Source of the DNA: Mesorhizobium sp. NZP2298
GTDB lineage: Bacteria; Pseudomonadota; Alphaproteobacteria; Rhizobiales; Rhizobiaceae
Reading direction: 5' to 3'
Length of the DNA: 64,000 bases
Assembly (NCBI RefSeq): GCF_013170825.1
Contig: NZ_CP033365.1
Span: forward strand, 2,802,001 to 2,866,000
Positions within the stretch are counted from its first letter, which is position 1; the number at the start of each line of letters is the position of its first letter. The notes under the pieces were generated by a model. It was not told the origin of the DNA. It saw only the letters and a list, made by a program, of their open reading frames with translations, and made no database searches. A program made the position numbers and the translations under genes. Positions 1 through 64,000 of this stretch are shown one piece after another.

Positions 1-788
1 CATGCCGCCGCCTCCGGGGACGGACTGCCGAGATAGGCTTCGACGACACCGGGATCGGCGCGCACCTGCGCCGGCGTGCCGGCCGAGATGACACGGCCCT
101 GAGCCATCACGACGACGCGGTCGGCGCGGCTCATCACAATGTCCATGTCGTGTTCGACGAACAGGAAAGTGGTGCCGCGTTGTTCCCGCAGCGCGGCGAT
201 GTGGTCGAGAATGGCGCGGCCAAGCGTCGGATTGACTCCAGCCATGGGCTCGTCGAGCAGCACCATGGAGGGCTCGGTCATGAGCGCCCGTGCGATTTCC
301 AGAAGCTTGCGCTGGCCTCCCGAGAGCGCGCCGGCATAGTCCTGTGCCTTGTCGCGCAGACCAAATGTCTCGAGCAAGCCCGCGGCCCGTGCGTGCGCGG
401 CGGCCTCGGCGGCCCTGGCGCGTCCTGGCCCGACAAGCAGCGAGATGAGGTGTTCGCCGGGCTGGCGCGGCGCGGCGAGCAGCATGTTGTCGATGACCGA
501 CATGCCGGCGAGGACCCGCGTCAACTGGAAGGTACGCACCATGCCGAGTTGCGCGATCCTGTGGGGCGCCATGCCGCCGATCGATCGTCCGGCGAAGCGG
601 ATGGCGCCGGAGTCCAGCTTGGCAAAGCCGCTCAGCAGATCGAACATCGTCGTCTTGCCGGCGCCATTGGGGCCGATCAGCGCCGTGATCGAGCCGCGCT
701 CGACACTGAAACTCGCGCCATCGACGGCGCGAAGGCCGTCGAAATCCTTGACCGCGTCGGCCACCTCCAGGATGGTTTCGGTGCTCAT
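1..788 (-). CDS. livG: Branched-chain-type ABC transporter ATP-binding protein LivG (C-terminal end at window edge)
   Basis: ATPase of a LIV/HAAT-type importer on the cytoplasmic face. The translation from ATG at 788 has Walker A (GPNGAGKTT, residues 39-47), the LSGGQ signature and Walker B followed by LLDEP. At least 262 codons are present. The last two bases at the window edge read TG after an Ala codon, so the gene probably stops as TGA at the edge and the next gene (expected livF) would overlap it as ATGA; this is inference. The start overlaps the livM stop by 4 nt (ATGA), so the genes are translationally coupled. The ligand may be an amino acid, amide or other small organic acid; the family is broad. 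Confidence 0.9.
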   Translation of the reverse strand, partial: MSTETILEVADAVKDFDGLRAVDGASFSVERGSITALIGPNGAGKTTMFDLLSGFAKLDSGAIRFAGRSIGGMAPHRIAQLGMVRTFQLTRVLAGMSVIDNMLLAAPRQPGEHLISLLVGPGRARAAEAAAHARAAGLLETFGLRDKAQDYAGALSGGQRKLLEIARALMTEPSMVLLDEPMAGVNPTLGRAILDHIAALREQRGTTFLFVEHDMDIVMSRADRVVVMAQGRVISAGTPAQVRADPGVVEAYLGSPSPEAAA

Positions 789-1711
789 GGCCGCACCTTC
801 ATCTCGTTGACATTGCCGAGCAGGCCCTGCGGCCGCAGCCGGCTGATCAGGAGCAGAAACAGGCCCACGATGACGAAGCGCAACGAGGCCTGCTGGCCGG
901 CCGACAGCGATGTCTCGATCAGCCTGGTGCCTTCCAGGAGTATCCAGAACAGCACGCTGCCGAGCGCCACGCCGCCATAGCTGGCGAAGCCGCCCAGCAC
1001 CAGCAGCGCATAACCGAAGAAGGTGAATGTCGGATCGAAGACGGTCGGGTAGAGATAGGTGACGTTGAGCGCGACGAAGAAGCCGGCGACCGCCGCCAGC
1101 GCCGCCGCCAGGGCGAGCGATTGGAGCTTGTAGGCGAACACGTCCTTGCCAAGCGCGGCGGTGGCATCCTCGTCCTCGCGAATGCCGCGCAGCACACGGC
1201 CCCACGGGGTTGCCTGCAAGGCCCTGAGCATCAGAAGAAGCGCGATGAAGACCAGCCACACCACGATGAACAGCGGCAGTTGCGTGTAGCTGCCGAGCCC
1301 GATCACGGCGAGCCATGGGAGCATCCAGTCCGACACGGCGCGCCATTCGGCGTCGAAGCCGAGAACACCCTGGTTGCCGCCTGAGAAGGCCGCGTTCTGC
1401 AAGGTGTATCTGACGATCTCGGCGAAGGCGATGGTGGCAATGGCGAAGTGGTCCGAACGCAGGCGCAGCGACGCGATACCGACGAACAGGCCTGCCAGAA
1501 CGGCCAGCACAATGCCCGCCGGCAGCGCCAGCCAAAGCGACCAGCCGCGGTCGACGACCAGGATGCCAACCGTATAGGCGCCAATCGCCATGAAGCCGGC
1601 CTGGCCGAAGTTCAACAGGCCGGTGAAGCCCGCATTGAGCTGCAGGCCGAGCGTGAATATGCCGTATATGCCTGCAAGGACGCCGACATTGATCCAGAAA
1701 TCGATGCTCAT
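785..1711 (-). CDS. livM: Branched-chain-type ABC transporter permease LivM
   Basis: Inner-membrane permease of 308 residues, normal length for LivM, with many hydrophobic segments and the conserved early stretch around 'LNFGQAGFMAIGAY' and the later 'RVLRGIREDEDATAALGKD' coupling region. The ATG at 1711 overlaps the livH stop as ATGA. A much longer open frame continues upstream to 2608 but runs through livH in another frame, so it is not coding there. Order in the operon is binding protein, livH, livM, livG. Confidence 0.92.
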   Translation of the reverse strand: MSIDFWINVGVLAGIYGIFTLGLQLNAGFTGLLNFGQAGFMAIGAYTVGILVVDRGWSLWLALPAGIVLAVLAGLFVGIASLRLRSDHFAIATIAFAEIVRYTLQNAAFSGGNQGVLGFDAEWRAVSDWMLPWLAVIGLGSYTQLPLFIVVWLVFIALLLMLRALQATPWGRVLRGIREDEDATAALGKDVFAYKLQSLALAAALAAVAGFFVALNVTYLYPTVFDPTFTFFGYALLVLGGFASYGGVALGSVLFWILLEGTRLIETSLSAGQQASLRFVIVGLFLLLISRLRPQGLLGNVNEMKVRP

Positions 1712-2721
1712 GAGCGGCGCTTTGCCCGACCGAATATGCCTTGCGGCATGAACATCAACATCAGGATGAGCAGTGCGAAGCCCACCGCGGGTTTCCATCG
1801 CGCGTTGAACAGCAGGGTCGACCATTCCTGCGAGAGACCGATCACCAGCCCGCCGACAAGGGCGCCGTAAGGGTTGCCGACGCCGCCCAGGACGGTGGCG
1901 GCGAACAGGCTGAGCAGCAGCGTTATGCCGAAGTTCGGATTGAAACTGCCGATGGCGGTCGCATAAAGAATGCCCGACAGCGCCGCGAGGAAGCCGGCGG
2001 CGATCCAGGTGACGTTGATGATGTGCTGCGTGTCGATGCCGGACACCTCCGCCAGGGCGCGATTGTCGGCGAAGGCCCGCATCTCCTTGCCGATACTGGT
2101 GAAGCGCAGCGCCAGTCCGACGATTATCATCGCCGTGAGGCCGACGACCAAGGCCAGAGCCTGCAACGTGCCGAGCCGAAGCGGCCCGATGGCGATCGAG
2201 GAGACGACATTGGCGCCAAGTGTCCTGACCTGGCTGCCGGCGAAAAATTGCACGGAAAAGCGCAGCACCAGGCCAAGCCCGATGGCCGACAGGAAAAGCT
2301 GCAGGCTGCCGGCTTTCGCCTGGCGCAGCGGTTGCCAGATGATCTTCTCGGTGAGGAGCGCCAGCGCCGCCGTCGCTATCATCGCCGCCAGCATGGCCAG
2401 CGGCAAAGGCAGACCGAGCCAGGCGAACAGGATCGTGAAATAGGCGCCGGTGACCAGCAGGTCGCCATGTGCGAAGTTGACCAGCTTGAGCACGCCGAGC
2501 ACGAGCGTCAGGCCGATCGCCCCAAGGCCGGTGTAGCTCCCTGCGACGAAACCGTTGATCGTGGCCTGCAATGCCGGCACCGGCCCGAAGGCGACAGCCA
2601 GCGCGCACAACAAAACGACCAGCACGGCCAGCAGCAGGGCTGGCCGTGGCAGAGCCGAAAGAGGGGATGAAAGGGCGGAAGCCTTGGCTTGCGCCCTTTC
2701 GGTTTGGGCAGTGGTAATCAC
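1708..2721 (-). CDS. livH: Branched-chain-type ABC transporter permease LivH
   Basis: 337-residue multispanning permease partnering LivM. Typical LivH features are 'GLGAIGLTLVLGVLKLVNFAHGD' near residues 45-67 (an expected helix and coupling motif) and repeated hydrophobic helices. The start is GTG at 2721, six bases beyond the stop of the binding-protein gene; no in-frame ATG lies near the N-terminus, so GTG is the best choice. The rather long polar N-terminus (about 25 residues before the first helix) is slightly unusual. Confidence 0.9.
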   Translation of the reverse strand: MITTAQTERAQAKASALSSPLSALPRPALLLAVLVVLLCALAVAFGPVPALQATINGFVAGSYTGLGAIGLTLVLGVLKLVNFAHGDLLVTGAYFTILFAWLGLPLPLAMLAAMIATAALALLTEKIIWQPLRQAKAGSLQLFLSAIGLGLVLRFSVQFFAGSQVRTLGANVVSSIAIGPLRLGTLQALALVVGLTAMIIVGLALRFTSIGKEMRAFADNRALAEVSGIDTQHIINVTWIAAGFLAALSGILYATAIGSFNPNFGITLLLSLFAATVLGGVGNPYGALVGGLVIGLSQEWSTLLFNARWKPAVGFALLILMLMFMPQGIFGRAKRRS

Positions 2722-2726
2722 GAACG

Positions 2727-3968
2727 CTACTTCACATCCACCTGTTCGATCTTGACCTGCTTGCCGCCCTGATACTGGAAGACGTCGTACAGGCTGGACG
2801 ATGGATCACCATTGTCCTTGAAGCGGAAAGCGCCGGAAACGCCGACATAGTCGATCGGCTTGCCGGCGGCGGCGGTCTTCACCGCATCGGCCAGGGTTTC
2901 GATGGTGAACTGCGGCGCACCGTCCTTGGTCACCGAGCGAATCTTGTCGCGAATGGCGCCGGGCTCGGTCGAGCCGGCCTCAACCGCTGACAGGAAGCAA
3001 AGGATGGCAGCGTCGAAGCTGTTGGCGGTATAGGACGCATTGGCGACGCCGCCGGCTTCGTCCCAAAGTTTGTTGAATGCCTTGAACGCGTCGGTTCCGG
3101 TTGGTGATCCGCCGGCCACGCCATAGGCGCCTTCCAGCGCTTCAGGCGGGATATTGTCGGGAACCTTGGCAAAGGACAGCGCGTCGGCAACGAAGACCTT
3201 CTTCGCGTCGAACTTCCCGGTTCGCACCAGCGCGGCGCCGAGCTTCGCATAGGTTTCCGGATAGTCGATCACGACATAGGCGTCCGGATTGCCAGCCACG
3301 GCCTGACCGGCCTCGGAATCGAAGCTTTCCTGCTGCGGGTCGAAGGAAATCGTGGTCGATATGGTGCCGCCCTCAGCCTGCCAATCCTGCGTGAAGCTCT
3401 TTGACAGCGCATCGCCATAGGGTTCGTTGCGGAAGATGATCGCGACGGCCTTGCCCTTGCCGACATGATTTTCGATCGCCTTGACCAGCGCCTTCGACTG
3501 CAGATCATCGGCCGGAACGGGGCGGTAGATCGTGCCGTCGTCCTTGACCGTGCGCAACCGCGTGCTCGACGCAAGCGGCCATAGCGTGATCTTGCGCTGC
3601 ATGGTGATGCCGTTGAGCACGGAGATGGATTCCGGTGTTGTCGATGGGCCCATGATGCAAGAAGCGCCCTTGTCGACCAGCGTACGCGTCGCCGACAGCG
3701 CGGCCTGAGGATCGCCCTGCGAATCCGCGGAGACGATGCTGACGGTGATCGCCGCGCCGGCGTCCTTGGCCGCCTGGTTGGCGACCTTGGCCGACAGGTT
3801 GATCGCCTTCTCGGCCGGCGGCCCGAGTTCCGAAAGGGGACCCGTCGATTCGAGCAACGCTCCGATCTTCAGATCAAGCGGTTCTGCATAGGCCCCCGGT
3901 GCCGAAGCCAGGATCGCGAGCGCTGAAACTGCCGCCCAAGCCGCGAGCCGTCCGATTTTGCACGACAT
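2727..3968 (-). CDS. Periplasmic substrate-binding protein of the LIV-type importer
   Basis: 413-residue periplasmic binding protein (peripla_BP_6/LivK type) with an N-terminal signal peptide ending near 'PGAYA'. Three ATGs lie in tandem (3980, 3974, 3968). The third is chosen because GGAG then sits 6 nt upstream. Domain content such as 'KIGALLESTGPLSELGPP' and 'ADSQGDPQAALSATRTLVDKG' is typical of amino-acid or amide binders, but the ligand cannot be told. It is first in the operon with livH, livM and livG. The open frame extends upstream to 4724 across the divergent regulator and is not used. A dyad operator lies 43 bp upstream (4011-4026). Confidence 0.9.
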   Translation of the reverse strand: MSCKIGRLAAWAAVSALAILASAPGAYAEPLDLKIGALLESTGPLSELGPPAEKAINLSAKVANQAAKDAGAAITVSIVSADSQGDPQAALSATRTLVDKGASCIMGPSTTPESISVLNGITMQRKITLWPLASSTRLRTVKDDGTIYRPVPADDLQSKALVKAIENHVGKGKAVAIIFRNEPYGDALSKSFTQDWQAEGGTISTTISFDPQQESFDSEAGQAVAGNPDAYVVIDYPETYAKLGAALVRTGKFDAKKVFVADALSFAKVPDNIPPEALEGAYGVAGGSPTGTDAFKAFNKLWDEAGGVANASYTANSFDAAILCFLSAVEAGSTEPGAIRDKIRSVTKDGAPQFTIETLADAVKTAAAGKPIDYVGVSGAFRFKDNGDPSSSLYDVFQYQGGKQVKIEQVDVK

Positions 3969-4010
3969 TTCCATCTCCATGACGTTTGAAAACAAGCGAT
4001 TGACAGGCAC

Positions 4011-4026
4011 TACTGATCGTTCAGTA
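4011..4026. promoter_or_regulatory. Dyad operator between liv operon and hotdog-TetR regulator
   Basis: Perfect inverted repeat TACTGA-N4-TCAGTA in the divergent intergenic region, typical in size and shape for a TetR-family site. On the plus strand TTGACA at 4000-4005 with 17-nt spacing to AGTAAT (4023-4028) would make a promoter for the regulator with the operator inside it, so autoregulation and control of the liv operon are both likely. The promoter assignment is inference. Confidence 0.7.
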
Positions 4027-4122
4027 ATGAAGCGTATCGGAGGCTTTTGAGTCAAGCGATTGGAATTCCCTTTTTTTGCAATATGAAGGACGTTTGTTGC
4101 GCGGCGGCGGCGAGGGAGGAAC

Positions 4123-5151
4123 ATGGGAAAGCTCGAAACGTCTTCGGCATGGTCGTCAGCGGTGACGATCACCTCCGCCGCGCCGGACAGTGTGGTCGGG
4201 CGCCTGACGGTCCCAGGCGGGCGTTCGGCAGGCTCGCCGCTGGGTCTGCTGACGGATTTCGCGGGCCAGCTCGCGTCCGCCGGTGCCGCCTCGGCACTTG
4301 GCCCGACGCGCAAGGCGCAAGAGATCGAATGCCGGACAAGTTTGTTTTCCCGCCATGTCGAAGGCCGGTTGAAAGGCGAGGCGACCTTGCTCTTCAGCGA
4401 TGGCTCGACAATGAACTGGCAGATCCTGGTCCATGACGAGGAAGGCAAGGCGGTTTGCGCCGTCAGCATGACCCATCTGGTCGTGCAGGCCGAGCCGAAG
4501 GCCATCGGCGAGCCGGCCGAACCCCTGTCGAATTCAGGCGCGCCGGTGTCCGATGACGCTTCGTCGGACGAAACGATGAGCCCGGCCGACAAAAGACGCG
4601 CCCAGATTGCCGCTGCCGCCGCCGCCGTCATTGCCCGCAAGGGCTTTGGCAATGCCACCATGCGCGAAATCGCGGACACGGCTGGCATGCATGTGCCGAC
4701 GATGTACCAATATGTCGCCAGCAAGGATGAAATGCTCGAGCTGGTCTATATCTGGACCATGGCGCGGGTGCGCACCGACGTAGACCTGGCCACCGTCAAT
4801 TGCAGCACGGCCACCGAAAAGCTTCGCGCCACCATCACGGCGATCATAGACAAGGGCGATCGCTTCGGCAGGGATGTCGGCGTGCTCAACCGCGAACTCA
4901 AATCCCTGTCGCCGGCCGCCAGGATTCGCGTTCTGGCAGAATATCGCAAGCTGCTGCTGCAGATCGCGCAACTCGTCAGCGAAGGAATAGCGGCGGGAGA
5001 GTTCCGTGCTGTCGAGCCCGAGATCGCCGCCAATTTTGTCGATGCGGTTTGCGATATCTGGGCATTGCGACCCTTCGCGGTCAGACAGTTCGGCCAGGCC
5101 GCATTTCACGACGAGGTCGCCGAACTCATTTTGCGTGGGTTGAGGAACTGA
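4123..5151 (+). CDS. Hotdog-fold domain fused to TetR-family transcriptional regulator
   Basis: 342 residues. Residues about 15-122 look like a PaaI-type hotdog thioesterase fold: 'GSPLGLLTDFAG' stands at the catalytic helix, with a later 'LLFSDGSTMNWQILVHDEEG' strand pair. The usual HGG motif is replaced, so hydrolysis is doubtful and a ligand-sensing (acyl-CoA-like) role is inferred. After a linker (about 123-152), residues 155-205 form a TetR HTH ('REIADTAGMHVPTMYQYVAS'), followed by a TetR ligand/dimer domain. The ATG has a strong GGGAGGA site. A separate internal start at Met152 is possible but its Shine-Dalgarno is weak. Divergent from the liv operon; it probably binds the dyad at 4011-4026. 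Confidence 0.82.
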   Translation: MGKLETSSAWSSAVTITSAAPDSVVGRLTVPGGRSAGSPLGLLTDFAGQLASAGAASALGPTRKAQEIECRTSLFSRHVEGRLKGEATLLFSDGSTMNWQILVHDEEGKAVCAVSMTHLVVQAEPKAIGEPAEPLSNSGAPVSDDASSDETMSPADKRRAQIAAAAAAVIARKGFGNATMREIADTAGMHVPTMYQYVASKDEMLELVYIWTMARVRTDVDLATVNCSTATEKLRATITAIIDKGDRFGRDVGVLNRELKSLSPAARIRVLAEYRKLLLQIAQLVSEGIAAGEFRAVEPEIAANFVDAVCDIWALRPFAVRQFGQAAFHDEVAELILRGLRN

Positions 5152-5191
5152 TTTTTCGGGGGATCTCGTCTCGATGATCCTGGGCCCGGCG

Positions 5192-5845
5192 CTATTTCGC
5201 CTCGGGCGGTTCCAGCACCGGTTCGGTCTCGTCCATCATCTGCTTGACGGCATCCGCCGACCTGCGCATCCCCGCTTCGTCGATGGCCCAACCGGCGAAG
5301 CGTTCCAGCAGGGTGGCGAACGTCACCAGTTCCTGCTCGTCCCATTGCGCGAGTGCTCCGGCGAAGATCCGCAATTTGGTCTGGCGCACCGCCGTCACCA
5401 GGCGCTCGCTCTTGGCGGTGAGTTTCAGGCAAATGCGCCGGGCATCGAGTTGCGATGCGACGCGGAAGGCGTAACCGCGTTCGACGAGATCGGCCGAGAT
5501 GCGGCTGGCGCGGGAGGGATCGATCCCCATGCGTTCGGCGATGATGCCGACCGTCACCTCGTCCTGCGGCGTGTCGCCGACGATCGCGCTGAGCGCTATG
5601 ATCGCATCGAGATGGCTCACTTCCAGCGAGGGATCGATGCGCTCCAGGATCAAGCGACCGAATTCCCGGCGCTGCACCGAGCGGCGCACCTTGTTCATCA
5701 CCGCATCGATGGCGGCGACAGCCTCGGCCGCCGCTTCCGACAGGCCACTGCCGCGCGCCAGATCCGCCAGATCCTGATCGCCATGCGTCTGGCACGGTGT
5801 GGAAAATCGGTCGGGCTCGCCCGGCCCGGTATCGTTGCTGCTCAT
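5192..5845 (-). CDS. MarR-family transcriptional repressor
   Basis: 217-residue winged-helix regulator; the central region 'VTVGIIAERMGIDPSRASR' and 'LVERGYAFRVASQLDARR' is the MarR recognition helix and wing (expected DxR in the wing). ATG at 5845 is preferred over an upstream TTG (5863), because the TTG would extend into the operator region. Divergent from an efflux pump, the classic arrangement for a MarR repressor that responds to toxic substrates. A perfect TATAAT on the minus strand (5887-5882) is the likely -10 box of its promoter, next to operator copy 1. Confidence 0.9.
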   Translation of the reverse strand: MSSNDTGPGEPDRFSTPCQTHGDQDLADLARGSGLSEAAAEAVAAIDAVMNKVRRSVQRREFGRLILERIDPSLEVSHLDAIIALSAIVGDTPQDEVTVGIIAERMGIDPSRASRISADLVERGYAFRVASQLDARRICLKLTAKSERLVTAVRQTKLRIFAGALAQWDEQELVTFATLLERFAGWAIDEAGMRRSADAVKQMMDETEPVLEPPEAK

Positions 5846-5884
5846 ATCACAGCGCGCTAACAAAAATACATGTCGGTGTCAATT

Positions 5885-5902
5885 ATATGCTGTTAGCACA
5901 TA
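5885..5902. promoter_or_regulatory. MarR operator, copy 1
   Basis: 18-bp motif ATATGCTGTTAGCACATA containing TGCT-N3-AGCA. It lies immediately upstream of the TATAAT -10 box of the leftward marR promoter, so binding would block it. It differs from copy 2 at one base. Confidence 0.7.
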
Positions 5903-5918
5903 TCTGATATTGACATAT

Positions 5919-5936
5919 ATATGCCGTTAGCACATA
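5919..5936. promoter_or_regulatory. MarR operator, copy 2, inside efflux pump promoter
   Basis: 18-bp motif ATATGCCGTTAGCACATA, start-to-start distance 34 bp from copy 1. TTGACA at 5910-5915 and CATAAA at 5933-5938 (17-nt spacer) form a good sigma-70-like promoter for the pump gene, and this repeat fills the spacer. Confidence 0.7.
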
Positions 5937-5963
5937 AACCGCGCCCAGCCTGCGGAGATACCG

Positions 5964-7490
5964 ATGACTCTCGACTCGACCCTTCCGGATGCGGCGCCCG
6001 TAGAGGACGCCAGGCCCGACATTGCGACGCTGATCGTCTATTTCGGTGCGTTGGTCGCCATGTTCATGGCCACCATCGACATGCAGATCGTGGTCACCGC
6101 CTTGCCCACCATCGCCGGAGAACTGGGCAATTTGCATCTGTTCGGCTGGGTCGGCGCCGCCTACCTGCTGTCGACGGCCGCGGTCGCGCCCTTCTACGGC
6201 AAGCTCGGCGATATGTATGGCCGCAAGAACGTCGTGTTGACGGCGATCACCTTGTTCCTGCTGGGCTCGCTGGTCTGCGGCACGGCATGGTCGATGGAGA
6301 GCCTGATCGCCGCGCGCGTCCTGCAGGGTCTCGGCGGCGGCGGCCTGATGGTCTCGGCCTTCGCCATGATCGGCGAATTGTTCGGGCCGCGCGACCGCGC
6401 CAAGTATCAAGGCTACAGTTCGGCGGTGTTCGCCCTGTCCTCGGTCCTTGGTCCGTTGGCCGGCGGCTATATCACCAGCCTGTTCGGCTGGCGCTGGGTG
6501 TTCCTGGTCAATCTGCCGATCGGCATCGTCGTGCTGGCGGTGCTGGCATTCGCCATGCGCAGCCGGTTCAACGAGAAGAGGCACCGCATCGACTATCTGG
6601 GCGGCTTGCTGCTGGCCGTCGGCACCACGGCAATCGTCTACTGGGGCTACCATGTCTTGGACCCGGCCGGGCCGGATCTGCTTACCTTCGTGCTGCCGGC
6701 CCTCGCCTTGGCGGCAATCGCCTCGTTCATCATGGTCGAGCGGCGGGCCGAGGAGCCGATCGTGCCCTTGCGGCTGTTCGGCATCTCGACGGTGCGTATC
6801 GTCTCGGGCGTGTCGGTGGTCGCCGGATCGGTGACGCTCGGCATGTTCTTCTATTTCGCGCTCTACATGCAGACGCTGACCGGACTGAGCCCGGCCGAAG
6901 TCGGCTTCCTGTTCCTGCCGGCTTCCCTGACCTCGATGGTCATCTCGATCGTGGCCGGGCGGGTGATTGCCGCGACCGGCCGCTACAAATGGATGCCGGT
7001 GGTGGCGATGGGTATTGGCGGGCTGCTGATGATAGGTTTTGTCTTCATCACGTCGCATACGCCCATCTGGGTGCTGGCGGTGATGATGGGTCTGTTCGGC
7101 ATCAGCATGGGCCTGCAGTTCCAGGTGCTGATCGTGGCGATCCAGGCCGCGGCGCCGCTGCAGGATATCGGCGCGGTGACGTCGCTGATCACCCAGGCGC
7201 GAACGATCGGGGCATCATTGGGACTGGCGCTGAACGGCGCGGTGATGACATGGGCCCTCAACCGACAGACTTCGGAGCTTCCGGCCGATGCCGCCGCGCT
7301 GCTGCCGGACGGCCTGACCGGGCTGAACCCGCATCTGGCCTCGAGCCTGCCGGCCGCGATCCGCGATGTGGTGCTCGGCCACTACTCGAGTGGCTTCAAC
7401 GTGATGTTCCTCTGGGTGGCGGCGCTCTACTTCGTCGCCATGGCCCTGACGCTCCTGCTCGAGGATGTCCAGATCCCGAAGCGGGGCTGA
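5964..7490 (+). CDS. MFS multidrug efflux transporter, DHA2 (EmrB/QacA) type
   Basis: 508-residue inner-membrane proton antiporter, full length for a 14-helix DHA2 pump. Motif A appears as 'GKLGDMYGRKN' between helices 2 and 3; motif D-like 'DMQIVVTALPTIAGEL' in helix 1 and motif C-like 'SSVLGPLAGGYIT' in helix 5 mark it as an exporter. ATG is preceded by GGAG. It probably exports amphipathic drugs or plant phenolics. Regulation by the divergent MarR is strongly suggested by the two operator copies. Confidence 0.92.
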   Translation: MTLDSTLPDAAPVEDARPDIATLIVYFGALVAMFMATIDMQIVVTALPTIAGELGNLHLFGWVGAAYLLSTAAVAPFYGKLGDMYGRKNVVLTAITLFLLGSLVCGTAWSMESLIAARVLQGLGGGGLMVSAFAMIGELFGPRDRAKYQGYSSAVFALSSVLGPLAGGYITSLFGWRWVFLVNLPIGIVVLAVLAFAMRSRFNEKRHRIDYLGGLLLAVGTTAIVYWGYHVLDPAGPDLLTFVLPALALAAIASFIMVERRAEEPIVPLRLFGISTVRIVSGVSVVAGSVTLGMFFYFALYMQTLTGLSPAEVGFLFLPASLTSMVISIVAGRVIAATGRYKWMPVVAMGIGGLLMIGFVFITSHTPIWVLAVMMGLFGISMGLQFQVLIVAIQAAAPLQDIGAVTSLITQARTIGASLGLALNGAVMTWALNRQTSELPADAAALLPDGLTGLNPHLASSLPAAIRDVVLGHYSSGFNVMFLWVAALYFVAMALTLLLEDVQIPKRG

Positions 7491-7661
7491 GCCCGAGTAT
7501 CGGCAAGTCGGCTTGAACCTGCCGAGGTGAACCTGGCAGCAGGTGGTTGGCTATGGCTGGCGGACCACTTTGCTGCCCGACGTTCTCGGCGCGCCGTGGC
7601 TATCGATCGGTTCGATCAGAGTTGCGCGCGTCTGTTTTCGATTGCACAAAGTGTCAAACAT

Positions 7662-8261
7662 TCACCAAGGGCAAGCGACCTTAAGTTCTCGCATCGCCTC
7701 GTCGTAGTTATTCATTCTATATTTTGACTTGCGAGACCAGCTTCCATCGTTGGCTTCATACCGTATTGAGAGAGAGTGCAGACTTGCTAGAGAGTCTAGA
7801 AACCGCCCAGCTTCCGCGGTCTTCCAAATGCCAGGCAGCATCCGCTCTACGGCCCAGATCTCCTTGCGCTCCGAACCTTCATCCCGACGGACAAAAATAT
7901 CGTGGAACTCGCCGCTGACACCAACGTCCGACACCAGTGCGACTGTCAGGTTACCCGCCTTGCAGCCCACTGAAATCAGAGAAGAAGTTGGCGAAGTAGC
8001 TTTCTCCGGCTCATCAAGCCAAGGAACGAGAAACGCGGAAACTTCAGGCGCCCCCATCGCGTCCTTGGTTTTCGTAATGAACCACGCGCTGCGCGAGCTA
8101 CGGTCCACTTGCGATTGTTTGGCGTCAGCCAGGCGTGTAGCAAACAGAGCAGCCAACGCCGCACCGAACGCCAACGCCAACGCTAAAGATCGCTTCGGGC
8201 TGTTGTGCAGAATCGCCGCGTCATTTGACGAACTGCCCCCGGCGAAATATCGGCCGCGCAT
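7662..8261 (-). CDS. TagO/VasI-like membrane-anchored or exported protein
   Basis: 199 residues. One hydrophobic segment near residues 24-46 ('RSLALALAFGAALAALFATR') suggests a signal anchor or signal peptide. The rest has the layout of the TagO/VasI family: 'WFITKTKDAM' at the start, a central conserved Cys ('VGCKAGNLTVAL'), and the ending 'DEAMRELKVACPW', close to the family's usual terminal AC-x-W. TagO proteins accompany type VI secretion genes, but none lies here, so it is an orphan. Base composition is lower in GC than neighbouring genes. GGGG lies just before the ATG. Confidence 0.55.
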   Translation of the reverse strand: MRGRYFAGGSSSNDAAILHNSPKRSLALALAFGAALAALFATRLADAKQSQVDRSSRSAWFITKTKDAMGAPEVSAFLVPWLDEPEKATSPTSSLISVGCKAGNLTVALVSDVGVSGEFHDIFVRRDEGSERKEIWAVERMLPGIWKTAEAGRFLDSLASLHSLSIRYEANDGSWSRKSKYRMNNYDEAMRELKVACPW

Positions 8262-8584
8262 AGAACCCCACCGCTTATGGTTGCTGACGCCAACAGTATT
8301 GTTTCGAAACAGTTAATATTCTATTGCTTACACTTCTATATGATAACAGGATCTATAACTCAGATCAACTTGTTCTGCAAGAATGATTTCCTTGATATAA
8401 ATGATATTTCGTCGGACCGAGCCATTCGGTGCGCTCCTTATCGAACGATGGAAACAAAGGGCTATTTTCTGAGCCATACTTCTAACGAGATTTGCATCCT
8501 ATCTTGCCGATGGGCTTCCATGGCATGTCGCGCTACACTAGGACGGAAAACCGATCTCTTTTGAGCCGAGCAAGGATCGGTGAG
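8262..8584. other. AT-rich intergenic stretch without a convincing gene
   Basis: Between the starts of the TagO-like gene and the end of the LysR gene. About 8300-8480 is strikingly AT-rich against the GC-rich background. A plus-strand frame of 95 codons exists but its product has no recognisable features and unusual codons. Most likely it holds the promoter of the leftward TagO-like gene in recently acquired DNA. Confidence 0.5.
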
Positions 8585-9478
8585 CTAGATCTCGCCGTGA
8601 AGCGGGATCTCCCCTGACAGCCATTGCACGAACAGCGTCGCCGACCGCGAGAGGCGCCGGTGCTGATTGGGAACCACGTGCAAGGCAACCGGCAGGATTT
8701 CCCCCGCGCCGAATGGCGCCACCAGCCGCCCCGAGGCCAGATAGGCCGCCGCATAAGTCGACATGACCGCGGTGATGCCGCCCGCGCATGCCGCAACCTC
8801 CAATGCCGCCGCTGCATTGTCGGCCTTGATCGGCGCCTTGTGCGGCGCAATGACGATGTTCTCCTTCTTCGCCCAGAGATCCAGCAACTGCATCCTGCCT
8901 TGCACGTGGATGAGCCGGGCGGCGTTGAACCAATCGGCACCGGGTTTCGCTCCAGCCTGGCGGCCGGTCTCGGGGTCGCAGAGAAGCATCAGCCGCTCTC
9001 GCCCCAGTCGCACGGCGCCCGGTGCCGGCTGCAGCGGATCGAGCGCCAGAATGCTCAGATCCGCCAGTTCCACATTGGGGTCGGTCCAGATCGTGCTGTT
9101 CAGCCGGACTTCGATCTTCGGATGGGCGGCGGAAAAACCAACCAGATGCCGTGCGAGCCACAGCGTGACGAAGCTAAGCGGGGCTGAAACCGTCACGCTG
9201 GTCTGCGCCTGCGCGCCCAGCAGCCCCTCGGTCGCCGCTTCGGCCCGATCCAGCGCCTCGGCTATTCCCGGCAGATAGGCGGTGCCGACCTCGGTCAGTT
9301 CCAAGCCGTTGCTGCGCCGATGGAAGAGCGGCCTGGCGAAGAACTGCTCCAGCGCCCGGACCCGTTGGCTGATTGCGCCCTGGGTGCAATTCAATTCCTC
9401 GGCGGCTTTGGTGAAGCTTAGATGCCGGGCCGCCGCTTCGAAGGCCTCCAGATAAATGAGATGCGGGAGATTGCGCAC
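8585..9478 (-). CDS. LysR-family regulator, GcvA-like, of the sarcosine oxidase operon
   Basis: 297 residues. The N-terminal HTH reads 'HLSFTKAAEELNCTQGAISQR', with the 'RNLPHLIYLEAFEAAARH' start usual for GcvA/AmpR-type regulators, followed by a LysR substrate-binding domain. GTG at 9478 is preferred because GAGG sits 7 nt upstream and the product then begins at the usual family start; the in-frame ATG at 9508 lacks a Shine-Dalgarno and would overlap a perfect inverted repeat. Divergent from soxBDAG, which it probably controls in response to an N-methyl compound or glycine. Confidence 0.88.
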   Translation of the reverse strand: MRNLPHLIYLEAFEAAARHLSFTKAAEELNCTQGAISQRVRALEQFFARPLFHRRSNGLELTEVGTAYLPGIAEALDRAEAATEGLLGAQAQTSVTVSAPLSFVTLWLARHLVGFSAAHPKIEVRLNSTIWTDPNVELADLSILALDPLQPAPGAVRLGRERLMLLCDPETGRQAGAKPGADWFNAARLIHVQGRMQLLDLWAKKENIVIAPHKAPIKADNAAAALEVAACAGGITAVMSTYAAAYLASGRLVAPFGAGEILPVALHVVPNQHRRLSRSATLFVQWLSGEIPLHGEI

Positions 9479-9495
9479 GCCAAGACCTCTTTTCG

Positions 9496-9537
9496 GTTCT
9501 TTACCCATTACGAAAACGGGGTCACTGGGTAAAGAAC
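9496..9537. promoter_or_regulatory. 12-bp inverted repeat upstream of soxB and its LysR regulator
   Basis: Perfect arms GTTCTTTACCCA (9496-9507) and TGGGTAAAGAAC (9526-9537) with an 18-nt spacer, in the 128-bp divergent region. Arm centres are 30 bp apart, about three helical turns, fitting two half-sites for a LysR tetramer. Function inferred from place and symmetry. Confidence 0.65.
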
Positions 9538-9606
9538 GATTTCTTGCGCCAGGCCGGCCTGGCGGGTTCTCTAAGGCCAATCCCAGCCGCCGAGCCGCAG
9601 GACGTC

Positions 9607-10848
9607 ATGCCTTTCTCTCTGCTGAAATACGGCCTGCGCGCCAGGCACGTGTCCTTTCGCGACATCCCTCCAACGCCCGACCTGAAACGATCCTACGATG
9701 TGGTGATCATCGGCGGGGGCGGTCACGGCCTCGCGGCGGCTTACTACCTGTCCAACGTGCATGGCATCCGCAATGTCGCCGTGCTGGAAAAGGGCTATCT
9801 CGCCGGCGGCAATACGGCCCGCAACACCACCACGATCCGCTCGAACTACATGACCGAGGAATCGGTCCGCTTCTACAAGGAAGGTGTCGAACTGTTCGAA
9901 ACCATGTCGCGGGATCTTGGCTTCAACGTCATGTTTTCGCAGCGCGGGCAACTGACGCTCGCGCATTCCGAGGCGACGCTGCGCAGCTTCCACCTGCGTG
10001 CCGAGATGGGCAAGCATATGGGCACAAGGATCGAAGTGGTCGATGTCCGGACGGTGAAGGAGCTTTGCCCGCATCTCAACCTAGATCTCGGCGGTCAGCA
10101 CGAGGTGATGGGCGGGCTCTGGCATGCCGACGGCGGCACCGCCCGCCATGACGCCGTGGCTTGGGGCTATGCCAGGCATGCCGGCGCGCGCGGCGTGGAG
10201 ATCCACCAGCGCACCGAGGTGACCGGCTTCGAACACGCCGGCGACCGGGTCACCCACATCAGGACGAACCGTGGAACGATCGCCGTGGGCCAAGTGCTGC
10301 AGGCAGTCGGCGGGCTCAACGGCCAGGTCGCCGCCATGGCGGGCATCCGGCTGCCGATACGCTGCTTCCCGCTGCAGGCGATGGTGACGCAGCCGCTGAA
10401 GCCATTCCTGGACATACTCGTCTCCTCGGCCAATCTGCACACCTATCTGGTGCAGTCCTCGCGTGGCGAGGTCGTCATCGGCGGCGGCTCCGATCCCTAC
10501 CAACTGGCTTCGACGCGGTCGACGCTCGACCAGAAGGAACACCTCGCCGAAGGCGCGCTGCACCTCTTCCCCTTCCTGCACAAGGTCAAGCTGTTGCGGC
10601 AATGGGCCGGGATTACCGACATGACGCCGGATTACAGCCCGATCATGGGCGCCTCGCCGTTGCGGAACTATTGGCTTGACTGCGGCTGGGGCACCTGGGG
10701 CTTCAAGGCGACGCCGGTGGCCGGCAAGCGCATGGCCGAGACCATCGCCACCGGGCGCGTGCCCGATGTCCTGAAACCGTTCGACCTGCGCCGGTTCGAC
10801 AGCTTCGCGCTGCTGAACGAAATGGGCGCCACGGCCGCCAGCCACTGA
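9607..10848 (+). CDS. soxB: Sarcosine oxidase subunit beta
   Basis: 413-residue flavoprotein subunit that carries the amine oxidation site of heterotetrameric sarcosine oxidase. The FAD-binding GGGGHG lies at residues 36-41 after 'KRSYDVVIIG'. 'ARHDAVAW' at about 179-186 holds His181, which aligns with His173 of the Corynebacterium enzyme, the residue carrying covalent FMN. 'CGWGTWGFKATP' near the C-terminus is also conserved in the family. The ATG has an upstream AGGA. First gene of soxBDAG. The true substrate may be another N-methyl amino acid. Confidence 0.93.
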   Translation: MPFSLLKYGLRARHVSFRDIPPTPDLKRSYDVVIIGGGGHGLAAAYYLSNVHGIRNVAVLEKGYLAGGNTARNTTTIRSNYMTEESVRFYKEGVELFETMSRDLGFNVMFSQRGQLTLAHSEATLRSFHLRAEMGKHMGTRIEVVDVRTVKELCPHLNLDLGGQHEVMGGLWHADGGTARHDAVAWGYARHAGARGVEIHQRTEVTGFEHAGDRVTHIRTNRGTIAVGQVLQAVGGLNGQVAAMAGIRLPIRCFPLQAMVTQPLKPFLDILVSSANLHTYLVQSSRGEVVIGGGSDPYQLASTRSTLDQKEHLAEGALHLFPFLHKVKLLRQWAGITDMTPDYSPIMGASPLRNYWLDCGWGTWGFKATPVAGKRMAETIATGRVPDVLKPFDLRRFDSFALLNEMGATAASH

Positions 10849-10859
10849 CGAGTACTCCG

Positions 10860-11111
10860 ATGAAGCTCTTGACCTGCCCGGTGAACGGCCCGCGCAACAT
10901 CACCGAATTTCAGTATCTCGGACCGGTCCGCGCGGCCAGCGCCGACCAGCCCGAGCAACTGATCGAAGCCCTGTTCTACGCCGAGAACCCGCTCGGCGTG
11001 ATGCGGGAGTGGTGGCGGCACACACCGTCCAACACCGTGCTGATCGCCGAACGCCACACCGTCAGCGACCAGATCGTCGCCACCTATCTCCCCACTCGAA
11101 AGCCTGCCTGA
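10860..11111 (+). CDS. soxD: Sarcosine oxidase subunit delta, variant without full zinc site
   Basis: 83-residue small subunit. The start 'CPVNGPRNITEFQYLG' and 'REWWRHTPSN' are recognisable SoxD features. In the Corynebacterium subunit zinc is held by two N-terminal Cys (C-x2-C), a His and a later Cys. Here Cys6 and His54 remain, but the second Cys is Asn9 and the later Cys is missing, so a canonical zinc site is unlikely. Sits 11 nt after soxB and 1 nt before soxA. Confidence 0.85.
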   Translation: MKLLTCPVNGPRNITEFQYLGPVRAASADQPEQLIEALFYAENPLGVMREWWRHTPSNTVLIAERHTVSDQIVATYLPTRKPA

Positions 11112-11112
11112 C

Positions 11113-14007
11113 ATGACCGAACGGCTGCCGCTTCCCTGGGGATCGCGCCTCGACCGCACCCAGAAAATCCGTTTCGCCTTCGATGGCCGGCCGCTCGAAG
11201 GTTTCGCCGGCGACTGCATTGCCTCGGCCATGGCCGGCAGCGATCGCTGGATCCTGTCGCGCTCCTTCAAGTACCACCGTGCGCGCGGCATCCTCACCAT
11301 GGCCGGGCAGGACGCCAACACGCTGGTGCAACTGCCTGACGAACCGAATGTGCGGGCTGATCTGCGCCCGATCGCCGAAGGGCTGAGGGTCACTGCCCAG
11401 AACGTCAACGGCACCGCCGAACGCGACCGGGGCGCGGTGCTCGACAGGTTGGGCCGCTTCATGCCCGTCGGGTTCTACTACCGCAGCTTCTTTGGCCCCG
11501 GCGCGAAAAGCTGGCTCAAATTCTGGGAGCCGTTGATCCGCAGGTCGGCCGGTCTCGGCAAGGTCGATCTCACTGCCGGTCATGGCCATTATATCAGGGA
11601 AAACCTGCACACCGACGTGCTGGTCGTCGGCGCTGGCCCGGCGGGGCTTTCGGCGGCCATCAAGGCAGCCGAGGCGGGCGCCGAGGTGCTGCTGGTCGAC
11701 TTGAACCCGGAAATCGGCGGCGCCTTGACCTATGCGCGCTTCGGCCTCGAGACGGCGGAGGCCGAGGCGACCTTGCAGGCGTTGCGCGTCGCGGCCGAGA
11801 AAATCGGCAATCTACGGGTGCTGACCGGCGCTACCTGCAATGGGTGGTTCGCCGACAACTGGCTTCCGGTGCTGCAGGGCGAGACGCTCTATCGCGTTCG
11901 TGCCAAGCAGGTCGTGGTGGCCGCGGGATCGCATGAACAGCCCCTGGTGTTTCGCAACAACGACCTGCCCGGCATCCTCCTGTCGTCCGCGGCACAGCGG
12001 CTGATGCGCCACTATGCGGTTCGCCCTGGCCGGCGCGCCGTGGTCTTTGCCGGCAACCGGGATGGATATCTCGCCGCTCACGACCTTCTCGACGCAGGCG
12101 TGTCCTTGGCCGCCGTTCTCGACCCGGCAGCCGATGCGTCCGACAACACCCTCGCGCAACACCTCGTCGAGCGCGGCGTCCGGATCATCCCGAATGTCAC
12201 CGTCACGGAAGCGCTGGGGACCGGGGGCAATCGCCATATAAGAGCCGTCCGCTTCAGCACGCCCGAACATGGCGCGGAGCTGCTGGAGTGCGATCACCTG
12301 GTGGTGGCGGCGGGCTACACGCCGTCTTACCAGCTACCGCTGCATGCCGGCGCGAAGCTGGGATTTGACGAGACCAGTCGGCAATTCGTGCTGAGCAATC
12401 TGCCGGAGGCGTTTCATGTCGCCGGTTCGGCGGCAGGCTGTTTCGAGCTGAACTCGGTGCTGCGCAGCGGCGAGGTCGCGGGCGCGGCGGCGGCGCGGGG
12501 GGCGGGGCATGATGCCGAACTGCCGGCGATCATCCCGGATGCCGGCGCGGCGGCGATGAACCATTTTCAACCGTTGTCCGCGCACGCGAAGGGGCGGGAC
12601 TTCGTGGATTTCGACGAGGATCTGCAGGTCAAGGATATCAAGAACGCCGTCAGCGACGGCTATAGCGAGCTCGAGCTGGTGAAGCGCTATTCCACCGTCG
12701 GCATGGGGCCGTCGCAGGGACGGCATTCCGCGCTGGCAACGGCCAGGATCGTGGCGGCGGAGACGGGCCGCTCAGTGGGCGAGGTGGGTATCACCACGTC
12801 GCGGCCGCCATTCGGCCCGGAAAAACTGGGACTGCTGGCCGGCCCGAACCATGTGCCCTACCGGCATACGGCGATCCACGCCGAACATGTCGCAAGCGGC
12901 GCGAAGCTGACACCTGTCGGTGCGTGGTGGCGACCGCTGCACTACGGTGGAGATGGCGATGCCGGCGGGACGATCTCCGACGAGGTCAGGCTGGTGCGTG
13001 ACAAGGTCGGCATGCTTGACGTTTCGACCCTGGGCAAGCTGGCGATACGAGGGCCGGATGCCGGCGCTTTCCTCGACCGCATCTATACGATGGCGCATGC
13101 CAGGCAGCCGGTGGGGCGCGTGCGCTACTGCCTGATGCTGAACGACATGGGATCGGTCATCGACGACGGGGTGGCTTATAGGCTGTCCGAGACCGAATTC
13201 TACGTGACCGCCACCACCGGCGCCGTTGCCCGCGTCTTCACCGACATGCTGTTCGCGAACACGCAATGGGGCATGCGGGTCGATATCCAGAACGTCACCG
13301 CCGCCTTCGCGGCGATCAATGTCACCGGCCCTTCGGCACGGAAGGTTCTTGAGGCACTCGGCGGGGACATCGATCTCTCCCCGGTGGGCTTCCCCTATCT
13401 CAATGGCCGCAGCGGCGTGATCGGCGGATGCCCGGTCCGGGTCATGCGCATCGGCTTCACCGGCGAACTGAGCTACGAACTTCACGTGCCGCAATCCTTC
13501 GGCGCGGCACTCTGGCGAAAGCTGCTGGAGGTGGGGGCGCCCCACGGGCTGCAACCCTATGGGCTGGAAGCCTCGCGCATCCTGCGTCTGGAAAAGGGGC
13601 ACATCATCATTGGCCAGGATACCGACGCGCTCTCGACCCCCGACGAACTGGGCATGGGTTGGGCGCTGTCGAAGGCCAAGACGCGCTATGTCGGCAAGAC
13701 TGCCATCGAGGCGCGGGGCGGGCTGGGCCTCAAGCGCAAGCTTTGCGGCTTCGAACTGCCCGAGGGACACGGCATCCGGCTGGCGGAATCCTGCCTCGTG
13801 CTGCGCGACGGACGCCCGGTGGGCTTCGTCACCTCGACCTGCTTCTCGCCAACGCTGGGCAAATGGATCGGCCTGGCCTACGCCGACCCGCGTGACGCGG
13901 CGCCGGGATCCAGCCTGCGCATACGCGGCCTGTGCGGCAAGGAACTGCAGGCCAGGGTGGTGCCGACACCGTTCCATGACCCCGAAAACCAGCGGCAGGA
14001 GATGTAG
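11113..14007 (+). CDS. soxA: Sarcosine oxidase subunit alpha
   Basis: 964 residues, normal for SoxA. Order: cysteine-poor ferredoxin-like N-terminal domain (about 15-100), NAD-binding Rossmann region with GAGPAG at 173-178, a SoxA A3-type domain around 500-590, then a GcvT-type folate-binding domain (about 610-960) containing 'GFTGELSYELHVP' and 'LRLEKGHIIIGQDTD'. In the family this domain accepts the formaldehyde equivalent onto tetrahydrofolate. The start overlaps nothing; the ATG follows the soxD stop by one base. Confidence 0.93.
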   Translation: MTERLPLPWGSRLDRTQKIRFAFDGRPLEGFAGDCIASAMAGSDRWILSRSFKYHRARGILTMAGQDANTLVQLPDEPNVRADLRPIAEGLRVTAQNVNGTAERDRGAVLDRLGRFMPVGFYYRSFFGPGAKSWLKFWEPLIRRSAGLGKVDLTAGHGHYIRENLHTDVLVVGAGPAGLSAAIKAAEAGAEVLLVDLNPEIGGALTYARFGLETAEAEATLQALRVAAEKIGNLRVLTGATCNGWFADNWLPVLQGETLYRVRAKQVVVAAGSHEQPLVFRNNDLPGILLSSAAQRLMRHYAVRPGRRAVVFAGNRDGYLAAHDLLDAGVSLAAVLDPAADASDNTLAQHLVERGVRIIPNVTVTEALGTGGNRHIRAVRFSTPEHGAELLECDHLVVAAGYTPSYQLPLHAGAKLGFDETSRQFVLSNLPEAFHVAGSAAGCFELNSVLRSGEVAGAAAARGAGHDAELPAIIPDAGAAAMNHFQPLSAHAKGRDFVDFDEDLQVKDIKNAVSDGYSELELVKRYSTVGMGPSQGRHSALATARIVAAETGRSVGEVGITTSRPPFGPEKLGLLAGPNHVPYRHTAIHAEHVASGAKLTPVGAWWRPLHYGGDGDAGGTISDEVRLVRDKVGMLDVSTLGKLAIRGPDAGAFLDRIYTMAHARQPVGRVRYCLMLNDMGSVIDDGVAYRLSETEFYVTATTGAVARVFTDMLFANTQWGMRVDIQNVTAAFAAINVTGPSARKVLEALGGDIDLSPVGFPYLNGRSGVIGGCPVRVMRIGFTGELSYELHVPQSFGAALWRKLLEVGAPHGLQPYGLEASRILRLEKGHIIIGQDTDALSTPDELGMGWALSKAKTRYVGKTAIEARGGLGLKRKLCGFELPEGHGIRLAESCLVLRDGRPVGFVTSTCFSPTLGKWIGLAYADPRDAAPGSSLRIRGLCGKELQARVVPTPFHDPENQRQEM

Positions 14008-14008
14008 G

Positions 14009-14680
14009 ATGCCCCCGAGCAGCCATTCCGCGTCGGTCGGTCATCCCGAGGGTATTGATCCCGGTCTGCGCCACCACGCCCTGGCGCGGCGCCTCGCGCG
14101 CAGGGATGGGCCGCCCGGAGCGCAGGAGAACGTCGTGCTCGATTGCACGCCGACCGAGCGGTTCGGGCTGCGTGGTCCCGGCACAATGGACTGGCTCGGT
14201 AAAGCAGGTCTTGCGACACCGGAAACGGTGAATACCGCCATTGTCTTGCCTTGCGGCACGTCGGTGCTGCGACTTGGCCAGCAGGAGGTGCTGCTGGCGG
14301 CACCTCCCGGCGGCGGCGGTGCGCGGTTGCGCGACCTGCGCAAGGCCTGGCACGACAGTGAGCTTCCCTCCAAGGGATATGACGCCTATCGCGACGAAGG
14401 CTGGGCGTGGTTCGTGATATCGGGTCCGGCGGCGCCCGCGCTGATGCGGCGGATCTCGATGGCCGATCTGAGGCCGGAAAGCCTTAAGGCCGGTGATCTC
14501 TCCCAGACCCGCGCCTTGCATCTGGACGCGGTCGTGGCCCGCTTCGACCGTTTCGGCGCGATATCCTATGATATTTTCTTCGACATCGCCTCGGCGGCGT
14601 TTGCATTGGATGTCCTGACCGAGACGGCTGCCGGAACGAATGCCGGCTTTCAACTGGCGGCTCTCCACCCCGCGGAATAG
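14009..14680 (+). CDS. soxG: Sarcosine oxidase subunit gamma
   Basis: 223-residue subunit with a GcvT-like fold ('LRGPGTMDWLGKAGLATPE', 'GWAWFVISGPAAPALMRRIS'). ATG at 14009 begins one base after the soxA TAG; the open frame extends far upstream within soxA but that part is out-of-frame shadow. Last gene of soxBDAG. About 96 bp then separate it from the convergent aminotransferase gene; no clear terminator was seen there. Confidence 0.87.
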   Translation: MPPSSHSASVGHPEGIDPGLRHHALARRLARRDGPPGAQENVVLDCTPTERFGLRGPGTMDWLGKAGLATPETVNTAIVLPCGTSVLRLGQQEVLLAAPPGGGGARLRDLRKAWHDSELPSKGYDAYRDEGWAWFVISGPAAPALMRRISMADLRPESLKAGDLSQTRALHLDAVVARFDRFGAISYDIFFDIASAAFALDVLTETAAGTNAGFQLAALHPAE

Positions 14681-14776
14681 TTCGGTCCTCGCCTGTTTCC
14701 TGCTCGGGTCGCGGTGAACATCACGCCGCCATGCCGCGTCGCGGGGAGGCCCGTTGTTGATCCTAACTGTTGCCGC

Positions 14777-15991
14777 TCACGCGCGATATCGGTCGACGAG
14801 GGTCACCAGACGCTCGCAGGCCGCAACAGCGGCGGCGTGATCCTGCGAAAAGTTCAGGCGGACGCTGTTTTCGGAAAACGGACTGAATTCCGTTCCGGGT
14901 GTCACGATGACGCCCGCCTGCAGGCGCAGGATGCGGACAAAATCACCACCTGCCACGGCCAGGCGGGGCAGAGCCGGAAAGATGTAGCTGCCGGCCTCGG
15001 TCGTGCGGACCTGGATTCCGGAAGTCGCGCGGAAAACCTTCAACAAATCGTCGCGGATCGCCTGGTGCTCGCGGATGCGCTGGTCCATCCAGCCGGCCGG
15101 TTCGTCGAACCAGCTGCGCAAAACGGCCTGGCTATAGCCACCGGCGCGCAAGGAGACGATGGCCTGCAGCTTCTCCATGCGGGCAATGATTTCTTTCGAT
15201 CCGAAGGCCACCCCCAGCCGATAACCGCTGAGCGATTCCGTCTTCGATGGCCCCATGATGGTCACGACGTTTTCCGCGTCCAGCTTCTGCGCGCGCAAGT
15301 GGGTGTAGTCCATGCCGGAGTACAGCAGGCGCGAGTAAAGCTGGTCGACGATGACGGTCGCGCCGTACTGGCTTGCCAGCGCGGCAATCGCTTCGATCTC
15401 CGCTCGGGAGTAGACCACGCCGGCCGGATTGTTTGGGTTCGAGAACAGGAAGATTCTTGCGCCCGACCTGAATGCGTCTTCCAACTGGCCAAGATCGAGG
15501 CCCGAACGGCCTTCGGTCGTTGCGTAGTCCATCCGGACGGGCATCATTTCGCCTTCGCAGAATTCCACCAGTTTGCGGTTGGCAAAATAATCGGGCTGGA
15601 CGATCGCCACCTTGTCGCCCCGCGACACGGTGGAGGCGACGGCCAGGAACAGCGCGCCCTGGGTGCCGGGGGTGATGATCAGGCCGTCGCGCGCATCGAC
15701 AGGGGCTCCGGTAAAGCCTGCCAGCCGCGTGGCGAGTTCTTCGCGGATGCCAAGATCGCCGCGATATTCTGTGTAGGCCTGCCTGCCGCCGGCTTCGACG
15801 CCGGCCGAGAAGACCTCGAACGAGCCCGGTGTCGGGGTGAACGCGTCCACGTCACCATGCGAAAAATCCACCGGCCGGCCGGTGATCACGTCGCCCAGCA
15901 ATACGGCGTCGATCCCGCCGGACAACTGGCGGCCCTCCTGTCCGGGCGCCGCGTCGGTGCCGAGGCCGCTGAATTTGCTCTGGATCGTCAT
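14777..15991 (-). CDS. Class I/II pyridoxal-phosphate aminotransferase
   Basis: 404 residues. Recognised by 'NPNNPAG' (185-191), 'VDQLYSRLLYSG' and the PLP-lysine motif 'GPSKTESLSGYRLG' with Lys250. ATG at 15991 has AGGA 7 nt upstream. The amino donor is unknown; aspartate-, alanine- and kynurenine-type enzymes all belong here. It stands between soxBDAG (convergent) and the CocE operon (divergent), so it may belong to either amine pathway, or share the palindrome-controlled promoter region with the latter. Confidence 0.85.
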   Translation of the reverse strand: MTIQSKFSGLGTDAAPGQEGRQLSGGIDAVLLGDVITGRPVDFSHGDVDAFTPTPGSFEVFSAGVEAGGRQAYTEYRGDLGIREELATRLAGFTGAPVDARDGLIITPGTQGALFLAVASTVSRGDKVAIVQPDYFANRKLVEFCEGEMMPVRMDYATTEGRSGLDLGQLEDAFRSGARIFLFSNPNNPAGVVYSRAEIEAIAALASQYGATVIVDQLYSRLLYSGMDYTHLRAQKLDAENVVTIMGPSKTESLSGYRLGVAFGSKEIIARMEKLQAIVSLRAGGYSQAVLRSWFDEPAGWMDQRIREHQAIRDDLLKVFRATSGIQVRTTEAGSYIFPALPRLAVAGGDFVRILRLQAGVIVTPGTEFSPFSENSVRLNFSQDHAAAVAACERLVTLVDRYRA

Positions 15992-16254
15992 CGGAAATTC
16001 CTGATTGGAGGCACTGCCGCTGCCGCGATGCCATAGCAGCACATATCAAGCAACGAAATTTAGAAGATGGACCCCCCCGATTTCCGGCGCGCTTTCCGAC
16101 CCTCGCGGATGCGGTTCGATCGCGAAGGCATACCGGCTGTACTTCAACATCGCGATGACAGACGCCGGCCTCCACCTGACCAGGAAGCCCAACGGCCTCA
16201 CGGCCGCCGAAGAACGGTTCGCATTCGGCGTCAAAAAAGCGAAGCGGGATTGCG

Positions 16255-16300
16255 CCGCAAATGCTCTTGTTGTACGAACGTTCAACAAGAGCATTTGCGG
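16255..16300. promoter_or_regulatory. Long palindromic operator upstream of CocE/ABC operon
   Basis: 46-bp palindrome with perfect 18-bp arms; the inner arms are CTTGTTG and CAACAAG around TACGAACGTT. The right edge is 9 nt before the GTG start of the hydrolase gene. The same core occurs at 28251-28292 in the same orientation to its gene. It resembles BetI-type sites (TTGxACG...CGTxCAA), so the TetR protein at 23851 is the likely binder. The rest of the 318-bp divergent region (15992-16309) shows nothing else clear. Confidence 0.8.
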
Positions 16301-16309
16301 GTACCTGCC

Positions 16310-18319
16310 GTGGTACGAACCGAGTTTCCCTTTGCCGTCGAAACCGTCGATCCGCTGTGGATCGCGCTGGCCGACGGCACCCGCATTGCCGCGACGCTGT
16401 GGCGTCCGCGCACCGAGGGCAAGGTGCCTGTCGTCGTCGAGATGGTGCCTTATCGCCGCCGTGACGGCACCGTGGCGCGCGACATCGACATCCACCCCTG
16501 GCTTGCCGGCCACGGCATCGCCTGTGCCCGGATAGACATTCGCGGCAGCGGCGATTCCGACGGCGACCTGGCCGATGAATATCTGCCGCGTGAACAGGAA
16601 GACGCCTGCGAGATCATCGCGCATCTGGCCGCGCAAGCCTGGTGCAACGGCAATGTCGGCATGACCGGCATTTCCTGGGGCGGCTTCAATGCGCTGCAGG
16701 TCGCGGCGCGCCGGCCGCCGGCCCTGAAGGCGATCATAACCAACTGCGCCACCGACGATCGCTACGCCGACGACATCCACTATATGGGCGGCGCGCTGCT
16801 GACCGAGCAGGAGATGTGGTCGAACTTCATGCTGGTGAAGAAGGCGATGGCGCCCGATCCGCACATCGTCGGCGACGTCTGGCACGCCATGTGGATGAGC
16901 CGCCTTGCAAAGACAAGCTCGCTCTCGGAAGTGTGGCTCGCGCATCAGCGCCGCGATGACTATTGGCGGCAAGGTTCCGTCTGCGAGGATCATTCCGCGA
17001 TCGAATGCGCCGTCATGGCTGTCTGCGGCTGGGAGGACAGCTATTCCAACTTCGTGCCGCGCCTGCTCGAGCATCTGCCGGGGCCGAAGCTCGGCATTGT
17101 CGGGCCGTGGTCGCATGCCTATCCCTGCCGTGGCGCGCCGGGACCGCTGATCGGCTATCTGCAGGAGGCGCTGCGCTGGTGGCGGCATTGGCTGTGCGGC
17201 GAAGACACCGGCATCATGGATGAGCCGCTCTACCGCGTCTGGATCACCGGCGAGGAGAGGCCGCGGCCATTCTATCTCCCCGATCACGCCGGCAACTGGG
17301 CCGCCGAGGACCATTGGCCGTCGCCGCGCATCGAGCGCCGCACGCTGCATCTGAACGCCGCCGGGCTGGGCAGCGAACCCGCGCCGGGAGCGACGCTTTC
17401 CGTGCGCTCACCGGCGACCGCCGGCCGCGACTGCGGCCGCTGGGGCGGCTATGGCGGCGCCTGCCCGGACATGCCCATCGACCAGCGCCGCGAGGATGGG
17501 ATGGCGCTGTGCTTCGACACGCGACCGCTGGATGATGATCTGACATTGCTTGGCGCGCCGGAACTGGACCTGCTCGTCAGCGTCGACCAGCCGCATGTCA
17601 ATCTCGCCGCGCGGCTGTGCGACGTCTATCCCGACGGCACCTCGGCGCTGATGACCTATGGCGTGCTCAATCTCAGCCACCGCGACAGCCATGAGCATCC
17701 GACACCCTGTCCGGTCGGAATGCCGTTTCGCGTCAAGCTGAAGCTCAATGATTTCGCCCGTACCGTGCCCAAGGGCCACCGTATCCGGCTGGCGCTGGCC
17801 AACCAGCACTGGCCGATCCTGTGGCCGCAGCCGAAATTGTCGACGCTGTCGGTATCGAGCGGCGACAGCACCATGATGCTTCCGGTGCGCCCGTCGTCGC
17901 CGCGCGATCGCGACGTCCGTTTCGAGCCTGCCGAAACCGCGCCGCCGGTGCCCACCACGACGCTCGACGAGGGCTTCGACCGCCGCGTCGTCACCGACGA
18001 TGTCGGCTCGGGCGTGCAGACCATTGCGCTGACCTCCGATCACGGGCGCCGGCGCTATGACGACCGCGCCATCACCGTGTCTTCCGCAAACAGCGACACG
18101 ATGAGCATCCGCAGTGACGATCCGCTGTCGGCAAAACTCGTCACCGAATATCGCTGGGCGATCGCCAGCGGCGATGCCGACACCGAGGCGATCGCGGTGA
18201 CCGAGCTGACATCGGACGAAACCCATTTCAACCTGAGTTGGCGGCTCGAGGCCCGAGAACGGGGCACGCTCGTCCACAGCGCCTCGGCAACCCAGCGCAT
18301 CAGGCGCGATTTCGCCTGA
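16310..18319 (+). CDS. CocE/NonD family hydrolase (S15 / X-Pro dipeptidyl-peptidase-like)
   Basis: 669-residue alpha/beta hydrolase of the peptidase S15 type, cytoplasmic (no signal). Nucleophile Ser122 in 'GISWGG', likely acid in 'GWEDSY', likely His in 'GPWSHAY', then a C-terminal jelly-roll (about 330-560). GTG at 16310 is chosen because homology-like sequence begins there and no nearby ATG exists; no clear Shine-Dalgarno is present. First gene before a dipeptide-type importer, so it probably cleaves an imported amide, ester or prolyl substrate. Confidence 0.85.
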   Translation: MVRTEFPFAVETVDPLWIALADGTRIAATLWRPRTEGKVPVVVEMVPYRRRDGTVARDIDIHPWLAGHGIACARIDIRGSGDSDGDLADEYLPREQEDACEIIAHLAAQAWCNGNVGMTGISWGGFNALQVAARRPPALKAIITNCATDDRYADDIHYMGGALLTEQEMWSNFMLVKKAMAPDPHIVGDVWHAMWMSRLAKTSSLSEVWLAHQRRDDYWRQGSVCEDHSAIECAVMAVCGWEDSYSNFVPRLLEHLPGPKLGIVGPWSHAYPCRGAPGPLIGYLQEALRWWRHWLCGEDTGIMDEPLYRVWITGEERPRPFYLPDHAGNWAAEDHWPSPRIERRTLHLNAAGLGSEPAPGATLSVRSPATAGRDCGRWGGYGGACPDMPIDQRREDGMALCFDTRPLDDDLTLLGAPELDLLVSVDQPHVNLAARLCDVYPDGTSALMTYGVLNLSHRDSHEHPTPCPVGMPFRVKLKLNDFARTVPKGHRIRLALANQHWPILWPQPKLSTLSVSSGDSTMMLPVRPSSPRDRDVRFEPAETAPPVPTTTLDEGFDRRVVTDDVGSGVQTIALTSDHGRRRYDDRAITVSSANSDTMSIRSDDPLSAKLVTEYRWAIASGDADTEAIAVTELTSDETHFNLSWRLEARERGTLVHSASATQRIRRDFA

Positions 18320-18335
18320 GAAAGAGAGGGAGGCC

Positions 18336-19286
18336 ATGCTCGCATATGCAGTGAAGCGCATCGGTCTCGGCCTCCTGATCCTCGTCCTCGTCATGGTCGC
18401 GATGTACGCGGCCGTCTTCCTGGTGCCGGGCGATCCGGCAACCGTGGCGCTCGGTCCGCGCGCCACGCCGGAACTGAAGCGGCTGCTGATCGAGCGCATG
18501 GGACTCGACCAGCCGGTCTGGTGGCAGATCATCGAATTCTTCCGCAACGCGCTGACCGGCAATCTCGGCTACGATGTCTGGTCGAACCGGCCCGTCTCCA
18601 CCCTGGTGCTGGAGGCTCTGCCGAACACGCTGATCCTCGGCCTGACAGCGCTGGCCGTCGCGCTCCTGATCGGCGTGCCGCTCGGCTGCCTGTCGGTGAT
18701 GCGGCGCGGCACGGCGGCCGATGCCGTGATCGGCGTGCTCTCGGTCGGCGTCATCGCGGTGCCGTCCTTCGTCGTCGCCATCTATTCGCTGCTGGTCTTT
18801 GCCGTCACGCTGCGCTGGCTGCCGGCCATCGGCGCCGGCGAGACCGGCGACTTCATCAGCCAGGCCAAGGCGCTGGTCATGCCGGCCGCCGCCATCGCGC
18901 TCGGCTGGATCGGCTACATCGCCCGCATGGTGCGTGCCTCGATGATGGAGGTGATGGGCGAGCCGCACATCCGCACCGCGCGCTCGTTTGGTTTGCCGGA
19001 ATGGAAGATCGTCTCCAAATACGCGCTGCGCATCGCCATCATCCCGACCATCTCGCTGGTCGCAGTCGGCCTCGGCAGTATCCTGTCCAGCGCGGTCTTC
19101 GTCGAGGCGGTGTTCGCCCGGCCAGGCATCGGCAAGCTCATCACCGACGCCGTCAACACCCGCAATTATCCGGTCGTCATGGGCACGGTGCTGATCATGA
19201 CCGCCATCTATGTCTCCATCACCATCGCCGCCGATCTCTTGATCGCGCGGCTCGATCCGAGGGTGCGCGATGTCTTCCGTGGCTGA
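18336..19286 (+). CDS. Dipeptide-type ABC transporter permease 1 (DppB-like)
   Basis: 316-residue inner-membrane permease. It opens with the family's 'LAYAVKRIGLGLLILVLVMV' helix and 'FLVPGDPA', and has the EAA coupling loop near 'RTARSFGLPEWKIVSKYALR'. Strong AGAGGGAGG ribosome site. Follows the hydrolase by 16 nt and overlaps the next permease by 17 nt. Ligand unknown; Dpp/Opp systems also carry modified amino acids and betaine-like peptides. Confidence 0.92.
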   Translation: MLAYAVKRIGLGLLILVLVMVAMYAAVFLVPGDPATVALGPRATPELKRLLIERMGLDQPVWWQIIEFFRNALTGNLGYDVWSNRPVSTLVLEALPNTLILGLTALAVALLIGVPLGCLSVMRRGTAADAVIGVLSVGVIAVPSFVVAIYSLLVFAVTLRWLPAIGAGETGDFISQAKALVMPAAAIALGWIGYIARMVRASMMEVMGEPHIRTARSFGLPEWKIVSKYALRIAIIPTISLVAVGLGSILSSAVFVEAVFARPGIGKLITDAVNTRNYPVVMGTVLIMTAIYVSITIAADLLIARLDPRVRDVFRG

Positions 19287-20157
19287 TGCCTCGTTGTCCA
19301 CGCCTGATCGACAAGTGTTTGTCATGCTGCGCACGCTGCTCGCCGATCCGTTCACCTGCGTGGCGCTGATCCTGGTCACCGGCTTCCTCGTCACCGCGAT
19401 CTTCGCGCCGTGGCTGGCGCCTTATTCGCCGGTCAAGATCGACGTGCTGCACAAGCTGCAGCCGCCATCGGCGGAACACTGGTTCGGGACCGATCATCTC
19501 GGCCGCGATCTCCTGTCGCGGGTCATCTACGGCGCGCGTACCGCACTCACCATCGCCATGGTGTCGGTGGCCATCGCCGGCGCCATTGGCCTGATGCTCG
19601 GCCTGATCGCCGGCTACGGCCCGCGTTGGCTCGACGCCATCCTGGTGCTGAGCTTCGACAGCCTGAACTCGCTGCCGATGATCATGTTCGCGCTCGCCAT
19701 CATCACCGTGCTCGGCGCCGGCACCGGCACGCTGATCATCGTCATCGCCGCGACGTCGTTTCCGAGCTATGCCAGGCTTATCCGGGCGCAGACGCTGGCG
19801 CTGAAAAACAGCGACTACATCCTCGCCGAACGGCTGATCGATGCCGGTGCCGCGCGCATCATCTTCATCCATCTGCTGCCCAATGTCGTCGGCCCGCTGA
19901 TCATCCTTCTGTCGATGGATATTCCGGTCGTCATCATGGTCGAGGCCGGCTTGAGTTTCCTCGGCCTTGGCGTGCGTCCGCCGACACCATCCTGGGGCTC
20001 GATCCTCTACGATGGCTACACCAGCATTCGCTCGGCACCCTTCATGGTCATCTTCGGTGGCCTGCCGCTGGTGCTGGCCACACTTGGCTTCACCTTCCTC
20101 GGCGAAGGCCTGCGCGACTATCTCGATCCGCGCCTGCAGTTGCGGAGACCGGCATGA
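19270..20157 (+). CDS. Dipeptide-type ABC transporter permease 2 (DppC-like)
   Basis: 295-residue partner permease with the DppC hallmark 'HWFGTDHLGRDLLSRVIYGARTAL' (read here as 'WFGTDHLGRDLLSR') and EAA loop 'ERLIDAGAARIIFIHLLPNV'. The start overlaps the previous gene by 17 nt and the stop overlaps the next start as ATGA. Confidence 0.92.
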   Translation: MSSVADASLSTPDRQVFVMLRTLLADPFTCVALILVTGFLVTAIFAPWLAPYSPVKIDVLHKLQPPSAEHWFGTDHLGRDLLSRVIYGARTALTIAMVSVAIAGAIGLMLGLIAGYGPRWLDAILVLSFDSLNSLPMIMFALAIITVLGAGTGTLIIVIAATSFPSYARLIRAQTLALKNSDYILAERLIDAGAARIIFIHLLPNVVGPLIILLSMDIPVVIMVEAGLSFLGLGVRPPTPSWGSILYDGYTSIRSAPFMVIFGGLPLVLATLGFTFLGEGLRDYLDPRLQLRRPA

Positions 20158-21119
20158 CCGGCTCGCTCGCCGCCAGCGATCTCAGCGTCCGCTACGAGAC
20201 GCCGCATGGCGCGGTGCACGCGTTGCGCCATGTCGACATCGAGGCGCATCCGGGCGAAGTGATCGGCATCGTCGGCGAGAGCGGCTGCGGCAAGTCAACG
20301 CTGGTCACCGCGCTCGCCAATCTCCTGCCGGCCAATGCCCGCATCGACGGCTCGATCTCCTACAACGGCGTCGACCTGGCCAAGCTCGACGCGTACCACC
20401 AGCGCCTGCTGCGCGGCGACGAGATCGCGCTGGTCAGCCAGGATCCGATGTCGGCGTTCAACCCGGTGCTGACCATCGGCGACCAGCTCGTCGACTTCCA
20501 GCACCACCGCAAGGACCTTGGCAGGGCGCAGAAGCGGGCGCGTATCGCCGCCATGCTTGGCCGCGTCGGCATCGCCGATGCGGAGCGGCGCATGCAGAGC
20601 TATCCGCATGAACTGTCGGGCGGCATGCGCCAGCGCGTCGCCATCGCCGCTGCCTTGCTGACCGATCCCGGCCTGCTCATCGCCGACGAGCCGACGACGG
20701 CGCTCGACGTCACCATGGAAGCGCAGATCATCCACCTGCTGCGCGAGCTGAGGCGCGACTATAACGGCATCATCATCGTCGTCTCGCATCATCTCGGCGT
20801 CATCGCCGAGCTCTGCGACCGCGTCTATGTCATGTATGCCGGCGAGGTGGTCGAGGGCGGCGAGGTCGACGCGATCTTCCACGATGCCAGGCATCCCTAT
20901 ACGCAAGCGCTGCTCGCCTGCGATCCCGCCCGCTTTCACGAGCGGCTGGACAGGCTGCCGACCATTCCGGGCTCGCTGCCGAACCTCACTCAGCCACCGT
21001 CCGGATGCGTCTACGCACCGCGCTGCGACCGTGCCTTCGCACCGTGCACCACCGTCGCGCCACCGCTGGTGAAACTCGCCGCTTCCCATGTCGCGCGCTG
21101 CCATGCGGTGACACCATGA
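20154..21119 (+). CDS. Dipeptide-type ABC transporter ATP-binding protein 1 (DppD-like)
   Basis: 321 residues. Walker [10 protein letters not shown] (41-49), signature 'LSGGMRQRV', Walker B '[13 protein letters not shown]'. The C-terminal OppD/F extension carries '[15 protein letters not shown]', the cysteine-rich segment of these ATPases (an iron-sulfur ligand set in some members). ATGA overlap at both ends gives tight coupling. Confidence 0.92.
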
Positions 21120-22144
21120 GCCCGCTGCTCGCCGTCGAAGACCTTTCCGTGAGCTTTGTGCGCGGCGGCTTGCTCAACCGGCTGGTCAATCCGTTTCCGC
21201 TGCCGGGCTTCAACGTCATCGATGGCGTGACGTTGTCGCTGATGCCGGGCGAGACGCTCGGGCTCGTCGGCGAATCCGGCTCCGGCAAGACGACACTGGC
21301 CCGCACCATTCTGGGGCTCATCCGGGCAGCCGCCGGCCGCATCGTCTTCGAGGGCAGGGAGGTGCGGACGCCGGCCGATTTCCGCGCCATGCGCCGGCGC
21401 TCGGCGATGATGTTCCAGGACCCTGTCGCCTCGCTCAGCCCGCGCCTGCGCATCGGCACGCTGCTCACCGAACCGCAGATCATCCAGGGGTTGCCGATGC
21501 CGGACCGCCGCGCCGCGGCAAAAGCGCTGCTGGCGCTTGTCGGTTTGCCCGCCTCCTTCGTCGACCGCTTTCCGCATGAGCTGTCAGGCGGGCAGGCGCG
21601 CCGCGTCGGCGTTGCGCGCGCCCTGGCGATGAAGCCGCATCTGCTGCTCGCCGACGAGCCGACCGCCGGCCTCGATGTCTCGGTGCAAGGCGATGTGCTG
21701 AACCTGATCGGCGAACTCAAGCGCGAGCTCGGTTTCGCCGCCATGATCGTCACCCACAACCTGGCCATGATCCGCCACGTCAGCGACCGATTGGCCATCA
21801 TGTATCTCGGCCGGCTGGTCGAGACCGGACCGACGCAGGCCGTGTTTTCCGCGCCGATGCATCCCTATACCGCGACGCTGATCCAGTCCGAGCCGATACC
21901 CGATCCACGCCGGCGCAGCCATAACCCTGCCGTCACCGGCGAGATCCCGAGCGTGTTCCGGCGGCCTTTGGGCTGCGAGTTCCACACGCGTTGCCCGATC
22001 GCACGCGAGCGCTGCAGGACCGAGGCGCCGGTCTACCGGCCGATGGGCGCAGATCGCATGGTGCGCTGCCATTTCCCGCTGCAGACAGGCGGGCAAGAAC
22101 GGGAAGCCTTCTCACGCGCTTCCATCAACCAAAGGGGAAACTGA
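21116..22144 (+). CDS. Dipeptide-type ABC transporter ATP-binding protein 2 (DppF-like)
   Basis: 342 residues. Walker A GESGSGKTT (52-60), signature 'LSGGQARRVGVARAL', Walker B 'LLLADEPTAGLDVS', and C-terminal 'GCEFHTRCPIARERC' cysteine segment. An insert around residues 17-35 ('GGLLNRLVNPFPLPGF') is typical for the second ATPase. Starts by a 4-nt overlap with the first ATPase gene. Confidence 0.92.
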   Translation: MSPLLAVEDLSVSFVRGGLLNRLVNPFPLPGFNVIDGVTLSLMPGETLGLVGESGSGKTTLARTILGLIRAAAGRIVFEGREVRTPADFRAMRRRSAMMFQDPVASLSPRLRIGTLLTEPQIIQGLPMPDRRAAAKALLALVGLPASFVDRFPHELSGGQARRVGVARALAMKPHLLLADEPTAGLDVSVQGDVLNLIGELKRELGFAAMIVTHNLAMIRHVSDRLAIMYLGRLVETGPTQAVFSAPMHPYTATLIQSEPIPDPRRRSHNPAVTGEIPSVFRRPLGCEFHTRCPIARERCRTEAPVYRPMGADRMVRCHFPLQTGGQEREAFSRASINQRGN

Positions 22145-22145
22145 G

Positions 22146-23708
22146 ATGTCAGAATGGACCATGGACAGACGTGCATTCCTGAAGGCGGCCGGCGTGCTGG
22201 GCGCCGGCGTGGCGATGAAGCCGGGCTTCGCCTGGTCGGCCGCGGGCGACAAGCTGCGCATCCGCATGGAAGGCGATCTGCAGTGCCTCGATCCCGCCTT
22301 CATGAATGGCGGCATCGAGGATGTCATGATGCGCGGCATCTATGTCTCGCTCAACCATTTCGGCGACATCAGGAAAGGCTCGCCCTGGTCGCCGTGGGGC
22401 GCGGAAAAGCTTGAGCAGAAAGACCCCAAGACCATCGCCTTCACCCTGATCGACGGGCTGAAATGGTCTGGTGGCTTCGGCGCGGTGACGGCCGACGACG
22501 TGAAGTTCTCGTTCGAGCGCATCGCGGACAAGGCGCTCGCATCGCCCTGGGCCTATCAATTCGAGAAGCTCGATCGCGTCGAAGTCGTCGATGCCCGCAA
22601 TGGCATCATCCATCTGAAGGAACCTTACCAGCCGATCTTCGTCACCAGCCTGCCTTACTATGGCGGCCACATCATCAGCCGCGCCGGCACCGAGAAGGCT
22701 GGCGGCAAATTCACCACGCAGCCGCCGGCGACATGCGGGCCCTATCTCTTCTCCGACTGGCAGCAGAAGCAGAAGGTGACGCTGACCGCCAACCCGGACT
22801 GGCCGGGCCCGAAGCCGGATTTCTCAAAGGTCGAGATCTATGTCGTGTCGGACGATCAGGCAGCGCAACTCGCCTATGAAGCCGATGCCTTCGACTACAC
22901 CAAGATCGCCATTTCGGCGACCAAGGCTGTCAAGGAGAAGCCGCCAGCGGACACAAACCTGATCGAGGCGCAGTCGACCCGTTATGTCTGGCTGACCATC
23001 AACATGCTGAGCCCGCGGCTCAAGGATCCGAAGGTGCGGCAGGCGGTGCAATATGGCGTCGATGTCGGGCAGATCCTCACCGGTGTCTATGACGATCTGA
23101 CCAAGCGCTCCACCGGTGTCGTCCAGCCCGGTACCAAATTCGCGCGGGCCTCGAATCTGATCGCGGCGCCCGACTATGAGAAGTCGGCCGCACTCCTCAA
23201 AGAGGCTGGCGTCGGCGACCTGTCACTGACCCTGACGGTGATGAACGATTCCATCCGCACCGCGACCGCGCAGATCATCCAGGCCAGCCTTGAACAGGCC
23301 GGCATCAAGGTCGAGATCCAGCCCTATGACGAGGCCGCCTTCTGGGGCGTCGGCGACAAGACGCAGGGTGACGGCTACAAGAACATCGACCTGGCGCTGA
23401 TGGACTTCGCCGGCGGCATCGATCCGTCGGAAAACCTGGTCTGGTTCCGCCCCGACCAGATCGGCGCCTACAACTGGTCGGGCTTCGACAGTCCCGAATT
23501 CGAGACCAGCTACCAGCAATTGGTGGCCGAAAGCGACGAGGCCAAGCGCATCGCCTTGTCGAACCGGATGGAGGATTTGATGGAGCAGTCCGGCGGCTTC
23601 GTCTTCATCTGCCATCAGCCGCTGGTCGCCATCCACAAGACGGCGTTCGACCCGGTCATCTATCCCGACGGTCACCCCAATCCGGTGCTGTTCAAGAAGA
23701 AGGCGTGA
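22146..23708 (+). CDS. Extracellular solute-binding protein family 5, Tat-exported
   Basis: 520-residue periplasmic binding protein for the dipeptide-type importer. N-terminus 'DRRAFLKAAGVLGAGVAM' is a twin-arginine signal, so it is folded before export. Family-5 features include 'LKWSGGFGAVTADDVKFSFERI'-like segment near 100 and 'LMEQSGGFVFICHQPLV' at the end. Start ATG 22146; an in-frame ATG at 22161 is an alternative right before the RR. Last transport gene of the operon; a RIME repeat follows. Confidence 0.92.
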   Translation: MSEWTMDRRAFLKAAGVLGAGVAMKPGFAWSAAGDKLRIRMEGDLQCLDPAFMNGGIEDVMMRGIYVSLNHFGDIRKGSPWSPWGAEKLEQKDPKTIAFTLIDGLKWSGGFGAVTADDVKFSFERIADKALASPWAYQFEKLDRVEVVDARNGIIHLKEPYQPIFVTSLPYYGGHIISRAGTEKAGGKFTTQPPATCGPYLFSDWQQKQKVTLTANPDWPGPKPDFSKVEIYVVSDDQAAQLAYEADAFDYTKIAISATKAVKEKPPADTNLIEAQSTRYVWLTINMLSPRLKDPKVRQAVQYGVDVGQILTGVYDDLTKRSTGVVQPGTKFARASNLIAAPDYEKSAALLKEAGVGDLSLTLTVMNDSIRTATAQIIQASLEQAGIKVEIQPYDEAAFWGVGDKTQGDGYKNIDLALMDFAGGIDPSENLVWFRPDQIGAYNWSGFDSPEFETSYQQLVAESDEAKRIALSNRMEDLMEQSGGFVFICHQPLVAIHKTAFDPVIYPDGHPNPVLFKKKA

Positions 23709-23714
23709 ACCGAA

Positions 23715-23814
23715 CCATGATCCCGAAAAGTGGGAACCGGTTTTCGGATAAGATCATGGTCAAACAAGGAGATAGAGCCCCATCCCGATGTCATCGGGAT
23801 GGAACAGGCTCTAT
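23715..23814. repeat. RIME-type double palindrome 1
   Basis: First palindrome 23715-23759: arms CCATGATC/GATCATGG and inner CCGAAAA/TTTTCGG. Second 23772-23814: arms ATAGAGCC/GGCTCTAT and inner CATCCCGATG/CATCGGGATG. Two-palindrome, about 100-bp layout matches Rhizobium-type intergenic mosaic elements. It could also act as a transcription barrier after the importer operon. Confidence 0.75.
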
Positions 23815-23850
23815 GTGGACAGGATAGGCATTATCGATTAGCTGGAGTCC

Positions 23851-24543
23851 ATGACGGAAGCCCAACCAGAAGATGCAAAAAGGAAGCGCGGCGCGAAAAA
23901 GGCTCCGCCGCGCTTCAGCCGCGAACAGGCTGACGTGCGCCGCTCCATGCTGATCGAGGCGGCGACGCGCTGCCTGTCCGTCGGCGGCATCGGCGCCTTC
24001 ACCATCGACCGCATCTGCAAGGAGGCCGGTGTTTCGCGCGGCCTCATCAACCATCATTTTGAAAGCCTCGACGGGCTGCTGGTCGAGGTCTACAAATCCT
24101 CGCTCTACGCCAGCGTCAACAACCAGATCGCCGAGGCCAAGCGCCGTCGTGCGGAGACTTCCGATTGGTCGCCGCAGGCCGCACTTGCCGCCCTGGTGCA
24201 CTCCAACTTCTCGCCGGAATATTTCAGCCGCGAGAACCTGCTGATCTGGCTGTCGCTGTGGGGCGAGATCGCCGTCAACCCGCGGCTCAAAGCGGCGCAT
24301 CGCGAACTCTACGATGCCTATCGCGCGGAACTCGCGGAGGACATCGCCGCTGTCGCCATACCGCGCGGCAGGCAAGTCGATGCGCCGGCGCTGGCGCGCA
24401 ATTTCATCGCCCTGGTCGATGGGCTCTGGCTCGAATGGTGCCTCGATGAAAGTGTGGTGACGCCGCAGGCGGCGGAGGCGGCTGGGTTCGAAATGCTCGA
24501 AGCGCAGGTGGGGCCCTTGCGGGGCGTTTTAGTTCAGCGGTGA
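23851..24543 (+). CDS. TetR-family regulator, BetI-like
   Basis: 230 residues. HTH at about 35-80 ('AFTIDRICKEAGVSRGLINHHF'; helix-turn-helix core 'RICKEAGVSRGLINHHF'), then a BetI-type C-terminal domain with 'EYFSRENLLIWLSLWGE'. BetI proteins sense choline or betaine-like compounds, which suits the neighbouring demethylase genes. ATG has GGAG 4 nt upstream. Its end overlaps the end of the convergent MttB-family gene by 15 bp. Proposed to bind the matching palindromes at 16255-16300 and 28251-28292; this is inference. Confidence 0.87.
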   Translation: MTEAQPEDAKRKRGAKKAPPRFSREQADVRRSMLIEAATRCLSVGGIGAFTIDRICKEAGVSRGLINHHFESLDGLLVEVYKSSLYASVNNQIAEAKRRRAETSDWSPQAALAALVHSNFSPEYFSRENLLIWLSLWGEIAVNPRLKAAHRELYDAYRAELAEDIAAVAIPRGRQVDAPALARNFIALVDGLWLEWCLDESVVTPQAAEAAGFEMLEAQVGPLRGVLVQR

Positions 24544-26067
24544 ACCACCTTCGCGTTTCCGCCGCTCCATATAGTCGCGCAGCGCCTCGTCGATGCCGGG
24601 ATCGATCGGCGGCTGTTCGTATTCGGCGACCATGCGCTTCCACACGACATTGGCCCGCTCGCGCGCCGTGACCTGGCCGCGTTCGACCCAAGTATCGTAA
24701 TTGTCCCAGTTGGACACCAGCGGTGAATAGAAGGCGCGCTCGTAGCGTTGCATGGTGTGCGCCGCGCCGAAGAAATGTCCGGCCGGGCCGACCTCGCGCA
24801 CCGCCTCCAGCGCCAGCGTGTCGATGTCGACCACGGGCGGATCGAAATAGGCCGACATCATCTGCAGCATCTCGGCATCGATGACCAGTTTCTCGAACGA
24901 TGCGGTGAGCCCGCCGCCGAGCCAGCCGGCGGCATGCAGCACCAGGTTGGCGCCGCCCATCAGGCAGCCCCACAGGGACATGGCGCTTTCATAAGCGGCC
25001 TGCGCGTCGACCGAATTGGCGGCTGTGACATTGCTGGAGCGGAACGGCACGCCGATCAGCCGGCAGAGCTGCCCGGTGATCTGCGCGGCCTGTGTGTATT
25101 CGGGCGTCCCGAAGGCCGGCGCGCCGGTCTTCATGTCGACATTGGAGGTGAAGCCGCCATACATGACAGGCACGCCCGGACGCACGATCTGGGTCAGCAC
25201 GATACCGGCCAGCGCCTCGGCATGCTGCTGCGACAGCGCGCCCGCAAGCGTCACCGGGCTCATCGCGCCGGCCAGCGTGAACGGCGTGATGACATTGACC
25301 TGGCCATGCTCGGCCAGCGCGATCAGGCCTTCGGCCATAGGCTCGTCGAGCTGCAGCGGCGAGTTGGTGTTGATGATGCCGGTGAAGACCGGCATCTCCC
25401 GGGCAAGGTTTTCGCGCGTCGTGCCGAGCGAAATCGCCACCATCTCCAGCGCGTCGATTGCGCGCCCCTGACCAAGGGTTTGCGGCTGCCAGTTCTTGTC
25501 GAGCAAGGTGATCTCGGCATAGTAGAGGTCGAGATGACGCGTGTTCTGGTGCAGGTCGAGCGGCTCGAACGGGCCGCCGCCTTCCTGGTGCAGCACGTTG
25601 AACGACTGGATGAGTTTCAGATAGTCGCACATCTCGGCATAGGTGCCGGGACGGCGGCCGCGATCATTGTCCATGACATAGGCCGGGCCGCCGACCGACG
25701 ACAGGATGCAGTGCTTTCCGCCGACCTTGACGTTCTTCGCGGGATTGCGGGCGCGCAGCTCGAAGGACGATGGCGCCATGGCGACGCGCTCCATCACCAT
25801 GGCGCGGTCGAAGCGCACCCGCATGGCGCTTTCGTCGACATCGCAGCCGGCGGCGCGATAAAACTGCCGCGCCCGCGGCTGCAGCACGCGCATGCCGATC
25901 TCCTCCAGGATGGTCAGGCCCATTTCATGGATCGTCCGCACCTGATCGTCGGACAGGATCTCGATCGGCGCATAGGGCCGCGTCAGCTGCTTCCACGGAC
26001 GCTGCTCGATGCCGCCGATCTCGCGCTGCGGGCGGCCGGGTCTGCGACGTGCGGCGGTGCGTTCCAT
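24529..26067 (-). CDS. Trimethylamine methyltransferase family protein (MttB superfamily, non-pyrrolysine)
   Basis: 512-residue TIM-barrel methyltransferase of the MttB superfamily. There is no in-frame amber codon, so it is the non-pyrrolysine kind, whose studied members demethylate quaternary amines such as glycine betaine, proline betaine or carnitine, passing methyl to a corrinoid protein. 'SSVGGPAYVMDNDRG', 'HQNTRHLDLYYAEITLLDKN' and 'YGGFTSNVDMKTGAPAFGTP' are family-like stretches. No corrinoid protein gene is in the window. Second gene of the operon headed by the TMADH-like gene. Confidence 0.85.
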   Translation of the reverse strand: MERTAARRRPGRPQREIGGIEQRPWKQLTRPYAPIEILSDDQVRTIHEMGLTILEEIGMRVLQPRARQFYRAAGCDVDESAMRVRFDRAMVMERVAMAPSSFELRARNPAKNVKVGGKHCILSSVGGPAYVMDNDRGRRPGTYAEMCDYLKLIQSFNVLHQEGGGPFEPLDLHQNTRHLDLYYAEITLLDKNWQPQTLGQGRAIDALEMVAISLGTTRENLAREMPVFTGIINTNSPLQLDEPMAEGLIALAEHGQVNVITPFTLAGAMSPVTLAGALSQQHAEALAGIVLTQIVRPGVPVMYGGFTSNVDMKTGAPAFGTPEYTQAAQITGQLCRLIGVPFRSSNVTAANSVDAQAAYESAMSLWGCLMGGANLVLHAAGWLGGGLTASFEKLVIDAEMLQMMSAYFDPPVVDIDTLALEAVREVGPAGHFFGAAHTMQRYERAFYSPLVSNWDNYDTWVERGQVTARERANVVWKRMVAEYEQPPIDPGIDEALRDYMERRKREGGSPLN

Positions 26068-26092
26068 GGCCTTCTAGACCTCCCTGTTTGAC

Positions 26093-26136
26093 GCAATTCC
26101 TGTGGGAAAACCGCTTCACACTTTTCCTGGAATTGC
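26093..26136. repeat. RIME-type palindrome 2 (half element) inside operon
   Basis: Arms GCAATTCC (26093-26100) and GGAATTGC (26129-26136) with inner GGAAAA/TTTTCC. It lies between the two genes of the leftward operon and ends 2 nt from the stop codon of the TMADH-like gene. Confidence 0.7.
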
Positions 26137-26138
26137 TC

Positions 26139-28241
26139 CTATTCGGCTGCCGTGCGCATATCGAAATCCGCCACCGCGTCGACGATCGGCGTGTCGCGTC
26201 TATAAGGCTGCCAGCGAACCTTTGTACCGATCTCTCGAGCCAGCTTGTGACCGCTGTGAACGGCGTGGGCGATGGCGCCCGGCGCGAGCGTGTCGCCGAT
26301 ACGATCGACGCTGCGGATGCCGACGGCCGTAAGCGCGTCCGCCCGTTCCGTCAGCGTCTCGAACAGCTCGTTGCGCGGCAAGCGCAGCCCGACGATCAGC
26401 ACCGAGCGGCAGGCGATGCGGCTCTCCTCGCCGGTGAACAGATGCGCCAGCGTCGCCGTCTCGCCATCGAAGGATTTCAACAGATGCAAGGTCGTCACCG
26501 GCACGTTGCGGCGCGCCAGCGCACGATGCACCAGCGGCAGCTCGTTGGTCATGATCGTCCAGGCGGACGCCTGGCCGGCCGGGGTGACGTAGCTGACCGG
26601 AACGCCCTGCGCCGCCAGATGCTCGGTCAGCACGCCGCCCATGTAATAATTGTCGAAATCGAAGACCAAGGTTGGTCCTTGCGGAAGGCGGCCGGCGGCG
26701 ATGTCATCGGGTGTGAACACTTCCGCGTGGTCGAGCCGGCCGACCGGTATCTCCAGGGAGGAGTAGAGCATGTCGGTCCAGCGTGCGCCGGTCGCAAGCA
26801 CGACCCGGTCCGGCGCCAGGTCGACGATTTCGTCCGCGCCCAAGACACTCTCGGGATAGAGCGAGACATTGTTCATCTCGCCGAGCCGTCCGAGCCGGTA
26901 ATCGACGACGCGGTTCCAGGCCGACAGGCCGGGCAGTGTCTTCTCGAAGGTCAGCCGCCCGCCGAACGTACGGCTGCTGTCGGCGAGTGTCACCTCATGG
27001 CCACGCCGGCCAAGCGTCAGCGCGCATTCGAGCCCGGCCGGTCCGCCGCCGACAACCAGGATGCGCTCCGCTCTGTCGGCACGCTCGACACGCTCGGGGT
27101 GCCAGCCGCGCCGCCATTCCTCGCCGGCGGTCGGGTTCTGCGTGCAGCGCACCGGCACGCCGTCATGCCAACTCGAAATGCAGATGTTGCAGCCGATGCA
27201 TTCGCGGATTTCGGCCTCGCGGCCCTCGCGGATCTTGGCCGGCAGGAAGGGGTCGGCGATCGAGGGCCGCGCGCCGCCGATGAAGTCGAGCACGCCGCGC
27301 CTGATCTGCGAGACCATGGTGTCGGGAGAGGTGAAGCGGCCGACGCCGACCACCGGCTTTTTCGTCAGCGACTTGACGAAATCGATCACCGGCTCATGGC
27401 TGCCTTCACCGGTGAAGCGCGACGCCGAACAGTCGGTCGGGCTGGAATCCATCTTGACGTCGAACAGGTCGGGCAGGTCGGCCAAAAGTTCGATCAGCTC
27501 ATGCGCTTCCGAAGGCTGGTTGCGGCCGGGCCGGCCGCGCAGTTCCTCTAGGCTGACGCGCAGCGCGACGCCGCAATCCTTGCCGACGGCATCCTTGGTG
27601 ACCTCGATCATCTCGCGCACGAAGCGCACGCGGTTCTCGATCGGTCCGCCGTACTCGTCGGTGCGATGGTTGTACTCCGGCAGCAGGAACTCGTAGCCGA
27701 GATAGCCCATGCCGGCATAGACGTAGACCACGTCGAAGCCGGCCGTGCGCGCCTTGCGCGCCGCCTCGGCCTGGCATCGCAACACCTCCTTCATGTCGGC
27801 CTTGTCCATGGTCTTCGGCCGCAGATTGCCCATGAAGCCGACATGCGTGGCCATCCAGGGAATTCCCGATGGCGAGAGCGGCGGCAGCCGGCTCGTCCTG
27901 TTCATGACGGACGCGCCGCCATGCCAGAGTTCCACGCCGGCAAGCGAGCCATGGCGGTGGACGGCCTCCGTCATCAGCGCATGGGCACGGATATCATTGT
28001 CGTCCCACAAAGTGGCGAAAGGCAGCGGGGCGTCGTCCGAACTGGGATCGATCGAACAGGCGCCGGTGCAGATCACGCCCCATCCGCCCTCGGCCTTGGC
28101 TTCGCGAAAGGCCGCACGCACCCTTGGAAGGGCGTTGGTCATGCCGCTGGCATGCGGCACCTGGTAGAAGCGGTTCGGCGCGGTGACCGGCCCGATCCGC
28201 ATCGGCTCGAACAGGATTTCGTAGCGGGGATTGCAGGTCAT
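26139..28241 (-). CDS. TMADH-like NADH:flavin oxidoreductase / N-demethylase
   Basis: 700 residues, closely laid out as trimethylamine dehydrogenase: FMN TIM barrel (1-370), [4Fe-4S] motif 'CIGCNICISSWHDG' followed by RC 12 residues on, then an FAD/ADP-type domain ('ILVVGGGPAGLECALTLGRRG'). In TMADH Cys30 binds FMN covalently; here 'RFYQVPHASGM' has Ala31. TMADH Tyr60 is Ala61 and the His of the Tyr-His-Asp triad is Met. So the cofactor is non-covalent and the substrate differs; N-methylproline or another betaine product is a good candidate. ATG 28241 lies 9 nt from the palindrome. Confidence 0.88.
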   Translation of the reverse strand: MTCNPRYEILFEPMRIGPVTAPNRFYQVPHASGMTNALPRVRAAFREAKAEGGWGVICTGACSIDPSSDDAPLPFATLWDDNDIRAHALMTEAVHRHGSLAGVELWHGGASVMNRTSRLPPLSPSGIPWMATHVGFMGNLRPKTMDKADMKEVLRCQAEAARKARTAGFDVVYVYAGMGYLGYEFLLPEYNHRTDEYGGPIENRVRFVREMIEVTKDAVGKDCGVALRVSLEELRGRPGRNQPSEAHELIELLADLPDLFDVKMDSSPTDCSASRFTGEGSHEPVIDFVKSLTKKPVVGVGRFTSPDTMVSQIRRGVLDFIGGARPSIADPFLPAKIREGREAEIRECIGCNICISSWHDGVPVRCTQNPTAGEEWRRGWHPERVERADRAERILVVGGGPAGLECALTLGRRGHEVTLADSSRTFGGRLTFEKTLPGLSAWNRVVDYRLGRLGEMNNVSLYPESVLGADEIVDLAPDRVVLATGARWTDMLYSSLEIPVGRLDHAEVFTPDDIAAGRLPQGPTLVFDFDNYYMGGVLTEHLAAQGVPVSYVTPAGQASAWTIMTNELPLVHRALARRNVPVTTLHLLKSFDGETATLAHLFTGEESRIACRSVLIVGLRLPRNELFETLTERADALTAVGIRSVDRIGDTLAPGAIAHAVHSGHKLAREIGTKVRWQPYRRDTPIVDAVADFDMRTAAE

Positions 28242-28250
28242 CGGGACTCG

Positions 28251-28292
28251 GCGAATATGCTTGTTGAACGATCGTACAACAAGCATATTCGC
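28251..28292. promoter_or_regulatory. Long palindromic operator upstream of the demethylase operon
   Basis: 42-bp palindrome with perfect 16-bp arms (outer GCGAATATG / CATATTCGC, inner CTTGTTG / CAACAAG); only one central pair fails. Read in the gene's direction the centre is TACGATCGTT, one base different from the centre of the copy at 16255-16300. Its edge is 9 nt from the ATG, the same distance as in the other copy. Confidence 0.8.
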
Positions 28293-28409
28293 CGGCATTG
28301 CAGAACGCAATGGCCCAAAGCAACGGCGCTGGGGATCGGTTCGAAAGCAGGGCAAATGCGACGGTGTTGGGACGGGCCGACAGCATGGGTTCACAACACC
28401 ATCACATTT

Positions 28410-28422
28410 GTCCAAATTGGAC
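28410..28422. promoter_or_regulatory. GTCCA-N3-TGGAC operator, site A
   Basis: Perfect 5-bp arms around AAT, 150 bp upstream of the YciI-family start. Same motif at 30922-30934 and 39991-40003. The 331-bp gene-free stretch 28242-28572 holds this site, the long palindrome, and between 28423 and 28572 only C/T-rich leader sequence. Confidence 0.65.
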
Positions 28423-28572
28423 AGATCTTGAAACCGGTCAGTCCTATTTCGGGCTAACCTTCTTCCGGCCCGTCTTTCGTCGCCAGCCCTCGAAGGTACT
28501 CGACTCCTTTTTTGGGGTCGTTTCGTTCCGATCGCTGGCAACGGCCTGCCGGGCCTTTTTGGGAGGAATGTC

Positions 28573-28863
28573 GTGACACTGTTTGCCGTCCACTGTCTGG
28601 ACCACGCCGATGCCTTGCCGAGGCGCCTGGCCAATTATGACGCGCACAAGGCGCATCTTGCGCAGGGGCGTGTGAAGACCGTCATCTCCGGTCCGCTGGT
28701 GGCAGAGGACGGGGAGACGATGATCGGCTCGCTCTTTGTGTTTTCCGCCGAAAAGATCGAGGATGTCAGGGCATTCAATGCCGCAGACCCCTTCAACGCG
28801 GCCAATGTCTGGCGGTCCGTCAGCATCAACCCGTTCCTGATGCGCGTCGACAACCGGAGCTAG
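28573..28863 (+). CDS. YciI-family protein
   Basis: 96-residue ferredoxin-like fold protein of the YciI/muconolactone-isomerase-like type ('RLANYDAHKAHL', 'AFNAADPFNAANVWRSVSINPF'). GTG start is set by GGAGG 6 nt upstream; the ATG five bases earlier runs into a stop. Family members occur in aromatic ring-degradation operons, sometimes as dehydratases or dehalogenases. First gene of the rightward hydroxyquinol operon. Confidence 0.85.
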   Translation: MTLFAVHCLDHADALPRRLANYDAHKAHLAQGRVKTVISGPLVAEDGETMIGSLFVFSAEKIEDVRAFNAADPFNAANVWRSVSINPFLMRVDNRS

Positions 28864-28878
28864 GTCCGAGGCGAATTC

Positions 28879-29940
28879 ATGGAACCCTTCGTCTATAACG
28901 GCCAGCCGGCCCGCGTCATTTTCGGATCCGGCACCATCCAGCAGCTGCCGGCGGAACTGGACCGGCTGGGCCTGAAGCGGGTCGCGGTGCTGGCAACGCC
29001 GCCGCAGGAGCCGGAAGCGCGACGGCTCGTCGAACAGCTCGGCGGCCGCGCCGCCGGCGTCTACGCGCGGGCGACGATGCATACGCCGGTGGAGGTCACC
29101 GAGGACGCGCTGCGTGTCATTCTGGACCTCAAGGCCGACGGGCTCGTCGCCGTGGGCGGTGGCTCGACCACGGGCCTTGCCAAGGCCATCGCACTGCGGA
29201 CCGACCTGCCGCAGATCGTGGTGCCGACCACCTATGCCGGCTCGGAAATGACGCCGATCCTTGGTGAGACCAGGGACGGAGTGAAGGTCACCCAGTCGAG
29301 CCCCAAAGTGCTGCCCGAAATCGTGATCTACGACATCGACCTCACTCTGTCGCTGCCCGCGGCCATGTCCGGCACCAGCGGGCTCAACGCGATCGCGCAT
29401 GCGGTCGAAGCGCTTTATGCACGCGAGCGCAACCCGGTCATCAGCCTGATGGCGACAGAGGCGATCGGCGCGCTTGCCGCGGCCCTGCCGACAATAGCCG
29501 TCGAGCCCGACAACCGGGAAGCGCGTTCAAAGGCGCTTTACGGCGCCTGGCTTTGCGGCATCTGCCTGGGCTCGGTGGGCATGGCGCTGCACCACAAGCT
29601 TTGCCATACGCTCGGCGGCAGCTTCGACCTGCCGCATGCCGAAACGCATGCGATCGTGCTTCCGCACGCGCTTGCCTACAACGCTCCGGCGGTGCCGGAC
29701 GTGATGCAGAGGCTGCGCGACGTGCTCGGCACGGACGACCCGGCCATGGCGCTCTACGATCTTGCCGACAGGGTCGGCGCACGGCGAGCGCTCGCGGATA
29801 TCGGCATGCCTGAAAATGGCATCGAGCTTGCGACGGACAGGGCGCTGTCCAACCCCTACTGGAACCCGCGCCCCCTTGAGCGCGAGGCGCTGAAGGGGTT
29901 GATCGCCCGGGCTTATGCAGGCGAACGGCCGCGCTCCTGA
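28879..29940 (+). CDS. Maleylacetate reductase (iron-containing alcohol dehydrogenase family)
   Basis: 353 residues; NAD(P)H-dependent reduction of maleylacetate to 3-oxoadipate. 'VAVGGGSTTGLAKAIAL' is the dinucleotide-binding turn; metal/active-site histidines lie in 'SGLNAIAHAVEAL', 'HHKLCHTLGG' and 'PHAETHAIVLPH'. 'VVPTTYAGSEMTPILG' is typical of maleylacetate reductases. It acts right after the dioxygenase encoded next. Confidence 0.9.
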   Translation: MEPFVYNGQPARVIFGSGTIQQLPAELDRLGLKRVAVLATPPQEPEARRLVEQLGGRAAGVYARATMHTPVEVTEDALRVILDLKADGLVAVGGGSTTGLAKAIALRTDLPQIVVPTTYAGSEMTPILGETRDGVKVTQSSPKVLPEIVIYDIDLTLSLPAAMSGTSGLNAIAHAVEALYARERNPVISLMATEAIGALAAALPTIAVEPDNREARSKALYGAWLCGICLGSVGMALHHKLCHTLGGSFDLPHAETHAIVLPHALAYNAPAVPDVMQRLRDVLGTDDPAMALYDLADRVGARRALADIGMPENGIELATDRALSNPYWNPRPLEREALKGLIARAYAGERPRS

Positions 29941-29970
29941 GGCGTGGCGACATCTGGAGGAGGATCGATC

Positions 29971-30888
29971 TTGGGCAAAGCAGAGGCCAGCCATGCGCGG
30001 CCGCCGAAATATCCGTATTTCGAGGAGGAGACCTCGGTCGACGTCGTCAACGCGCGCATGGGACCGGACGTCGATCCGCGCCTGCGCGAGGTGATGAGCG
30101 TGCTGGTCAAGCACCTGCACGCCGCCATCAAGGAGATCGAGCCGACCCATGAGGAATGGCTCAAGGGCATCACCTTCCTGACCGAAGTCGGCCAGATGTG
30201 CTCGGAGTGGCGGCAGGAATTCATCCTTCTGTCCGACACGCTCGGCGTCTCGATGCTGGTCGACGCCATCAATCACCGGCGTCCGAATGGCGCGACAGAG
30301 AACACGATTCTCGGACCGTTCTACGTGCCCGAGGCACCGCGCTACGAGCACGGCACGAACATCTGCCTGGACGGCAAGGGCGAGCCGCTGGTGGTGCGCG
30401 GACGCGTGGTGGATACCGAAGGCAAACCGGTCGCCGGCGCGCTGATCGACGTCTGGCAGACAAATGACGACGGCTTCTACGACGTCCAGCAGAAGGGGCT
30501 GCAGCCGGACTGGAACCTGCGCGGCGTGTTCACCAGCGGCGAGAACGGCGACTATTGGTACCGGGCCGTCAAGCCGCGCTACTATCCGATCCCGGACGAC
30601 GGACCCGTGGGCAAGATGCTTGCCGCGCTGGGACGCCATCCGAACCGGGCCGCCCATATCCATTTCATCATCAGCGCGCCGGGCTACGACCCGGTCATCA
30701 CCCATATCTTCACGCCTGATTGCCAGTATCTCGCCGAGGACGCGGTCTTCGGCGTGAAGGATTCGCTGATCGCGGATTTCAAGAAGATCACGGACCCGAC
30801 AAGCGCGGCGGAGCTTGGTTTCACGTCTCCCTATTGGGCGGTGAACTGGGATTTCGTACTGGCGCGCAAATCGGCGGGCACCGCCTAA
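29971..30888 (+). CDS. Hydroxyquinol 1,2-dioxygenase (intradiol)
   Basis: 305 residues, non-haem Fe(III) ring-cleaving enzyme that makes maleylacetate from hydroxyquinol. Fe ligands expected: Tyr170, Tyr205 (in 'YYPIPDD'), His229 and His231 ('RAAHIHF'). N-terminal helical dimer domain 'LREVMSVLVKHLHAAIKEI'. TTG at 29971 is the likely start because GGAGGAGG precedes it; an in-frame GTG at 29944 lies before that site. A catechol or chlorocatechol dioxygenase is possible, but length and pairing with maleylacetate reductase favour hydroxyquinol. Confidence 0.88.
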   Translation: MGKAEASHARPPKYPYFEEETSVDVVNARMGPDVDPRLREVMSVLVKHLHAAIKEIEPTHEEWLKGITFLTEVGQMCSEWRQEFILLSDTLGVSMLVDAINHRRPNGATENTILGPFYVPEAPRYEHGTNICLDGKGEPLVVRGRVVDTEGKPVAGALIDVWQTNDDGFYDVQQKGLQPDWNLRGVFTSGENGDYWYRAVKPRYYPIPDDGPVGKMLAALGRHPNRAAHIHFIISAPGYDPVITHIFTPDCQYLAEDAVFGVKDSLIADFKKITDPTSAAELGFTSPYWAVNWDFVLARKSAGTA

Positions 30889-30921
30889 GACCCGATAGTC
30901 CTCCGACACCGCTATAGTTTC

Positions 30922-30934
30922 GTCCATTTTGGAC
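30922..30934. promoter_or_regulatory. GTCCA-N3-TGGAC operator, site B
   Basis: Arms around TTT, 46 bp before the fusion regulator gene, extended by TTT/AAA and by outer CGCTAT (30910-30915) and ATAGCG (30941-30946), so the whole dyad spans about 37 bp. Position suggests autoregulation. Confidence 0.65.
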
Positions 30935-30979
30935 TAAATCATAGCGTCGCCCTGTTTGGCGCGACCCAGAGGAGGTCTC

Positions 30980-32677
30980 ATGAACGACCACGAATTCCTG
31001 CGCGTCTACGATTTCGTCGACCGGCTGAGGACGCCGTTCCTCGGTGTCGCCGATGTCGAGGACGAGGCGTCGTGGCGCATGGTGCACTACATCATGCGAT
31101 CGGAGCTCGAGGGCTATCCGGTGACGATGAGCAAGCTCGCGCTGGTCTCCGGCCTCAGCCATGGAACGGCGATCCGGCGCATCCAGGGCATGATCGGCAA
31201 GGGGCTTGTCGAGCGTCGGCCGTCGCCGGACAAGCCGAGGAGCTTCACGCTGCATCCCACGGAGCAGCTGACGACGCTTGCGGTCAACTATGCGGCGGAA
31301 ACCAAGGCTCTGATCGCGGAGATCCTGGGCGGGCGCGGCACGGAGGAACACGAAACCAACTACTATTTCGGCGCGCCGCGCCGCGGCAATCCTGTCATTC
31401 CGCCGATCAACCTGCTGAAGAGCCGGATCACCGAAGGCGTCGAGCTGCAGTTCCTACTCAACGACGACAATTATTTCGCGGCGATGCGCAACATGTGGTC
31501 GGATTTCCGCAACAACCTCGCCAGCGCCAGGAGCTTCAAGCTCGTCCACCAGAACGACCTCTACCGCGAAGGTCTGGCCAACGGCCAGCGCTCGGTGTCG
31601 GCCTATGACATCATCGCCATCGACATGCCCTGGCTCGGCGAGTTCGCGGGCAGGGGGCTGGTCATGCCGATCGGCGACATGATCCGCGAATCCGGCATCA
31701 ATCCAATGGATTTCCACCCGTCGATCTGGTCGACGACGACCTGGCAGAGGGTGGAGTACGGGGTGCCGATCTATTGCACCATCGAGGTGCTCGCCTGCCG
31801 CAGCGACCTTTTCGACGGTGCCGGGCTCACCCTGCCCAGGACCTTCGAGGAGGTGATCTCGGCCGGCCGGGTCTTCCACAATCCGTCCGCGGAGCGCTAC
31901 GGCATTGCCTGGAACGCGGCGCGCATGCCGCTCGCGTCAAGCTTCATGTTCTTCCTCGGCTGCTGCGGCCAGACAGTGCTGTCGATCCGGCGCACGCCGA
32001 CCGGCTACTCGACGGAAAATCTCGACCGCCAGCACATGCGGCCGCAGATCGACAGCGAGGCCGCACTCACCGTGCTTGACTACATGCACCGGCTTCTCGA
32101 GATCGCCCAGCCGGGCGCGCTCGATGCGCATTGGGACGATTCCTGCGCGGTGTTCCTGAAGGGCCAGAGCGCCATGGGCTATGTCTGGACCATGCGCGCG
32201 GCGCAGTTCGAGGCGGAGGTGCGCTCGGCCGTGAAGCGCCGGGTCTCCTATGTGCCGCAGCCCAGCGGGCCGGGCGGCACCAACACGTCGCCGATCGGCG
32301 GCTTCCTGCTCTGCATCCCTTCCAACATCGATCCGAAAAGACTGCCGCTGGCAACGGAGGCGCTTGCCTGGATGGCCTCACGCGAAGCGATGAAAGAGCA
32401 TGTGAAGAACGGCTTTCCGGTCGCGCCGCGCTTTTCGGTGAGCGCGGATCCCGAAGCCACCGGCCGTTCGCAGCTGGTGCGCTTCGTCGGCAACCTCGGC
32501 AACCGCAACCTGCTCAGGAACTGGCAGCGGCCGCCGGTTCCCTTCTACACCGACATGGAGCGCATCATCGGCGAGGAAATCCATGACGCGTTGTCCGGCG
32601 GAAAATCCGACCGGGCGGCTCTGAAGGACGCGCAGGACCGCCTCGACCGGATCATCGACAGCACGATCGGCGTCTAG
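30980..32677 (+). CDS. Fusion regulator: winged-helix DNA-binding domain plus cytoplasmic solute-binding-protein domain
   Basis: 565 residues. Residues about 34-100 form a MarR-like winged helix ('VTMSKLALVSGLSHGTAIRR', then 'GLVERRPSPDKPRSFTLHP' as wing). From about 130 to 520 the chain looks like an extracellular solute-binding protein family 1 (maltose-binder class): 'YDIIAIDMPWLGEFAGRG', 'GVPIYCTIEVLACRSDLFD', 'AMGYVWTMRA'. There is no signal peptide, so the binding domain is inside the cell and likely senses the inducer. Strong AGAGGAGG site sets ATG 30980. Ends 4 bases from the convergent SDR gene. Confidence 0.82.
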   Translation: MNDHEFLRVYDFVDRLRTPFLGVADVEDEASWRMVHYIMRSELEGYPVTMSKLALVSGLSHGTAIRRIQGMIGKGLVERRPSPDKPRSFTLHPTEQLTTLAVNYAAETKALIAEILGGRGTEEHETNYYFGAPRRGNPVIPPINLLKSRITEGVELQFLLNDDNYFAAMRNMWSDFRNNLASARSFKLVHQNDLYREGLANGQRSVSAYDIIAIDMPWLGEFAGRGLVMPIGDMIRESGINPMDFHPSIWSTTTWQRVEYGVPIYCTIEVLACRSDLFDGAGLTLPRTFEEVISAGRVFHNPSAERYGIAWNAARMPLASSFMFFLGCCGQTVLSIRRTPTGYSTENLDRQHMRPQIDSEAALTVLDYMHRLLEIAQPGALDAHWDDSCAVFLKGQSAMGYVWTMRAAQFEAEVRSAVKRRVSYVPQPSGPGGTNTSPIGGFLLCIPSNIDPKRLPLATEALAWMASREAMKEHVKNGFPVAPRFSVSADPEATGRSQLVRFVGNLGNRNLLRNWQRPPVPFYTDMERIIGEEIHDALSGGKSDRAALKDAQDRLDRIIDSTIGV

Positions 32678-32681
32678 CCTA

Positions 32682-33488
32682 TCAAGCTATGGCGCGGATC
32701 GAGCCGCCATCCACGCCCCAGACCGACGACGTGACGAAGGACGCAAGGTCGGAGGCGAGGAAGACGATCACATTGGCGACTTCCTCGGGCTTGCCGAGCC
32801 GGCCGAGCGGGAGTTGGCGCAACGACATTTCGTGTTCGACCGCCTTCTGCGGTTCCATATTGTGGAACTTGCCCATGGTCTCGGCAAAACCGCCCGGCTG
32901 CGTCCAGAAAGGCGTCCAGACCGGGCCCGGCGCCACGGCGTTGATGCGGATGTTGTTTGCGCCTTCGCTGCGGGCCAGCCCCTTGGTCAGCGCGAGCACC
33001 GCCGCCTTCGAGGCGGAATAGTCGATCGGCACGCCTTCCGGCTGCCGGGCAAGATCGGAAGCGTTGTTGACGATCGCACCCTTGCCCTGCTTGCGCATCA
33101 CCGGCAGCACGATGCGCGTGGTGCGCACATAGCTCATGAAATTGAGCGAGAAGGTCTTGTCCCACTCGGCATCGGTCAGTTGGTCGAAGGTGCGGACCGC
33201 GCCCGAGCCGACATTGTTGACCAGGACGTCGAGCCCGCCACCCAGGTGGGCGATCGCCGCGCCGACCTTGTCCTCGATATCGCCGGCGGAGGAAAGGTCG
33301 GCCTTGAAGGCCGTGGCCTGTCCGCCGGCCGCGGCGACGGCCTCCACCGTTTCGGCAAGGCTTTCGGCATCGATGTCGAGCAGCGCCAGGCGGCTGCCCT
33401 CGCGTCCGAAGGCGATCGCGGTTTCCCGGCCGATGCCCTTGGCGGCGCCGGTGATCAGTACCGTCTTGCCCTTGAGATTGGTATCCAT
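32682..33488 (-). CDS. Short-chain dehydrogenase/reductase
   Basis: 268 residues, classical SDR: TGAAKGIG (13-20), 'NNVGSGAV', 'DYSASKAAV' (Tyr-x3-Lys), 'GVDGGSIRAI' end. Last gene of the leftward ribose-type operon. Likely oxidises a ring or sugar hydroxyl with NAD(P). Confidence 0.88.
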   Translation of the reverse strand: MDTNLKGKTVLITGAAKGIGRETAIAFGREGSRLALLDIDAESLAETVEAVAAAGGQATAFKADLSSAGDIEDKVGAAIAHLGGGLDVLVNNVGSGAVRTFDQLTDAEWDKTFSLNFMSYVRTTRIVLPVMRKQGKGAIVNNASDLARQPEGVPIDYSASKAAVLALTKGLARSEGANNIRINAVAPGPVWTPFWTQPGGFAETMGKFHNMEPQKAVEHEMSLRQLPLGRLGKPEEVANVIVFLASDLASFVTSSVWGVDGGSIRAIA

Positions 33489-33499
33489 CCTATCCTCCC

Positions 33500-34357
33500 T
33501 TATGTCCCGGCGAACTGCGCCATGGTGGTTTCAAAAGAGCGCCGCGCCGCTTCCTCGAGCGGCAGGACGCGGTGTTTCCTGGAGATCACTTCGACCGAGT
33601 AGAAACCGTCGAAGCCGGTACGCTGGATCGCGTCGATGAAGGCCGGCGGATCGAGCACGCCTTCGCCGCAAAGCCGCCGCTGATAGATCGTGTCTTCCCA
33701 GAGCGTGCCGACGACATCCGCATCGGCGTCGTCCAGTTCGACGGAGACGACATATTGCCGGGGGACCTTGGCCACCGCCTCATAGGGGATGCCGCCGCGG
33801 CCGATATGCCAGATGTCCAGCAGCAGGCCGCCATTGCGTTGTGCCGCGCCTTCGACAATAGCGCGTGCGGTTTCCAGCGTGCCGACATTGGAGAACGGCA
33901 TTACCTCCAGCGCGATGCTGGTTCCGTAGCGTGCCGCATCCTGGCAGATCTCGGCGAAGCTGTCGGTCACATGCGGCAGGTCGATGGTCCTGGCGTCGAA
34001 TTCGGGTGCGATCTTGACGTCGCGCGCGCCAAGCGCCTCGGCCGCCTCGAACAGTTCCCTGCGCACCTTGTCGGAGGCAAGCTTCAGCTCGCCGCCGGAG
34101 AACCAGTGCGTGATGAATTCCAGCTCCACATGCGGCATGCCGTTGGCATCGAGAATGCGGCGCATTTCCTTGAGGCCGATCTGCTCGCGCGTGGCCTGGA
34201 GGTCGGCGTGGATGAGACCGACGCCCTTGTAGCCGGCCTTCGCCGCCGCCTCGACGCGTTCGGCAAAGGGGAAGGGGCTGATCTCGTTGGGCGCGAAAGG
34301 ATAGACATCGCCCGCGATCGTCCAGTAGGCGGCAACGAGTTCCGTGCTCTTGGTCAT
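33500..34357 (-). CDS. Xylose-isomerase-like TIM-barrel protein (isomerase, epimerase or dehydratase)
   Basis: 285 residues, AP-endonuclease-2/sugar-isomerase barrel. Expected metal ligands lie in 'IALEVMPFSN' (Glu), 'LLLDIWHIGRGG' (Asp, His) and 'GFYSVEVIS' (Glu). The family includes IolE inosose dehydratase, 3-dehydroshikimate dehydratase and ketose epimerases. Between two SDR genes it would suit dehydration of a keto-polyol. Reaction not certain. Confidence 0.83.
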   Translation of the reverse strand: MTKSTELVAAYWTIAGDVYPFAPNEISPFPFAERVEAAAKAGYKGVGLIHADLQATREQIGLKEMRRILDANGMPHVELEFITHWFSGGELKLASDKVRRELFEAAEALGARDVKIAPEFDARTIDLPHVTDSFAEICQDAARYGTSIALEVMPFSNVGTLETARAIVEGAAQRNGGLLLDIWHIGRGGIPYEAVAKVPRQYVVSVELDDADADVVGTLWEDTIYQRRLCGEGVLDPPAFIDAIQRTGFDGFYSVEVISRKHRVLPLEEAARRSFETTMAQFAGT

Positions 34358-34370
34358 GGTTCGCCCCCTT

Positions 34371-35168
34371 TCAGACCGATGCGCCTTCGGACCCGGTCCG
34401 GAAGTCGAAGCTGGTCGTCAGGCCGCCATCGGCGACGATTTCGGCGCCGTTGAGCGCGGTCGAGGCGTCACAGAGCAGGAAAAGCGCCGCGCGGGCGACT
34501 TCGCCCGGATCGAGGATTCGGCCCGAAGGCTGGCGATTGGCGCGCGTGGCAAGGAAGCGGTCCGGGTCGCTGGCCGACTTCATATGCCGTTCGAACAGGC
34601 CGGCCAGCATGGGGCCGGGGCTCAGCACATTGGCGCGAATGCCCTGTCGGGCGTGGTCCATGGCCACGGTCCGCGTCAGCTGGCGCACGGCCCCCTTGGA
34701 GGCGGCGTAGATCGCGAGCTGCTGCTCGGCGAAGGTCGCGTCGATGCTGGCAACGGCGACGATCGGGCCGCCGCCGCGCGCGATCATCAGCGGCAGCAGC
34801 GCGCGGAAGGCGAGTGCCGTGCCGATGAAGTTGACGGACATGGTTTTTTCCATCGCCGCCTTGTCGAACTCCAGCACGGTGCCGACGTTCAGCATGGCGG
34901 CCGAGGTGACCAGTCCGAGGGTTCCCGGATCGATGGCGGTCACGGAGCGGGCGATGTCGCTCCAGGTCTCCTCGAGCGATACGTCGCCCCGCACATGCGT
35001 GTAGAGCTCGCTGGAGAGCTCGGAAGGCGCCGGCGCGAGATCGAGGCCGATGGTGCGCACGCCGCTCGCGACCAGAAGATGGGCGATCTTGGTGCCCAGA
35101 CCGGAAGCCGTGCCTGAAACCACGACGAGTTCAGGCAGAACATTGGTAAACAGTGGCTCCTCGGCCAT
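34371..35168 (-). CDS. Short-chain dehydrogenase/reductase
   Basis: 265 residues with SGTASGLG at 19-26, 'SAAMLNVGTV', 'YAASKGAVRQL' (catalytic Tyr and Lys) and 'GAEIVADGGL'. The extra N-terminal dozen residues before the first strand are unusual. It lies 68 bp after the binding-protein gene. Confidence 0.87.
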   Translation of the reverse strand: MAEEPLFTNVLPELVVVSGTASGLGTKIAHLLVASGVRTIGLDLAPAPSELSSELYTHVRGDVSLEETWSDIARSVTAIDPGTLGLVTSAAMLNVGTVLEFDKAAMEKTMSVNFIGTALAFRALLPLMIARGGGPIVAVASIDATFAEQQLAIYAASKGAVRQLTRTVAMDHARQGIRANVLSPGPMLAGLFERHMKSASDPDRFLATRANRQPSGRILDPGEVARAALFLLCDASTALNGAEIVADGGLTTSFDFRTGSEGASV

Positions 35169-35235
35169 GGGGTACTCCTCGGTTCCTAAGTCAGATTGGA
35201 AGGCGCGGCGGGAGGCCCGCCGCGCCCGAATGGAA

Positions 35236-36213
35236 TCAGCGCCCGATGGCGGCGTCGCAGTCGGAAATATTGGCCTTGGTGACGATCTCGTGCGGCAGGA
35301 AAATCTCCTTCTCGACCTTCTTGCCGTCGAGGAGATCGATCACCGCCTTGGCCGCGTATTTGCCGTCATCGATCGGCGACTGCAGCACGGTCGCGTATTG
35401 CGTGCCGTCCTTGATCTGGTTGACGCCTTCGATCGAGCAGTTGGACCCGACGAGCACGAGGCTGGCCGGATCGATGCCGGCGCGCTTGGCGGCCACGATC
35501 ACGCCCGACATCATGTTGTCGGCCTGGGCGTAGACGCCCTTCACGTCGGGACCGACCTGGGTGAAGAGCGCGGCAGCGGCGTCGGTGGCCTTCGTCTGGT
35601 CCCAATTGCCGTTCTGCTTGCCGGCGACGACGATGCCCTTGGCCTTCTCGGCCAGCACCTCCTCGAGGCCCTTGGAACGCGCGATCTGGGGCGGTGTTCC
35701 CGGCACGCCCTCGACGATGAAGATCTTGCCTTCCGTGCCGAACTTCTTCTCGGCGAAACCCTTGATCATGGCCTCGCCGGCGGCCTGGCCGTTGCCGATA
35801 TCGGAGGGGCCGGTGAAGACGTTCCAATAGTCCGCGTATTTGTCGTCGGGCTTCGAGTTGGTGATGACCAGCGGAATGCCGGCCTGGTTGATCTTGCGCA
35901 GCGAGGGCACGATGGCGCTCGCGTCCGCCGGCCACAGCACGATCGCGGCCGGGTTCTGGGCAAGCGCCTGGTCGACCTGCGATGCCTGCTCGGCGGCATC
36001 GAAGTTGGTGATCTTCACGTCGAGATCGATGCCGGCGGCGCTGGCGACTTCCTTGAAGGCGCGCTGGTGGAGGGCGCAGTATTCGCATTCCTCGCTCACC
36101 GTGAGCAGGATCACTTTCGATCCCTTGGCACCGGCGAATGCCATGCCGGGCATGGCCAGCCCCGTGAACACGCTGGCCATCAGCGCGAGTTTGGTCAATT
36201 TCGCGGTATTCAT
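35236..36213 (-). CDS. Sugar ABC transporter periplasmic binding protein (RbsB-like)
   Basis: 325 residues with a signal peptide ending near 'PGMAFA'. Peripla_BP_4 features: 'ALAQNPAAIVLWPADASAI', 'GVYAQADNMMSGVIVAAKRAG'. Typical ligands are pentoses, cyclitols or related polyols. Lies downstream of the permease genes, separated by a RIME repeat, an unusual place for the binding protein. Confidence 0.9.
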   Translation of the reverse strand: MNTAKLTKLALMASVFTGLAMPGMAFAGAKGSKVILLTVSEECEYCALHQRAFKEVASAAGIDLDVKITNFDAAEQASQVDQALAQNPAAIVLWPADASAIVPSLRKINQAGIPLVITNSKPDDKYADYWNVFTGPSDIGNGQAAGEAMIKGFAEKKFGTEGKIFIVEGVPGTPPQIARSKGLEEVLAEKAKGIVVAGKQNGNWDQTKATDAAAALFTQVGPDVKGVYAQADNMMSGVIVAAKRAGIDPASLVLVGSNCSIEGVNQIKDGTQYATVLQSPIDDGKYAAKAVIDLLDGKKVEKEIFLPHEIVTKANISDCDAAIGR

Positions 36214-36304
36214 GTCGTCGTTCCTCCCGTTTCAGGTTGCACGTCGCCCATCCCCGCCGCCCAACCGGCGCAGGCAGAACTGGGTTTCGTCGGTTACTTC
36301 CGCT

Positions 36305-36417
36305 AGAGCATGATGCCGAAAAGTGTGAAGCGGTTTTCGGACGACATCATGCTCTATCTCTTTGATTTAGAGGCGGATTCAGATTTCAGATCGATTGATC
36401 TGAAATCATCCGACTCT
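36305..36417. repeat. RIME-type double palindrome 3 inside operon
   Basis: First palindrome 36305-36355 with arms AGAGCATGATG/CATCATGCTCT and inner CCGAAAA/TTTTCGG; second 36369-36417 with arms AGAGGCGGAT/ATCCGACTCT (one mismatch) and inner TTTCAGATC/GATCTGAAA. Its right end supplies the last bases of the TAG stop of the permease gene. It splits transporter genes from the binding-protein gene. Confidence 0.8.
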
Positions 36418-37405
36418 AAGCGGAATGCCTGGCCCGCGATGCCGCGAACCGTTCACTCATCCATGCCCCCAACTGTCCATCGAGCAGCACGATTCCCATC
36501 AGCACGAGCCCGTTCGCGAACAGGATTCCCGTCGCACCCATGCCCATCAAACTCAGTCCATTGTTCATCACCGTCAGGATCAGCGAGCCGATCAGCACAT
36601 GCAGCGGCGAGCCGGCTCCGCCCGACAGGGCCACGCCGCCGACGATGGCCGCCGACACCGCCTGCAGCATGAGATTGTTTCCCGTGGTCGCGGCCGCACT
36701 GGCCAGGCTCATCGACAGAAGGCTGCCCGCAAGGGCCGCGCAAAGGGCCGAGACGATGAAGGCGATATAAAGCGACAGCCCGACTTTCGCCCCGCTCGCC
36801 GCCGCCACCAGCCGCTTGCTGCCGATGACGCGGATGTCTCGGCCCATCAGCGTGTGGCGCATGAACAGTCCGGCCAGGAGGAAAGCGGCCAGCGTGATCA
36901 CGCTGCGCCAGGAGAGGACCGTCAGGATCGGATTGTCGAGGGCAAAGCCCAGGTCGAAATTGTCGGTGCTGATCACCTTGCCGCCGGCAAGCCAGAAGGC
37001 AAACCCCGAAAGCGCCATCATCGACCCGACGGTGACCACCAGCGAGGATACGTTGAAGCGGTTGACGACGAAGGCGTTGGCCGCGCCGATCACCACCGCG
37101 AAGGCCAATGCGACACCCATGCCATGAACGAGATTGCTCCCGCCCGCGACCAGCGTCAGCAGGCCGCCGACCGCGACCATGGAGCCGACGCTGAGGTCGA
37201 ATTCACCGGCGATCATGGTGAGCGACAAGCCGAGCGCCACCAGGCCGAGCAGCGCGAATGACTGCGTCAGCGCGTAGATGTTGCGGCCGCTGATGAAGGC
37301 CGGGTTCCACAGCGCGAAGGCAACGACCAGCGCGATCAGGAGCGCGATGCGCAGCAAGGTGGCCGTGGACATGGGCTGTGACTTCCTTGGGGAGGCCATG
37401 GTCAT
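36416..37405 (-). CDS. Ribose-type ABC transporter permease 2
   Basis: 329-residue RbsC-family permease, about ten helices. 'LTMIAGEFDLSVGSMVAVGG' is the family hallmark. Start 37405 overlaps the previous stop as ATGA and has GGAGG upstream; the open frame continues through the other permease gene but is not coding there. The stop codon is shared with the edge of a RIME repeat. Confidence 0.9.
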   Translation of the reverse strand: MTMASPRKSQPMSTATLLRIALLIALVVAFALWNPAFISGRNIYALTQSFALLGLVALGLSLTMIAGEFDLSVGSMVAVGGLLTLVAGGSNLVHGMGVALAFAVVIGAANAFVVNRFNVSSLVVTVGSMMALSGFAFWLAGGKVISTDNFDLGFALDNPILTVLSWRSVITLAAFLLAGLFMRHTLMGRDIRVIGSKRLVAAASGAKVGLSLYIAFIVSALCAALAGSLLSMSLASAAATTGNNLMLQAVSAAIVGGVALSGGAGSPLHVLIGSLILTVMNNGLSLMGMGATGILFANGLVLMGIVLLDGQLGAWMSERFAASRARHSA

Positions 37406-38406
37406 CTCCTCCCTCCGAGCGCCAGCGCGCCGAGGATGACCGAGGCGATCACGACCAGGCCCTTCACGATCAGCTGGATTTCCAGCGACAGGCCCTTGAG
37501 CAGCAGGATGTTGGTGATGATGGCCAGGAAAACCGCGCCGATGGCCGCGTCGAGGATGCGGCCCTGGCCGCCCTTGATCGCCACCCCGCCGACGAGCACG
37601 GCGGCGATGGCGTCGAAATCCAGCCCGGCACCGAGCTTGAGGTTGCCCTGCGCGGCCTGCGAACCGTAGAGCGCACCGGCAAAGGCGGCGGCCGCCGCCG
37701 CCAGTACATAGGCGATCACCAGGGTTCGCCCGACGCGCAGGCCGGTGAAATGCGCGGCCTTCGGATTGAGGCCGATCAGGCGCAATTCGCGGCCGAAGCG
37801 GGTCCGCTCGACGATGAAGCTGAAGACGAGCGCCGCAAGCAGGAACAGCACGATCTGGTTGGGGAGGCCGGCCATGCGGCCGATGCCGAGCCAGCTCGCA
37901 TCGCCTTGCCCGACGATGGTCAGGCCGCCCGAATAGAAGGAGCCGGCGCCGGTGATGATCGAAGCCATCGCAATGGTGGTGATGATCGGGTTTGTCTTGA
38001 AGACACCCACGGCAATGCCCTGGGCAAGTCCGAACAAGGCACCGACCAACACCACCACGACGATGCTCGGGAGGAGACCAAGATGAAGAGAGGAGGCAAA
38101 CACGATCGTCGAAACGGCCGCCGTGGCGCCCATCGAAAGCATGAAGAGGTTGCCCGAGAGGGTGATGAACGCCATGCCGACGGCAGCGATGCCGACCGCC
38201 GATGTCGAATACATGATCGCCGAAATGTTGGCGCTCGACGCAAAGCCGGGCACCGCGGCACTGGCCCAGATGGCCAGAAGGATGGTGCCGATCCAGACGG
38301 CCGTCGATTGCACACGCTCGGGGCTCAGCAATGCCGCGCCCACCGACTTCATCTCGAGAGCGGCCAAGCCGGAACCTCCGCTTCCTGTCCTCGTTTCCAC
38401 GCTCAT
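37402..38406 (-). CDS. Ribose-type ABC transporter permease 1
   Basis: 334-residue RbsC-family permease. Hallmarks 'AFITLSGNLFMLSMGATAAV' and 'GGVAIKGGQGRI'. It overlaps the ATPase gene stop upstream as ATGA and the second permease downstream, so the three genes are coupled. Confidence 0.9.
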   Translation of the reverse strand: MSVETRTGSGGSGLAALEMKSVGAALLSPERVQSTAVWIGTILLAIWASAAVPGFASSANISAIMYSTSAVGIAAVGMAFITLSGNLFMLSMGATAAVSTIVFASSLHLGLLPSIVVVVLVGALFGLAQGIAVGVFKTNPIITTIAMASIITGAGSFYSGGLTIVGQGDASWLGIGRMAGLPNQIVLFLLAALVFSFIVERTRFGRELRLIGLNPKAAHFTGLRVGRTLVIAYVLAAAAAAFAGALYGSQAAQGNLKLGAGLDFDAIAAVLVGGVAIKGGQGRILDAAIGAVFLAIITNILLLKGLSLEIQLIVKGLVVIASVILGALALGGRR

Positions 38407-39914
38407 GCCGCCCTCGCCGTGGCTGGCCCGCGCAGGACGTCACCCAGGATCGAGTCCATGGCGGTGTCCTCGACCGGCAGATCGTTGACGATCTCGCCGC
38501 GGAAAACGGTGATAACGCGCTGCGACAGTTCGCGGATTTCCTCGAGGTCGGTCGAGAAGAACAGGACGACCAGCCCCTGGCGCGCAAGCGCCTGGAGCTC
38601 GCGGTAGATTTCGGTGCGCGCCCCAACATCGACGCCGCGCGTCGGCTCGTTGAGAACAAGCACTTTCGGCTCCAGCGCGACGGACTTGGCAATGGCGACC
38701 TTCTGCTGGTTGCCGCCCGAAAGTGTCGACGCCGCCGACGGCAGCCGCCGACCGTCGATCTGGAAACGGCGCGCGAGGTCCAGCGCCCGCTTGCGGGCCT
38801 CGCCGAGGGAAAGCACGCCGGCGCGGTTCAGGCGGTCGAGTATGGCGGATGTGAGGTTGACCTCGATCGGCGCGCCGAGGAACAGGCTCTTGCCGCCGCG
38901 ATCTTCCGGGACATAGGCAATGCCGCAGGCCATCGCCGACGACAGCGAGGTGACGTCGATGGCGGCGCCATTCAGGAACACGGTGCCTTCATGGCGGCTT
39001 TCCAACCCTGCCAGCGTCTCGATCAGTGCATTGGCGCCCGATCCAAGCTGGCCGATGACGCCGACGACTTCGCCAGCGCGGAAATCCAGCGTCACCGGCC
39101 GGTATTTTCCGGCCACCGAAAGCGCCTTGAGTTCAAGAACCTTGGCGGCCTGCTGGAGATCGGCCCGGTCACGCACCGAATGGGCGGATTTTATCTCCCG
39201 GCCGATCATCTCGGCGACCAATTCCTCATTGGTCCACTGTGCCGTCGGTTTGGTGAGAACCCGCTGGCCGTTGCGGAACACGGTGACACGGTCGGTCAGC
39301 GCGAAGATTTCGGGCAGGCGATGGCTGATATAGATGACGGCGGTGCCGTTTTCGCGCAGCCAGCGGACCGTCTTGAAGACGCGCTGGATCTCGGCGTCGG
39401 AAAGGCTCGCGGTCGGCTCGTCCAGGATCAGGATGCGGGCGCCGCGCATGACGGCGCGGCAGATTTCGAGCAGTTGCTGCTCGGCGATCGCGAGGCGGCC
39501 GGCCTCGATATCGAGCGGCACTTCGGCCAGGCCGAGCTGGTCGAGGGTCTGGCGCGCGCGGGCGGCATAGCGCTTGCGGATATAGAGCTGACCGACATCG
39601 GGATCGCCCAGAAGAACGTTGTCCAGAACGGACAGATGCGGAATGATCGACAGTTCCTGGTAGACGACCGAGACCTGCCTGACGCTGGTCAGTTGCCCCG
39701 GCTTGAGCAGATTGCCATCAACGCGGATTTCTCCCTCGTCCGGGCTCATCAGCCCGGCGATCATCCGCACCAGCGTGCTCTTGCCGGCACCGTTCTCGCC
39801 ACACAGCGCATGGATCTCACCGGCTTCGAGATCGAAGTCGACGCCTTTCAGAGCCTGGACACCTCCAAAAGATTTCCGCAGGCCTCTGACCGTCAGAACG
39901 GCTGGCGTCTCCAT
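38403..39914 (-). CDS. Ribose-type ABC transporter ATP-binding protein (RbsA-like, double ATPase)
   Basis: 503 residues, two fused nucleotide-binding domains. First Walker A 'CGENGAGKSTL' and 'LAIAEQQLLEICRAVMRGA'; the second ATPase has the usual degenerate loop 'IGQLGSGANAL' and signature 'LSGGNQQKVAIAK'. ATG 39914 has GGAGG 5 nt upstream; the frame extends to 39986 but lacks a better start. First gene of a seven-gene leftward operon, with GTCCA-N3-TGGAC site C 76 bp upstream. Confidence 0.92.
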   Translation of the reverse strand: METPAVLTVRGLRKSFGGVQALKGVDFDLEAGEIHALCGENGAGKSTLVRMIAGLMSPDEGEIRVDGNLLKPGQLTSVRQVSVVYQELSIIPHLSVLDNVLLGDPDVGQLYIRKRYAARARQTLDQLGLAEVPLDIEAGRLAIAEQQLLEICRAVMRGARILILDEPTASLSDAEIQRVFKTVRWLRENGTAVIYISHRLPEIFALTDRVTVFRNGQRVLTKPTAQWTNEELVAEMIGREIKSAHSVRDRADLQQAAKVLELKALSVAGKYRPVTLDFRAGEVVGVIGQLGSGANALIETLAGLESRHEGTVFLNGAAIDVTSLSSAMACGIAYVPEDRGGKSLFLGAPIEVNLTSAILDRLNRAGVLSLGEARKRALDLARRFQIDGRRLPSAASTLSGGNQQKVAIAKSVALEPKVLVLNEPTRGVDVGARTEIYRELQALARQGLVVLFFSTDLEEIRELSQRVITVFRGEIVNDLPVEDTAMDSILGDVLRGPATARAA

Positions 39915-39990
39915 GATTTCCTCCCACAACCGTTTGAACGGCGTGAGGGCTACGCTACAGAATGATGGTGGGTGCGATGACGGCAATTTG

Positions 39991-40003
39991 GTCCATATTG
40001 GAC
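39991..40003. promoter_or_regulatory. GTCCA-N3-TGGAC operator, site C
   Basis: Arms around TAT, 76 bp upstream of the RbsA-like gene. Third copy of the motif at 28410 and 30922; all three occur in intergenic sequence. Confidence 0.65.
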
Positions 40004-40095
40004 TAACGGATTCGCAGCGTCAGCAATGGGCTGCGGCTTGGTCCAAGGCGGCAGCGGTACGCCCACCGGTCCCTGCCTGCCGATGCGCGGCCGTC

Positions 40096-41235
40096 TCACG
40101 CGATCAGGTCGGGACCGATCTGGCTGAACGCCGGCGTGCCCGCGAGCTTCACGCCGTTGGCGATGTCGTCCAGCAGGATGTCGAGCACCCTAGCCACGCC
40201 GGCTTCGCCGGCCGCCGCTCCGAACAGGGCGGCTCGGCCGATCGCTGAGGCGGCAGCGCCGCGCGCCCTGGCCTTGATGACGTCCATCCCGGTTCGGATG
40301 CCGGAATCGATCAGGATCGGAACCTCGGCGGCCACTGCCTGGCGGATGGCGGGCAGCGCATCGATGCTTGATATGGCGCTGTCGAGCTGGCGGCCGCCAT
40401 GGTTGGAGACCCAGATGCCGTCGGCGCCGGCCGCCACCAGGCCGGCGGCATCGGCGGGGTGCAGGACGCCCTTTACCAGCAGCCGGCCTTTCCACCAGTC
40501 GCGGATCCGGCGGAAATCGTCCCAGTCGAAACCGGCGTGAAGATTGCCGCCGACGCGCGCGGCGATGGTCAACCCGGCGCTGGTGTCGCCAAGATAGCCG
40601 CGAACGTTCTCGAACTGAGGCAGCCCGCCGCGCAGCAGGCGCAGCGACCAGCCGGGATGAAGCATGCCTTCCCAGAGATGGCGAGGCGAGGGGCGCAGGG
40701 GGATCGATATGCCGTTCCTGAGATCCTTTTCGCGTTTTCCCCCGGCCTGCAGGTCGACGGTCACCACCAGTGTCGAATAACCGAATTCTTCCGCCCGCCG
40801 CACAAGCTCGCGGTTGAAGTCGAATTCCCTGAGCACATAGAGCTGGAACCAGAGCGGTCCCTGCACGGCCCTGGCCATGCGCTCGATGCTGGTCGTCGAC
40901 ATGGTGGACAGGGTGTAGGGAATGCCGCGCGCGGTCGCCGCCCTGGCGATGGCGATGTCGGCCTGCGGCCAGACCAGCGCGCACGAACCCATCGGGCTGA
41001 TCACCAGTGGTGTGGTGAAGGTTTGCGACCACAGCGATGTGGTCAGGTCCGGCCGCGATACGTCGGTCAGCACGCGTGGCAGCAGCCGGATACGCTCGAG
41101 ATCGGCGCGGTTGGCGCGGAGCGTCAATTCCTGTCCTGCCCCGCCGTCGACGAATTCGAAGATCGACTTCGGCAGGCGGCGGCGGGCAAGGGTGCGGAAA
41201 TCGTCAACTGAAACCTTGCGCGCGAGAGCGCCCAT
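40096..41235 (-). CDS. FMN-dependent alpha-hydroxy-acid dehydrogenase/oxidase (LldD-like)
   Basis: 379 residues, TIM-barrel flavoenzyme with 'STMSTTSIERMARA', 'WVSNHGGRQLDSAISS' (active-site His) and 'LIDSGIRTGMDVIKARA' (FMN phosphate loop). It oxidises a 2-hydroxy acid to the 2-keto acid. ATG 41235 lies one base past the DUF2520 gene stop. Last gene of a four-gene leftward operon. Confidence 0.9.
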   Translation of the reverse strand: MGALARKVSVDDFRTLARRRLPKSIFEFVDGGAGQELTLRANRADLERIRLLPRVLTDVSRPDLTTSLWSQTFTTPLVISPMGSCALVWPQADIAIARAATARGIPYTLSTMSTTSIERMARAVQGPLWFQLYVLREFDFNRELVRRAEEFGYSTLVVTVDLQAGGKREKDLRNGISIPLRPSPRHLWEGMLHPGWSLRLLRGGLPQFENVRGYLGDTSAGLTIAARVGGNLHAGFDWDDFRRIRDWWKGRLLVKGVLHPADAAGLVAAGADGIWVSNHGGRQLDSAISSIDALPAIRQAVAAEVPILIDSGIRTGMDVIKARARGAAASAIGRAALFGAAAGEAGVARVLDILLDDIANGVKLAGTPAFSQIGPDLIA

Positions 41236-41236
41236 C

Positions 41237-42082
41237 TCAAACCCCGCTTGTTTCGAGCGTCGTGCCCGTCCGCTTGAGGCGGCCGGCAAGGAGGCTGAAC
41301 TCGGCATAGGCCTTGCCGGCGTCCGGATGCCACGAGCGCACCGCCGCCTCCTGTTGCGCGACGATCGCGAGATCGCCGCGCGCCGCCGGTCCGGTCAGCG
41401 CCGCGGCCGGCCCCAGCCTTCCGACATTCTCGGCCGTGGCGGCAAGCAGGCGCGCGTTCAGTTGCCCGGCGATTTCCTGTGGAACGCCGGCGCGCGCCCA
41501 GGCTTCTCGCGCTACCGCCTGCAGCACCACGGTGAAATTGTTCGAGAACACGGCGGCCGCGTGGTAGATCGCCTTGTATTGCGAGCTGAGCGGAAACGGC
41601 TGGCCGCCAATGCCGCGTATCAGCGCATCGACAACAGTGACAGCCTCGGCATCGCCCTCGACGCCGCAAAGTGTCCCTTCGAACTGTCCGACAGCCCTTG
41701 CCGGATCGGCGAATGTCAGCACGGGATGGACGCTTGCCAGATGCCAGCCGAGGGCATGCAAGGGCTGCATCTCGGCCGCCGGCAGGAAGCCGCTGCAATG
41801 CACGGCGATGGAGGGCCGGTCCGGGGCCAGTTCCGCAAGCCGGGCCGCCACGTCCGCGATCCGCGTGTCTGACACGGTGAGCAACCAGAGATCGGCTGGT
41901 CGCATGTCGGCCATCCCGGAAACGGCGGTTCCCGCGCCGATAAATTCAACCGCCCGGGAGGCAGCTTCCGCGCCGCGGCCGGCGATGTCCTGAATCTCGT
42001 GCCCGCCGGCCAGGACGATTCGGCGCATGAGGGTCTGGCCGACCTTGCCGGGCCCAATCAGATTGATCTTCAGCTTCGTCAT
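41237..42082 (-). CDS. Rossmann-like / DUF2520 domain oxidoreductase
   Basis: 281 residues. N-terminal Rossmann domain 'LIGPGKVGQTLMRRIVLAGG' (a GxGxxG variant, GPGKVG) and C-terminal DUF2520 helical domain ('AIYHAAAVFSNNFTVVLQAVA'). ATG 42082 is chosen over 42100 because GAGG lies 5 nt before it. The layout resembles beta-hydroxyacid or ketopantoate reductases; the reaction is unknown. Confidence 0.83.
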   Translation of the reverse strand: MTKLKINLIGPGKVGQTLMRRIVLAGGHEIQDIAGRGAEAASRAVEFIGAGTAVSGMADMRPADLWLLTVSDTRIADVAARLAELAPDRPSIAVHCSGFLPAAEMQPLHALGWHLASVHPVLTFADPARAVGQFEGTLCGVEGDAEAVTVVDALIRGIGGQPFPLSSQYKAIYHAAAVFSNNFTVVLQAVAREAWARAGVPQEIAGQLNARLLAATAENVGRLGPAAALTGPAARGDLAIVAQQEAAVRSWHPDAGKAYAEFSLLAGRLKRTGTTLETSGV

Positions 42083-42175
42083 TTCAGCCTCATTCGACAT
42101 TGGCCGAAGGCTATATGATCGGCTTTGGCAAAACAGGCGGAAACTTGTCCCGGCCAGCGGCTCTGGCGTTACACC

Positions 42176-43273
42176 TCACGCCGCGGCCGCGAGCCGGTCG
42201 CAGACTGAATGGGTTATCTGGCGGGTGGACGCGCTGCCTTTCAGGTCGGCGCTGAGCAGGCCGCCGGCAAGGCAGGCTTCCGTCACGCTTCGGATGCGCT
42301 CGGCTGCCTGGTTGAGCTTCGCGTCGGCATGCTTGTGGCCGAGCCAGTCCAGCATGGAAGCGGCCGACAGGATGGTGCCATAGGGATTGGCGATGCCTTT
42401 GCCGGCAATGTCGGGCGCCGAGCCGTGTGCTGCCTGGAAAAAGCCGTTGGCGTCGCCGATCTCGGCCGAAGGCGCCAGGCCCATGCCGCCGACGGTGGCG
42501 GCGGCAAGGTCGGACAGGATGTCGCCGAACATGTTCTCGCTGACGATGACATTGAAGTGGCCTGGCTTCAGCACGAGGTGCATGGCCATGGCGTCGACCA
42601 GCGCATATTCGGTCGCAATGTCGGGATAGTCCTTCGCCACCTCGTCGAAGACGGAGCGGAAGAAGGCATAGCTGCGCAGCACGTTGGCCTTGTCGCAGCA
42701 AGTCACCCGGCGCACGCCGTCGCGCGGCGCGCCGCCCGACTGGCGCGCCAGTTCGAAGGCCTTGCGGACGATACGTTCGATGCCGGTACGGGTCTGCACC
42801 AGCGTATCGATCGCGACCTCGCCGCGCAGCAGCGCGCCCGAGCCACGCGCGGCGTAGAGCCCTTCGCTGTTCTCGCGCAGGATGATGTAGTCGATGTCGC
42901 CGGCCTTGACGCCGCGCAAGGGGCTCTCAACACCCTCGAAGAGCCTGATGGGGCGGATGTTGGCGTAGAGGTCGAGCTCGAAGCGCAGCTTGAGCGTGAA
43001 ATCCAGCCCCGCTTCGGTGCCGTCGGGATGGACGACGCCGGGCAGGCCGCCGGCGCCATGCAGGATGGCGTCCGCCGCCCGGCAGGCCTGGAAGGTCGGT
43101 TCGGGAAAGCTCTGGCCGGTCTTCAGGAAGTGCTCGGCGCCGGCCGGATATTCGCTGAAGCGCAGCGGGCTGTCGGGCCCGAGGGCGGCCTTCACCACCT
43201 CGATCGTGGCGGCGCAGACTTCCGGGCCGATGCCGTCGCCATGCACCACGGCGATTTCGTAGATATCCTTCAT
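42176..43273 (-). CDS. Isocitrate/isopropylmalate dehydrogenase-family protein (tartrate dehydrogenase-like)
   Basis: 365 residues, NAD(P)-dependent beta-decarboxylating dehydrogenase. 'VVHGDGIGPEV' start, 'RENSEGLYAARG' and 'SENMFGDILSDLAAATVGG' (metal-binding Asp), 'HGSAPDIAGKGIANP'. Long enough for a tartrate, malate or isopropylmalate type; a sugar-acid substrate suits the context. ATG 43273 preferred over TTG 43279. Confidence 0.87.
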   Translation of the reverse strand: MKDIYEIAVVHGDGIGPEVCAATIEVVKAALGPDSPLRFSEYPAGAEHFLKTGQSFPEPTFQACRAADAILHGAGGLPGVVHPDGTEAGLDFTLKLRFELDLYANIRPIRLFEGVESPLRGVKAGDIDYIILRENSEGLYAARGSGALLRGEVAIDTLVQTRTGIERIVRKAFELARQSGGAPRDGVRRVTCCDKANVLRSYAFFRSVFDEVAKDYPDIATEYALVDAMAMHLVLKPGHFNVIVSENMFGDILSDLAAATVGGMGLAPSAEIGDANGFFQAAHGSAPDIAGKGIANPYGTILSAASMLDWLGHKHADAKLNQAAERIRSVTEACLAGGLLSADLKGSASTRQITHSVCDRLAAAA

Positions 43274-43300
43274 CGCCAAAACCTCATGGACAACAGTTTT

Positions 43301-44044
43301 TCAGATGCACTTGCCGCCATCGACGTTGAGGTCGACGCCGGTGATCATGCTGGCCTCGTCCGAGCACAGGAAGGCGGCGGCGTTGCCCATGTCCTGGGGC
43401 GTCGACAGCCGGCCGATCGGGATGGTGGCGACGACGCGGGCGCGGTTCTCCTCGCCGGAGCCGATGAAGGTCGACAGCAGCGGCGTGTCGCCGGCGACCG
43501 GGTTGATGGCGTTGACGCGGATGCCGAAGGGGGCGAGTTCCACCGCCATGGCCCGCGTCGCGGCGATCGCCCAGCCCTTGGAGGCGTTGTACCAGGTGAG
43601 GTTCGGGCGCGGCGAGACGCCGCCGGTGGAGGCGACGTTGAGGATCGCGCCCGATTTGATGGATTTGAAATGCGGGACCACGGCGCGGGAGCCATTGTAG
43701 ATCGAGCGCATGTTTACGTTGGCGATCCTGTCGAACAGGTCCTCGTCCATCGTCTCCAACGGCAAGGGCGGCTGGGCGACGCCGGCATTGTTGACCAGTA
43801 TGTCGAGGCCGCCAAAGGCCGACCGGGCGAGGTCGGCGGCCGCCTCGAAGCTTTCCAGTGTCGAGACGTCACCGGTGATCGGCCGCACCTTTTCGCCGAT
43901 CTCACCCGCGACCCTGGCCGCTGCCGCCTCGTCACGGTCCATCAGCACGACCAGCGCGCCCTCGGCGACGAATTTCCTGACGATTCCTTCGCCAAATCCC
44001 GAACCGCCACCGGTGACGATGGCGACCTTGCCAGCAAGTCTCAT
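43301..44044 (-). CDS. Short-chain dehydrogenase/reductase
   Basis: 247 residues: TGGGSGFG (11-18), 'NNAGVAQPP', 'YNASKGWAIAATR' (catalytic Tyr, Lys), 'DLNVDGGKCI'. First gene of the leftward four-gene operon, divergent from aldehyde dehydrogenase across 142 bp. Sugar or hydroxy-acid dehydrogenase is likely. Confidence 0.88.
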   Translation of the reverse strand: MRLAGKVAIVTGGGSGFGEGIVRKFVAEGALVVLMDRDEAAAARVAGEIGEKVRPITGDVSTLESFEAAADLARSAFGGLDILVNNAGVAQPPLPLETMDEDLFDRIANVNMRSIYNGSRAVVPHFKSIKSGAILNVASTGGVSPRPNLTWYNASKGWAIAATRAMAVELAPFGIRVNAINPVAGDTPLLSTFIGSGEENRARVVATIPIGRLSTPQDMGNAAAFLCSDEASMITGVDLNVDGGKCI

Positions 44045-44186
44045 ATCTGTTCCTCCGTTGCCGGCACCATCGTGGAAGTCGCCGTGATTGCACAGTCCGA
44101 TTATCTGAACGCCCTTTTAGCTTTCCTTGTTTGAGGTCGCCGGCAGCGGGAGTAATAGTCGCCACGGAATTCGTGAGGAGGACGCG

Positions 44187-45683
44187 ATGACGCTGAATTT
44201 CGACCCGAGGGCGAAGGCCACGACGCTCTACCATGGCGAATTCCGGCCGATGTTCATCGGCGGCAAGTGGGTGCCGGCGCAGTCCGGCCAGGAAATGCAG
44301 GCGCTCAACCCGGCCACGGGCGAGGTGCTGGCGACGGTGCCGCGCGGCGGCGCGGCCGACATCGATGCCGCGGTCAAGGCGGCACGCGCGGCCTTCGAAG
44401 GACCGTGGTCAAAATTCTCGCCCTACGAGCGGCAGTGCGTGCTGCTGCGCATCGCCGATCTGTTCGAGACGCATTGGGAAGAGCTCAGCGTTTCCGACAC
44501 GCTCGACATGGGCCTGCCGATCACGCGCACGCTGGCCAACCGGCGCCGCGTCATCGGCATGCTGCGCTTCTATGCCGGCATGGCGACGGCGCTGCACGGC
44601 GAATCCATCGACAATTCGATCCCAGGCGAGATCGTCTCCTTCACAAGGCGCGAGCCGGTAGGCGTCGTCGGCGCGATCATTCCCTGGAACGCGCCGACCG
44701 CCGCCTCGATCTGGAAGATCGCGCCGGCGCTCGCCACCGGCTGCACCATCGTGCTGAAGCCTTCCGAGGATGCGTCGCTGACGCCGTTGCTGATCGCCAG
44801 GCTGATGCAGGAAGCCGGCGTGCCCGATGGCGTCGTCAACATCGTCACCGGCACTGGGGCCGAGGCCGGCGCGCGGCTGGCCGAACATCCCGATGTCAAC
44901 AAGATCGTCTTCACCGGCTCGACGCTGACGGGCCAAGCGATTGCGCGGGCAGGGGTCACCAATCTCAAGCGCGTGTCGCTGGAGCTCGGCGGCAAGTCGC
45001 CGATCATCGTCTGCCGCGACGCCGATATCGACAAGGCCGTTCCGGTCGCGGCGATGGCGGTGTTCGTGCATTCGGGCCAGATCTGCATCGCCGGCTCGCG
45101 CCTGTTCGTGGCGCGCGAGATTCACGACGAATTCGTGCGCCGGGTGGCCGAGTTCGCCAGCAAATTGCGCATAGGCCACGGCATCGAGGCGGAGACCGAA
45201 ATCGGGCCGCTCATCAATGCCAGGCAGGCCGGCAAGGTGGAGGGCTACATCAAGGCCGGCAGCGACGAGGGCGCGGAACTGGTCGCCGGCGGATCGCGGC
45301 TGACGGGCGAGCTCTACGACGGCGGCAATTTCATCGCGCCGACGGTCTTCGGCGCGGTCTCGGACAAGATGACCATCGCGCGCGAAGAGATTTTCGGGCC
45401 GGTCATTTCCGCGATGCCGTTCGACACGCTCGACGAGGCGGTGACGCGCGCCAATGCCACGCCCTATGGGCTGGCCGCCGGCATCTTCACCACCCATCTC
45501 GGCACGGCGCACAAGCTGGCGCGCCGCGTCAAGGCCGGCTCGGTCTGGGTCAACATGTACCACGCCATCGACCCGGCCGTGCCGTTCGGCGGCATGAAGA
45601 TGTCCGGCTACGGCCGCGAGGGCGGCATCGAGCACCTGCATGAATATCTGGAGACGAAGGCCGTCTGGATCCAGACCGATTGA
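44187..45683 (+). CDS. NAD(P)-dependent aldehyde dehydrogenase
   Basis: 498 residues. Catalytic Cys300 in 'HSGQICIAGSR', general base Glu266 in 'LELGGKSP', Asn168 in 'IIPWNAP'. Oxidises an aldehyde to acid. ATG 44187 has GAGGAGG upstream; the open frame begins earlier at 44127 without a good site. Divergent from the SDR operon, suggesting shared control by the LysR protein at 45797, which is inference. Confidence 0.92.
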   Translation: MTLNFDPRAKATTLYHGEFRPMFIGGKWVPAQSGQEMQALNPATGEVLATVPRGGAADIDAAVKAARAAFEGPWSKFSPYERQCVLLRIADLFETHWEELSVSDTLDMGLPITRTLANRRRVIGMLRFYAGMATALHGESIDNSIPGEIVSFTRREPVGVVGAIIPWNAPTAASIWKIAPALATGCTIVLKPSEDASLTPLLIARLMQEAGVPDGVVNIVTGTGAEAGARLAEHPDVNKIVFTGSTLTGQAIARAGVTNLKRVSLELGGKSPIIVCRDADIDKAVPVAAMAVFVHSGQICIAGSRLFVAREIHDEFVRRVAEFASKLRIGHGIEAETEIGPLINARQAGKVEGYIKAGSDEGAELVAGGSRLTGELYDGGNFIAPTVFGAVSDKMTIAREEIFGPVISAMPFDTLDEAVTRANATPYGLAAGIFTTHLGTAHKLARRVKAGSVWVNMYHAIDPAVPFGGMKMSGYGREGGIEHLHEYLETKAVWIQTD

Positions 45684-45796
45684 GGGTATGCCGATATTCA
45701 GGTGAGGCCGGCCTGCAAATCACAAGTGCGCGAAGCCCCCCGCCTTCGTCATCCTAGGGCGAAGCTACAGACGGTGCGGCAAATCTCCAGCGGTGC

Positions 45797-46693
45797 TCAG
45801 TGCGCCAGTTCGCGCAGGTTGGTGCGGATGAGGTTCATCAGCTGTTCGGAGAAGGAGTGGTGCACATAGCCCCGCGCGGTGATGATGCCGACGGAGCGGT
45901 GGGCGTCGCGGTGGTCGATCGGCACGACGCGCATGCGCTCGTCATTGCGCGAGATGGCGATGCCGGGCACGACGCAGACGCCCAGTCCGGAGGAGGCGAG
46001 CGCCACGGCGGTCTGCGCGCTCTCGACCTCGTATTGCGGCTTGAGCTCGATGCCTTCGGCCGCCGTCAGCCGGTCGACGAGACCGCGCACCGCCGTCTTG
46101 CGGTTGAGCAGGATCAGCGGGTAACGCAGCAGGTCGGAGAGCAGCAGCTTCTTCTCGCCGCCGTATATTTCGGTGGGGATGCAGGCCATCAGCGGATCGT
46201 CGAGGATGGATTCGAACTGGAAGTCGGTCAGGTTGGGCAGTTCGGGGCCGATGTAGAACTCGACCTCCTGCTGCTGCAAAAGGCCAAGGGCCGCCTGCGG
46301 CGGGGTCTCGATGACCTCGACGACCGACCGGGGATAGCGCAGCTTGAAGGTGGCCAGTATGTCGCCCAGCCGGCTCGCGGCAAGCGTCGGGGCACAGGCG
46401 ATCTGCACCTTGCCCTTGCGCCGCGCGGCGATCTCGGTCAGCCGGTCAAGGCTGGCCTGCACCTGCGACATCGCATTGGCGATCTCCTCGAACAGGATCT
46501 GGCCTTCCGGCGTCAGGCTGGCGCGCTGCGCGGTGCGGATGAAAAGCGAGATGCCGATCTGCTCCTCGAGGTCGCGTATCTGCATGGAGACCGCCGATGG
46601 CGAGCGGTTGCTCTCTTCGGCGGCACGACGGAAGCTGCCGTTTTCGGCGGCCAGCAGGAACGTCTGCAGAAGTTTGAGGTTGATGCTGGACAT
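45797..46693 (-). CDS. LysR-family transcriptional regulator
   Basis: 298 residues, HTH 'NGSFRRAAEESNRSPSAVSMQIR' region (core 'AAEESNRSPSAVSMQI'), then a substrate-binding domain. Ligand unknown. It lies at the end of the oxidation cluster and next to the second ribose-type importer operon. Confidence 0.9.
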   Translation of the reverse strand: MSSINLKLLQTFLLAAENGSFRRAAEESNRSPSAVSMQIRDLEEQIGISLFIRTAQRASLTPEGQILFEEIANAMSQVQASLDRLTEIAARRKGKVQIACAPTLAASRLGDILATFKLRYPRSVVEVIETPPQAALGLLQQQEVEFYIGPELPNLTDFQFESILDDPLMACIPTEIYGGEKKLLLSDLLRYPLILLNRKTAVRGLVDRLTAAEGIELKPQYEVESAQTAVALASSGLGVCVVPGIAISRNDERMRVVPIDHRDAHRSVGIITARGYVHHSFSEQLMNLIRTNLRELAH

Positions 46694-46781
46694 GTCCGCT
46701 CGGGCAGGTGATCTGACCTCCTGACCTATTCAGACGCGGAACCGATTGCAAGGCAATAGGGCTCGCCAGGCATTGGTCCTG

Positions 46782-46899
46782 GCTTGGATCGGTTCGATGA
46801 TTGGTAGAATCATCGAACCGATCCAAGCTTTTGTTTTCACGCTATTCCGGACGGAAAACCGCTACGCGCTTTTCCTGGAATTACTTTTGCCGGCAAAAG
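46782..46899. repeat. RIME-type element 4 with three successive palindromes
   Basis: 46782-46828 has perfect 21-bp arms, 5-nt loop; 46841-46883 is a half element with GGAAAA/TTTTCC; 46884-46899 is the perfect palindrome CTTTTGCCGGCAAAAG. The T-rich run after the first hairpin faces right, opposite to both neighbouring genes, so a terminator for them is unlikely; a repeat origin is preferred. Confidence 0.7.
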
Positions 46900-46918
46900 C
46901 GCCCCTGTTCCGCCAGGG

Positions 46919-48415
46919 TCAGTGGACGGCGGCGAACATGACGCGTTCCTCGGTCGCGTCCGACAGCATCATCTCCTCGACCACGCGGCCGCGCTTGACG
47001 ACCAGGATACGGTCGGAAACGGCAAGGATTTCAGGCAGATAGGAAGAGATGACGACGACGGCCATGCCCTGGTCGGCGAGATCGCTGATGAGCTGGTGGA
47101 TCTCGACGATGGCGCCGACATCGACGCCGCGCGTCGGCTCGTCGAAGATCACCAGCTTCGGCTTCTGGATCAGCGACTTGGCGATCACGACCTTTTGCTG
47201 ATTGCCGCCGGAGAGTTCGATCATCCGGGCGCGGTCGCTGGTCTGCCGCAGGCTCAGGCGCTCGCCCCATTCGCGGGCAAGCTGCCTGGCGCGCGCCAGC
47301 GACACCATCGAGACCGGGTTGGCGCCCTCGGTGAGTTCGCCGATCTGCAGGTTCTCGCCGGCCGTCATGGTCTCGAAGAAGCCGTCGAGCTTGCGGTCCT
47401 CGGTGACATAGACGATGCCGTCGCGCACCGCCGGCCTTGGCACGCGGTAGCGCACCGACTTGCCGAGCAGGCGGATTTCGCCGCCGTGGAAGATGTTGCG
47501 CTTCAACAGGCCGGCAACGACCTTGGCCATTTCGGTGCGGCCGGCGCCGACGAGGCCGAACATGCCGGTGACCTGGCCCGAAAAGACCGAGAAGGACGAG
47601 TTGCGCACCAGGCCGGCGCAGGACAGGTTCTCCACCGAAAGCACCTTGTCGCCATAGGGCCGCGCCGCGCGCTTGACCTCGCCATGCAGCGTTTCGGTCA
47701 GGGTGCGGCCGACCATCGCCTGCACGATGGTGGCGCGGGTGAAGCCCTTGGCATCTCCCGAAGCGACGATCTCGCCGTCGCGCATGACGGTGATGCGGTC
47801 GGCGACATCAAGCGCCTCTTCCAGCGCGTGGCTGATGAAGATGATGGCGATGCCTTCCTTGACCAGGCGTTGCAGCAGGTTGAAGAAGTGGCTCTTTTCT
47901 TCAGGCGTCAGGGTTGCCGTCGGTTCGTCGAAGATGATGACGCGGGCCTTGTGGTGGACGGCGCGCGCGATCTCCACCATCTGCTTGTGCGCCGCGCCCA
48001 GCGTGCTGACCTGCGCGGTCGGGTCGACCTGGAAGCCCATGCCGGCGAGGAACTGACGCGCCTGGATGTAGAGGCCGCGCAGCCGGTTGAACATCTTCTC
48101 TTCGCCGAGATAGAGGTTCTGCGCCACGGTCATGGCCGGCACCAGATTGGTTTCCTGGAACACCATGGCAATGCCGGCGCGCAGCGCTTCGGCGGGTGTG
48201 GCGAAGGACACGTCCTTGCCGTCGAAGGTCATCTTACCCTCGGTCAGCTTGAACACGCCCGCCATGACCTTGGTCAGCGTCGACTTGCCGGCGCCGTTTT
48301 CGCCGAGCAGTGCGTGGATCTCGCCCTTGCGCAGGTCGAAATTGACGTTCTTGAAGGCGGGGATGCGCGAGAAGGCCTTGGTGGCGTCCCTGAGCTCGAT
48401 GATGTTATCCGACAT
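46919..48415 (-). CDS. Ribose-type ABC transporter ATP-binding protein (second system)
   Basis: 498 residues, double ATPase. First Walker A 'LGENGAGKSTL', 'IIFDEPTATLTPEE'; second domain 'FGLVGAGRTEM', 'LSGGNQQKVVIAKSL', 'IFDEPTRGVDVGA'. Last gene of a five-gene operon that runs leftward from 53697. Confidence 0.92.
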   Translation of the reverse strand: MSDNIIELRDATKAFSRIPAFKNVNFDLRKGEIHALLGENGAGKSTLTKVMAGVFKLTEGKMTFDGKDVSFATPAEALRAGIAMVFQETNLVPAMTVAQNLYLGEEKMFNRLRGLYIQARQFLAGMGFQVDPTAQVSTLGAAHKQMVEIARAVHHKARVIIFDEPTATLTPEEKSHFFNLLQRLVKEGIAIIFISHALEEALDVADRITVMRDGEIVASGDAKGFTRATIVQAMVGRTLTETLHGEVKRAARPYGDKVLSVENLSCAGLVRNSSFSVFSGQVTGMFGLVGAGRTEMAKVVAGLLKRNIFHGGEIRLLGKSVRYRVPRPAVRDGIVYVTEDRKLDGFFETMTAGENLQIGELTEGANPVSMVSLARARQLAREWGERLSLRQTSDRARMIELSGGNQQKVVIAKSLIQKPKLVIFDEPTRGVDVGAIVEIHQLISDLADQGMAVVVISSYLPEILAVSDRILVVKRGRVVEEMMLSDATEERVMFAAVH

Positions 48416-48418
48416 CGC

Positions 48419-49513
48419 TTAACCCCGCTTGCCGCCGGCGGCCCCGGCCACGCGCACCACCCTCGAGCCGCCGCGCGAGGCGACCAGCAGGTCATCGCCC
48501 GCCTCGCAGGCGCTCACGGTGCCGTGCACCGTGCCGTCGGCGCGCGAATGGAGACTCGACAGCGGCTTCATGTTCTGGTCGCAGTGCACCACCAGCCCGT
48601 AGGATCGGGTGACCGCATAAGGCTTCAGCACATTCATCTGCTTGAGCTGGCTGCCCTGCATCGGTTCGCGGTAGTCGCGCCATGAACTCAGCGACGGTGC
48701 CATCCAATAGGCTTCGGGGACCTCGGCCAGCATGCGCTTGCGGTAGGCCTCCTCGCGCAGGATGAACTCCACCAGCTGGTTGCGGACGGAATAGAAGGTC
48801 AGCCAGTAGCCGGCATTGAAGGCGGGGGCTATGCGCGCGGGATAGGCCGGAAGGTGTTCCAGCACCGGCATTGTCGCCTTGGTGGCGAGGTCGATGGCCA
48901 GCACACGATGGCGCCAGGCCTCGGTGACGTAGATGCGGTTCGAGCCGGTGGTGGCGATGCCGGCCGGCCAGGCCAGGCCGTCACGGATCAGTTCCAGCCG
49001 GCCGCTCTTCAGGTCGAGACGCCAGAGCGAACCGGACGCGTTCTTCTGCATCAGGTCGCGGCGCCAGCCGGTCGCGGGTACCGACGCCGAGCCATTGGCG
49101 ATCAGCAGGCTGTTGCTGTCGAGGAAGGTGAGGGCGGTGATGCAGGAGAGCGGCCGCGCTTCGTCGCCTGTCGCTTCGCGCCCGTCATGCAGGCCGCCCC
49201 GGATGACGACACCCTTGCCGTCGATCGCCAGCGCGGTCATGCCGCGGGCATGGGCAAGTGCCGTGATCTCACCGGGGAATTCCTGCAGCACCTCCGCATG
49301 GCCGTCGGCGCCAAAACGCACCAGCGCGGCGGCACTGCTCGCCAGCACGCCTTTGTCGGTGCGCACGAGATTGTCGGCCTCGGCGAGGCTGGCGAAGGTC
49401 CCGGCTTCCTCGAGGCCCTGGTTGGGCAGCAAGGGGCCGTCAAGCGTCGGCACCGTCACCGCCCAGTCGCCACGGCCGAGAAAACGGTCGAAAAGCTGGC
49501 TCACGGCGCTCAT
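48419..49513 (-). CDS. Free SMP-30/gluconolactonase-like beta-propeller protein
   Basis: 364 residues, strictosidine-synthase/SMP-30-like propeller ('IATTGSNRIYVTEAWRHRVL', 'YWMAPSLSSWRDYREP'). No signal peptide, so cytoplasmic. Begins by ATGA overlap with the permease-propeller fusion. May hydrolyse a sugar lactone; metal residues could not be placed with certainty. Confidence 0.78.
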   Translation of the reverse strand: MSAVSQLFDRFLGRGDWAVTVPTLDGPLLPNQGLEEAGTFASLAEADNLVRTDKGVLASSAAALVRFGADGHAEVLQEFPGEITALAHARGMTALAIDGKGVVIRGGLHDGREATGDEARPLSCITALTFLDSNSLLIANGSASVPATGWRRDLMQKNASGSLWRLDLKSGRLELIRDGLAWPAGIATTGSNRIYVTEAWRHRVLAIDLATKATMPVLEHLPAYPARIAPAFNAGYWLTFYSVRNQLVEFILREEAYRKRMLAEVPEAYWMAPSLSSWRDYREPMQGSQLKQMNVLKPYAVTRSYGLVVHCDQNMKPLSSLHSRADGTVHGTVSACEAGDDLLVASRGGSRVVRVAGAAGGKRG

Positions 49514-51627
49514 GCCTTTTTGCCCCAGTAGGAATCCGAGCTGAACCAGTTGGGATCGACGCCCTTGAGCGGCAGCGTGCCCATGCGGTTGTTGAAGATG
49601 CCGCAGAGATAAAGCACGCCCTTGTGCTCGCGCATCGAGGTGATCATCGGATGCTTCTCGCCGGCGCGGTCCCATAGGCTTTCGAGAATCTGGCCCTTTT
49701 CGTCGAAGCGCAGCACGCAGCCGGTGTTGAGGTTGGGCATCAGCCAGGCATCTTCCGAGACGCGCCGCGCCATGCGGCGGCGGAAGCCCGGCATTTCCAG
49801 CGACAGGTCGAGCGCCGGCGTGCGCATGCCCATCAAGGCCAGCCAGTAGGTGCCGTCCGAGGCGCGGTTGATGTTGTCGGGATAGCCGGGCAATCCCTCG
49901 ATGACCCGCTCGACCTTGCCCTTCTTCGGGCCGTCGAAATAGTAGCGGCTGATGCGGCAGGCCCAGCTTTCGGCGAACAGCACGGACTGGCCGTCGAAGG
50001 CCGTGCAGATGCCGTTCGGGAAGACCAGGTTCGACAGCAGCGTGCGGGTCGAGCCGGATTTGGGATCGTGGACGATGATGCGCCCGTTGCCGCGGCTTTC
50101 CAGCGCATCGGCATACCAGTCATGCATCTCGAAGCGCACGGTGGCTTCGGAGAAGACGATGCGGCCATCGGGAAGGATGTCACAATCATCGGCGAGCTTC
50201 ATGGTCGAGTCGTCGACGACCGATGTCAGCGAGCGGTTGGTCTCGGCCGTCAGCAGCTTCACATCGCCATTCGGAGCGACCCGGTAGAGGCCCATGCCGG
50301 CGACGCAGATGACTAGATTGTCGTCGCGGTCGAAGGCCATGCCGAGTGGCGAGCCGCCAATATGGGCGAACACTTCACTCTCGGTGTAATGCGGCGGCTT
50401 GAAGCGCAGTATGTCGCCCTGACGGGTACCGGTGTAGAGGCGGTCCTGACGGTCGAAGATGACATCCTCCGCGCCGTCGAGGATGCCAAGGCCGATGACG
50501 CCGACATCCTTCAGCCGGTCGTTCACCGCTATCGGCGTGCCCGGCGCGGTCGAGATCGGCTCGCGCATCTTGGCGAAGGTCGGCGAGATGTACACGCTGC
50601 GCAGGATCTTGTGGCGGTTCTTCACCCAGCGCACGTCGAGCAGGACCGAGAAAAGCAGCACCAGACCGAGGATCAGATAGTTGACCGGGCCGGACACGGC
50701 CAGGGCTAGCAGGCTGTTCGACAGGACGAGCACGAAGATCGTCCCCATGAGCGCCTTGGCCACCGAGCCGCGCCCGCCGCCAAGCGAGATGCCGCCGAGC
50801 ACCGTCGCGGTCAGCACCTGCAGTTCCAGCCCGGTGCCGATATCGGAAGCAGCACTGCCGATGCGGGCCGAGAAGAAGAAGCCGGAGAGCGCGACCAGCA
50901 CCGAGCACAGCACGTAGGCGCTGAACAGGGTGAAGCGCACATTGATACCGGCATTGTAGGCGGAACGGCGCGCACCGCCGACCGCGAACAGCCGCCAGCC
51001 ATAGCGGGCGCGCGACAGGACGAGATGGATCACCAGTGCGATGACCACGAAGACGACGAAGGAGGTCGGCACCCCCCAGATCGTGCCGAAGCCGAGAAAA
51101 TCATAGATCGGGGAATCCGGCCCGCTGGTGACGATCGGCGTCGAGACCTGCGGGAAGATGACGTCGAAGGTCGAGCGGTAGATGATGAGCGTGACCAGCG
51201 TGGTCAGGAAGGCCCGCATGCGCAGGAAGCCGACCAGGAAGCCATTGATGGCGCCGCAGACGACGCCCAGCCCGAGGCAGGCCAGCAGGCCGGTACCGAA
51301 ACTCCATTGCCCGACATTCATGCCGTAGAGCGTCACCAGCACGGCGAGCGCGAAGGTCGAGCCGACCGACAGGTCGATACCGCCCGAGACCATGACGATG
51401 GTCATGCCGAGCACGACCAGGCCGAGCTCGGCGGTCTGGCCGCTGAGATTGGTCAGCGTCGCGACGCTCCAGAAGCCCGGCACGATCGAGCCGAAGATCG
51501 CGCACAGAATGATCAGCGCCGTGAAGGGGATGACGCTGTCGATCCACTTCTTGGTCAGGATCTCCCCGACCACGTGGTCGGGGAGCAGGCGGTAGCGCCA
51601 GCGCACAAGGCTTTCGGCCATGCTCAT
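49510..51627 (-). CDS. Fusion of ribose-type ABC permease and SMP-30-like beta-propeller
   Basis: 705 residues. 1-340 is an RbsC-family permease ('MVSGGIDLSVGSTFALAVLV', 'GGISLGGGRGSVAKALMGT'); about 341-385 a linker; 385-705 a six-blade-type propeller ('AEDVIFDRQDRLYTGTRQGD', 'FPNGICTAFDGQSVLFAES', 'GLPGYPDNINRASDGTYWLA'). The permease C-terminus should be cytoplasmic, so the propeller would sit at the inner mouth of the channel. No stop or frame break separates the parts. ATG 51627 or 51621 both possible. Confidence 0.88.
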   Translation of the reverse strand: MSMAESLVRWRYRLLPDHVVGEILTKKWIDSVIPFTALIILCAIFGSIVPGFWSVATLTNLSGQTAELGLVVLGMTIVMVSGGIDLSVGSTFALAVLVTLYGMNVGQWSFGTGLLACLGLGVVCGAINGFLVGFLRMRAFLTTLVTLIIYRSTFDVIFPQVSTPIVTSGPDSPIYDFLGFGTIWGVPTSFVVFVVIALVIHLVLSRARYGWRLFAVGGARRSAYNAGINVRFTLFSAYVLCSVLVALSGFFFSARIGSAASDIGTGLELQVLTATVLGGISLGGGRGSVAKALMGTIFVLVLSNSLLALAVSGPVNYLILGLVLLFSVLLDVRWVKNRHKILRSVYISPTFAKMREPISTAPGTPIAVNDRLKDVGVIGLGILDGAEDVIFDRQDRLYTGTRQGDILRFKPPHYTESEVFAHIGGSPLGMAFDRDDNLVICVAGMGLYRVAPNGDVKLLTAETNRSLTSVVDDSTMKLADDCDILPDGRIVFSEATVRFEMHDWYADALESRGNGRIIVHDPKSGSTRTLLSNLVFPNGICTAFDGQSVLFAESWACRISRYYFDGPKKGKVERVIEGLPGYPDNINRASDGTYWLALMGMRTPALDLSLEMPGFRRRMARRVSEDAWLMPNLNTGCVLRFDEKGQILESLWDRAGEKHPMITSMREHKGVLYLCGIFNNRMGTLPLKGVDPNWFSSDSYWGKKA

Positions 51628-51639
51628 CAGGACAGTCCG

Positions 51640-52656
51640 TTACTTGAGCTCGTCCAGCTTCCAGCAGTTCCTGCCGGTGGCGTTGGTCTTGTCGACGCGG
51701 GTGATCGGACCGAAGAAGATGGTCTTCTCGCTGCCCGCCTGCCGCTCGGGATGCTGCAGCAATTCCGAAATCTGCTGCGCGGCGATCTCCGCCTGGATGG
51801 GCGAGTTGAAGTTGAAGATCACATCGAGCAGGCCGTTCTTGATGCTCTCGCAGCCGGTGGCGCTGCCCGCGCCATTGGTGACGATGGTCACCTGATCCTG
51901 CTTGCCGGCGGCCGCGACGGCGGCACCGGCGCCGACTTCGGCGTTGTCCCAGATGCCCATGATGCCGCACAGGTCCGGATGCTGCTGGAGGACCGTCTCG
52001 GTGATCTGGCGGGCTTTTTCGCTCATGTAGTCGGCCGGCTGGTCGGAGACGAGCTGCAGTTCGGGATTGGCCTTCAGCACCTCATCGATGCCGGTGCGCA
52101 TGTAGATGTTGGCCGCGCCCGTCTGGACGCCGGCAAGCCAGACCACCTTGTGCGAGACGGCATTCGGCCCGGTGCAGTGCTTGGCCAGTTCGCCCATTTC
52201 GAGACGGCCCATCTCGATCCAATCATTGCCGACATAGCTGTCGGTCTGGGTCGCCGACTGCATGTTGACCTGCAGCACCTTGATGCCGGCGGCCTGCGCC
52301 TGCTTCAGCAAGCGGGCATAGGTCTGCACGTCGGGGTTCTGCACGATGATCAGGTCCGGCTTCTCGGCGATGGCGCCCTGCATGGCGCGGATGCCGGCAT
52401 TGGTGTCGCCGTTGGGATCGCGCACTTCGAGGCTGAAGCCGTAGCGGGCGGCATGACGCTGCCATACCACCACCCAGGACTGGTTGAGGTCCATGCCTTG
52501 CGAGATTGGCACGAAGATCACCTTCTTGCCCTTGAGCGACTCCAGGTAGGGGGCGCGCCCGACCTGGTCGGTTTCCTGCGCCGTGGTGACGTTCGCGGCG
52601 CTGAGCAGCGTGAGCGCCGTCAGGCCCGCGAACAGGCAGTTCTTGAATAACTTCAT
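51640..52656 (-). CDS. Sugar ABC transporter binding protein (RbsB-like, second system)
   Basis: 338 residues with signal peptide to about 'NVTTAQ'. Peripla_BP_4 features: 'AIAEKPDLIIVQNPDVQTY', 'GIMGIWDNAEVGAGAAVAAAG'. Ligand probably a sugar or sugar acid. Lies between two permease genes. Confidence 0.9.
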   Translation of the reverse strand: MKLFKNCLFAGLTALTLLSAANVTTAQETDQVGRAPYLESLKGKKVIFVPISQGMDLNQSWVVVWQRHAARYGFSLEVRDPNGDTNAGIRAMQGAIAEKPDLIIVQNPDVQTYARLLKQAQAAGIKVLQVNMQSATQTDSYVGNDWIEMGRLEMGELAKHCTGPNAVSHKVVWLAGVQTGAANIYMRTGIDEVLKANPELQLVSDQPADYMSEKARQITETVLQQHPDLCGIMGIWDNAEVGAGAAVAAAGKQDQVTIVTNGAGSATGCESIKNGLLDVIFNFNSPIQAEIAAQQISELLQHPERQAGSEKTIFFGPITRVDKTNATGRNCWKLDELK

Positions 52657-52692
52657 GGTTTCCTCCCTGATTGATGTTTCGGCTTGATGTTT

Positions 52693-53697
52693 TCAGATGT
52701 CGCCGCTTTGCGAGGTCTGCTCGTCGCGCGGATTGATGATGGCGTCGATCGCCAGCGCACCCAGCAGGATCACGCTCTTGATCAGGTTCTGGCTGGTGTA
52801 GCTGAAGTTCAGGATGGTCATGCCGTTGGTCAGGATGCCGACCAGGATGGTGCCGACGATGACGTTGCGCACGCCGCCCTGGCCGCCGGAGAGGCCGATG
52901 CCGCCCAGCACCACGACCAGAAGCACGTCGTAGATCAGGCTGGAATTGTAAAGGCGCGTGTCGATGCCGGTGACCAGCCCCAGCATGATGATGCCGGCGG
53001 TAAAGGCGATGAGCGCGCTCAGCACATATTGCGTCACGATGATCGGGCGCGTCGGCAGGCCGGTGGTGCGGGCAGCGTTCGGATTGTCACCCGTGGCATA
53101 GACCAGCCGGCCGAAGCGGGTCTTGCGCAGGAAGAAGCCCATCAGCGCCGCAACCGCCGCGAAGATGATCACGACCATCGGGATGCCGAGGATGGTGCCG
53201 CTGCCGATGAATTTCAGCCAGGCGATGTTTGACGGCGCGTAGAGCACGTCGGAGGCAAAGACGATGCGGCCCGAGCCGTAGACCGAGGAGGCGATGGCCA
53301 GCGTGGCGAAGATCGGCGGGATTTCGGCAATCGCAACCATGATGCCGGTGAACAGGCCGATGGCCGCGGCAAGAAGGGCGCCGCAGGCCACGGCCAGCGT
53401 GAAGTCCACGCCCCAGGTGGAAATCCAGATCGAGAAGGCGACGCCGACCACCATCACCGCCACCATGGTGAGATCAATGCCGCGGCCGACGACGATGAAG
53501 CCCATGCCGACCGCCAGCGTCCCGAGGATGGAGACGTTCTTCAGGATGGCAATGATGTTGCCCTGGGTCAGGAAATTGTTGAGCGTCGCGGAGAAGGCGA
53601 GGAAGAGGATGACCGAGATCGCGACGACGACGAGCTCCTGGGACATCTTGATGCCCATGCGCGCGCCGTCGGATTTGCCCGAACCAGCCAATTTCAT
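52693..53697 (-). CDS. Ribose-type ABC transporter permease (second system)
   Basis: 334-residue RbsC-family permease ('GFIVVGRGIDLTMVAVMVVG', 'GGIGLSGGQGGVRNVI'). ATG 53697 follows GAGGGAGGA; an upstream extension to 53868 lacks support. First gene of the operon. Confidence 0.9.
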   Translation of the reverse strand: MKLAGSGKSDGARMGIKMSQELVVVAISVILFLAFSATLNNFLTQGNIIAILKNVSILGTLAVGMGFIVVGRGIDLTMVAVMVVGVAFSIWISTWGVDFTLAVACGALLAAAIGLFTGIMVAIAEIPPIFATLAIASSVYGSGRIVFASDVLYAPSNIAWLKFIGSGTILGIPMVVIIFAAVAALMGFFLRKTRFGRLVYATGDNPNAARTTGLPTRPIIVTQYVLSALIAFTAGIIMLGLVTGIDTRLYNSSLIYDVLLVVVLGGIGLSGGQGGVRNVIVGTILVGILTNGMTILNFSYTSQNLIKSVILLGALAIDAIINPRDEQTSQSGDI

Positions 53698-53901
53698 TCC
53701 TCCCTCGCTGCCAGCCTCAAGCGGCAGCTTGCCCGAGCGGACTTGCCGCTCCGGCGTTTCCTCCACAGCCCTGAGCCGGCTGCCTCCCTGAAGACCATTG
53801 CGGCTCGGGGCGGAAGGGGCAATTTCGATTTTCTGATACGCTGTGCAGTTCGCTCCGGCGGAAGGCAAATCGCGGGACAGGTAACCGCTGCCTGGGAACC
53901 T

Positions 53902-53929
53902 TTGTTCGGCTGGTGATTTTGCCTATATA
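53902..53929 (+). promoter_or_regulatory. Putative promoter of the His-rich protein gene
   Basis: TTGTTC (53902-53907), 16-nt spacer, TATATA (53924-53929). Transcription would start near 53936, which rules out the ATG at 53933 and supports the ATG at 53960. Confidence 0.5.
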
Positions 53930-53959
53930 AGAATGCGAATAGCCAGAAGGGTGTTGCCG

Positions 53960-54271
53960 ATGACGACGAAACGCTTTGCGATCTGCGCTCTTGCCCTGGC
54001 GATGGCCTGCGGCGTGTCCGCGCCGGCATTTGCCGGAGCCAAGCATCGCCACCACCACCGGCATCACCACACTCAGAGCCAATACTACAGTCAGGCCGGG
54101 TCCGAACGCTACGTTCCCGCCGATGACGATCTCATCGGCTTCCTGTTCGGTGGCCCGCGCTATTACGACCAGCAGCTGTTCACGACCGCCGCCGGCGCCT
54201 GCTCCTACGATAGGGTGAGCCCGGACGCGAACGCGACGAACAAGATCAACGATCATCACTGCGGGAAATAA
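53960..54271 (+). CDS. Small His-rich exported protein
   Basis: 103 residues, signal peptide 'RFAICALALAMACGVSAPAFA', then 'KHRHHHRHHH' with eight His in ten residues, and two Cys in the C-terminal half that could form a disulfide. Likely a periplasmic metal-binding or buffering protein; function not known. It stands alone between divergent and convergent genes. Confidence 0.75.
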   Translation: MTTKRFAICALALAMACGVSAPAFAGAKHRHHHRHHHTQSQYYSQAGSERYVPADDDLIGFLFGGPRYYDQQLFTTAAGACSYDRVSPDANATNKINDHHCGK

Positions 54272-54284
54272 AGGCAGGAGAGGT

Positions 54285-55511
54285 TCAGGCTGCTCCCCAT
54301 CCCGCAAAGCGGTCGGGGCGCAGCCATTCCTGGCCTGGATTGCCGTCACCGGAAAGCACCGCGTCGACCAGCCAGCGCGCCGTGGCGGGTGCGGCATGCA
54401 TGCCGATGGAACCCATGCCGCCATGCACGAACAGGCCCTCGACAGCCGTCCTGCCGGCGACCGGCAGGCCGTCGGACAGCATCGGGCGGTTGCCTGGATA
54501 GACGTTCCTGACCCGCGGTGAGCCGAGGCCGGGCAGCATGCGCAGCGTGCGGCTGGCGATGCGGCTCGCCATGTCGGTGTTGCGGACGAGATCGCGAAAG
54601 GCGGGTTGGACCGAAGCGCCGAGCCGGGCATCGCCGCCGCGCATCGGGTTGAGGCAGATCGCCTCCACCGCCGGCTGGTCGTCGCGCTGGGCGGCGACGT
54701 CGGCTAGGCCTTCGAGCTTCATGCGCCGGCCGAGCTCCTCCTGATCCGGCCATGTCAGCTCCTCGACGATCCATGGCAATTCGAAGTCGAGCCTGCCCAG
54801 CTGGATCAGCCAGCCCCGCCCGGCGGTGAAGGGCAGGCCGGGGAGCGGTCCGTCGCCGACGGTGCGCCGCAACAGATCCGACATCCACAGGCCGTTGGCG
54901 ATAAAGACGAGATCGGCCGGAATGATGCCCTGGTCGGTCAGCGCGCCCTGCACCTTGCCGCCTTTCGAGAAGATCTGGGCGACGCGCAGGCCCGTGCGGA
55001 TGGTCGCTCCGGCTTCGCGGGCGGCGTGGGCGAAGGCGTGTGTCGCCCCCATCGGCTCCAGGGTCCAGGCGCGGCCGACGCAATAGCCGCCGGCCACGTT
55101 GAAGCCGATGCGCGGATGATCCCGCGCCAGCTCCGTGCCCGCGATCTTCTGCATCGGCACGCCGGCCGCCCGGTAGCGGTCCGCCACGGTGGCGGCGGCC
55201 TCGAAACTGGCTTCGTCCTCGGAAATCAGCAGATGCGCGATGGCAGCGAATTCGAAGGGAACGGGTCCGTCGGCGAGTTCCGCATAGACCTCGACACTGG
55301 CGTCCAGCAGTTCGACCACTTCCTTCTGCGGCCCGCTGAGCAAGGTGCCGGTGTTCCGCCCCGACGATTCGGCCGCGATCATGCTTTGCTCGAGGATCGT
55401 CGTCTTGATGCCACGGCGGGCCAGCTCATAGGCGAGCGTGCAACCGGCAATGCCACCGCCGATGACCAGGGCGTCCACCGGCGCCTCGCCGAAATCCCTG
55501 ACGATGGCCAT
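54285..55511 (-). CDS. FAD-dependent amine/amino-acid oxidoreductase (DAO family)
   Basis: 408 residues. FAD-binding 'VIGGGIAGCTLAYELARRG', 'EQSMIAAESSGRNTGTL', and C-terminal 'FVHGGMGSIGMHAAPATARW'. Same fold as SoxB; may oxidise a secondary or tertiary amine. Substrate unknown. Confidence 0.87.
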   Translation of the reverse strand: MAIVRDFGEAPVDALVIGGGIAGCTLAYELARRGIKTTILEQSMIAAESSGRNTGTLLSGPQKEVVELLDASVEVYAELADGPVPFEFAAIAHLLISEDEASFEAAATVADRYRAAGVPMQKIAGTELARDHPRIGFNVAGGYCVGRAWTLEPMGATHAFAHAAREAGATIRTGLRVAQIFSKGGKVQGALTDQGIIPADLVFIANGLWMSDLLRRTVGDGPLPGLPFTAGRGWLIQLGRLDFELPWIVEELTWPDQEELGRRMKLEGLADVAAQRDDQPAVEAICLNPMRGGDARLGASVQPAFRDLVRNTDMASRIASRTLRMLPGLGSPRVRNVYPGNRPMLSDGLPVAGRTAVEGLFVHGGMGSIGMHAAPATARWLVDAVLSGDGNPGQEWLRPDRFAGWGAA

Positions 55512-55618
55512 CGCGTTCCCCCATCAATGGCGGCATTCAAGGGTTTCCGGCCGCCTTGCAATCAGCGCTGCACGATGTTGCCGGCCAGTGCCGGTCTTCC
55601 GCGATTTGTGGCGGCGCC

Positions 55619-56125
55619 CTACGAGGTTCGCATCAGTTTGCCGTAGCGCTTGACCAGCCGGTCGCGCTTCAGGCGCGTCAGCCTTTGCGTCCAGAAGAGC
55701 CCGTCCAGCTGATCGATCTCATGCTGGTGGCAAACCGCCAGCAGGCCATCGGCGTCCTCGAACCGCTCGTTGCCATCCAGATCCTGATAGCGAACCCGTA
55801 TGCGGGCGTGGCGCTCGATATCCTCGGTGACGCCGGGCATCGAAACGCTGCCTTCCGCATGGCGGATCATTTCAGTCGAGGCCTGGATGACAGACGGGTT
55901 TACATAGATCCCCGGTTTTGCGGCGGAAGGAAGCTGGATCACGACCAGGCGTCTCAGAACGCCGATATGCGGGCCGGTGATGCCGATCCCGGGCGCCGCG
56001 TGCATGGTGTCAACAAGGTCGCGGGCCAATCCGTGCAGGTCGCTGTCGAACAGCTGTACAGGTTCCGCCACGGCGCGGAGGAGGGATTGGGGAACCTTAT
56101 GATCTGCCGAACCGCCATGGACCAC
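55619..56125 (-). CDS. Peptide deformylase-like protein with altered active-site motifs
   Basis: 168 residues, deformylase length and order of motifs. Motif 1 (residues 46-56) reads GIGITGPHIGV, with His where Gln is usual; motif 2 EGSVS (91-95) has Ser in place of the metal Cys; motif 3 HEIDQ (135-139) has Gln for the second His. Metal binding and deformylation are therefore doubtful. GTG start; no better ATG nearby. Confidence 0.8.
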   Translation of the reverse strand: MVHGGSADHKVPQSLLRAVAEPVQLFDSDLHGLARDLVDTMHAAPGIGITGPHIGVLRRLVVIQLPSAAKPGIYVNPSVIQASTEMIRHAEGSVSMPGVTEDIERHARIRVRYQDLDGNERFEDADGLLAVCHQHEIDQLDGLFWTQRLTRLKRDRLVKRYGKLMRTS

Positions 56126-56306
56126 TTCTCAAATCGCCAATCATTGCCTTTCAGCGGGACCGCAGGCGATCGGCGGCCCTCGGCACGAGACAGGACGCGG
56201 CCGGTCAACCCTGTGTATGGCGCCCTTTGGTGTTGCTCAAGGCGACGGTGTGTAACCCCACTGTTTTGGCATTGAAGCACGCGCCGCTCGCATATACTTC
56301 AGGGCC

Positions 56307-57329
56307 ATGAAAAAAATCGGTTTCCTGTCATTCGGGCATTGGACGCCCTCTTCGCAATCGCAGGTGCGCTCGGCTTCGGACGCGCTGCTGCAATCCATCG
56401 ATCTCGCCGTCGCGGCCGAACAGCTCGGCGCGGATGGCGCCTATTTCCGCGTGCATCATTTTGCCCGCCAGCTCGCTTCGCCATTCCCGCTGCTGGCGGC
56501 TGTCGGCGCCAAGACCAGCCGCATCGAGATCGGCACCGCCGTCATCGACATGCGTTACGAGAACCCGCTCTACATGGCCGAGGATGCGGGTGCCGCCGAC
56601 ATCATCGCCGGAGGCCGCCTGCAGCTCGGCATCAGTCGTGGCTCGCCCGAGCAGGTGATCGATGGCTGGCGCTATTTCGGCTACCAGCCGCAGGAGGGCA
56701 AAAGCGACGCCGACATGGCGCGGCATCACGCCGAGGTCTTCCTCGACACGCTGCGCGGCGAAGGCTTCGCCCAGCCCAATCCGCGGCCCATGTTCCCCAA
56801 CCCGCCCGGCCTGCTCAGGCTCGAGCCGCATTCGGAAGGCTTGCGCGAGCGCATCTGGTGGGGTGCTGCCACCAACGCCACCTCGGAATGGGCGGCCAAG
56901 CTCGGCATGAACCTGCAGAGCTCGACGCTCAAATTCGACGAGACCGGTAAGCCGTTCCACATCCAGCAGGCCGAGCAGATCCGGGTCTATCGCGAGGCCT
57001 GGAAGGCGGCCGGCCACGCGCGCGAGCCGCGCGTCTCGGTCAGTCGCAGCATCTTCGCGCTGGTCGACGACCGCGACCGCGCCTATTTCGGGCGTGGCAA
57101 TGAAAGCCGCGACCAGATTGGCTTCATCGAGGAGAACACCAGGGCGATCTTCGGCCGCAGCTACGCCGCCGAGCCGGATGTGCTGATCAAGGAATTGGCG
57201 CAGGACGAGGCGATCGCCGAGGCCGACACGCTGCTGCTCACCGTGCCCAACCAACTCGGCGTCGACTACAACGCCCATGTCATCGAGGCGATCCTGACCC
57301 ATGTCGCGCCAGCGCTGGGCTGGCGCTGA
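56307..57329 (+). CDS. Luciferase-like flavin-dependent monooxygenase
   Basis: 340 residues, bacterial luciferase-like TIM barrel ('DGAYFRVHHFARQLASPFPL', 'RIEIGTAVIDMRYENPLYMA', 'GRLQLGISRGSPEQV'). Uses reduced FMN or F420; substrate unknown. 58 nt before the ThuA-like gene. Confidence 0.88.
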   Translation: MKKIGFLSFGHWTPSSQSQVRSASDALLQSIDLAVAAEQLGADGAYFRVHHFARQLASPFPLLAAVGAKTSRIEIGTAVIDMRYENPLYMAEDAGAADIIAGGRLQLGISRGSPEQVIDGWRYFGYQPQEGKSDADMARHHAEVFLDTLRGEGFAQPNPRPMFPNPPGLLRLEPHSEGLRERIWWGAATNATSEWAAKLGMNLQSSTLKFDETGKPFHIQQAEQIRVYREAWKAAGHAREPRVSVSRSIFALVDDRDRAYFGRGNESRDQIGFIEENTRAIFGRSYAAEPDVLIKELAQDEAIAEADTLLLTVPNQLGVDYNAHVIEAILTHVAPALGWR

Positions 57330-57387
57330 CGGCCACGCCGTGTAACCATCTCCCGAAGCGCGGCGTGCGGATCGGGAGGTTCACGGC

Positions 57388-58035
57388 ATGGCGAAGAGGG
57401 CCCTGATTGCCTGGGGCGGCTGGGAAGGCCACACGCCCGAGCGTAGCGCCGAGGTTGTGCGCAAACTACTTGAGCGCAACGGATTTGATGTCGCGCTGGG
57501 CGAGGGCACGGCGATGTTCGCCGATCCGGAATTGCCTTCCTTCGACCTCATCGTGCCCGTCATTACGATGTCGACGATCGAGAAGGCGGAGCTTCAGAAC
57601 CTGACGCAGGCCGTTCGGGGCGGAAGCGGGCTCGGCGGCTTCCACGGCACGATGGGCGACAGTTTTCGCAACGAGCCCGACTACCAGTTCATGACCGGCG
57701 GCCAGTGGGTCGCGCATCCCGGCAACATCATCGACTACCGGGTGGTCATTACCCGGCCGGACGATCCGATCACCAGGGGGATCGGCGACTTCGCCTATCG
57801 GTCGGAGCAGTATTACATGCATGTCGACCCGAGCAATGAGGTGCTCGCGACGACGACGTTCCGCGATGCCCATTTCCCGGGTATTGGCGGCGTCGTCATG
57901 CCGGTGGTCTGGAAGCGGCGGTATGGCGCGGGGAAGATCTTCTACAGTTCGCTTGGGCACACGGCGGATGAGTTCGCGGTGCCTGAGATGGCGCTGATCG
58001 TGGAACGCGGTTTGCTCTGGGCGGCGCGGGGTTGA
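57388..58035 (+). CDS. ThuA-like protein (class I glutamine amidotransferase-like fold)
   Basis: 215 residues, ThuA family: 'IAWGGWEGHTPERSAEVVRK', 'LGGFHGTMGDSF', 'YYMHVDPSNEVLATTTF', 'YGAGKIFYSSLGH'. In rhizobia ThuA acts in keto-trehalose/sugar use. Same strand as the monooxygenase gene. Confidence 0.88.
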   Translation: MAKRALIAWGGWEGHTPERSAEVVRKLLERNGFDVALGEGTAMFADPELPSFDLIVPVITMSTIEKAELQNLTQAVRGGSGLGGFHGTMGDSFRNEPDYQFMTGGQWVAHPGNIIDYRVVITRPDDPITRGIGDFAYRSEQYYMHVDPSNEVLATTTFRDAHFPGIGGVVMPVVWKRRYGAGKIFYSSLGHTADEFAVPEMALIVERGLLWAARG

Positions 58036-58161
58036 CCTATACCGGTCACCAATTGCAATGGGGCAGCCGGGAACCAAGGCGGCAGCGGTGTCCGCATTCC
58101 TGCAATGGCTGGAAAGCCGCCGCTATCGAATTACCATCCGGTGAATGGCGAGGGGGACAGA

Positions 58162-58572
58162 ATGGATCACCAGCGGACTGTATTCCTGGTCGGAGGGGGC
58201 ACGGGCGGAGACGAGGAAGCCGTGTTTACACTGCATGTGGACGGCGCCGTCTGCAGCCTCACATGCGACTATCGCGGCAAGGTTATCAGGGCCGAGGAGG
58301 AAGACTTTTTCGAGGCTCTGTTCCAGATCCGTCAGGCACTCGAAGTCGATGGCTTGCTGCCCTTCTGTTACGGGGCAAGTGCCAATGTCTATCCCGAAAA
58401 TACCGTGATGGAGAAAAGTCGCGGCCTGATGGCCTGCAAGGTGAAGATGGGACAACTTCCCCAGCAGACCGATCTGGTCGACATATTTGACGATGGCCCT
58501 GACGTGGTTCCGGTTTTCGTCCATATGCAGCAGGAATTTTGGGAAGAATGGCTGGCTTCGCTGCCTTCCTAG
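58162..58572 (+). CDS. Hypothetical protein, 136 residues
   Basis: Not recognised. Acidic, soluble, with no signal or membrane segment; 'EEAVFTLHVDGAVCSLTC' then 'VFVHMQQEFWEEWLASLPS' at the end. ATG 58162 has GGGGGA upstream; an earlier ATG at 58105 is weaker. Ends 10 bases before the convergent amidase gene. Confidence 0.6.
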   Translation: MDHQRTVFLVGGGTGGDEEAVFTLHVDGAVCSLTCDYRGKVIRAEEEDFFEALFQIRQALEVDGLLPFCYGASANVYPENTVMEKSRGLMACKVKMGQLPQQTDLVDIFDDGPDVVPVFVHMQQEFWEEWLASLPS

Positions 58573-58582
58573 CAACTGGCGT

Positions 58583-60601
58583 TCATCCAATCCCTCCGGT
58601 GACGGTGTAGGCGCCCGCGCTGCGTCCATCCTCCAATCGCACCACCGCCGTAACGATCGAGCCATACGAGCCGCGCCAGACGCTATGGAAGCGCTGATGC
58701 TCGGCGGCCGGAACAAGCGCCCGTCCTCTGAAGCGCGCGTCGCTCCGCTGCATGGCGACGGGCTCTCCGTTGACGTGCACCTTGATGCTGGCGTTCGTCG
58801 CCTCGATGGGCAGATCGAGCGCGATGACGATTTCGTCCTGTCCGTCCAAAGTGCGCGTCTCGGCGGCAAGTGCGATTGCGAGTGGTGGCGCCTTGCCGCT
58901 GCCGGCTCGAGTGGACCGGCGTGAAAACACATCATCGGTCAGCTCCGGCGTGCGTGGCGGGCTCGTGCGGCGCTGCGTGGCGCGTTCATAATCACCGGCC
59001 ATGCGCAGCAGGCTTTCGTCGTCATAGGCCTTGCCGGCGAAGGTGAGGCCGACGGGCATGCCGATATCGGCCATGGTGCCCATCGGCACGGTGACGGTCG
59101 GGATGCCGAAATGACGCCAGACCAGATTGCCGTTGGCGACCCAGGTGCCGTTGCGCCAGGCGAGCGCGGCCGACGCCTCGCTGATGTCGGCATCGGCGGG
59201 GCCGAAATCAGCCACGGCGGGCAGCACGACGGCGTCGATGCCGTTTGCGTCCAGCCAGTCCTCGAAATCGACGCGCCTTGTTGTTTCCAACCCTTTCAGC
59301 CCATCTGCAATAGTCGGGATGTCCTTGAAGGGCGTGACACCGGATTTGGCGCGCTCGACATATTCAGCGACATCGAAGCCGCCTTCATAGCGGTCGGGCA
59401 GCGTGCCGGGCGGCTGCGGAAAGATCCGGGGGCCGTCGACCGAGGCGAGATCGGGCAGCGTCGGGTCGGCATTGGCGCGCAGGAAATCGTCCCAGCCCCA
59501 GATGCAGAGGTCCCAGATTTCGCGGTCGGCGAAATCCGGCGGCACCAGCCCTCGCTCGGCCATGGTGCGCGCGCCGGGGCGGTCGCGTTCGTAATTGGAG
59601 ACGACAGGAAAATCGACCTCCACCACCTCGGCGCCCAGCCTTCTTAGGTCGGCGGCTGCCTGTTCCCATAGTGCAAGCACCGAAGCCCGGGTTTCGATCG
59701 GCCGGTTGGCCTCGCCGTCGCGGCCGATATACATGCGGGGCACGCCGAGCCGTTTGCCCTTCAGCGAACCCCCGAGCGTCAATTCGGTGTAGCGTGGCGG
59801 CCGCACCTCCGAGTTCCTGGGCAGCACGACCCAGGGCTGCGCGCGCCAGAAGTCGCCTCGCGTCTCAGGATCCTCGGCGACGATCACGTCGAGCAGTTCG
59901 AGCATGTCGGGCACGCTGCGCGTGTGCGGCACCACGACATCCATGGTCGGCACCAGCGGCCAGTTGCCGCGCACGGAAATCACGCCGCGCGAGGGCGTGT
60001 AGGCGACCAGCGCGTTGTTGGTGGCCGGCGCGCGCCCGGACGACCAGGTTTCCTCGCCCAGCCCGAAAGCGCAGAAACTGGTTGATGTCGCCGTGCCGGA
60101 GCCATTGGACGAGCCCGACGCGAAGGCGGCTGTCAGGTAATCGGCATTGTAGGGGCTTTCGGCGCGGCCATAGACGCCGCGCTGCATGCCGCCATTGGCC
60201 ATTGGCGGCATGTTGGTGAGGCCGACCAGCACCGCGCCGCCGGCGCGCAGCCGGGCTATGGTGAAGGCGTCCTCGTTGGCGACGAGATGCTCGAAGGCCG
60301 GCGAGCCCGCGGCGACCGTCAGGCCTTTGACCTTGTAGCTGTCCTTGGCGGTGTAGGGGATGCCGTCGAGCGGCCCGAGCAAGGCGCCGTCGCGTCGCCG
60401 CCGGTCGGAAGCGGCGGCCTCCTCGAACATATCAGGATTGAGCACCGGAACGGCGTTGAGGCTGATGCCGTGACGGTCGAAATGCGCGATGCGCCTGAGA
60501 TAGGCCCCGACCAGTTCGACGCTGGTGACGAGGCCCTCGTCGAGCGCACGGCGCAATTGTTCGATGGTGGCTTCGACGATGTGCAGGCTGGCATCGGTCA
60601 T
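58583..60601 (-). CDS. Amidase with additional C-terminal domain
   Basis: 672 residues, amidase signature family: catalytic Lys in 'IPYTAKDSYKVKG', cis-Ser in 'ASGSSNGSG', nucleophile Ser in 'GLGEETWSSGR'. About 170 residues follow the usual end (after about 505), beta-rich and ending 'GRSAGAYTVTGGIG'. ATG 60601 follows AGGA; the frame extends to 60790 without a good site. Substrate unknown. Confidence 0.88.
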   Translation of the reverse strand: MTDASLHIVEATIEQLRRALDEGLVTSVELVGAYLRRIAHFDRHGISLNAVPVLNPDMFEEAAASDRRRRDGALLGPLDGIPYTAKDSYKVKGLTVAAGSPAFEHLVANEDAFTIARLRAGGAVLVGLTNMPPMANGGMQRGVYGRAESPYNADYLTAAFASGSSNGSGTATSTSFCAFGLGEETWSSGRAPATNNALVAYTPSRGVISVRGNWPLVPTMDVVVPHTRSVPDMLELLDVIVAEDPETRGDFWRAQPWVVLPRNSEVRPPRYTELTLGGSLKGKRLGVPRMYIGRDGEANRPIETRASVLALWEQAAADLRRLGAEVVEVDFPVVSNYERDRPGARTMAERGLVPPDFADREIWDLCIWGWDDFLRANADPTLPDLASVDGPRIFPQPPGTLPDRYEGGFDVAEYVERAKSGVTPFKDIPTIADGLKGLETTRRVDFEDWLDANGIDAVVLPAVADFGPADADISEASAALAWRNGTWVANGNLVWRHFGIPTVTVPMGTMADIGMPVGLTFAGKAYDDESLLRMAGDYERATQRRTSPPRTPELTDDVFSRRSTRAGSGKAPPLAIALAAETRTLDGQDEIVIALDLPIEATNASIKVHVNGEPVAMQRSDARFRGRALVPAAEHQRFHSVWRGSYGSIVTAVVRLEDGRSAGAYTVTGGIG

Positions 60602-60883
60602 CTTCTGGTCCTTGGGGCGTTTCCAGGCCATGGATGAGCGAGGCCGCCAGCTTCGGCAAGGGCCAACAAGCAGTCTTTGCCGGAACGTGTTGTTCCTGCG
60701 GCCGCTGGCCGTGTTCAGACGTCGGTCTCCAAGCGATTTTTTGCGCGTCCCGCCGCATGGCATGGGCCCAGTCGGCGATGCCACTGGCATATACGTTCCA
60801 TTGTGATAAAAAAAACATCACCCGTTGCAACTTCCGGCGAACGGTTGCGTTAACGACTCCCCGGGGGGAACACGAGGTTTGCA

Positions 60884-61138
60884 TTGGACCGTTTTGAGAT
60901 CCTGAACGAGCCGACAGGCACGTATTCCATTTTCGACAGATTCACGGAGTTGCCGGCGACGGTGGGAGGCAAGACATTCATCGGGCTCTACCGGCACGAA
61001 GTGCCACTGGCCCTGCTCGCCGCAATGGATGCTTTCAGGCCTGGAGCCGGGTCGCTGCTGCAGTCACTCACGGTGCTGGGCGGCTGGCGTCAACAAAATG
61101 ACTTGAAAGATCGTCCGCCGGACGGGTTGCAAGCGTAA
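60884..61138 (+). CDS. Small hypothetical protein, 84 residues
   Basis: Not recognised. TTG start at 60884 preceded by ACGAGG; sequence is mildly charged, no membrane segment. The gene is plausible by ribosome site only. Confidence 0.4.
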   Translation: MDRFEILNEPTGTYSIFDRFTELPATVGGKTFIGLYRHEVPLALLAAMDAFRPGAGSLLQSLTVLGGWRQQNDLKDRPPDGLQA

Positions 61139-61217
61139 GTTGAAGCTCGCATAAGTTGTACAAAGAGCATATCATAGAAGAAAACACCGCCGTTATCCCA
61201 GCATGAGAAGGGGAATC

Positions 61218-61418
61218 ATGTCTGACCAGAATGCCCTTATCCGCGCGGCCATTGGACGGCTGCTTTCGGAGAAAACCGGAGTCGCGGTCATTTCCATGAA
61301 AGAGAGTGTCGCCGAGCTGCTGGCCATGACCGGTGCGGCGCTGACCGTCGAAACCCTGCAGGACCTGCTGCTGGAAATGGCCGAGGTGCGCGGCATGACG
61401 GTCATGCTCGACGTCTAG
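61218..61418 (+). CDS. Small hypothetical protein, 66 residues
   Basis: Not recognised. 'LIRAAIGRLLSEKTGVAVIS' then 'ETLQDLLLEMAEVRGMTVML', largely helical. ATG 61218 has GAAGGGGA upstream. Conservation cannot be judged here. Confidence 0.5.
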   Translation: MSDQNALIRAAIGRLLSEKTGVAVISMKESVAELLAMTGAALTVETLQDLLLEMAEVRGMTVMLDV

Positions 61419-61483
61419 GGCAAGCCACCGTTTCACACGTTCCCGGAGCAGCTTCAGCGCAATTCGAACACAGCCGGTACCGT

Positions 61484-62674
61484 TCAACTCGCGTGGCCAA
61501 GGCGCTCCGCTTTCCGCGCCGGTGCCAGCGTGCCATCGCCGTAGATCATCCGGCCGGCGCGGAAGGTAGCACGGACGCGTGGCACCGGATGGCGGTCGGC
61601 CACCACGAGATCGGCCAGGAGGCCGGGCTCGATGGCGCCACGATCCGTGAGCCCCAGGGCCCCGGCAGGATTGGCGCTTGTCAGCGCCGCCGCCGTCACC
61701 AGCCCTTCGCCACGCAGCGCCGCCAGGCCGAGCACGGCCGGCAGGATCGAGGCCGGGTGGTAGTCGCTGGCCAGCATGTCGAGCAGCCCGGCCTCGTAGG
61801 CCTGCCGCGCGGAAAGATTGCCGGAATAGGATTCCCCGCGCAACGCGTTGGGCGCGCCCATGGCGGTGTGCATGCCGAGCCTGCGGGCTTCCCGCGCTGC
61901 CTCGAGCGTCACCGGGAATTCGCTGAGCGCGGCGCCCAGGCCATGGACGAGCTCCACCTTCTCCAATGTGTCGTCGTCATGCGAGGCCAGCACGACGCCA
62001 TGGGCCCGCGCGCGGGCCGACAGGTCCTGCAGCGCGTTCAGCACATCGCCCTGGCCCTTGCGACCGGCCATGCGCTTGCCGACGACCTCGGAGGCCGCGG
62101 CAACGGACATGCCGCGCTCGTTGGCGATGCGGGCGATGTAGAGTTCGACGTCGCGGTATTGCCCTTGTCCGGGTGTGTGATCCATCAGCGAGATCAGGTG
62201 CAGCCGGCCGGCATCCATCAGCTTCTGCAGCATGGCGATCGCGGGGGTGAAGGTCACCTCGAAGCGGGCATGGATGCGGTGGTCGACCAGCAGGTCGTCC
62301 TTCAGTTCGGCCATGGTCTCGATAATCGCCGACGTATGATCTTCCGAGCGCAGCACGCCGCTGGTGACGCTGGCGCCGATGAAGGAGAGCGCGGCATAGG
62401 CCGTGGTGACGCCACATGAGGCAAGCTTCTTGTCGAGCTCGGCGATGCCGATCCGCATCGGCACGTGGACGCCGGTGCGCGGCTCGACTTCCTTCTCCAC
62501 CATGTCGCCATGCATGTCGATGAAGCCCGGCAGAAGCAGGCGCCCGCCGCCCTCAATGTCGGCATGCTCGACAGGCGCGTCGCGGATCTCGGCAATCCGG
62601 CCGTCTTCGATCCTGACGGCGCCGTTCGGGACGACACGGTCGCGCAGGACGATCTCGAATTCACTCAGCCACAT
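61484..62674 (-). CDS. phnM: Alpha-D-ribose 1-methylphosphonate 5-triphosphate diphosphatase PhnM
   Basis: 396-residue amidohydrolase-fold enzyme of the C-P lyase path. 'LLPGFIDMHGDMVEKEVEPR' (metal His and family motif), 'SLMDHTPGQGQYRDVELY', 'SHDDDTLEKVE', 'LASDYHPASILPA' match PhnM. No other phn gene is in the window; the neighbours past the right edge are unseen. ATG 62674 chosen as family start. Confidence 0.88.
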   Translation of the reverse strand: MWLSEFEIVLRDRVVPNGAVRIEDGRIAEIRDAPVEHADIEGGGRLLLPGFIDMHGDMVEKEVEPRTGVHVPMRIGIAELDKKLASCGVTTAYAALSFIGASVTSGVLRSEDHTSAIIETMAELKDDLLVDHRIHARFEVTFTPAIAMLQKLMDAGRLHLISLMDHTPGQGQYRDVELYIARIANERGMSVAAASEVVGKRMAGRKGQGDVLNALQDLSARARAHGVVLASHDDDTLEKVELVHGLGAALSEFPVTLEAAREARRLGMHTAMGAPNALRGESYSGNLSARQAYEAGLLDMLASDYHPASILPAVLGLAALRGEGLVTAAALTSANPAGALGLTDRGAIEPGLLADLVVADRHPVPRVRATFRAGRMIYGDGTLAPARKAERLGHAS

Positions 62675-63226
62675 CTGATGTCTCTTGCAAGGAAGCTGTT
62701 TCAAGGTGGGTTTCGCGGTCGGCGAGGCGGGCGACATCATCGGAGTGATGCGTCTCGAGGACCTTGCCGAGCCTGGATCGATAGCACGAGGACCGATCAA
62801 TCAAGGCGAAAATTGTATGGCCATCGCAGGTCCTGTAGCTTGGCGTGAACGAGTTGACGGGGGCGCCGACCCGGCGGACTGGTCGGTAGCTCATGTTCCA
62901 CGAATCAACCCGTCGCGCGTCACCATAACGCTGTCCGCTATCGTCCTTGTGACACCGGAATCGTGTGAACGAGCAACATGTGCCGCGGCGCCCGTGCCGC
63001 AGCCTTTGGCGGGAAGGGCGGATCAGCTTCATCCGCGACTATCGCTATGTCGGCTATGTCACCGACGATGCCGAGGTGGGGCTGCCAGCGGACGCGGATC
63101 CTTCGGCCGCGGCACCGGATACTGATGAGCGGCGACCTGGCGCCGATTTCGCTCAGCGACGTTTTGGCTGCCGGCAGCGATGCGCAAGCATCACCGCCGG
63201 CCTGATGGCAGGTTTAGCGGAAGTCG
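62675..63226. other. 552-bp stretch without an intact gene
   Basis: Short frames on both strands, none with a convincing start and ribosome site. It holds the sigma-factor-like fragment described separately at 63001-63090. Confidence 0.5.
63001..63090 (+). pseudogene. Decayed C-terminal fragment of an ECF-type sigma factor
   Basis: The frame here reads 'SLWREGRISFIRDYRYVGYV' followed by 'TDDAEVGL', the typical tail of SnoaL-bearing ECF (SigJ/ECF41-like) sigma factors. No sigma-2 or sigma-4 regions were found upstream in any frame, so only the tail survives. Confidence 0.45.
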
Positions 63227-64000
63227 TTAACCGCGCTTTTCAATCACGGCGTACAGCACGTTGCGGTTCTCGCCGAAGTACACCCGCGCCTCGACGGTGT
63301 TGCGGTCGACGCTGGCATTGACGATGTTCCACATGTCGACTTCCGAGCGCAGCAGCAGCACCCAGTCCATGAACGTTTCCCGGTAGCCGGCGTCGGGGGT
63401 TCCCTCGGCGTAGTTGGCGAACAGGAATGTACCGTTCGGCTTCAGCATCTGCAGGCAGGTCTTGGTCAGCTTCACGGCGACGTTGTGCTGGAGGTAGTCG
63501 TAGAGGCCGGAGGCGTAGATGAGGTCGAACTTGCCGAGTTTGTGGCCCCTGGTGAGCACCGTCCGCACCGAGCCGTCGATGGCCTCGACCGCGGTGCCCT
63601 GGAAGTCGCGCGCGATCAGTCCGACACTCTGCGGATCCTGGTCGAGCGCGACCCAACGCTTGAGACCGCCTTCGGCCAAGGCGACGGAGCGATTGGCTTC
63701 GCGCAAATGGCCGGCGGCGATCGCCAGCACCTCGGTTTCGGGTCCGTTCCGGGCCGCGACCTCATCGACATAGCGGGTCAGGAGATCGCGCCGTTCCCGC
63801 GCCGCGACGCATGACGGAACGTTCTGGGTATGGCTGTAAAGCGCCTTGCCGATCTCCGAGGCGTTGGCCACGCTCTCGGCCACGTGCGGGTCGCAATAGA
63901 TGTAGTCGAGCAGCTCCGCGTCGCCGGAATACCCCCTGGGCTTGGTGAAGGACCAGTGCGTCAGCGGATCCTGGAGGAAGTAGTTCAGGATCGGGTGGTT
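63227..64000 (-). CDS. Class I SAM-dependent methyltransferase, 5' end beyond window
   Basis: The frame stays open to the right edge (about 257 codons seen), including 'HPILNYFLQDPLTHWSFTKP' and 'RGYSGDAELLDYIY' upstream of the region first readable from a GTG at 63883. Methyltransferase features: 'VLAIAAGHLREANRS', 'ALDQDPQSVGLIARDF', 'FDLIYASGLYDYL'. N-terminus is missing. Resembles extracellular-factor hydroxyacid methyl ester type methyltransferases; substrate unknown. Confidence 0.82.
   Translation of the reverse strand, partial: NHPILNYFLQDPLTHWSFTKPRGYSGDAELLDYIYCDPHVAESVANASEIGKALYSHTQNVPSCVAARERRDLLTRYVDEVAARNGPETEVLAIAAGHLREANRSVALAEGGLKRWVALDQDPQSVGLIARDFQGTAVEAIDGSVRTVLTRGHKLGKFDLIYASGLYDYLQHNVAVKLTKTCLQMLKPNGTFLFANYAEGTPDAGYRETFMDWVLLLRSEVDMWNIVNASVDRNTVEARVYFGENRNVLYAVIEKRG

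Follow-up and report, generated by a model that had tools for sequence, protein, structure and literature searches.

A palindromic core before two convergent operons as candidate operator of an enclosed BetI-like TetR regulator in Mesorhizobium

Gene organization of the locus

In the window (the whole 64,000-nt stretch of DNA analysed here), the genes lying between two matching palindromes run inward and converge, as had been stated in an earlier note on this DNA. The rightward genes encode a CocE/NonD family hydrolase with a GTG start (16310..18319, + strand; PF02129 and PF08530; TIGR00976 at 211.2 bits, cut-off 66.3), two ABC permeases of the dipeptide/oligopeptide type, DppB-like (18336..19286, +; PF00528) and DppC-like (19270..20157, +; PF00528 and PF12911), two ABC ATPases, DppD-like (20154..21119, +; a 321-aa frame whose start is inferred from the overlap with DppC, with PF00005 and PF08352 found in the enclosing ORF) and DppF-like (21005..22144, +; PF00005 and PF08352; this is the listed ORF start and the true one may be further in), a family 5 solute-binding protein (SBP; 22146..23708, +; PF00496) and a TetR regulator with a BetI-type C-terminal domain (23851..24543, +; PF00440 and PF13977), which is proposed to act as a repressor at both operators and thus on the operon that contains it. 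The leftward genes encode a flavoprotein resembling trimethylamine dehydrogenase (TMADH) and histamine dehydrogenase, here called OYE (26139..28241, -; ATG start at 28241; PF00724 and PF07992), and an MttB superfamily methyltransferase (24529..26067, -; PF06253). At their 3' ends the reading frames of TetR and MttB overlap (24529-24543). A dispersed repeat, found at 24 places in the genome at up to 3 mismatches, lies between the SBP and tetR genes.

The MttB and TMADH-like enzymes

The MttB protein carries a full-length MTTB domain (PF06253, 644.5 bits, residues 7-508 of 512) and has 4yyc and the glycine betaine methyltransferase 9yce as its relatives in the PDB. Its identification as a pyrrolysine trimethylamine methyltransferase was rejected: TIGR02369 gave 282.5 vs 525 bits, and the frame is open, with no internal stop or amber codon. 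Like the MtgBCD system of aerobic cobalamin-dependent betaine demethylation, as presented in the excerpts of PMC12478193 considered here, the locus places a PF06253 methyltransferase in an aerobic-type alphaproteobacterium; unlike MtgBCD as outlined in those excerpts, MttB here has a TMADH-like flavoprotein as its partner, together with an importer of the dipeptide type, a CocE hydrolase and its own TetR. No corrinoid protein was found in the locus, and the sole B12-binding_2 protein of the genome adjoins another MTTB gene. In M. alhagi, expression of an mttB gene rises under salt, the knockout has no salt phenotype and the function is called unknown; a TetR regulator does not appear in the excerpts of that account considered here (PMC4302635).

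The closest solved chain to the OYE flavoprotein is 6l6j, and 3k30, 6de6 and 1djn are also among its PDB relatives. Like TMADH and the histamine dehydrogenases (1djn, 3k30 and 6de6), it has the CIGCNIC...C cysteine pattern and arranges its domains in the same order. In TMADH, Cys30 is the flavin-linking residue, and Tyr60, Trp264 and Trp355 form an aromatic bowl. The TMADH chain in the alignment was 1djq, the C30A mutant, which has Ala at the Cys position; the Cys was therefore read from the two histamine dehydrogenases. Both of these have Cys where OYE has Ala, and 6l6j has Ala at this position too. The Trp aligned with Trp355 is kept, whereas Tyr60 is replaced by Ala, His172 by Met, and the Trp264 position falls in a gap, so that the substrate pocket differs from that of TMADH. 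Since only the Trp355 position is kept among the Cys30/Tyr60/Trp264/Trp355 features, a designation of OYE as trimethylamine dehydrogenase was rejected.

The two palindromes

Both palindromes that the earlier note had described as bracketing the gene set are present. They share the 24-mer CTTGTTGTACGAWCGTTCAACAAG, for which 100 shuffles of the window gave no site at up to 3 mismatches. The genome search proposed in that note located the 22-bp core TTGTTGTACGAWCGTTCAACAA at 2 places in the 7.34-Mb genome, still only 2 at up to 3 mismatches, hence without many unrelated copies. These two sequence matches, TTGTTGTACGAACGTTCAACAA on the left (16267..16288, +) and TTGTTGTACGATCGTTCAACAA on the right (28261..28282, -), are candidate operators. 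Each core is extended by 12-bp perfect outer arms into a full palindrome of 46 nt (16255..16300 and 28249..28294, respectively); the lengths of 42-46 bp given before thus hold on the left, whereas the right palindrome, delimited by maximal perfect arms, has 46 nt and not 42. Similarly, an end 9 nt before the start codon was confirmed on the left (GTG at 16310), but on the right the distance to the ATG at 28241 is 7 nt when the full palindrome is counted. Palindrome-to-start spacing is no constant of the system: from the end of the core to the start codon there are 19-25 nt at 35 left sites of the genus, 10-20 nt at 39 of its 40 right sites (one was not placed) and 4-27 nt at the 12 measured, more distant OYE-side sites.

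Co-occurrence of core and TetR in the genus Mesorhizobium

The genus sample comprised 146 genomes, all of which were counted. A TetR ortholog is encoded in 40 of them, and the core (at up to 2 mismatches) was found in 39 genomes, all among those 40, and in none of the 106 genomes devoid of the ortholog; the 40th TetR-bearing genome (G073) has a core with 3 mismatches. The association is strong (Fisher p 8.5e-35, with genomes treated as independent and relatedness ignored), although related genomes are non-independent observations. The right site (at up to 3 mismatches) is present in 40/40 TetR-bearing genomes. These counts include 8 right sites with a changed centre, which is inverted in G010, G046 and G121 and reads AACGAT in G039, G056, G102, G117 and G127. 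The left site is present in 35/40, and all 35 have the CocE-Dpp-SBP half. Where this half is absent at the locus (G016, G133, G136 and G138), the right site is kept and the left one is missing; in G073, the fifth genome lacking the left site, the locus is cut by a contig end. Over the genus, core columns have a mean identity of 0.994 at left sites and 0.973 at right sites, compared with 0.65-0.80 in the 12 flanking bases per side.

Distribution in distant proteobacteria

The family sample (394 genomes, genus members included) contains 387 genomes in which a close TetR ortholog is absent; of these, 6 have a core-like match at up to 3 mismatches and 1 has one at up to 2. Seven family genomes have the TetR, one of them (G356) with only a 4-mismatch core. 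The core also adjoins TetR in Labrys and Aestuariivirga, and in eight mostly gammaproteobacterial contigs (L156-L163; seven named Gammaproteobacteria, L156 only Proteobacteria), where TetR is only 36-42% identical and the core has 1-4 mismatches in 8/8. At the loci L108 and L110, the right core is absent at up to 4 mismatches despite the presence of TetR, MttB and OYE.

In a TetR tree of 86 rows, labelled by the best core match anywhere in the locus (promoter or not), all 44 rows with a core at up to 3 mismatches fall inside one 51-row clade (support 97/94). The remaining 7 rows of the clade comprise 2 with a 4-mismatch core and 5 with no core: L136, whose core lies on another contig (L102), and L150, L152, L154 and L155, in which OYE is cut off or outside the sequence stretch examined. 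To account for the core label, this tree needs 6 changes rather than a single one. Judged by these sequences, the site and the regulator clade travel together as far as Gammaproteobacteria.

Putative promoters and proposed regulation

On the left, a putative -35 element, TTGCGC (16250..16255, +), lies 17 bp upstream of TACGAA (16273-16278, +), a putative -10 inside the core that is found in 34/35 genus left sites and is devoid of the usual final T. On the right, the corresponding candidates are TTGCGT (28305..28310, -) and TATGCT (28282..28287, -), the latter abutting the operator and occupying the same place in 33/40 genus right sites. TTGC lies 17 nt before the core in 35/35 genus left sites, in 4/4 other left sites and in 8/8 of L156-L163. 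In the genus right sites it stands 11 nt further upstream in 34/40 (offset -28) and 10 nt further in 4/40 (offset -27), while among the remaining 9 distant sites only 2 have TTGC at exactly -17 and 4 more have TTG at -18. The upstream TTGC, at a fixed distance in most sites, would most simply be a -35 box. A scan for the E. coli-consensus promoter gave no hit at the left or right site; in view of this, of the lack of a final T in TACGAA and of the variable offsets in distant sites, the promoters are assigned on the basis of positional conservation, and the assignment does not apply equally to all sites.

The 22-24 bp core is very probably the operator of the enclosed TetR, which would repress the two convergent operons and thereby its own gene as well. 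The earlier proposal of one regulon under this protein is thereby supported by comparison, namely by the co-occurrence within the genus, the loss of the left site together with the left half, and the shared clade reaching into Gammaproteobacteria. In the proposed mechanism, a TetR dimer (or dimers) on both cores, each over the promoter of one convergent operon (CocE-DppBCDF-SBP-tetR on the left, OYE-MttB on the right), would keep both off until TetR is released by a methylated amine that serves as substrate, or by a product of its breakdown. The importer, hydrolase, methyltransferase and flavin demethylase would then come on together, and the regulator would feed back on itself. What we infer is that TetR is the binder and acts as a repressor instead of an activator, that tetR is transcribed with its operon, which sequences are the -35 and -10 elements, and what kind of compound is the inducer.

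Activation by core-bound TetR, or a ligand-dependent switch between activation and repression, is unlikely. The presence of TTGC upstream on one side only, and its shift by 10-11 nt (about one helical turn) in the genus right sites, would fit a protein-protein contact on one helix face, and both regions are poor as E. coli-type promoters; however, the cores overlap or abut the putative -10 elements, as repressor sites usually do. Among characterised TetR proteins, repressors are in the majority.

Under the repressor model, a gene set combining a methyltransferase of the MttB type and a TMADH-like flavoprotein would have a dedicated regulator and a precise predicted operator in soil and symbiotic bacteria, and metagenome bins of Gammaproteobacteria share this site/regulator pairing. 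Given the high specificity of both partners, a simple reporter screen could be used to look for the inducer and, through it, for the methylated-amine substrate.

Variation of the outer arms

The earlier note had also considered that the palindrome may act as an mRNA hairpin. According to this explanation, hairpins in both operon leaders would control translation or stability and the DNA symmetry would be a by-product. Folding of the 101-nt RNAs is indeed strong (-44.9 and -36.9 kcal/mol, z -5.4 and -6.0). Among genus sites, with identical core-plus-arm repeats removed (35 to 27 left, 40 to 38 right), arms pair better with their own partners than with shuffled ones, with 8.41 vs 6.26 of 12 pairs on the left (27 distinct sites) and 8.34 vs 7.04 on the right (38 distinct sites), and 0/2000 shuffles as high on either side. 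Indel-containing arms entered this count without realignment and therefore score lower in pairing. Per-site mispairs, counted only in sites with at least 6/11 pairs (19 left, 33 right), are more often G-T than A-C (6 vs 2 left, 29 vs 10 right). Nevertheless, ten perfect outer pairs are found in only 8/27 left and 12/38 right distinct sites, many others having 0-2, and pair breaks placed on the tree are frequent (35 left, 52 right), with no significant excess of G-T over A-C (26 vs 17, binomial p 0.22). Moreover, core-to-start spacing ranges from 4 to 27 nt, transcripts starting from the putative promoters would begin within the palindrome, and Rfam at gathering scores has no match in the window. 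As the outer stem is so often unpaired in relatives, the hairpin reading is unsupported, and we consider it highly improbable.

The 12-bp outer arms vary widely and seem dispensable for recognition. The left arms form families (GCAAATGCTC, TTAAATCGCC and TTAAATCACC), and the right centre is inverted in three genomes. One tentative explanation, possible though rather less than probable, is hairpin-templated copying, in which a hairpin seeded by the core lets one arm serve as the template for its partner; the palindrome would lengthen, decay and be re-made with a new sequence in each lineage, with little or no regulatory role for the arms. If so, a repressor operator would visibly preserve the traces of naturally occurring template-switch mutation. 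The locus may also serve as an example of how a strong palindrome resembling an RNA hairpin can, once relatives are compared, be interpreted as a short-core DNA operator.

Comparison with BetI

BetI is a choline-responsive TetR repressor, and a two-BetI system is described for Ruegeria pomeroyi DSS-3, with ATTGACG*CGTCAAT as the BetI1 palindrome (excerpts of PMC12442346). Like BetI as described there, the enclosed TetR combines TetR_N with the BetI-type C-terminal domain PF13977, and its putative sites are palindromes over predicted promoter elements of quaternary-amine type genes. Its N-terminal helix-turn-helix domain scores 46.0 bits (PF00440, cut-off 24). Both NCBIfam BetI equivalog cut-offs were missed (TIGR03384, 93.9 vs 201.3 bits; NF001978, 92.4 vs 118 bits), so that the regulator is BetI-like, as proposed in the earlier note, but not BetI. 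Its neighbours are CocE, the Dpp-type importer, MttB and OYE; unlike in BetI systems, betA, betB, betC and betT are not among them. The suggestion of a BetI-family site likewise stands for a related half-site only, which is longer and differently spaced; the putative operator has the 22-bp core TTGTTGTACGAWCGTTCAACAA where those excerpts (PMC12442346) give the 14-bp BetI1 palindrome. No description of the regulator was found in the open-licence literature searched, and the core motif strings matched only papers that are unrelated by title and abstract start.

The resemblance of the half-sites to ATTGACG*CGTCAAT (excerpts of PMC12442346) raises the alternative that another regulator, e.g. a true BetI acting on choline, binds the cores and that the enclosed TetR is incidental. 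The genome encodes two proteins above the TIGR03384 cut-off, to one of which the enclosed TetR is 29% identical. However, neither betI locus (1.5 kb flanks on each side) has a core match better than 7 mismatches, and the core tracks the enclosed TetR over the 146 genomes and across its clade, which makes this alternative slightly less probable even than the hairpin. Two insertions of a mobile or REP-type repeat, as might be suspected from the dispersed repeat in the SBP-tetR gap (24 genome places at up to 3 mismatches), are hardly conceivable and already contradicted, as the core has only two copies in the genome, one before each operon as in 35/35 genus genomes with both halves, and the outer arms differ between the left and right copies.

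Organization of the locus and its palindromes

The locus (window position C1:2802001-2866000, in a single-contig genome of 7,336,816 bases) comprises two gene sets. The rightward set encodes a CocE/NonD hydrolase, two dipeptide-type permeases, two ABC ATPases, a family 5 binding protein and, as its last member, a TetR regulator whose C-terminal domain is of the BetI type (23851-24543), and the leftward set encodes a TMADH/histamine-dehydrogenase-like flavoprotein (OYE) and an MttB-superfamily methyltransferase. As described in the earlier note, the sets converge with the TetR gene at their meeting point, the TetR and MttB frames overlapping tail to tail at 24529-24543. The 142-nt gap before tetR, following the binding-protein gene, contains a dispersed repeat, GATCCCGAAAAGTGGGAACCGGTTTTCGG (23719-23747), found at 24 genome places (up to 3 mismatches).

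Two matching palindromes, of 46 nt each and with perfect arms, front CocE (left, 16255-16300) and OYE (right, 28249-28294). Their presence had been recognized previously, but the right one was taken to be 42 nt long and both were placed 9 nt before a start codon, a distance that holds for the left palindrome and is 7 nt for the right one. Read in the gene direction, both contain the 24-mer CTTGTTGTACGAWCGTTCAACAAG, and no sites of this type (0) were found in shuffled window sequences. A genome search with the 22-mer core TTGTTGTACGAWCGTTCAACAA (up to 3 mismatches) returned only the two palindromes and no unrelated copies.

Co-occurrence of the core and the TetR regulator

Genome comparison supports well the prediction of a real, specific and conserved two-site regulon, probably run, as proposed earlier, by the enclosed TetR protein. 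Among 146 genomes of the genus, 40 carry a TetR ortholog (E <= 1e-40), and the core (<=2 mismatches) was found in 39, all among these 40, and in 0/106 genomes without the ortholog (Fisher p = 8.5e-35, a rough guide only, as the genomes are related). In the 40th TetR-bearing genome, G073, these genes are accompanied by a core with 3 mismatches. In the family sample, TetR is present in 7/394 genomes, and the core occurs in 6/7 genomes with TetR vs 6/387 without it at <=3 mismatches, and in 5/7 vs 1/387 at <=2 mismatches. Core-like sites such as ATGTTGAATGAACGTTCAACAA, seen in family genomes without the window-type TetR (G273, G413, G156 and G320), may be operators of another, BetI-like regulator.

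A natural deletion test is provided by four genus genomes (G016, G133, G136 and G138), in which CocE, the Dpp-type importer and the binding protein are absent at the locus, while TetR, MttB and OYE are kept (spread over two contigs in G016). In each of them the core is found at a single place, the right core being present and the left core absent, whereas 35 other TetR-bearing genus genomes have the left half and both cores (G073, whose locus is cut by a contig end, lies outside this comparison). The right core is also present in G059, G104 and G137, where OYE is only 53% identical. A 53% identical OYE occurs at L073, L086 and L098, with the right core kept; against these cases stand the family loci L108 and L110, also with a 53% OYE, where no right core was detected at <=4 mismatches.

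In a scan of named genomes by TetR, the closest among the best 80 of 322 loci were Mesorhizobium loti CJ3sym and M. comanense, records very near the own genome being possibly omitted. A core with 1 to 3 mismatches lies near TetR in Labrys (L146, L147), Rhodospirillales (L148), Aestuariivirga (L149), L151 and L153. Eight loci with a TetR of 36-42% identity (L156-L163) have a core at 1 to 4 mismatches. In a TetR tree of 86 rows (the window, 5 paralogs from its genome and these 80 named loci; midpoint root as drawn), all 44 core-bearing rows (<=3 mismatches) fall inside one 51-row clade (support 97/94). The core label requires 6 changes on the tree, because seven clade rows lack the core at this threshold: two have it with 4 mismatches and five have none. 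Among the coreless rows, the core of L136 sits on a different contig (L102), the stretch of L152 ends within OYE, and L150, L154 and L155 have no OYE in the stretch examined. The sister clade consists mostly of Burkholderia-group rows. An exact variant palindrome, CTGTTGAACNNTGGTTCAACAG, lies upstream of the TetR match, no more than about 200 bases away, in 10/30 of loci L164-L193 (L174, L175, L176, L179, L182, L183, L185, L186, L188 and L189), and its position near tetR of Burkholderia-group relatives is a possible case of co-evolved specificity. The own BetI-like paralogs are outside the 51-row clade, on long branches of unsure placement.

Relation to BetI

The regulator is BetI-like, as suggested earlier, but is distinct from BetI. 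The TetR protein scores under both BetI equivalog cut-offs, and its identity to one of the two BetI proteins encoded in the genome is 29%. In the examined flanks of the two BetI loci, no core was found within 6 mismatches. The BetI1 palindrome characterised in Ruegeria pomeroyi is ATTGACG*CGTCAAT (PMC12442346); the core resembles this box in the half-site TTG(T)ACG, but differs in length and spacing.

Predicted promoters and the hairpin question

Across genus sites, core columns have a mean identity of 0.994 (left) and 0.973 (right), and the 12 bases flanking the core on each side have 0.65-0.80. TTGC begins 17 nt ahead of the core in 35/35 genus left sites, 4/4 other left sites and 8/8 of L156-L163. 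Its start in genus right sites is 28 nt (34/40) or 27 nt (4/40) ahead of the core, which is abutted by TATGCT in 33/40. Of nine other distant sites, just two have TTGC at exactly -17, and four more have TTG at -18. The main arrangements are TTGCNN, a 17-bp spacer, then TACGAW or TATGCT, and the simplest reading is that these elements would form a -35/-10 promoter whose -10 box is overlapped or closely followed by the operator. An E. coli-type promoter scan predicted no promoter at either site, and TACGAA on the left makes a poor -10 candidate.

The alternative, that the palindromes act as mRNA hairpins, agrees poorly with changes of the outer 12-bp arms placed on an MttB plus OYE tree, where single pair-breaking changes (35 left, 52 right) outnumber pairing-keeping double changes on the same branch (6 left, 7 right). 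The outer arms are perfect in the window sites; among distinct genus sites, ten perfect outer pairs are found in 8/27 left and 12/38 right, and many sites have 0-2. Own arms nevertheless pair better than shuffled partners (of 12, 8.41 vs 6.26 left and 8.34 vs 7.04 right), a level reached by 0/2000 shuffles on either side, and entire arm families have been swapped for one another among sites. G-T and A-C breaks number 26 vs 17 as tree events (p 0.22), and per site the mispairs lean more to G-T, at 6:2 (left) and 29:10 (right), counts in which shared ancestry enters repeatedly. The right-core centre is inverted (AACGATCGTA in place of TACGATCGTT) at L068, L092 and L088, the right sites of G010, G046 and G121, as expected from inversion inside a hairpin. 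Overall, the arm pattern would be more in line with free decay and occasional hairpin-templated renewal than with a conserved RNA stem.

Predicted pathway and neighbouring genes

In the alignment, the flavoprotein has an intact iron-sulfur cysteine pattern, Ala at the place of the flavin-linking Cys of histamine dehydrogenases, and just one retained position of the aromatic bowl of TMADH; it was therefore rejected as TMADH proper and regarded as TMADH-like. The genome encodes nine MTTB proteins (L195-L203, G000:C1) and a single B12-binding_2 match, adjoining another MTTB gene, and therefore the locus MttB may use a shared corrinoid protein as the acceptor of its methyl group, by analogy with the MtgBCD system, described in aerobic bacteria (PMC12478193). 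The substrate may plausibly be betaine-like, perhaps taken up in ester, amide or peptide-conjugated form and then cut by the hydrolase.

A sarcosine oxidase alpha-type gene (11113-14007), a methylated-amine gene without a palindrome in front, lies 2.2 kb upstream of the left palindrome. Just beyond the right palindrome is an iron-containing alcohol dehydrogenase gene (28879-29940), a 56% identical relative of which sits upstream of CocE in L111.
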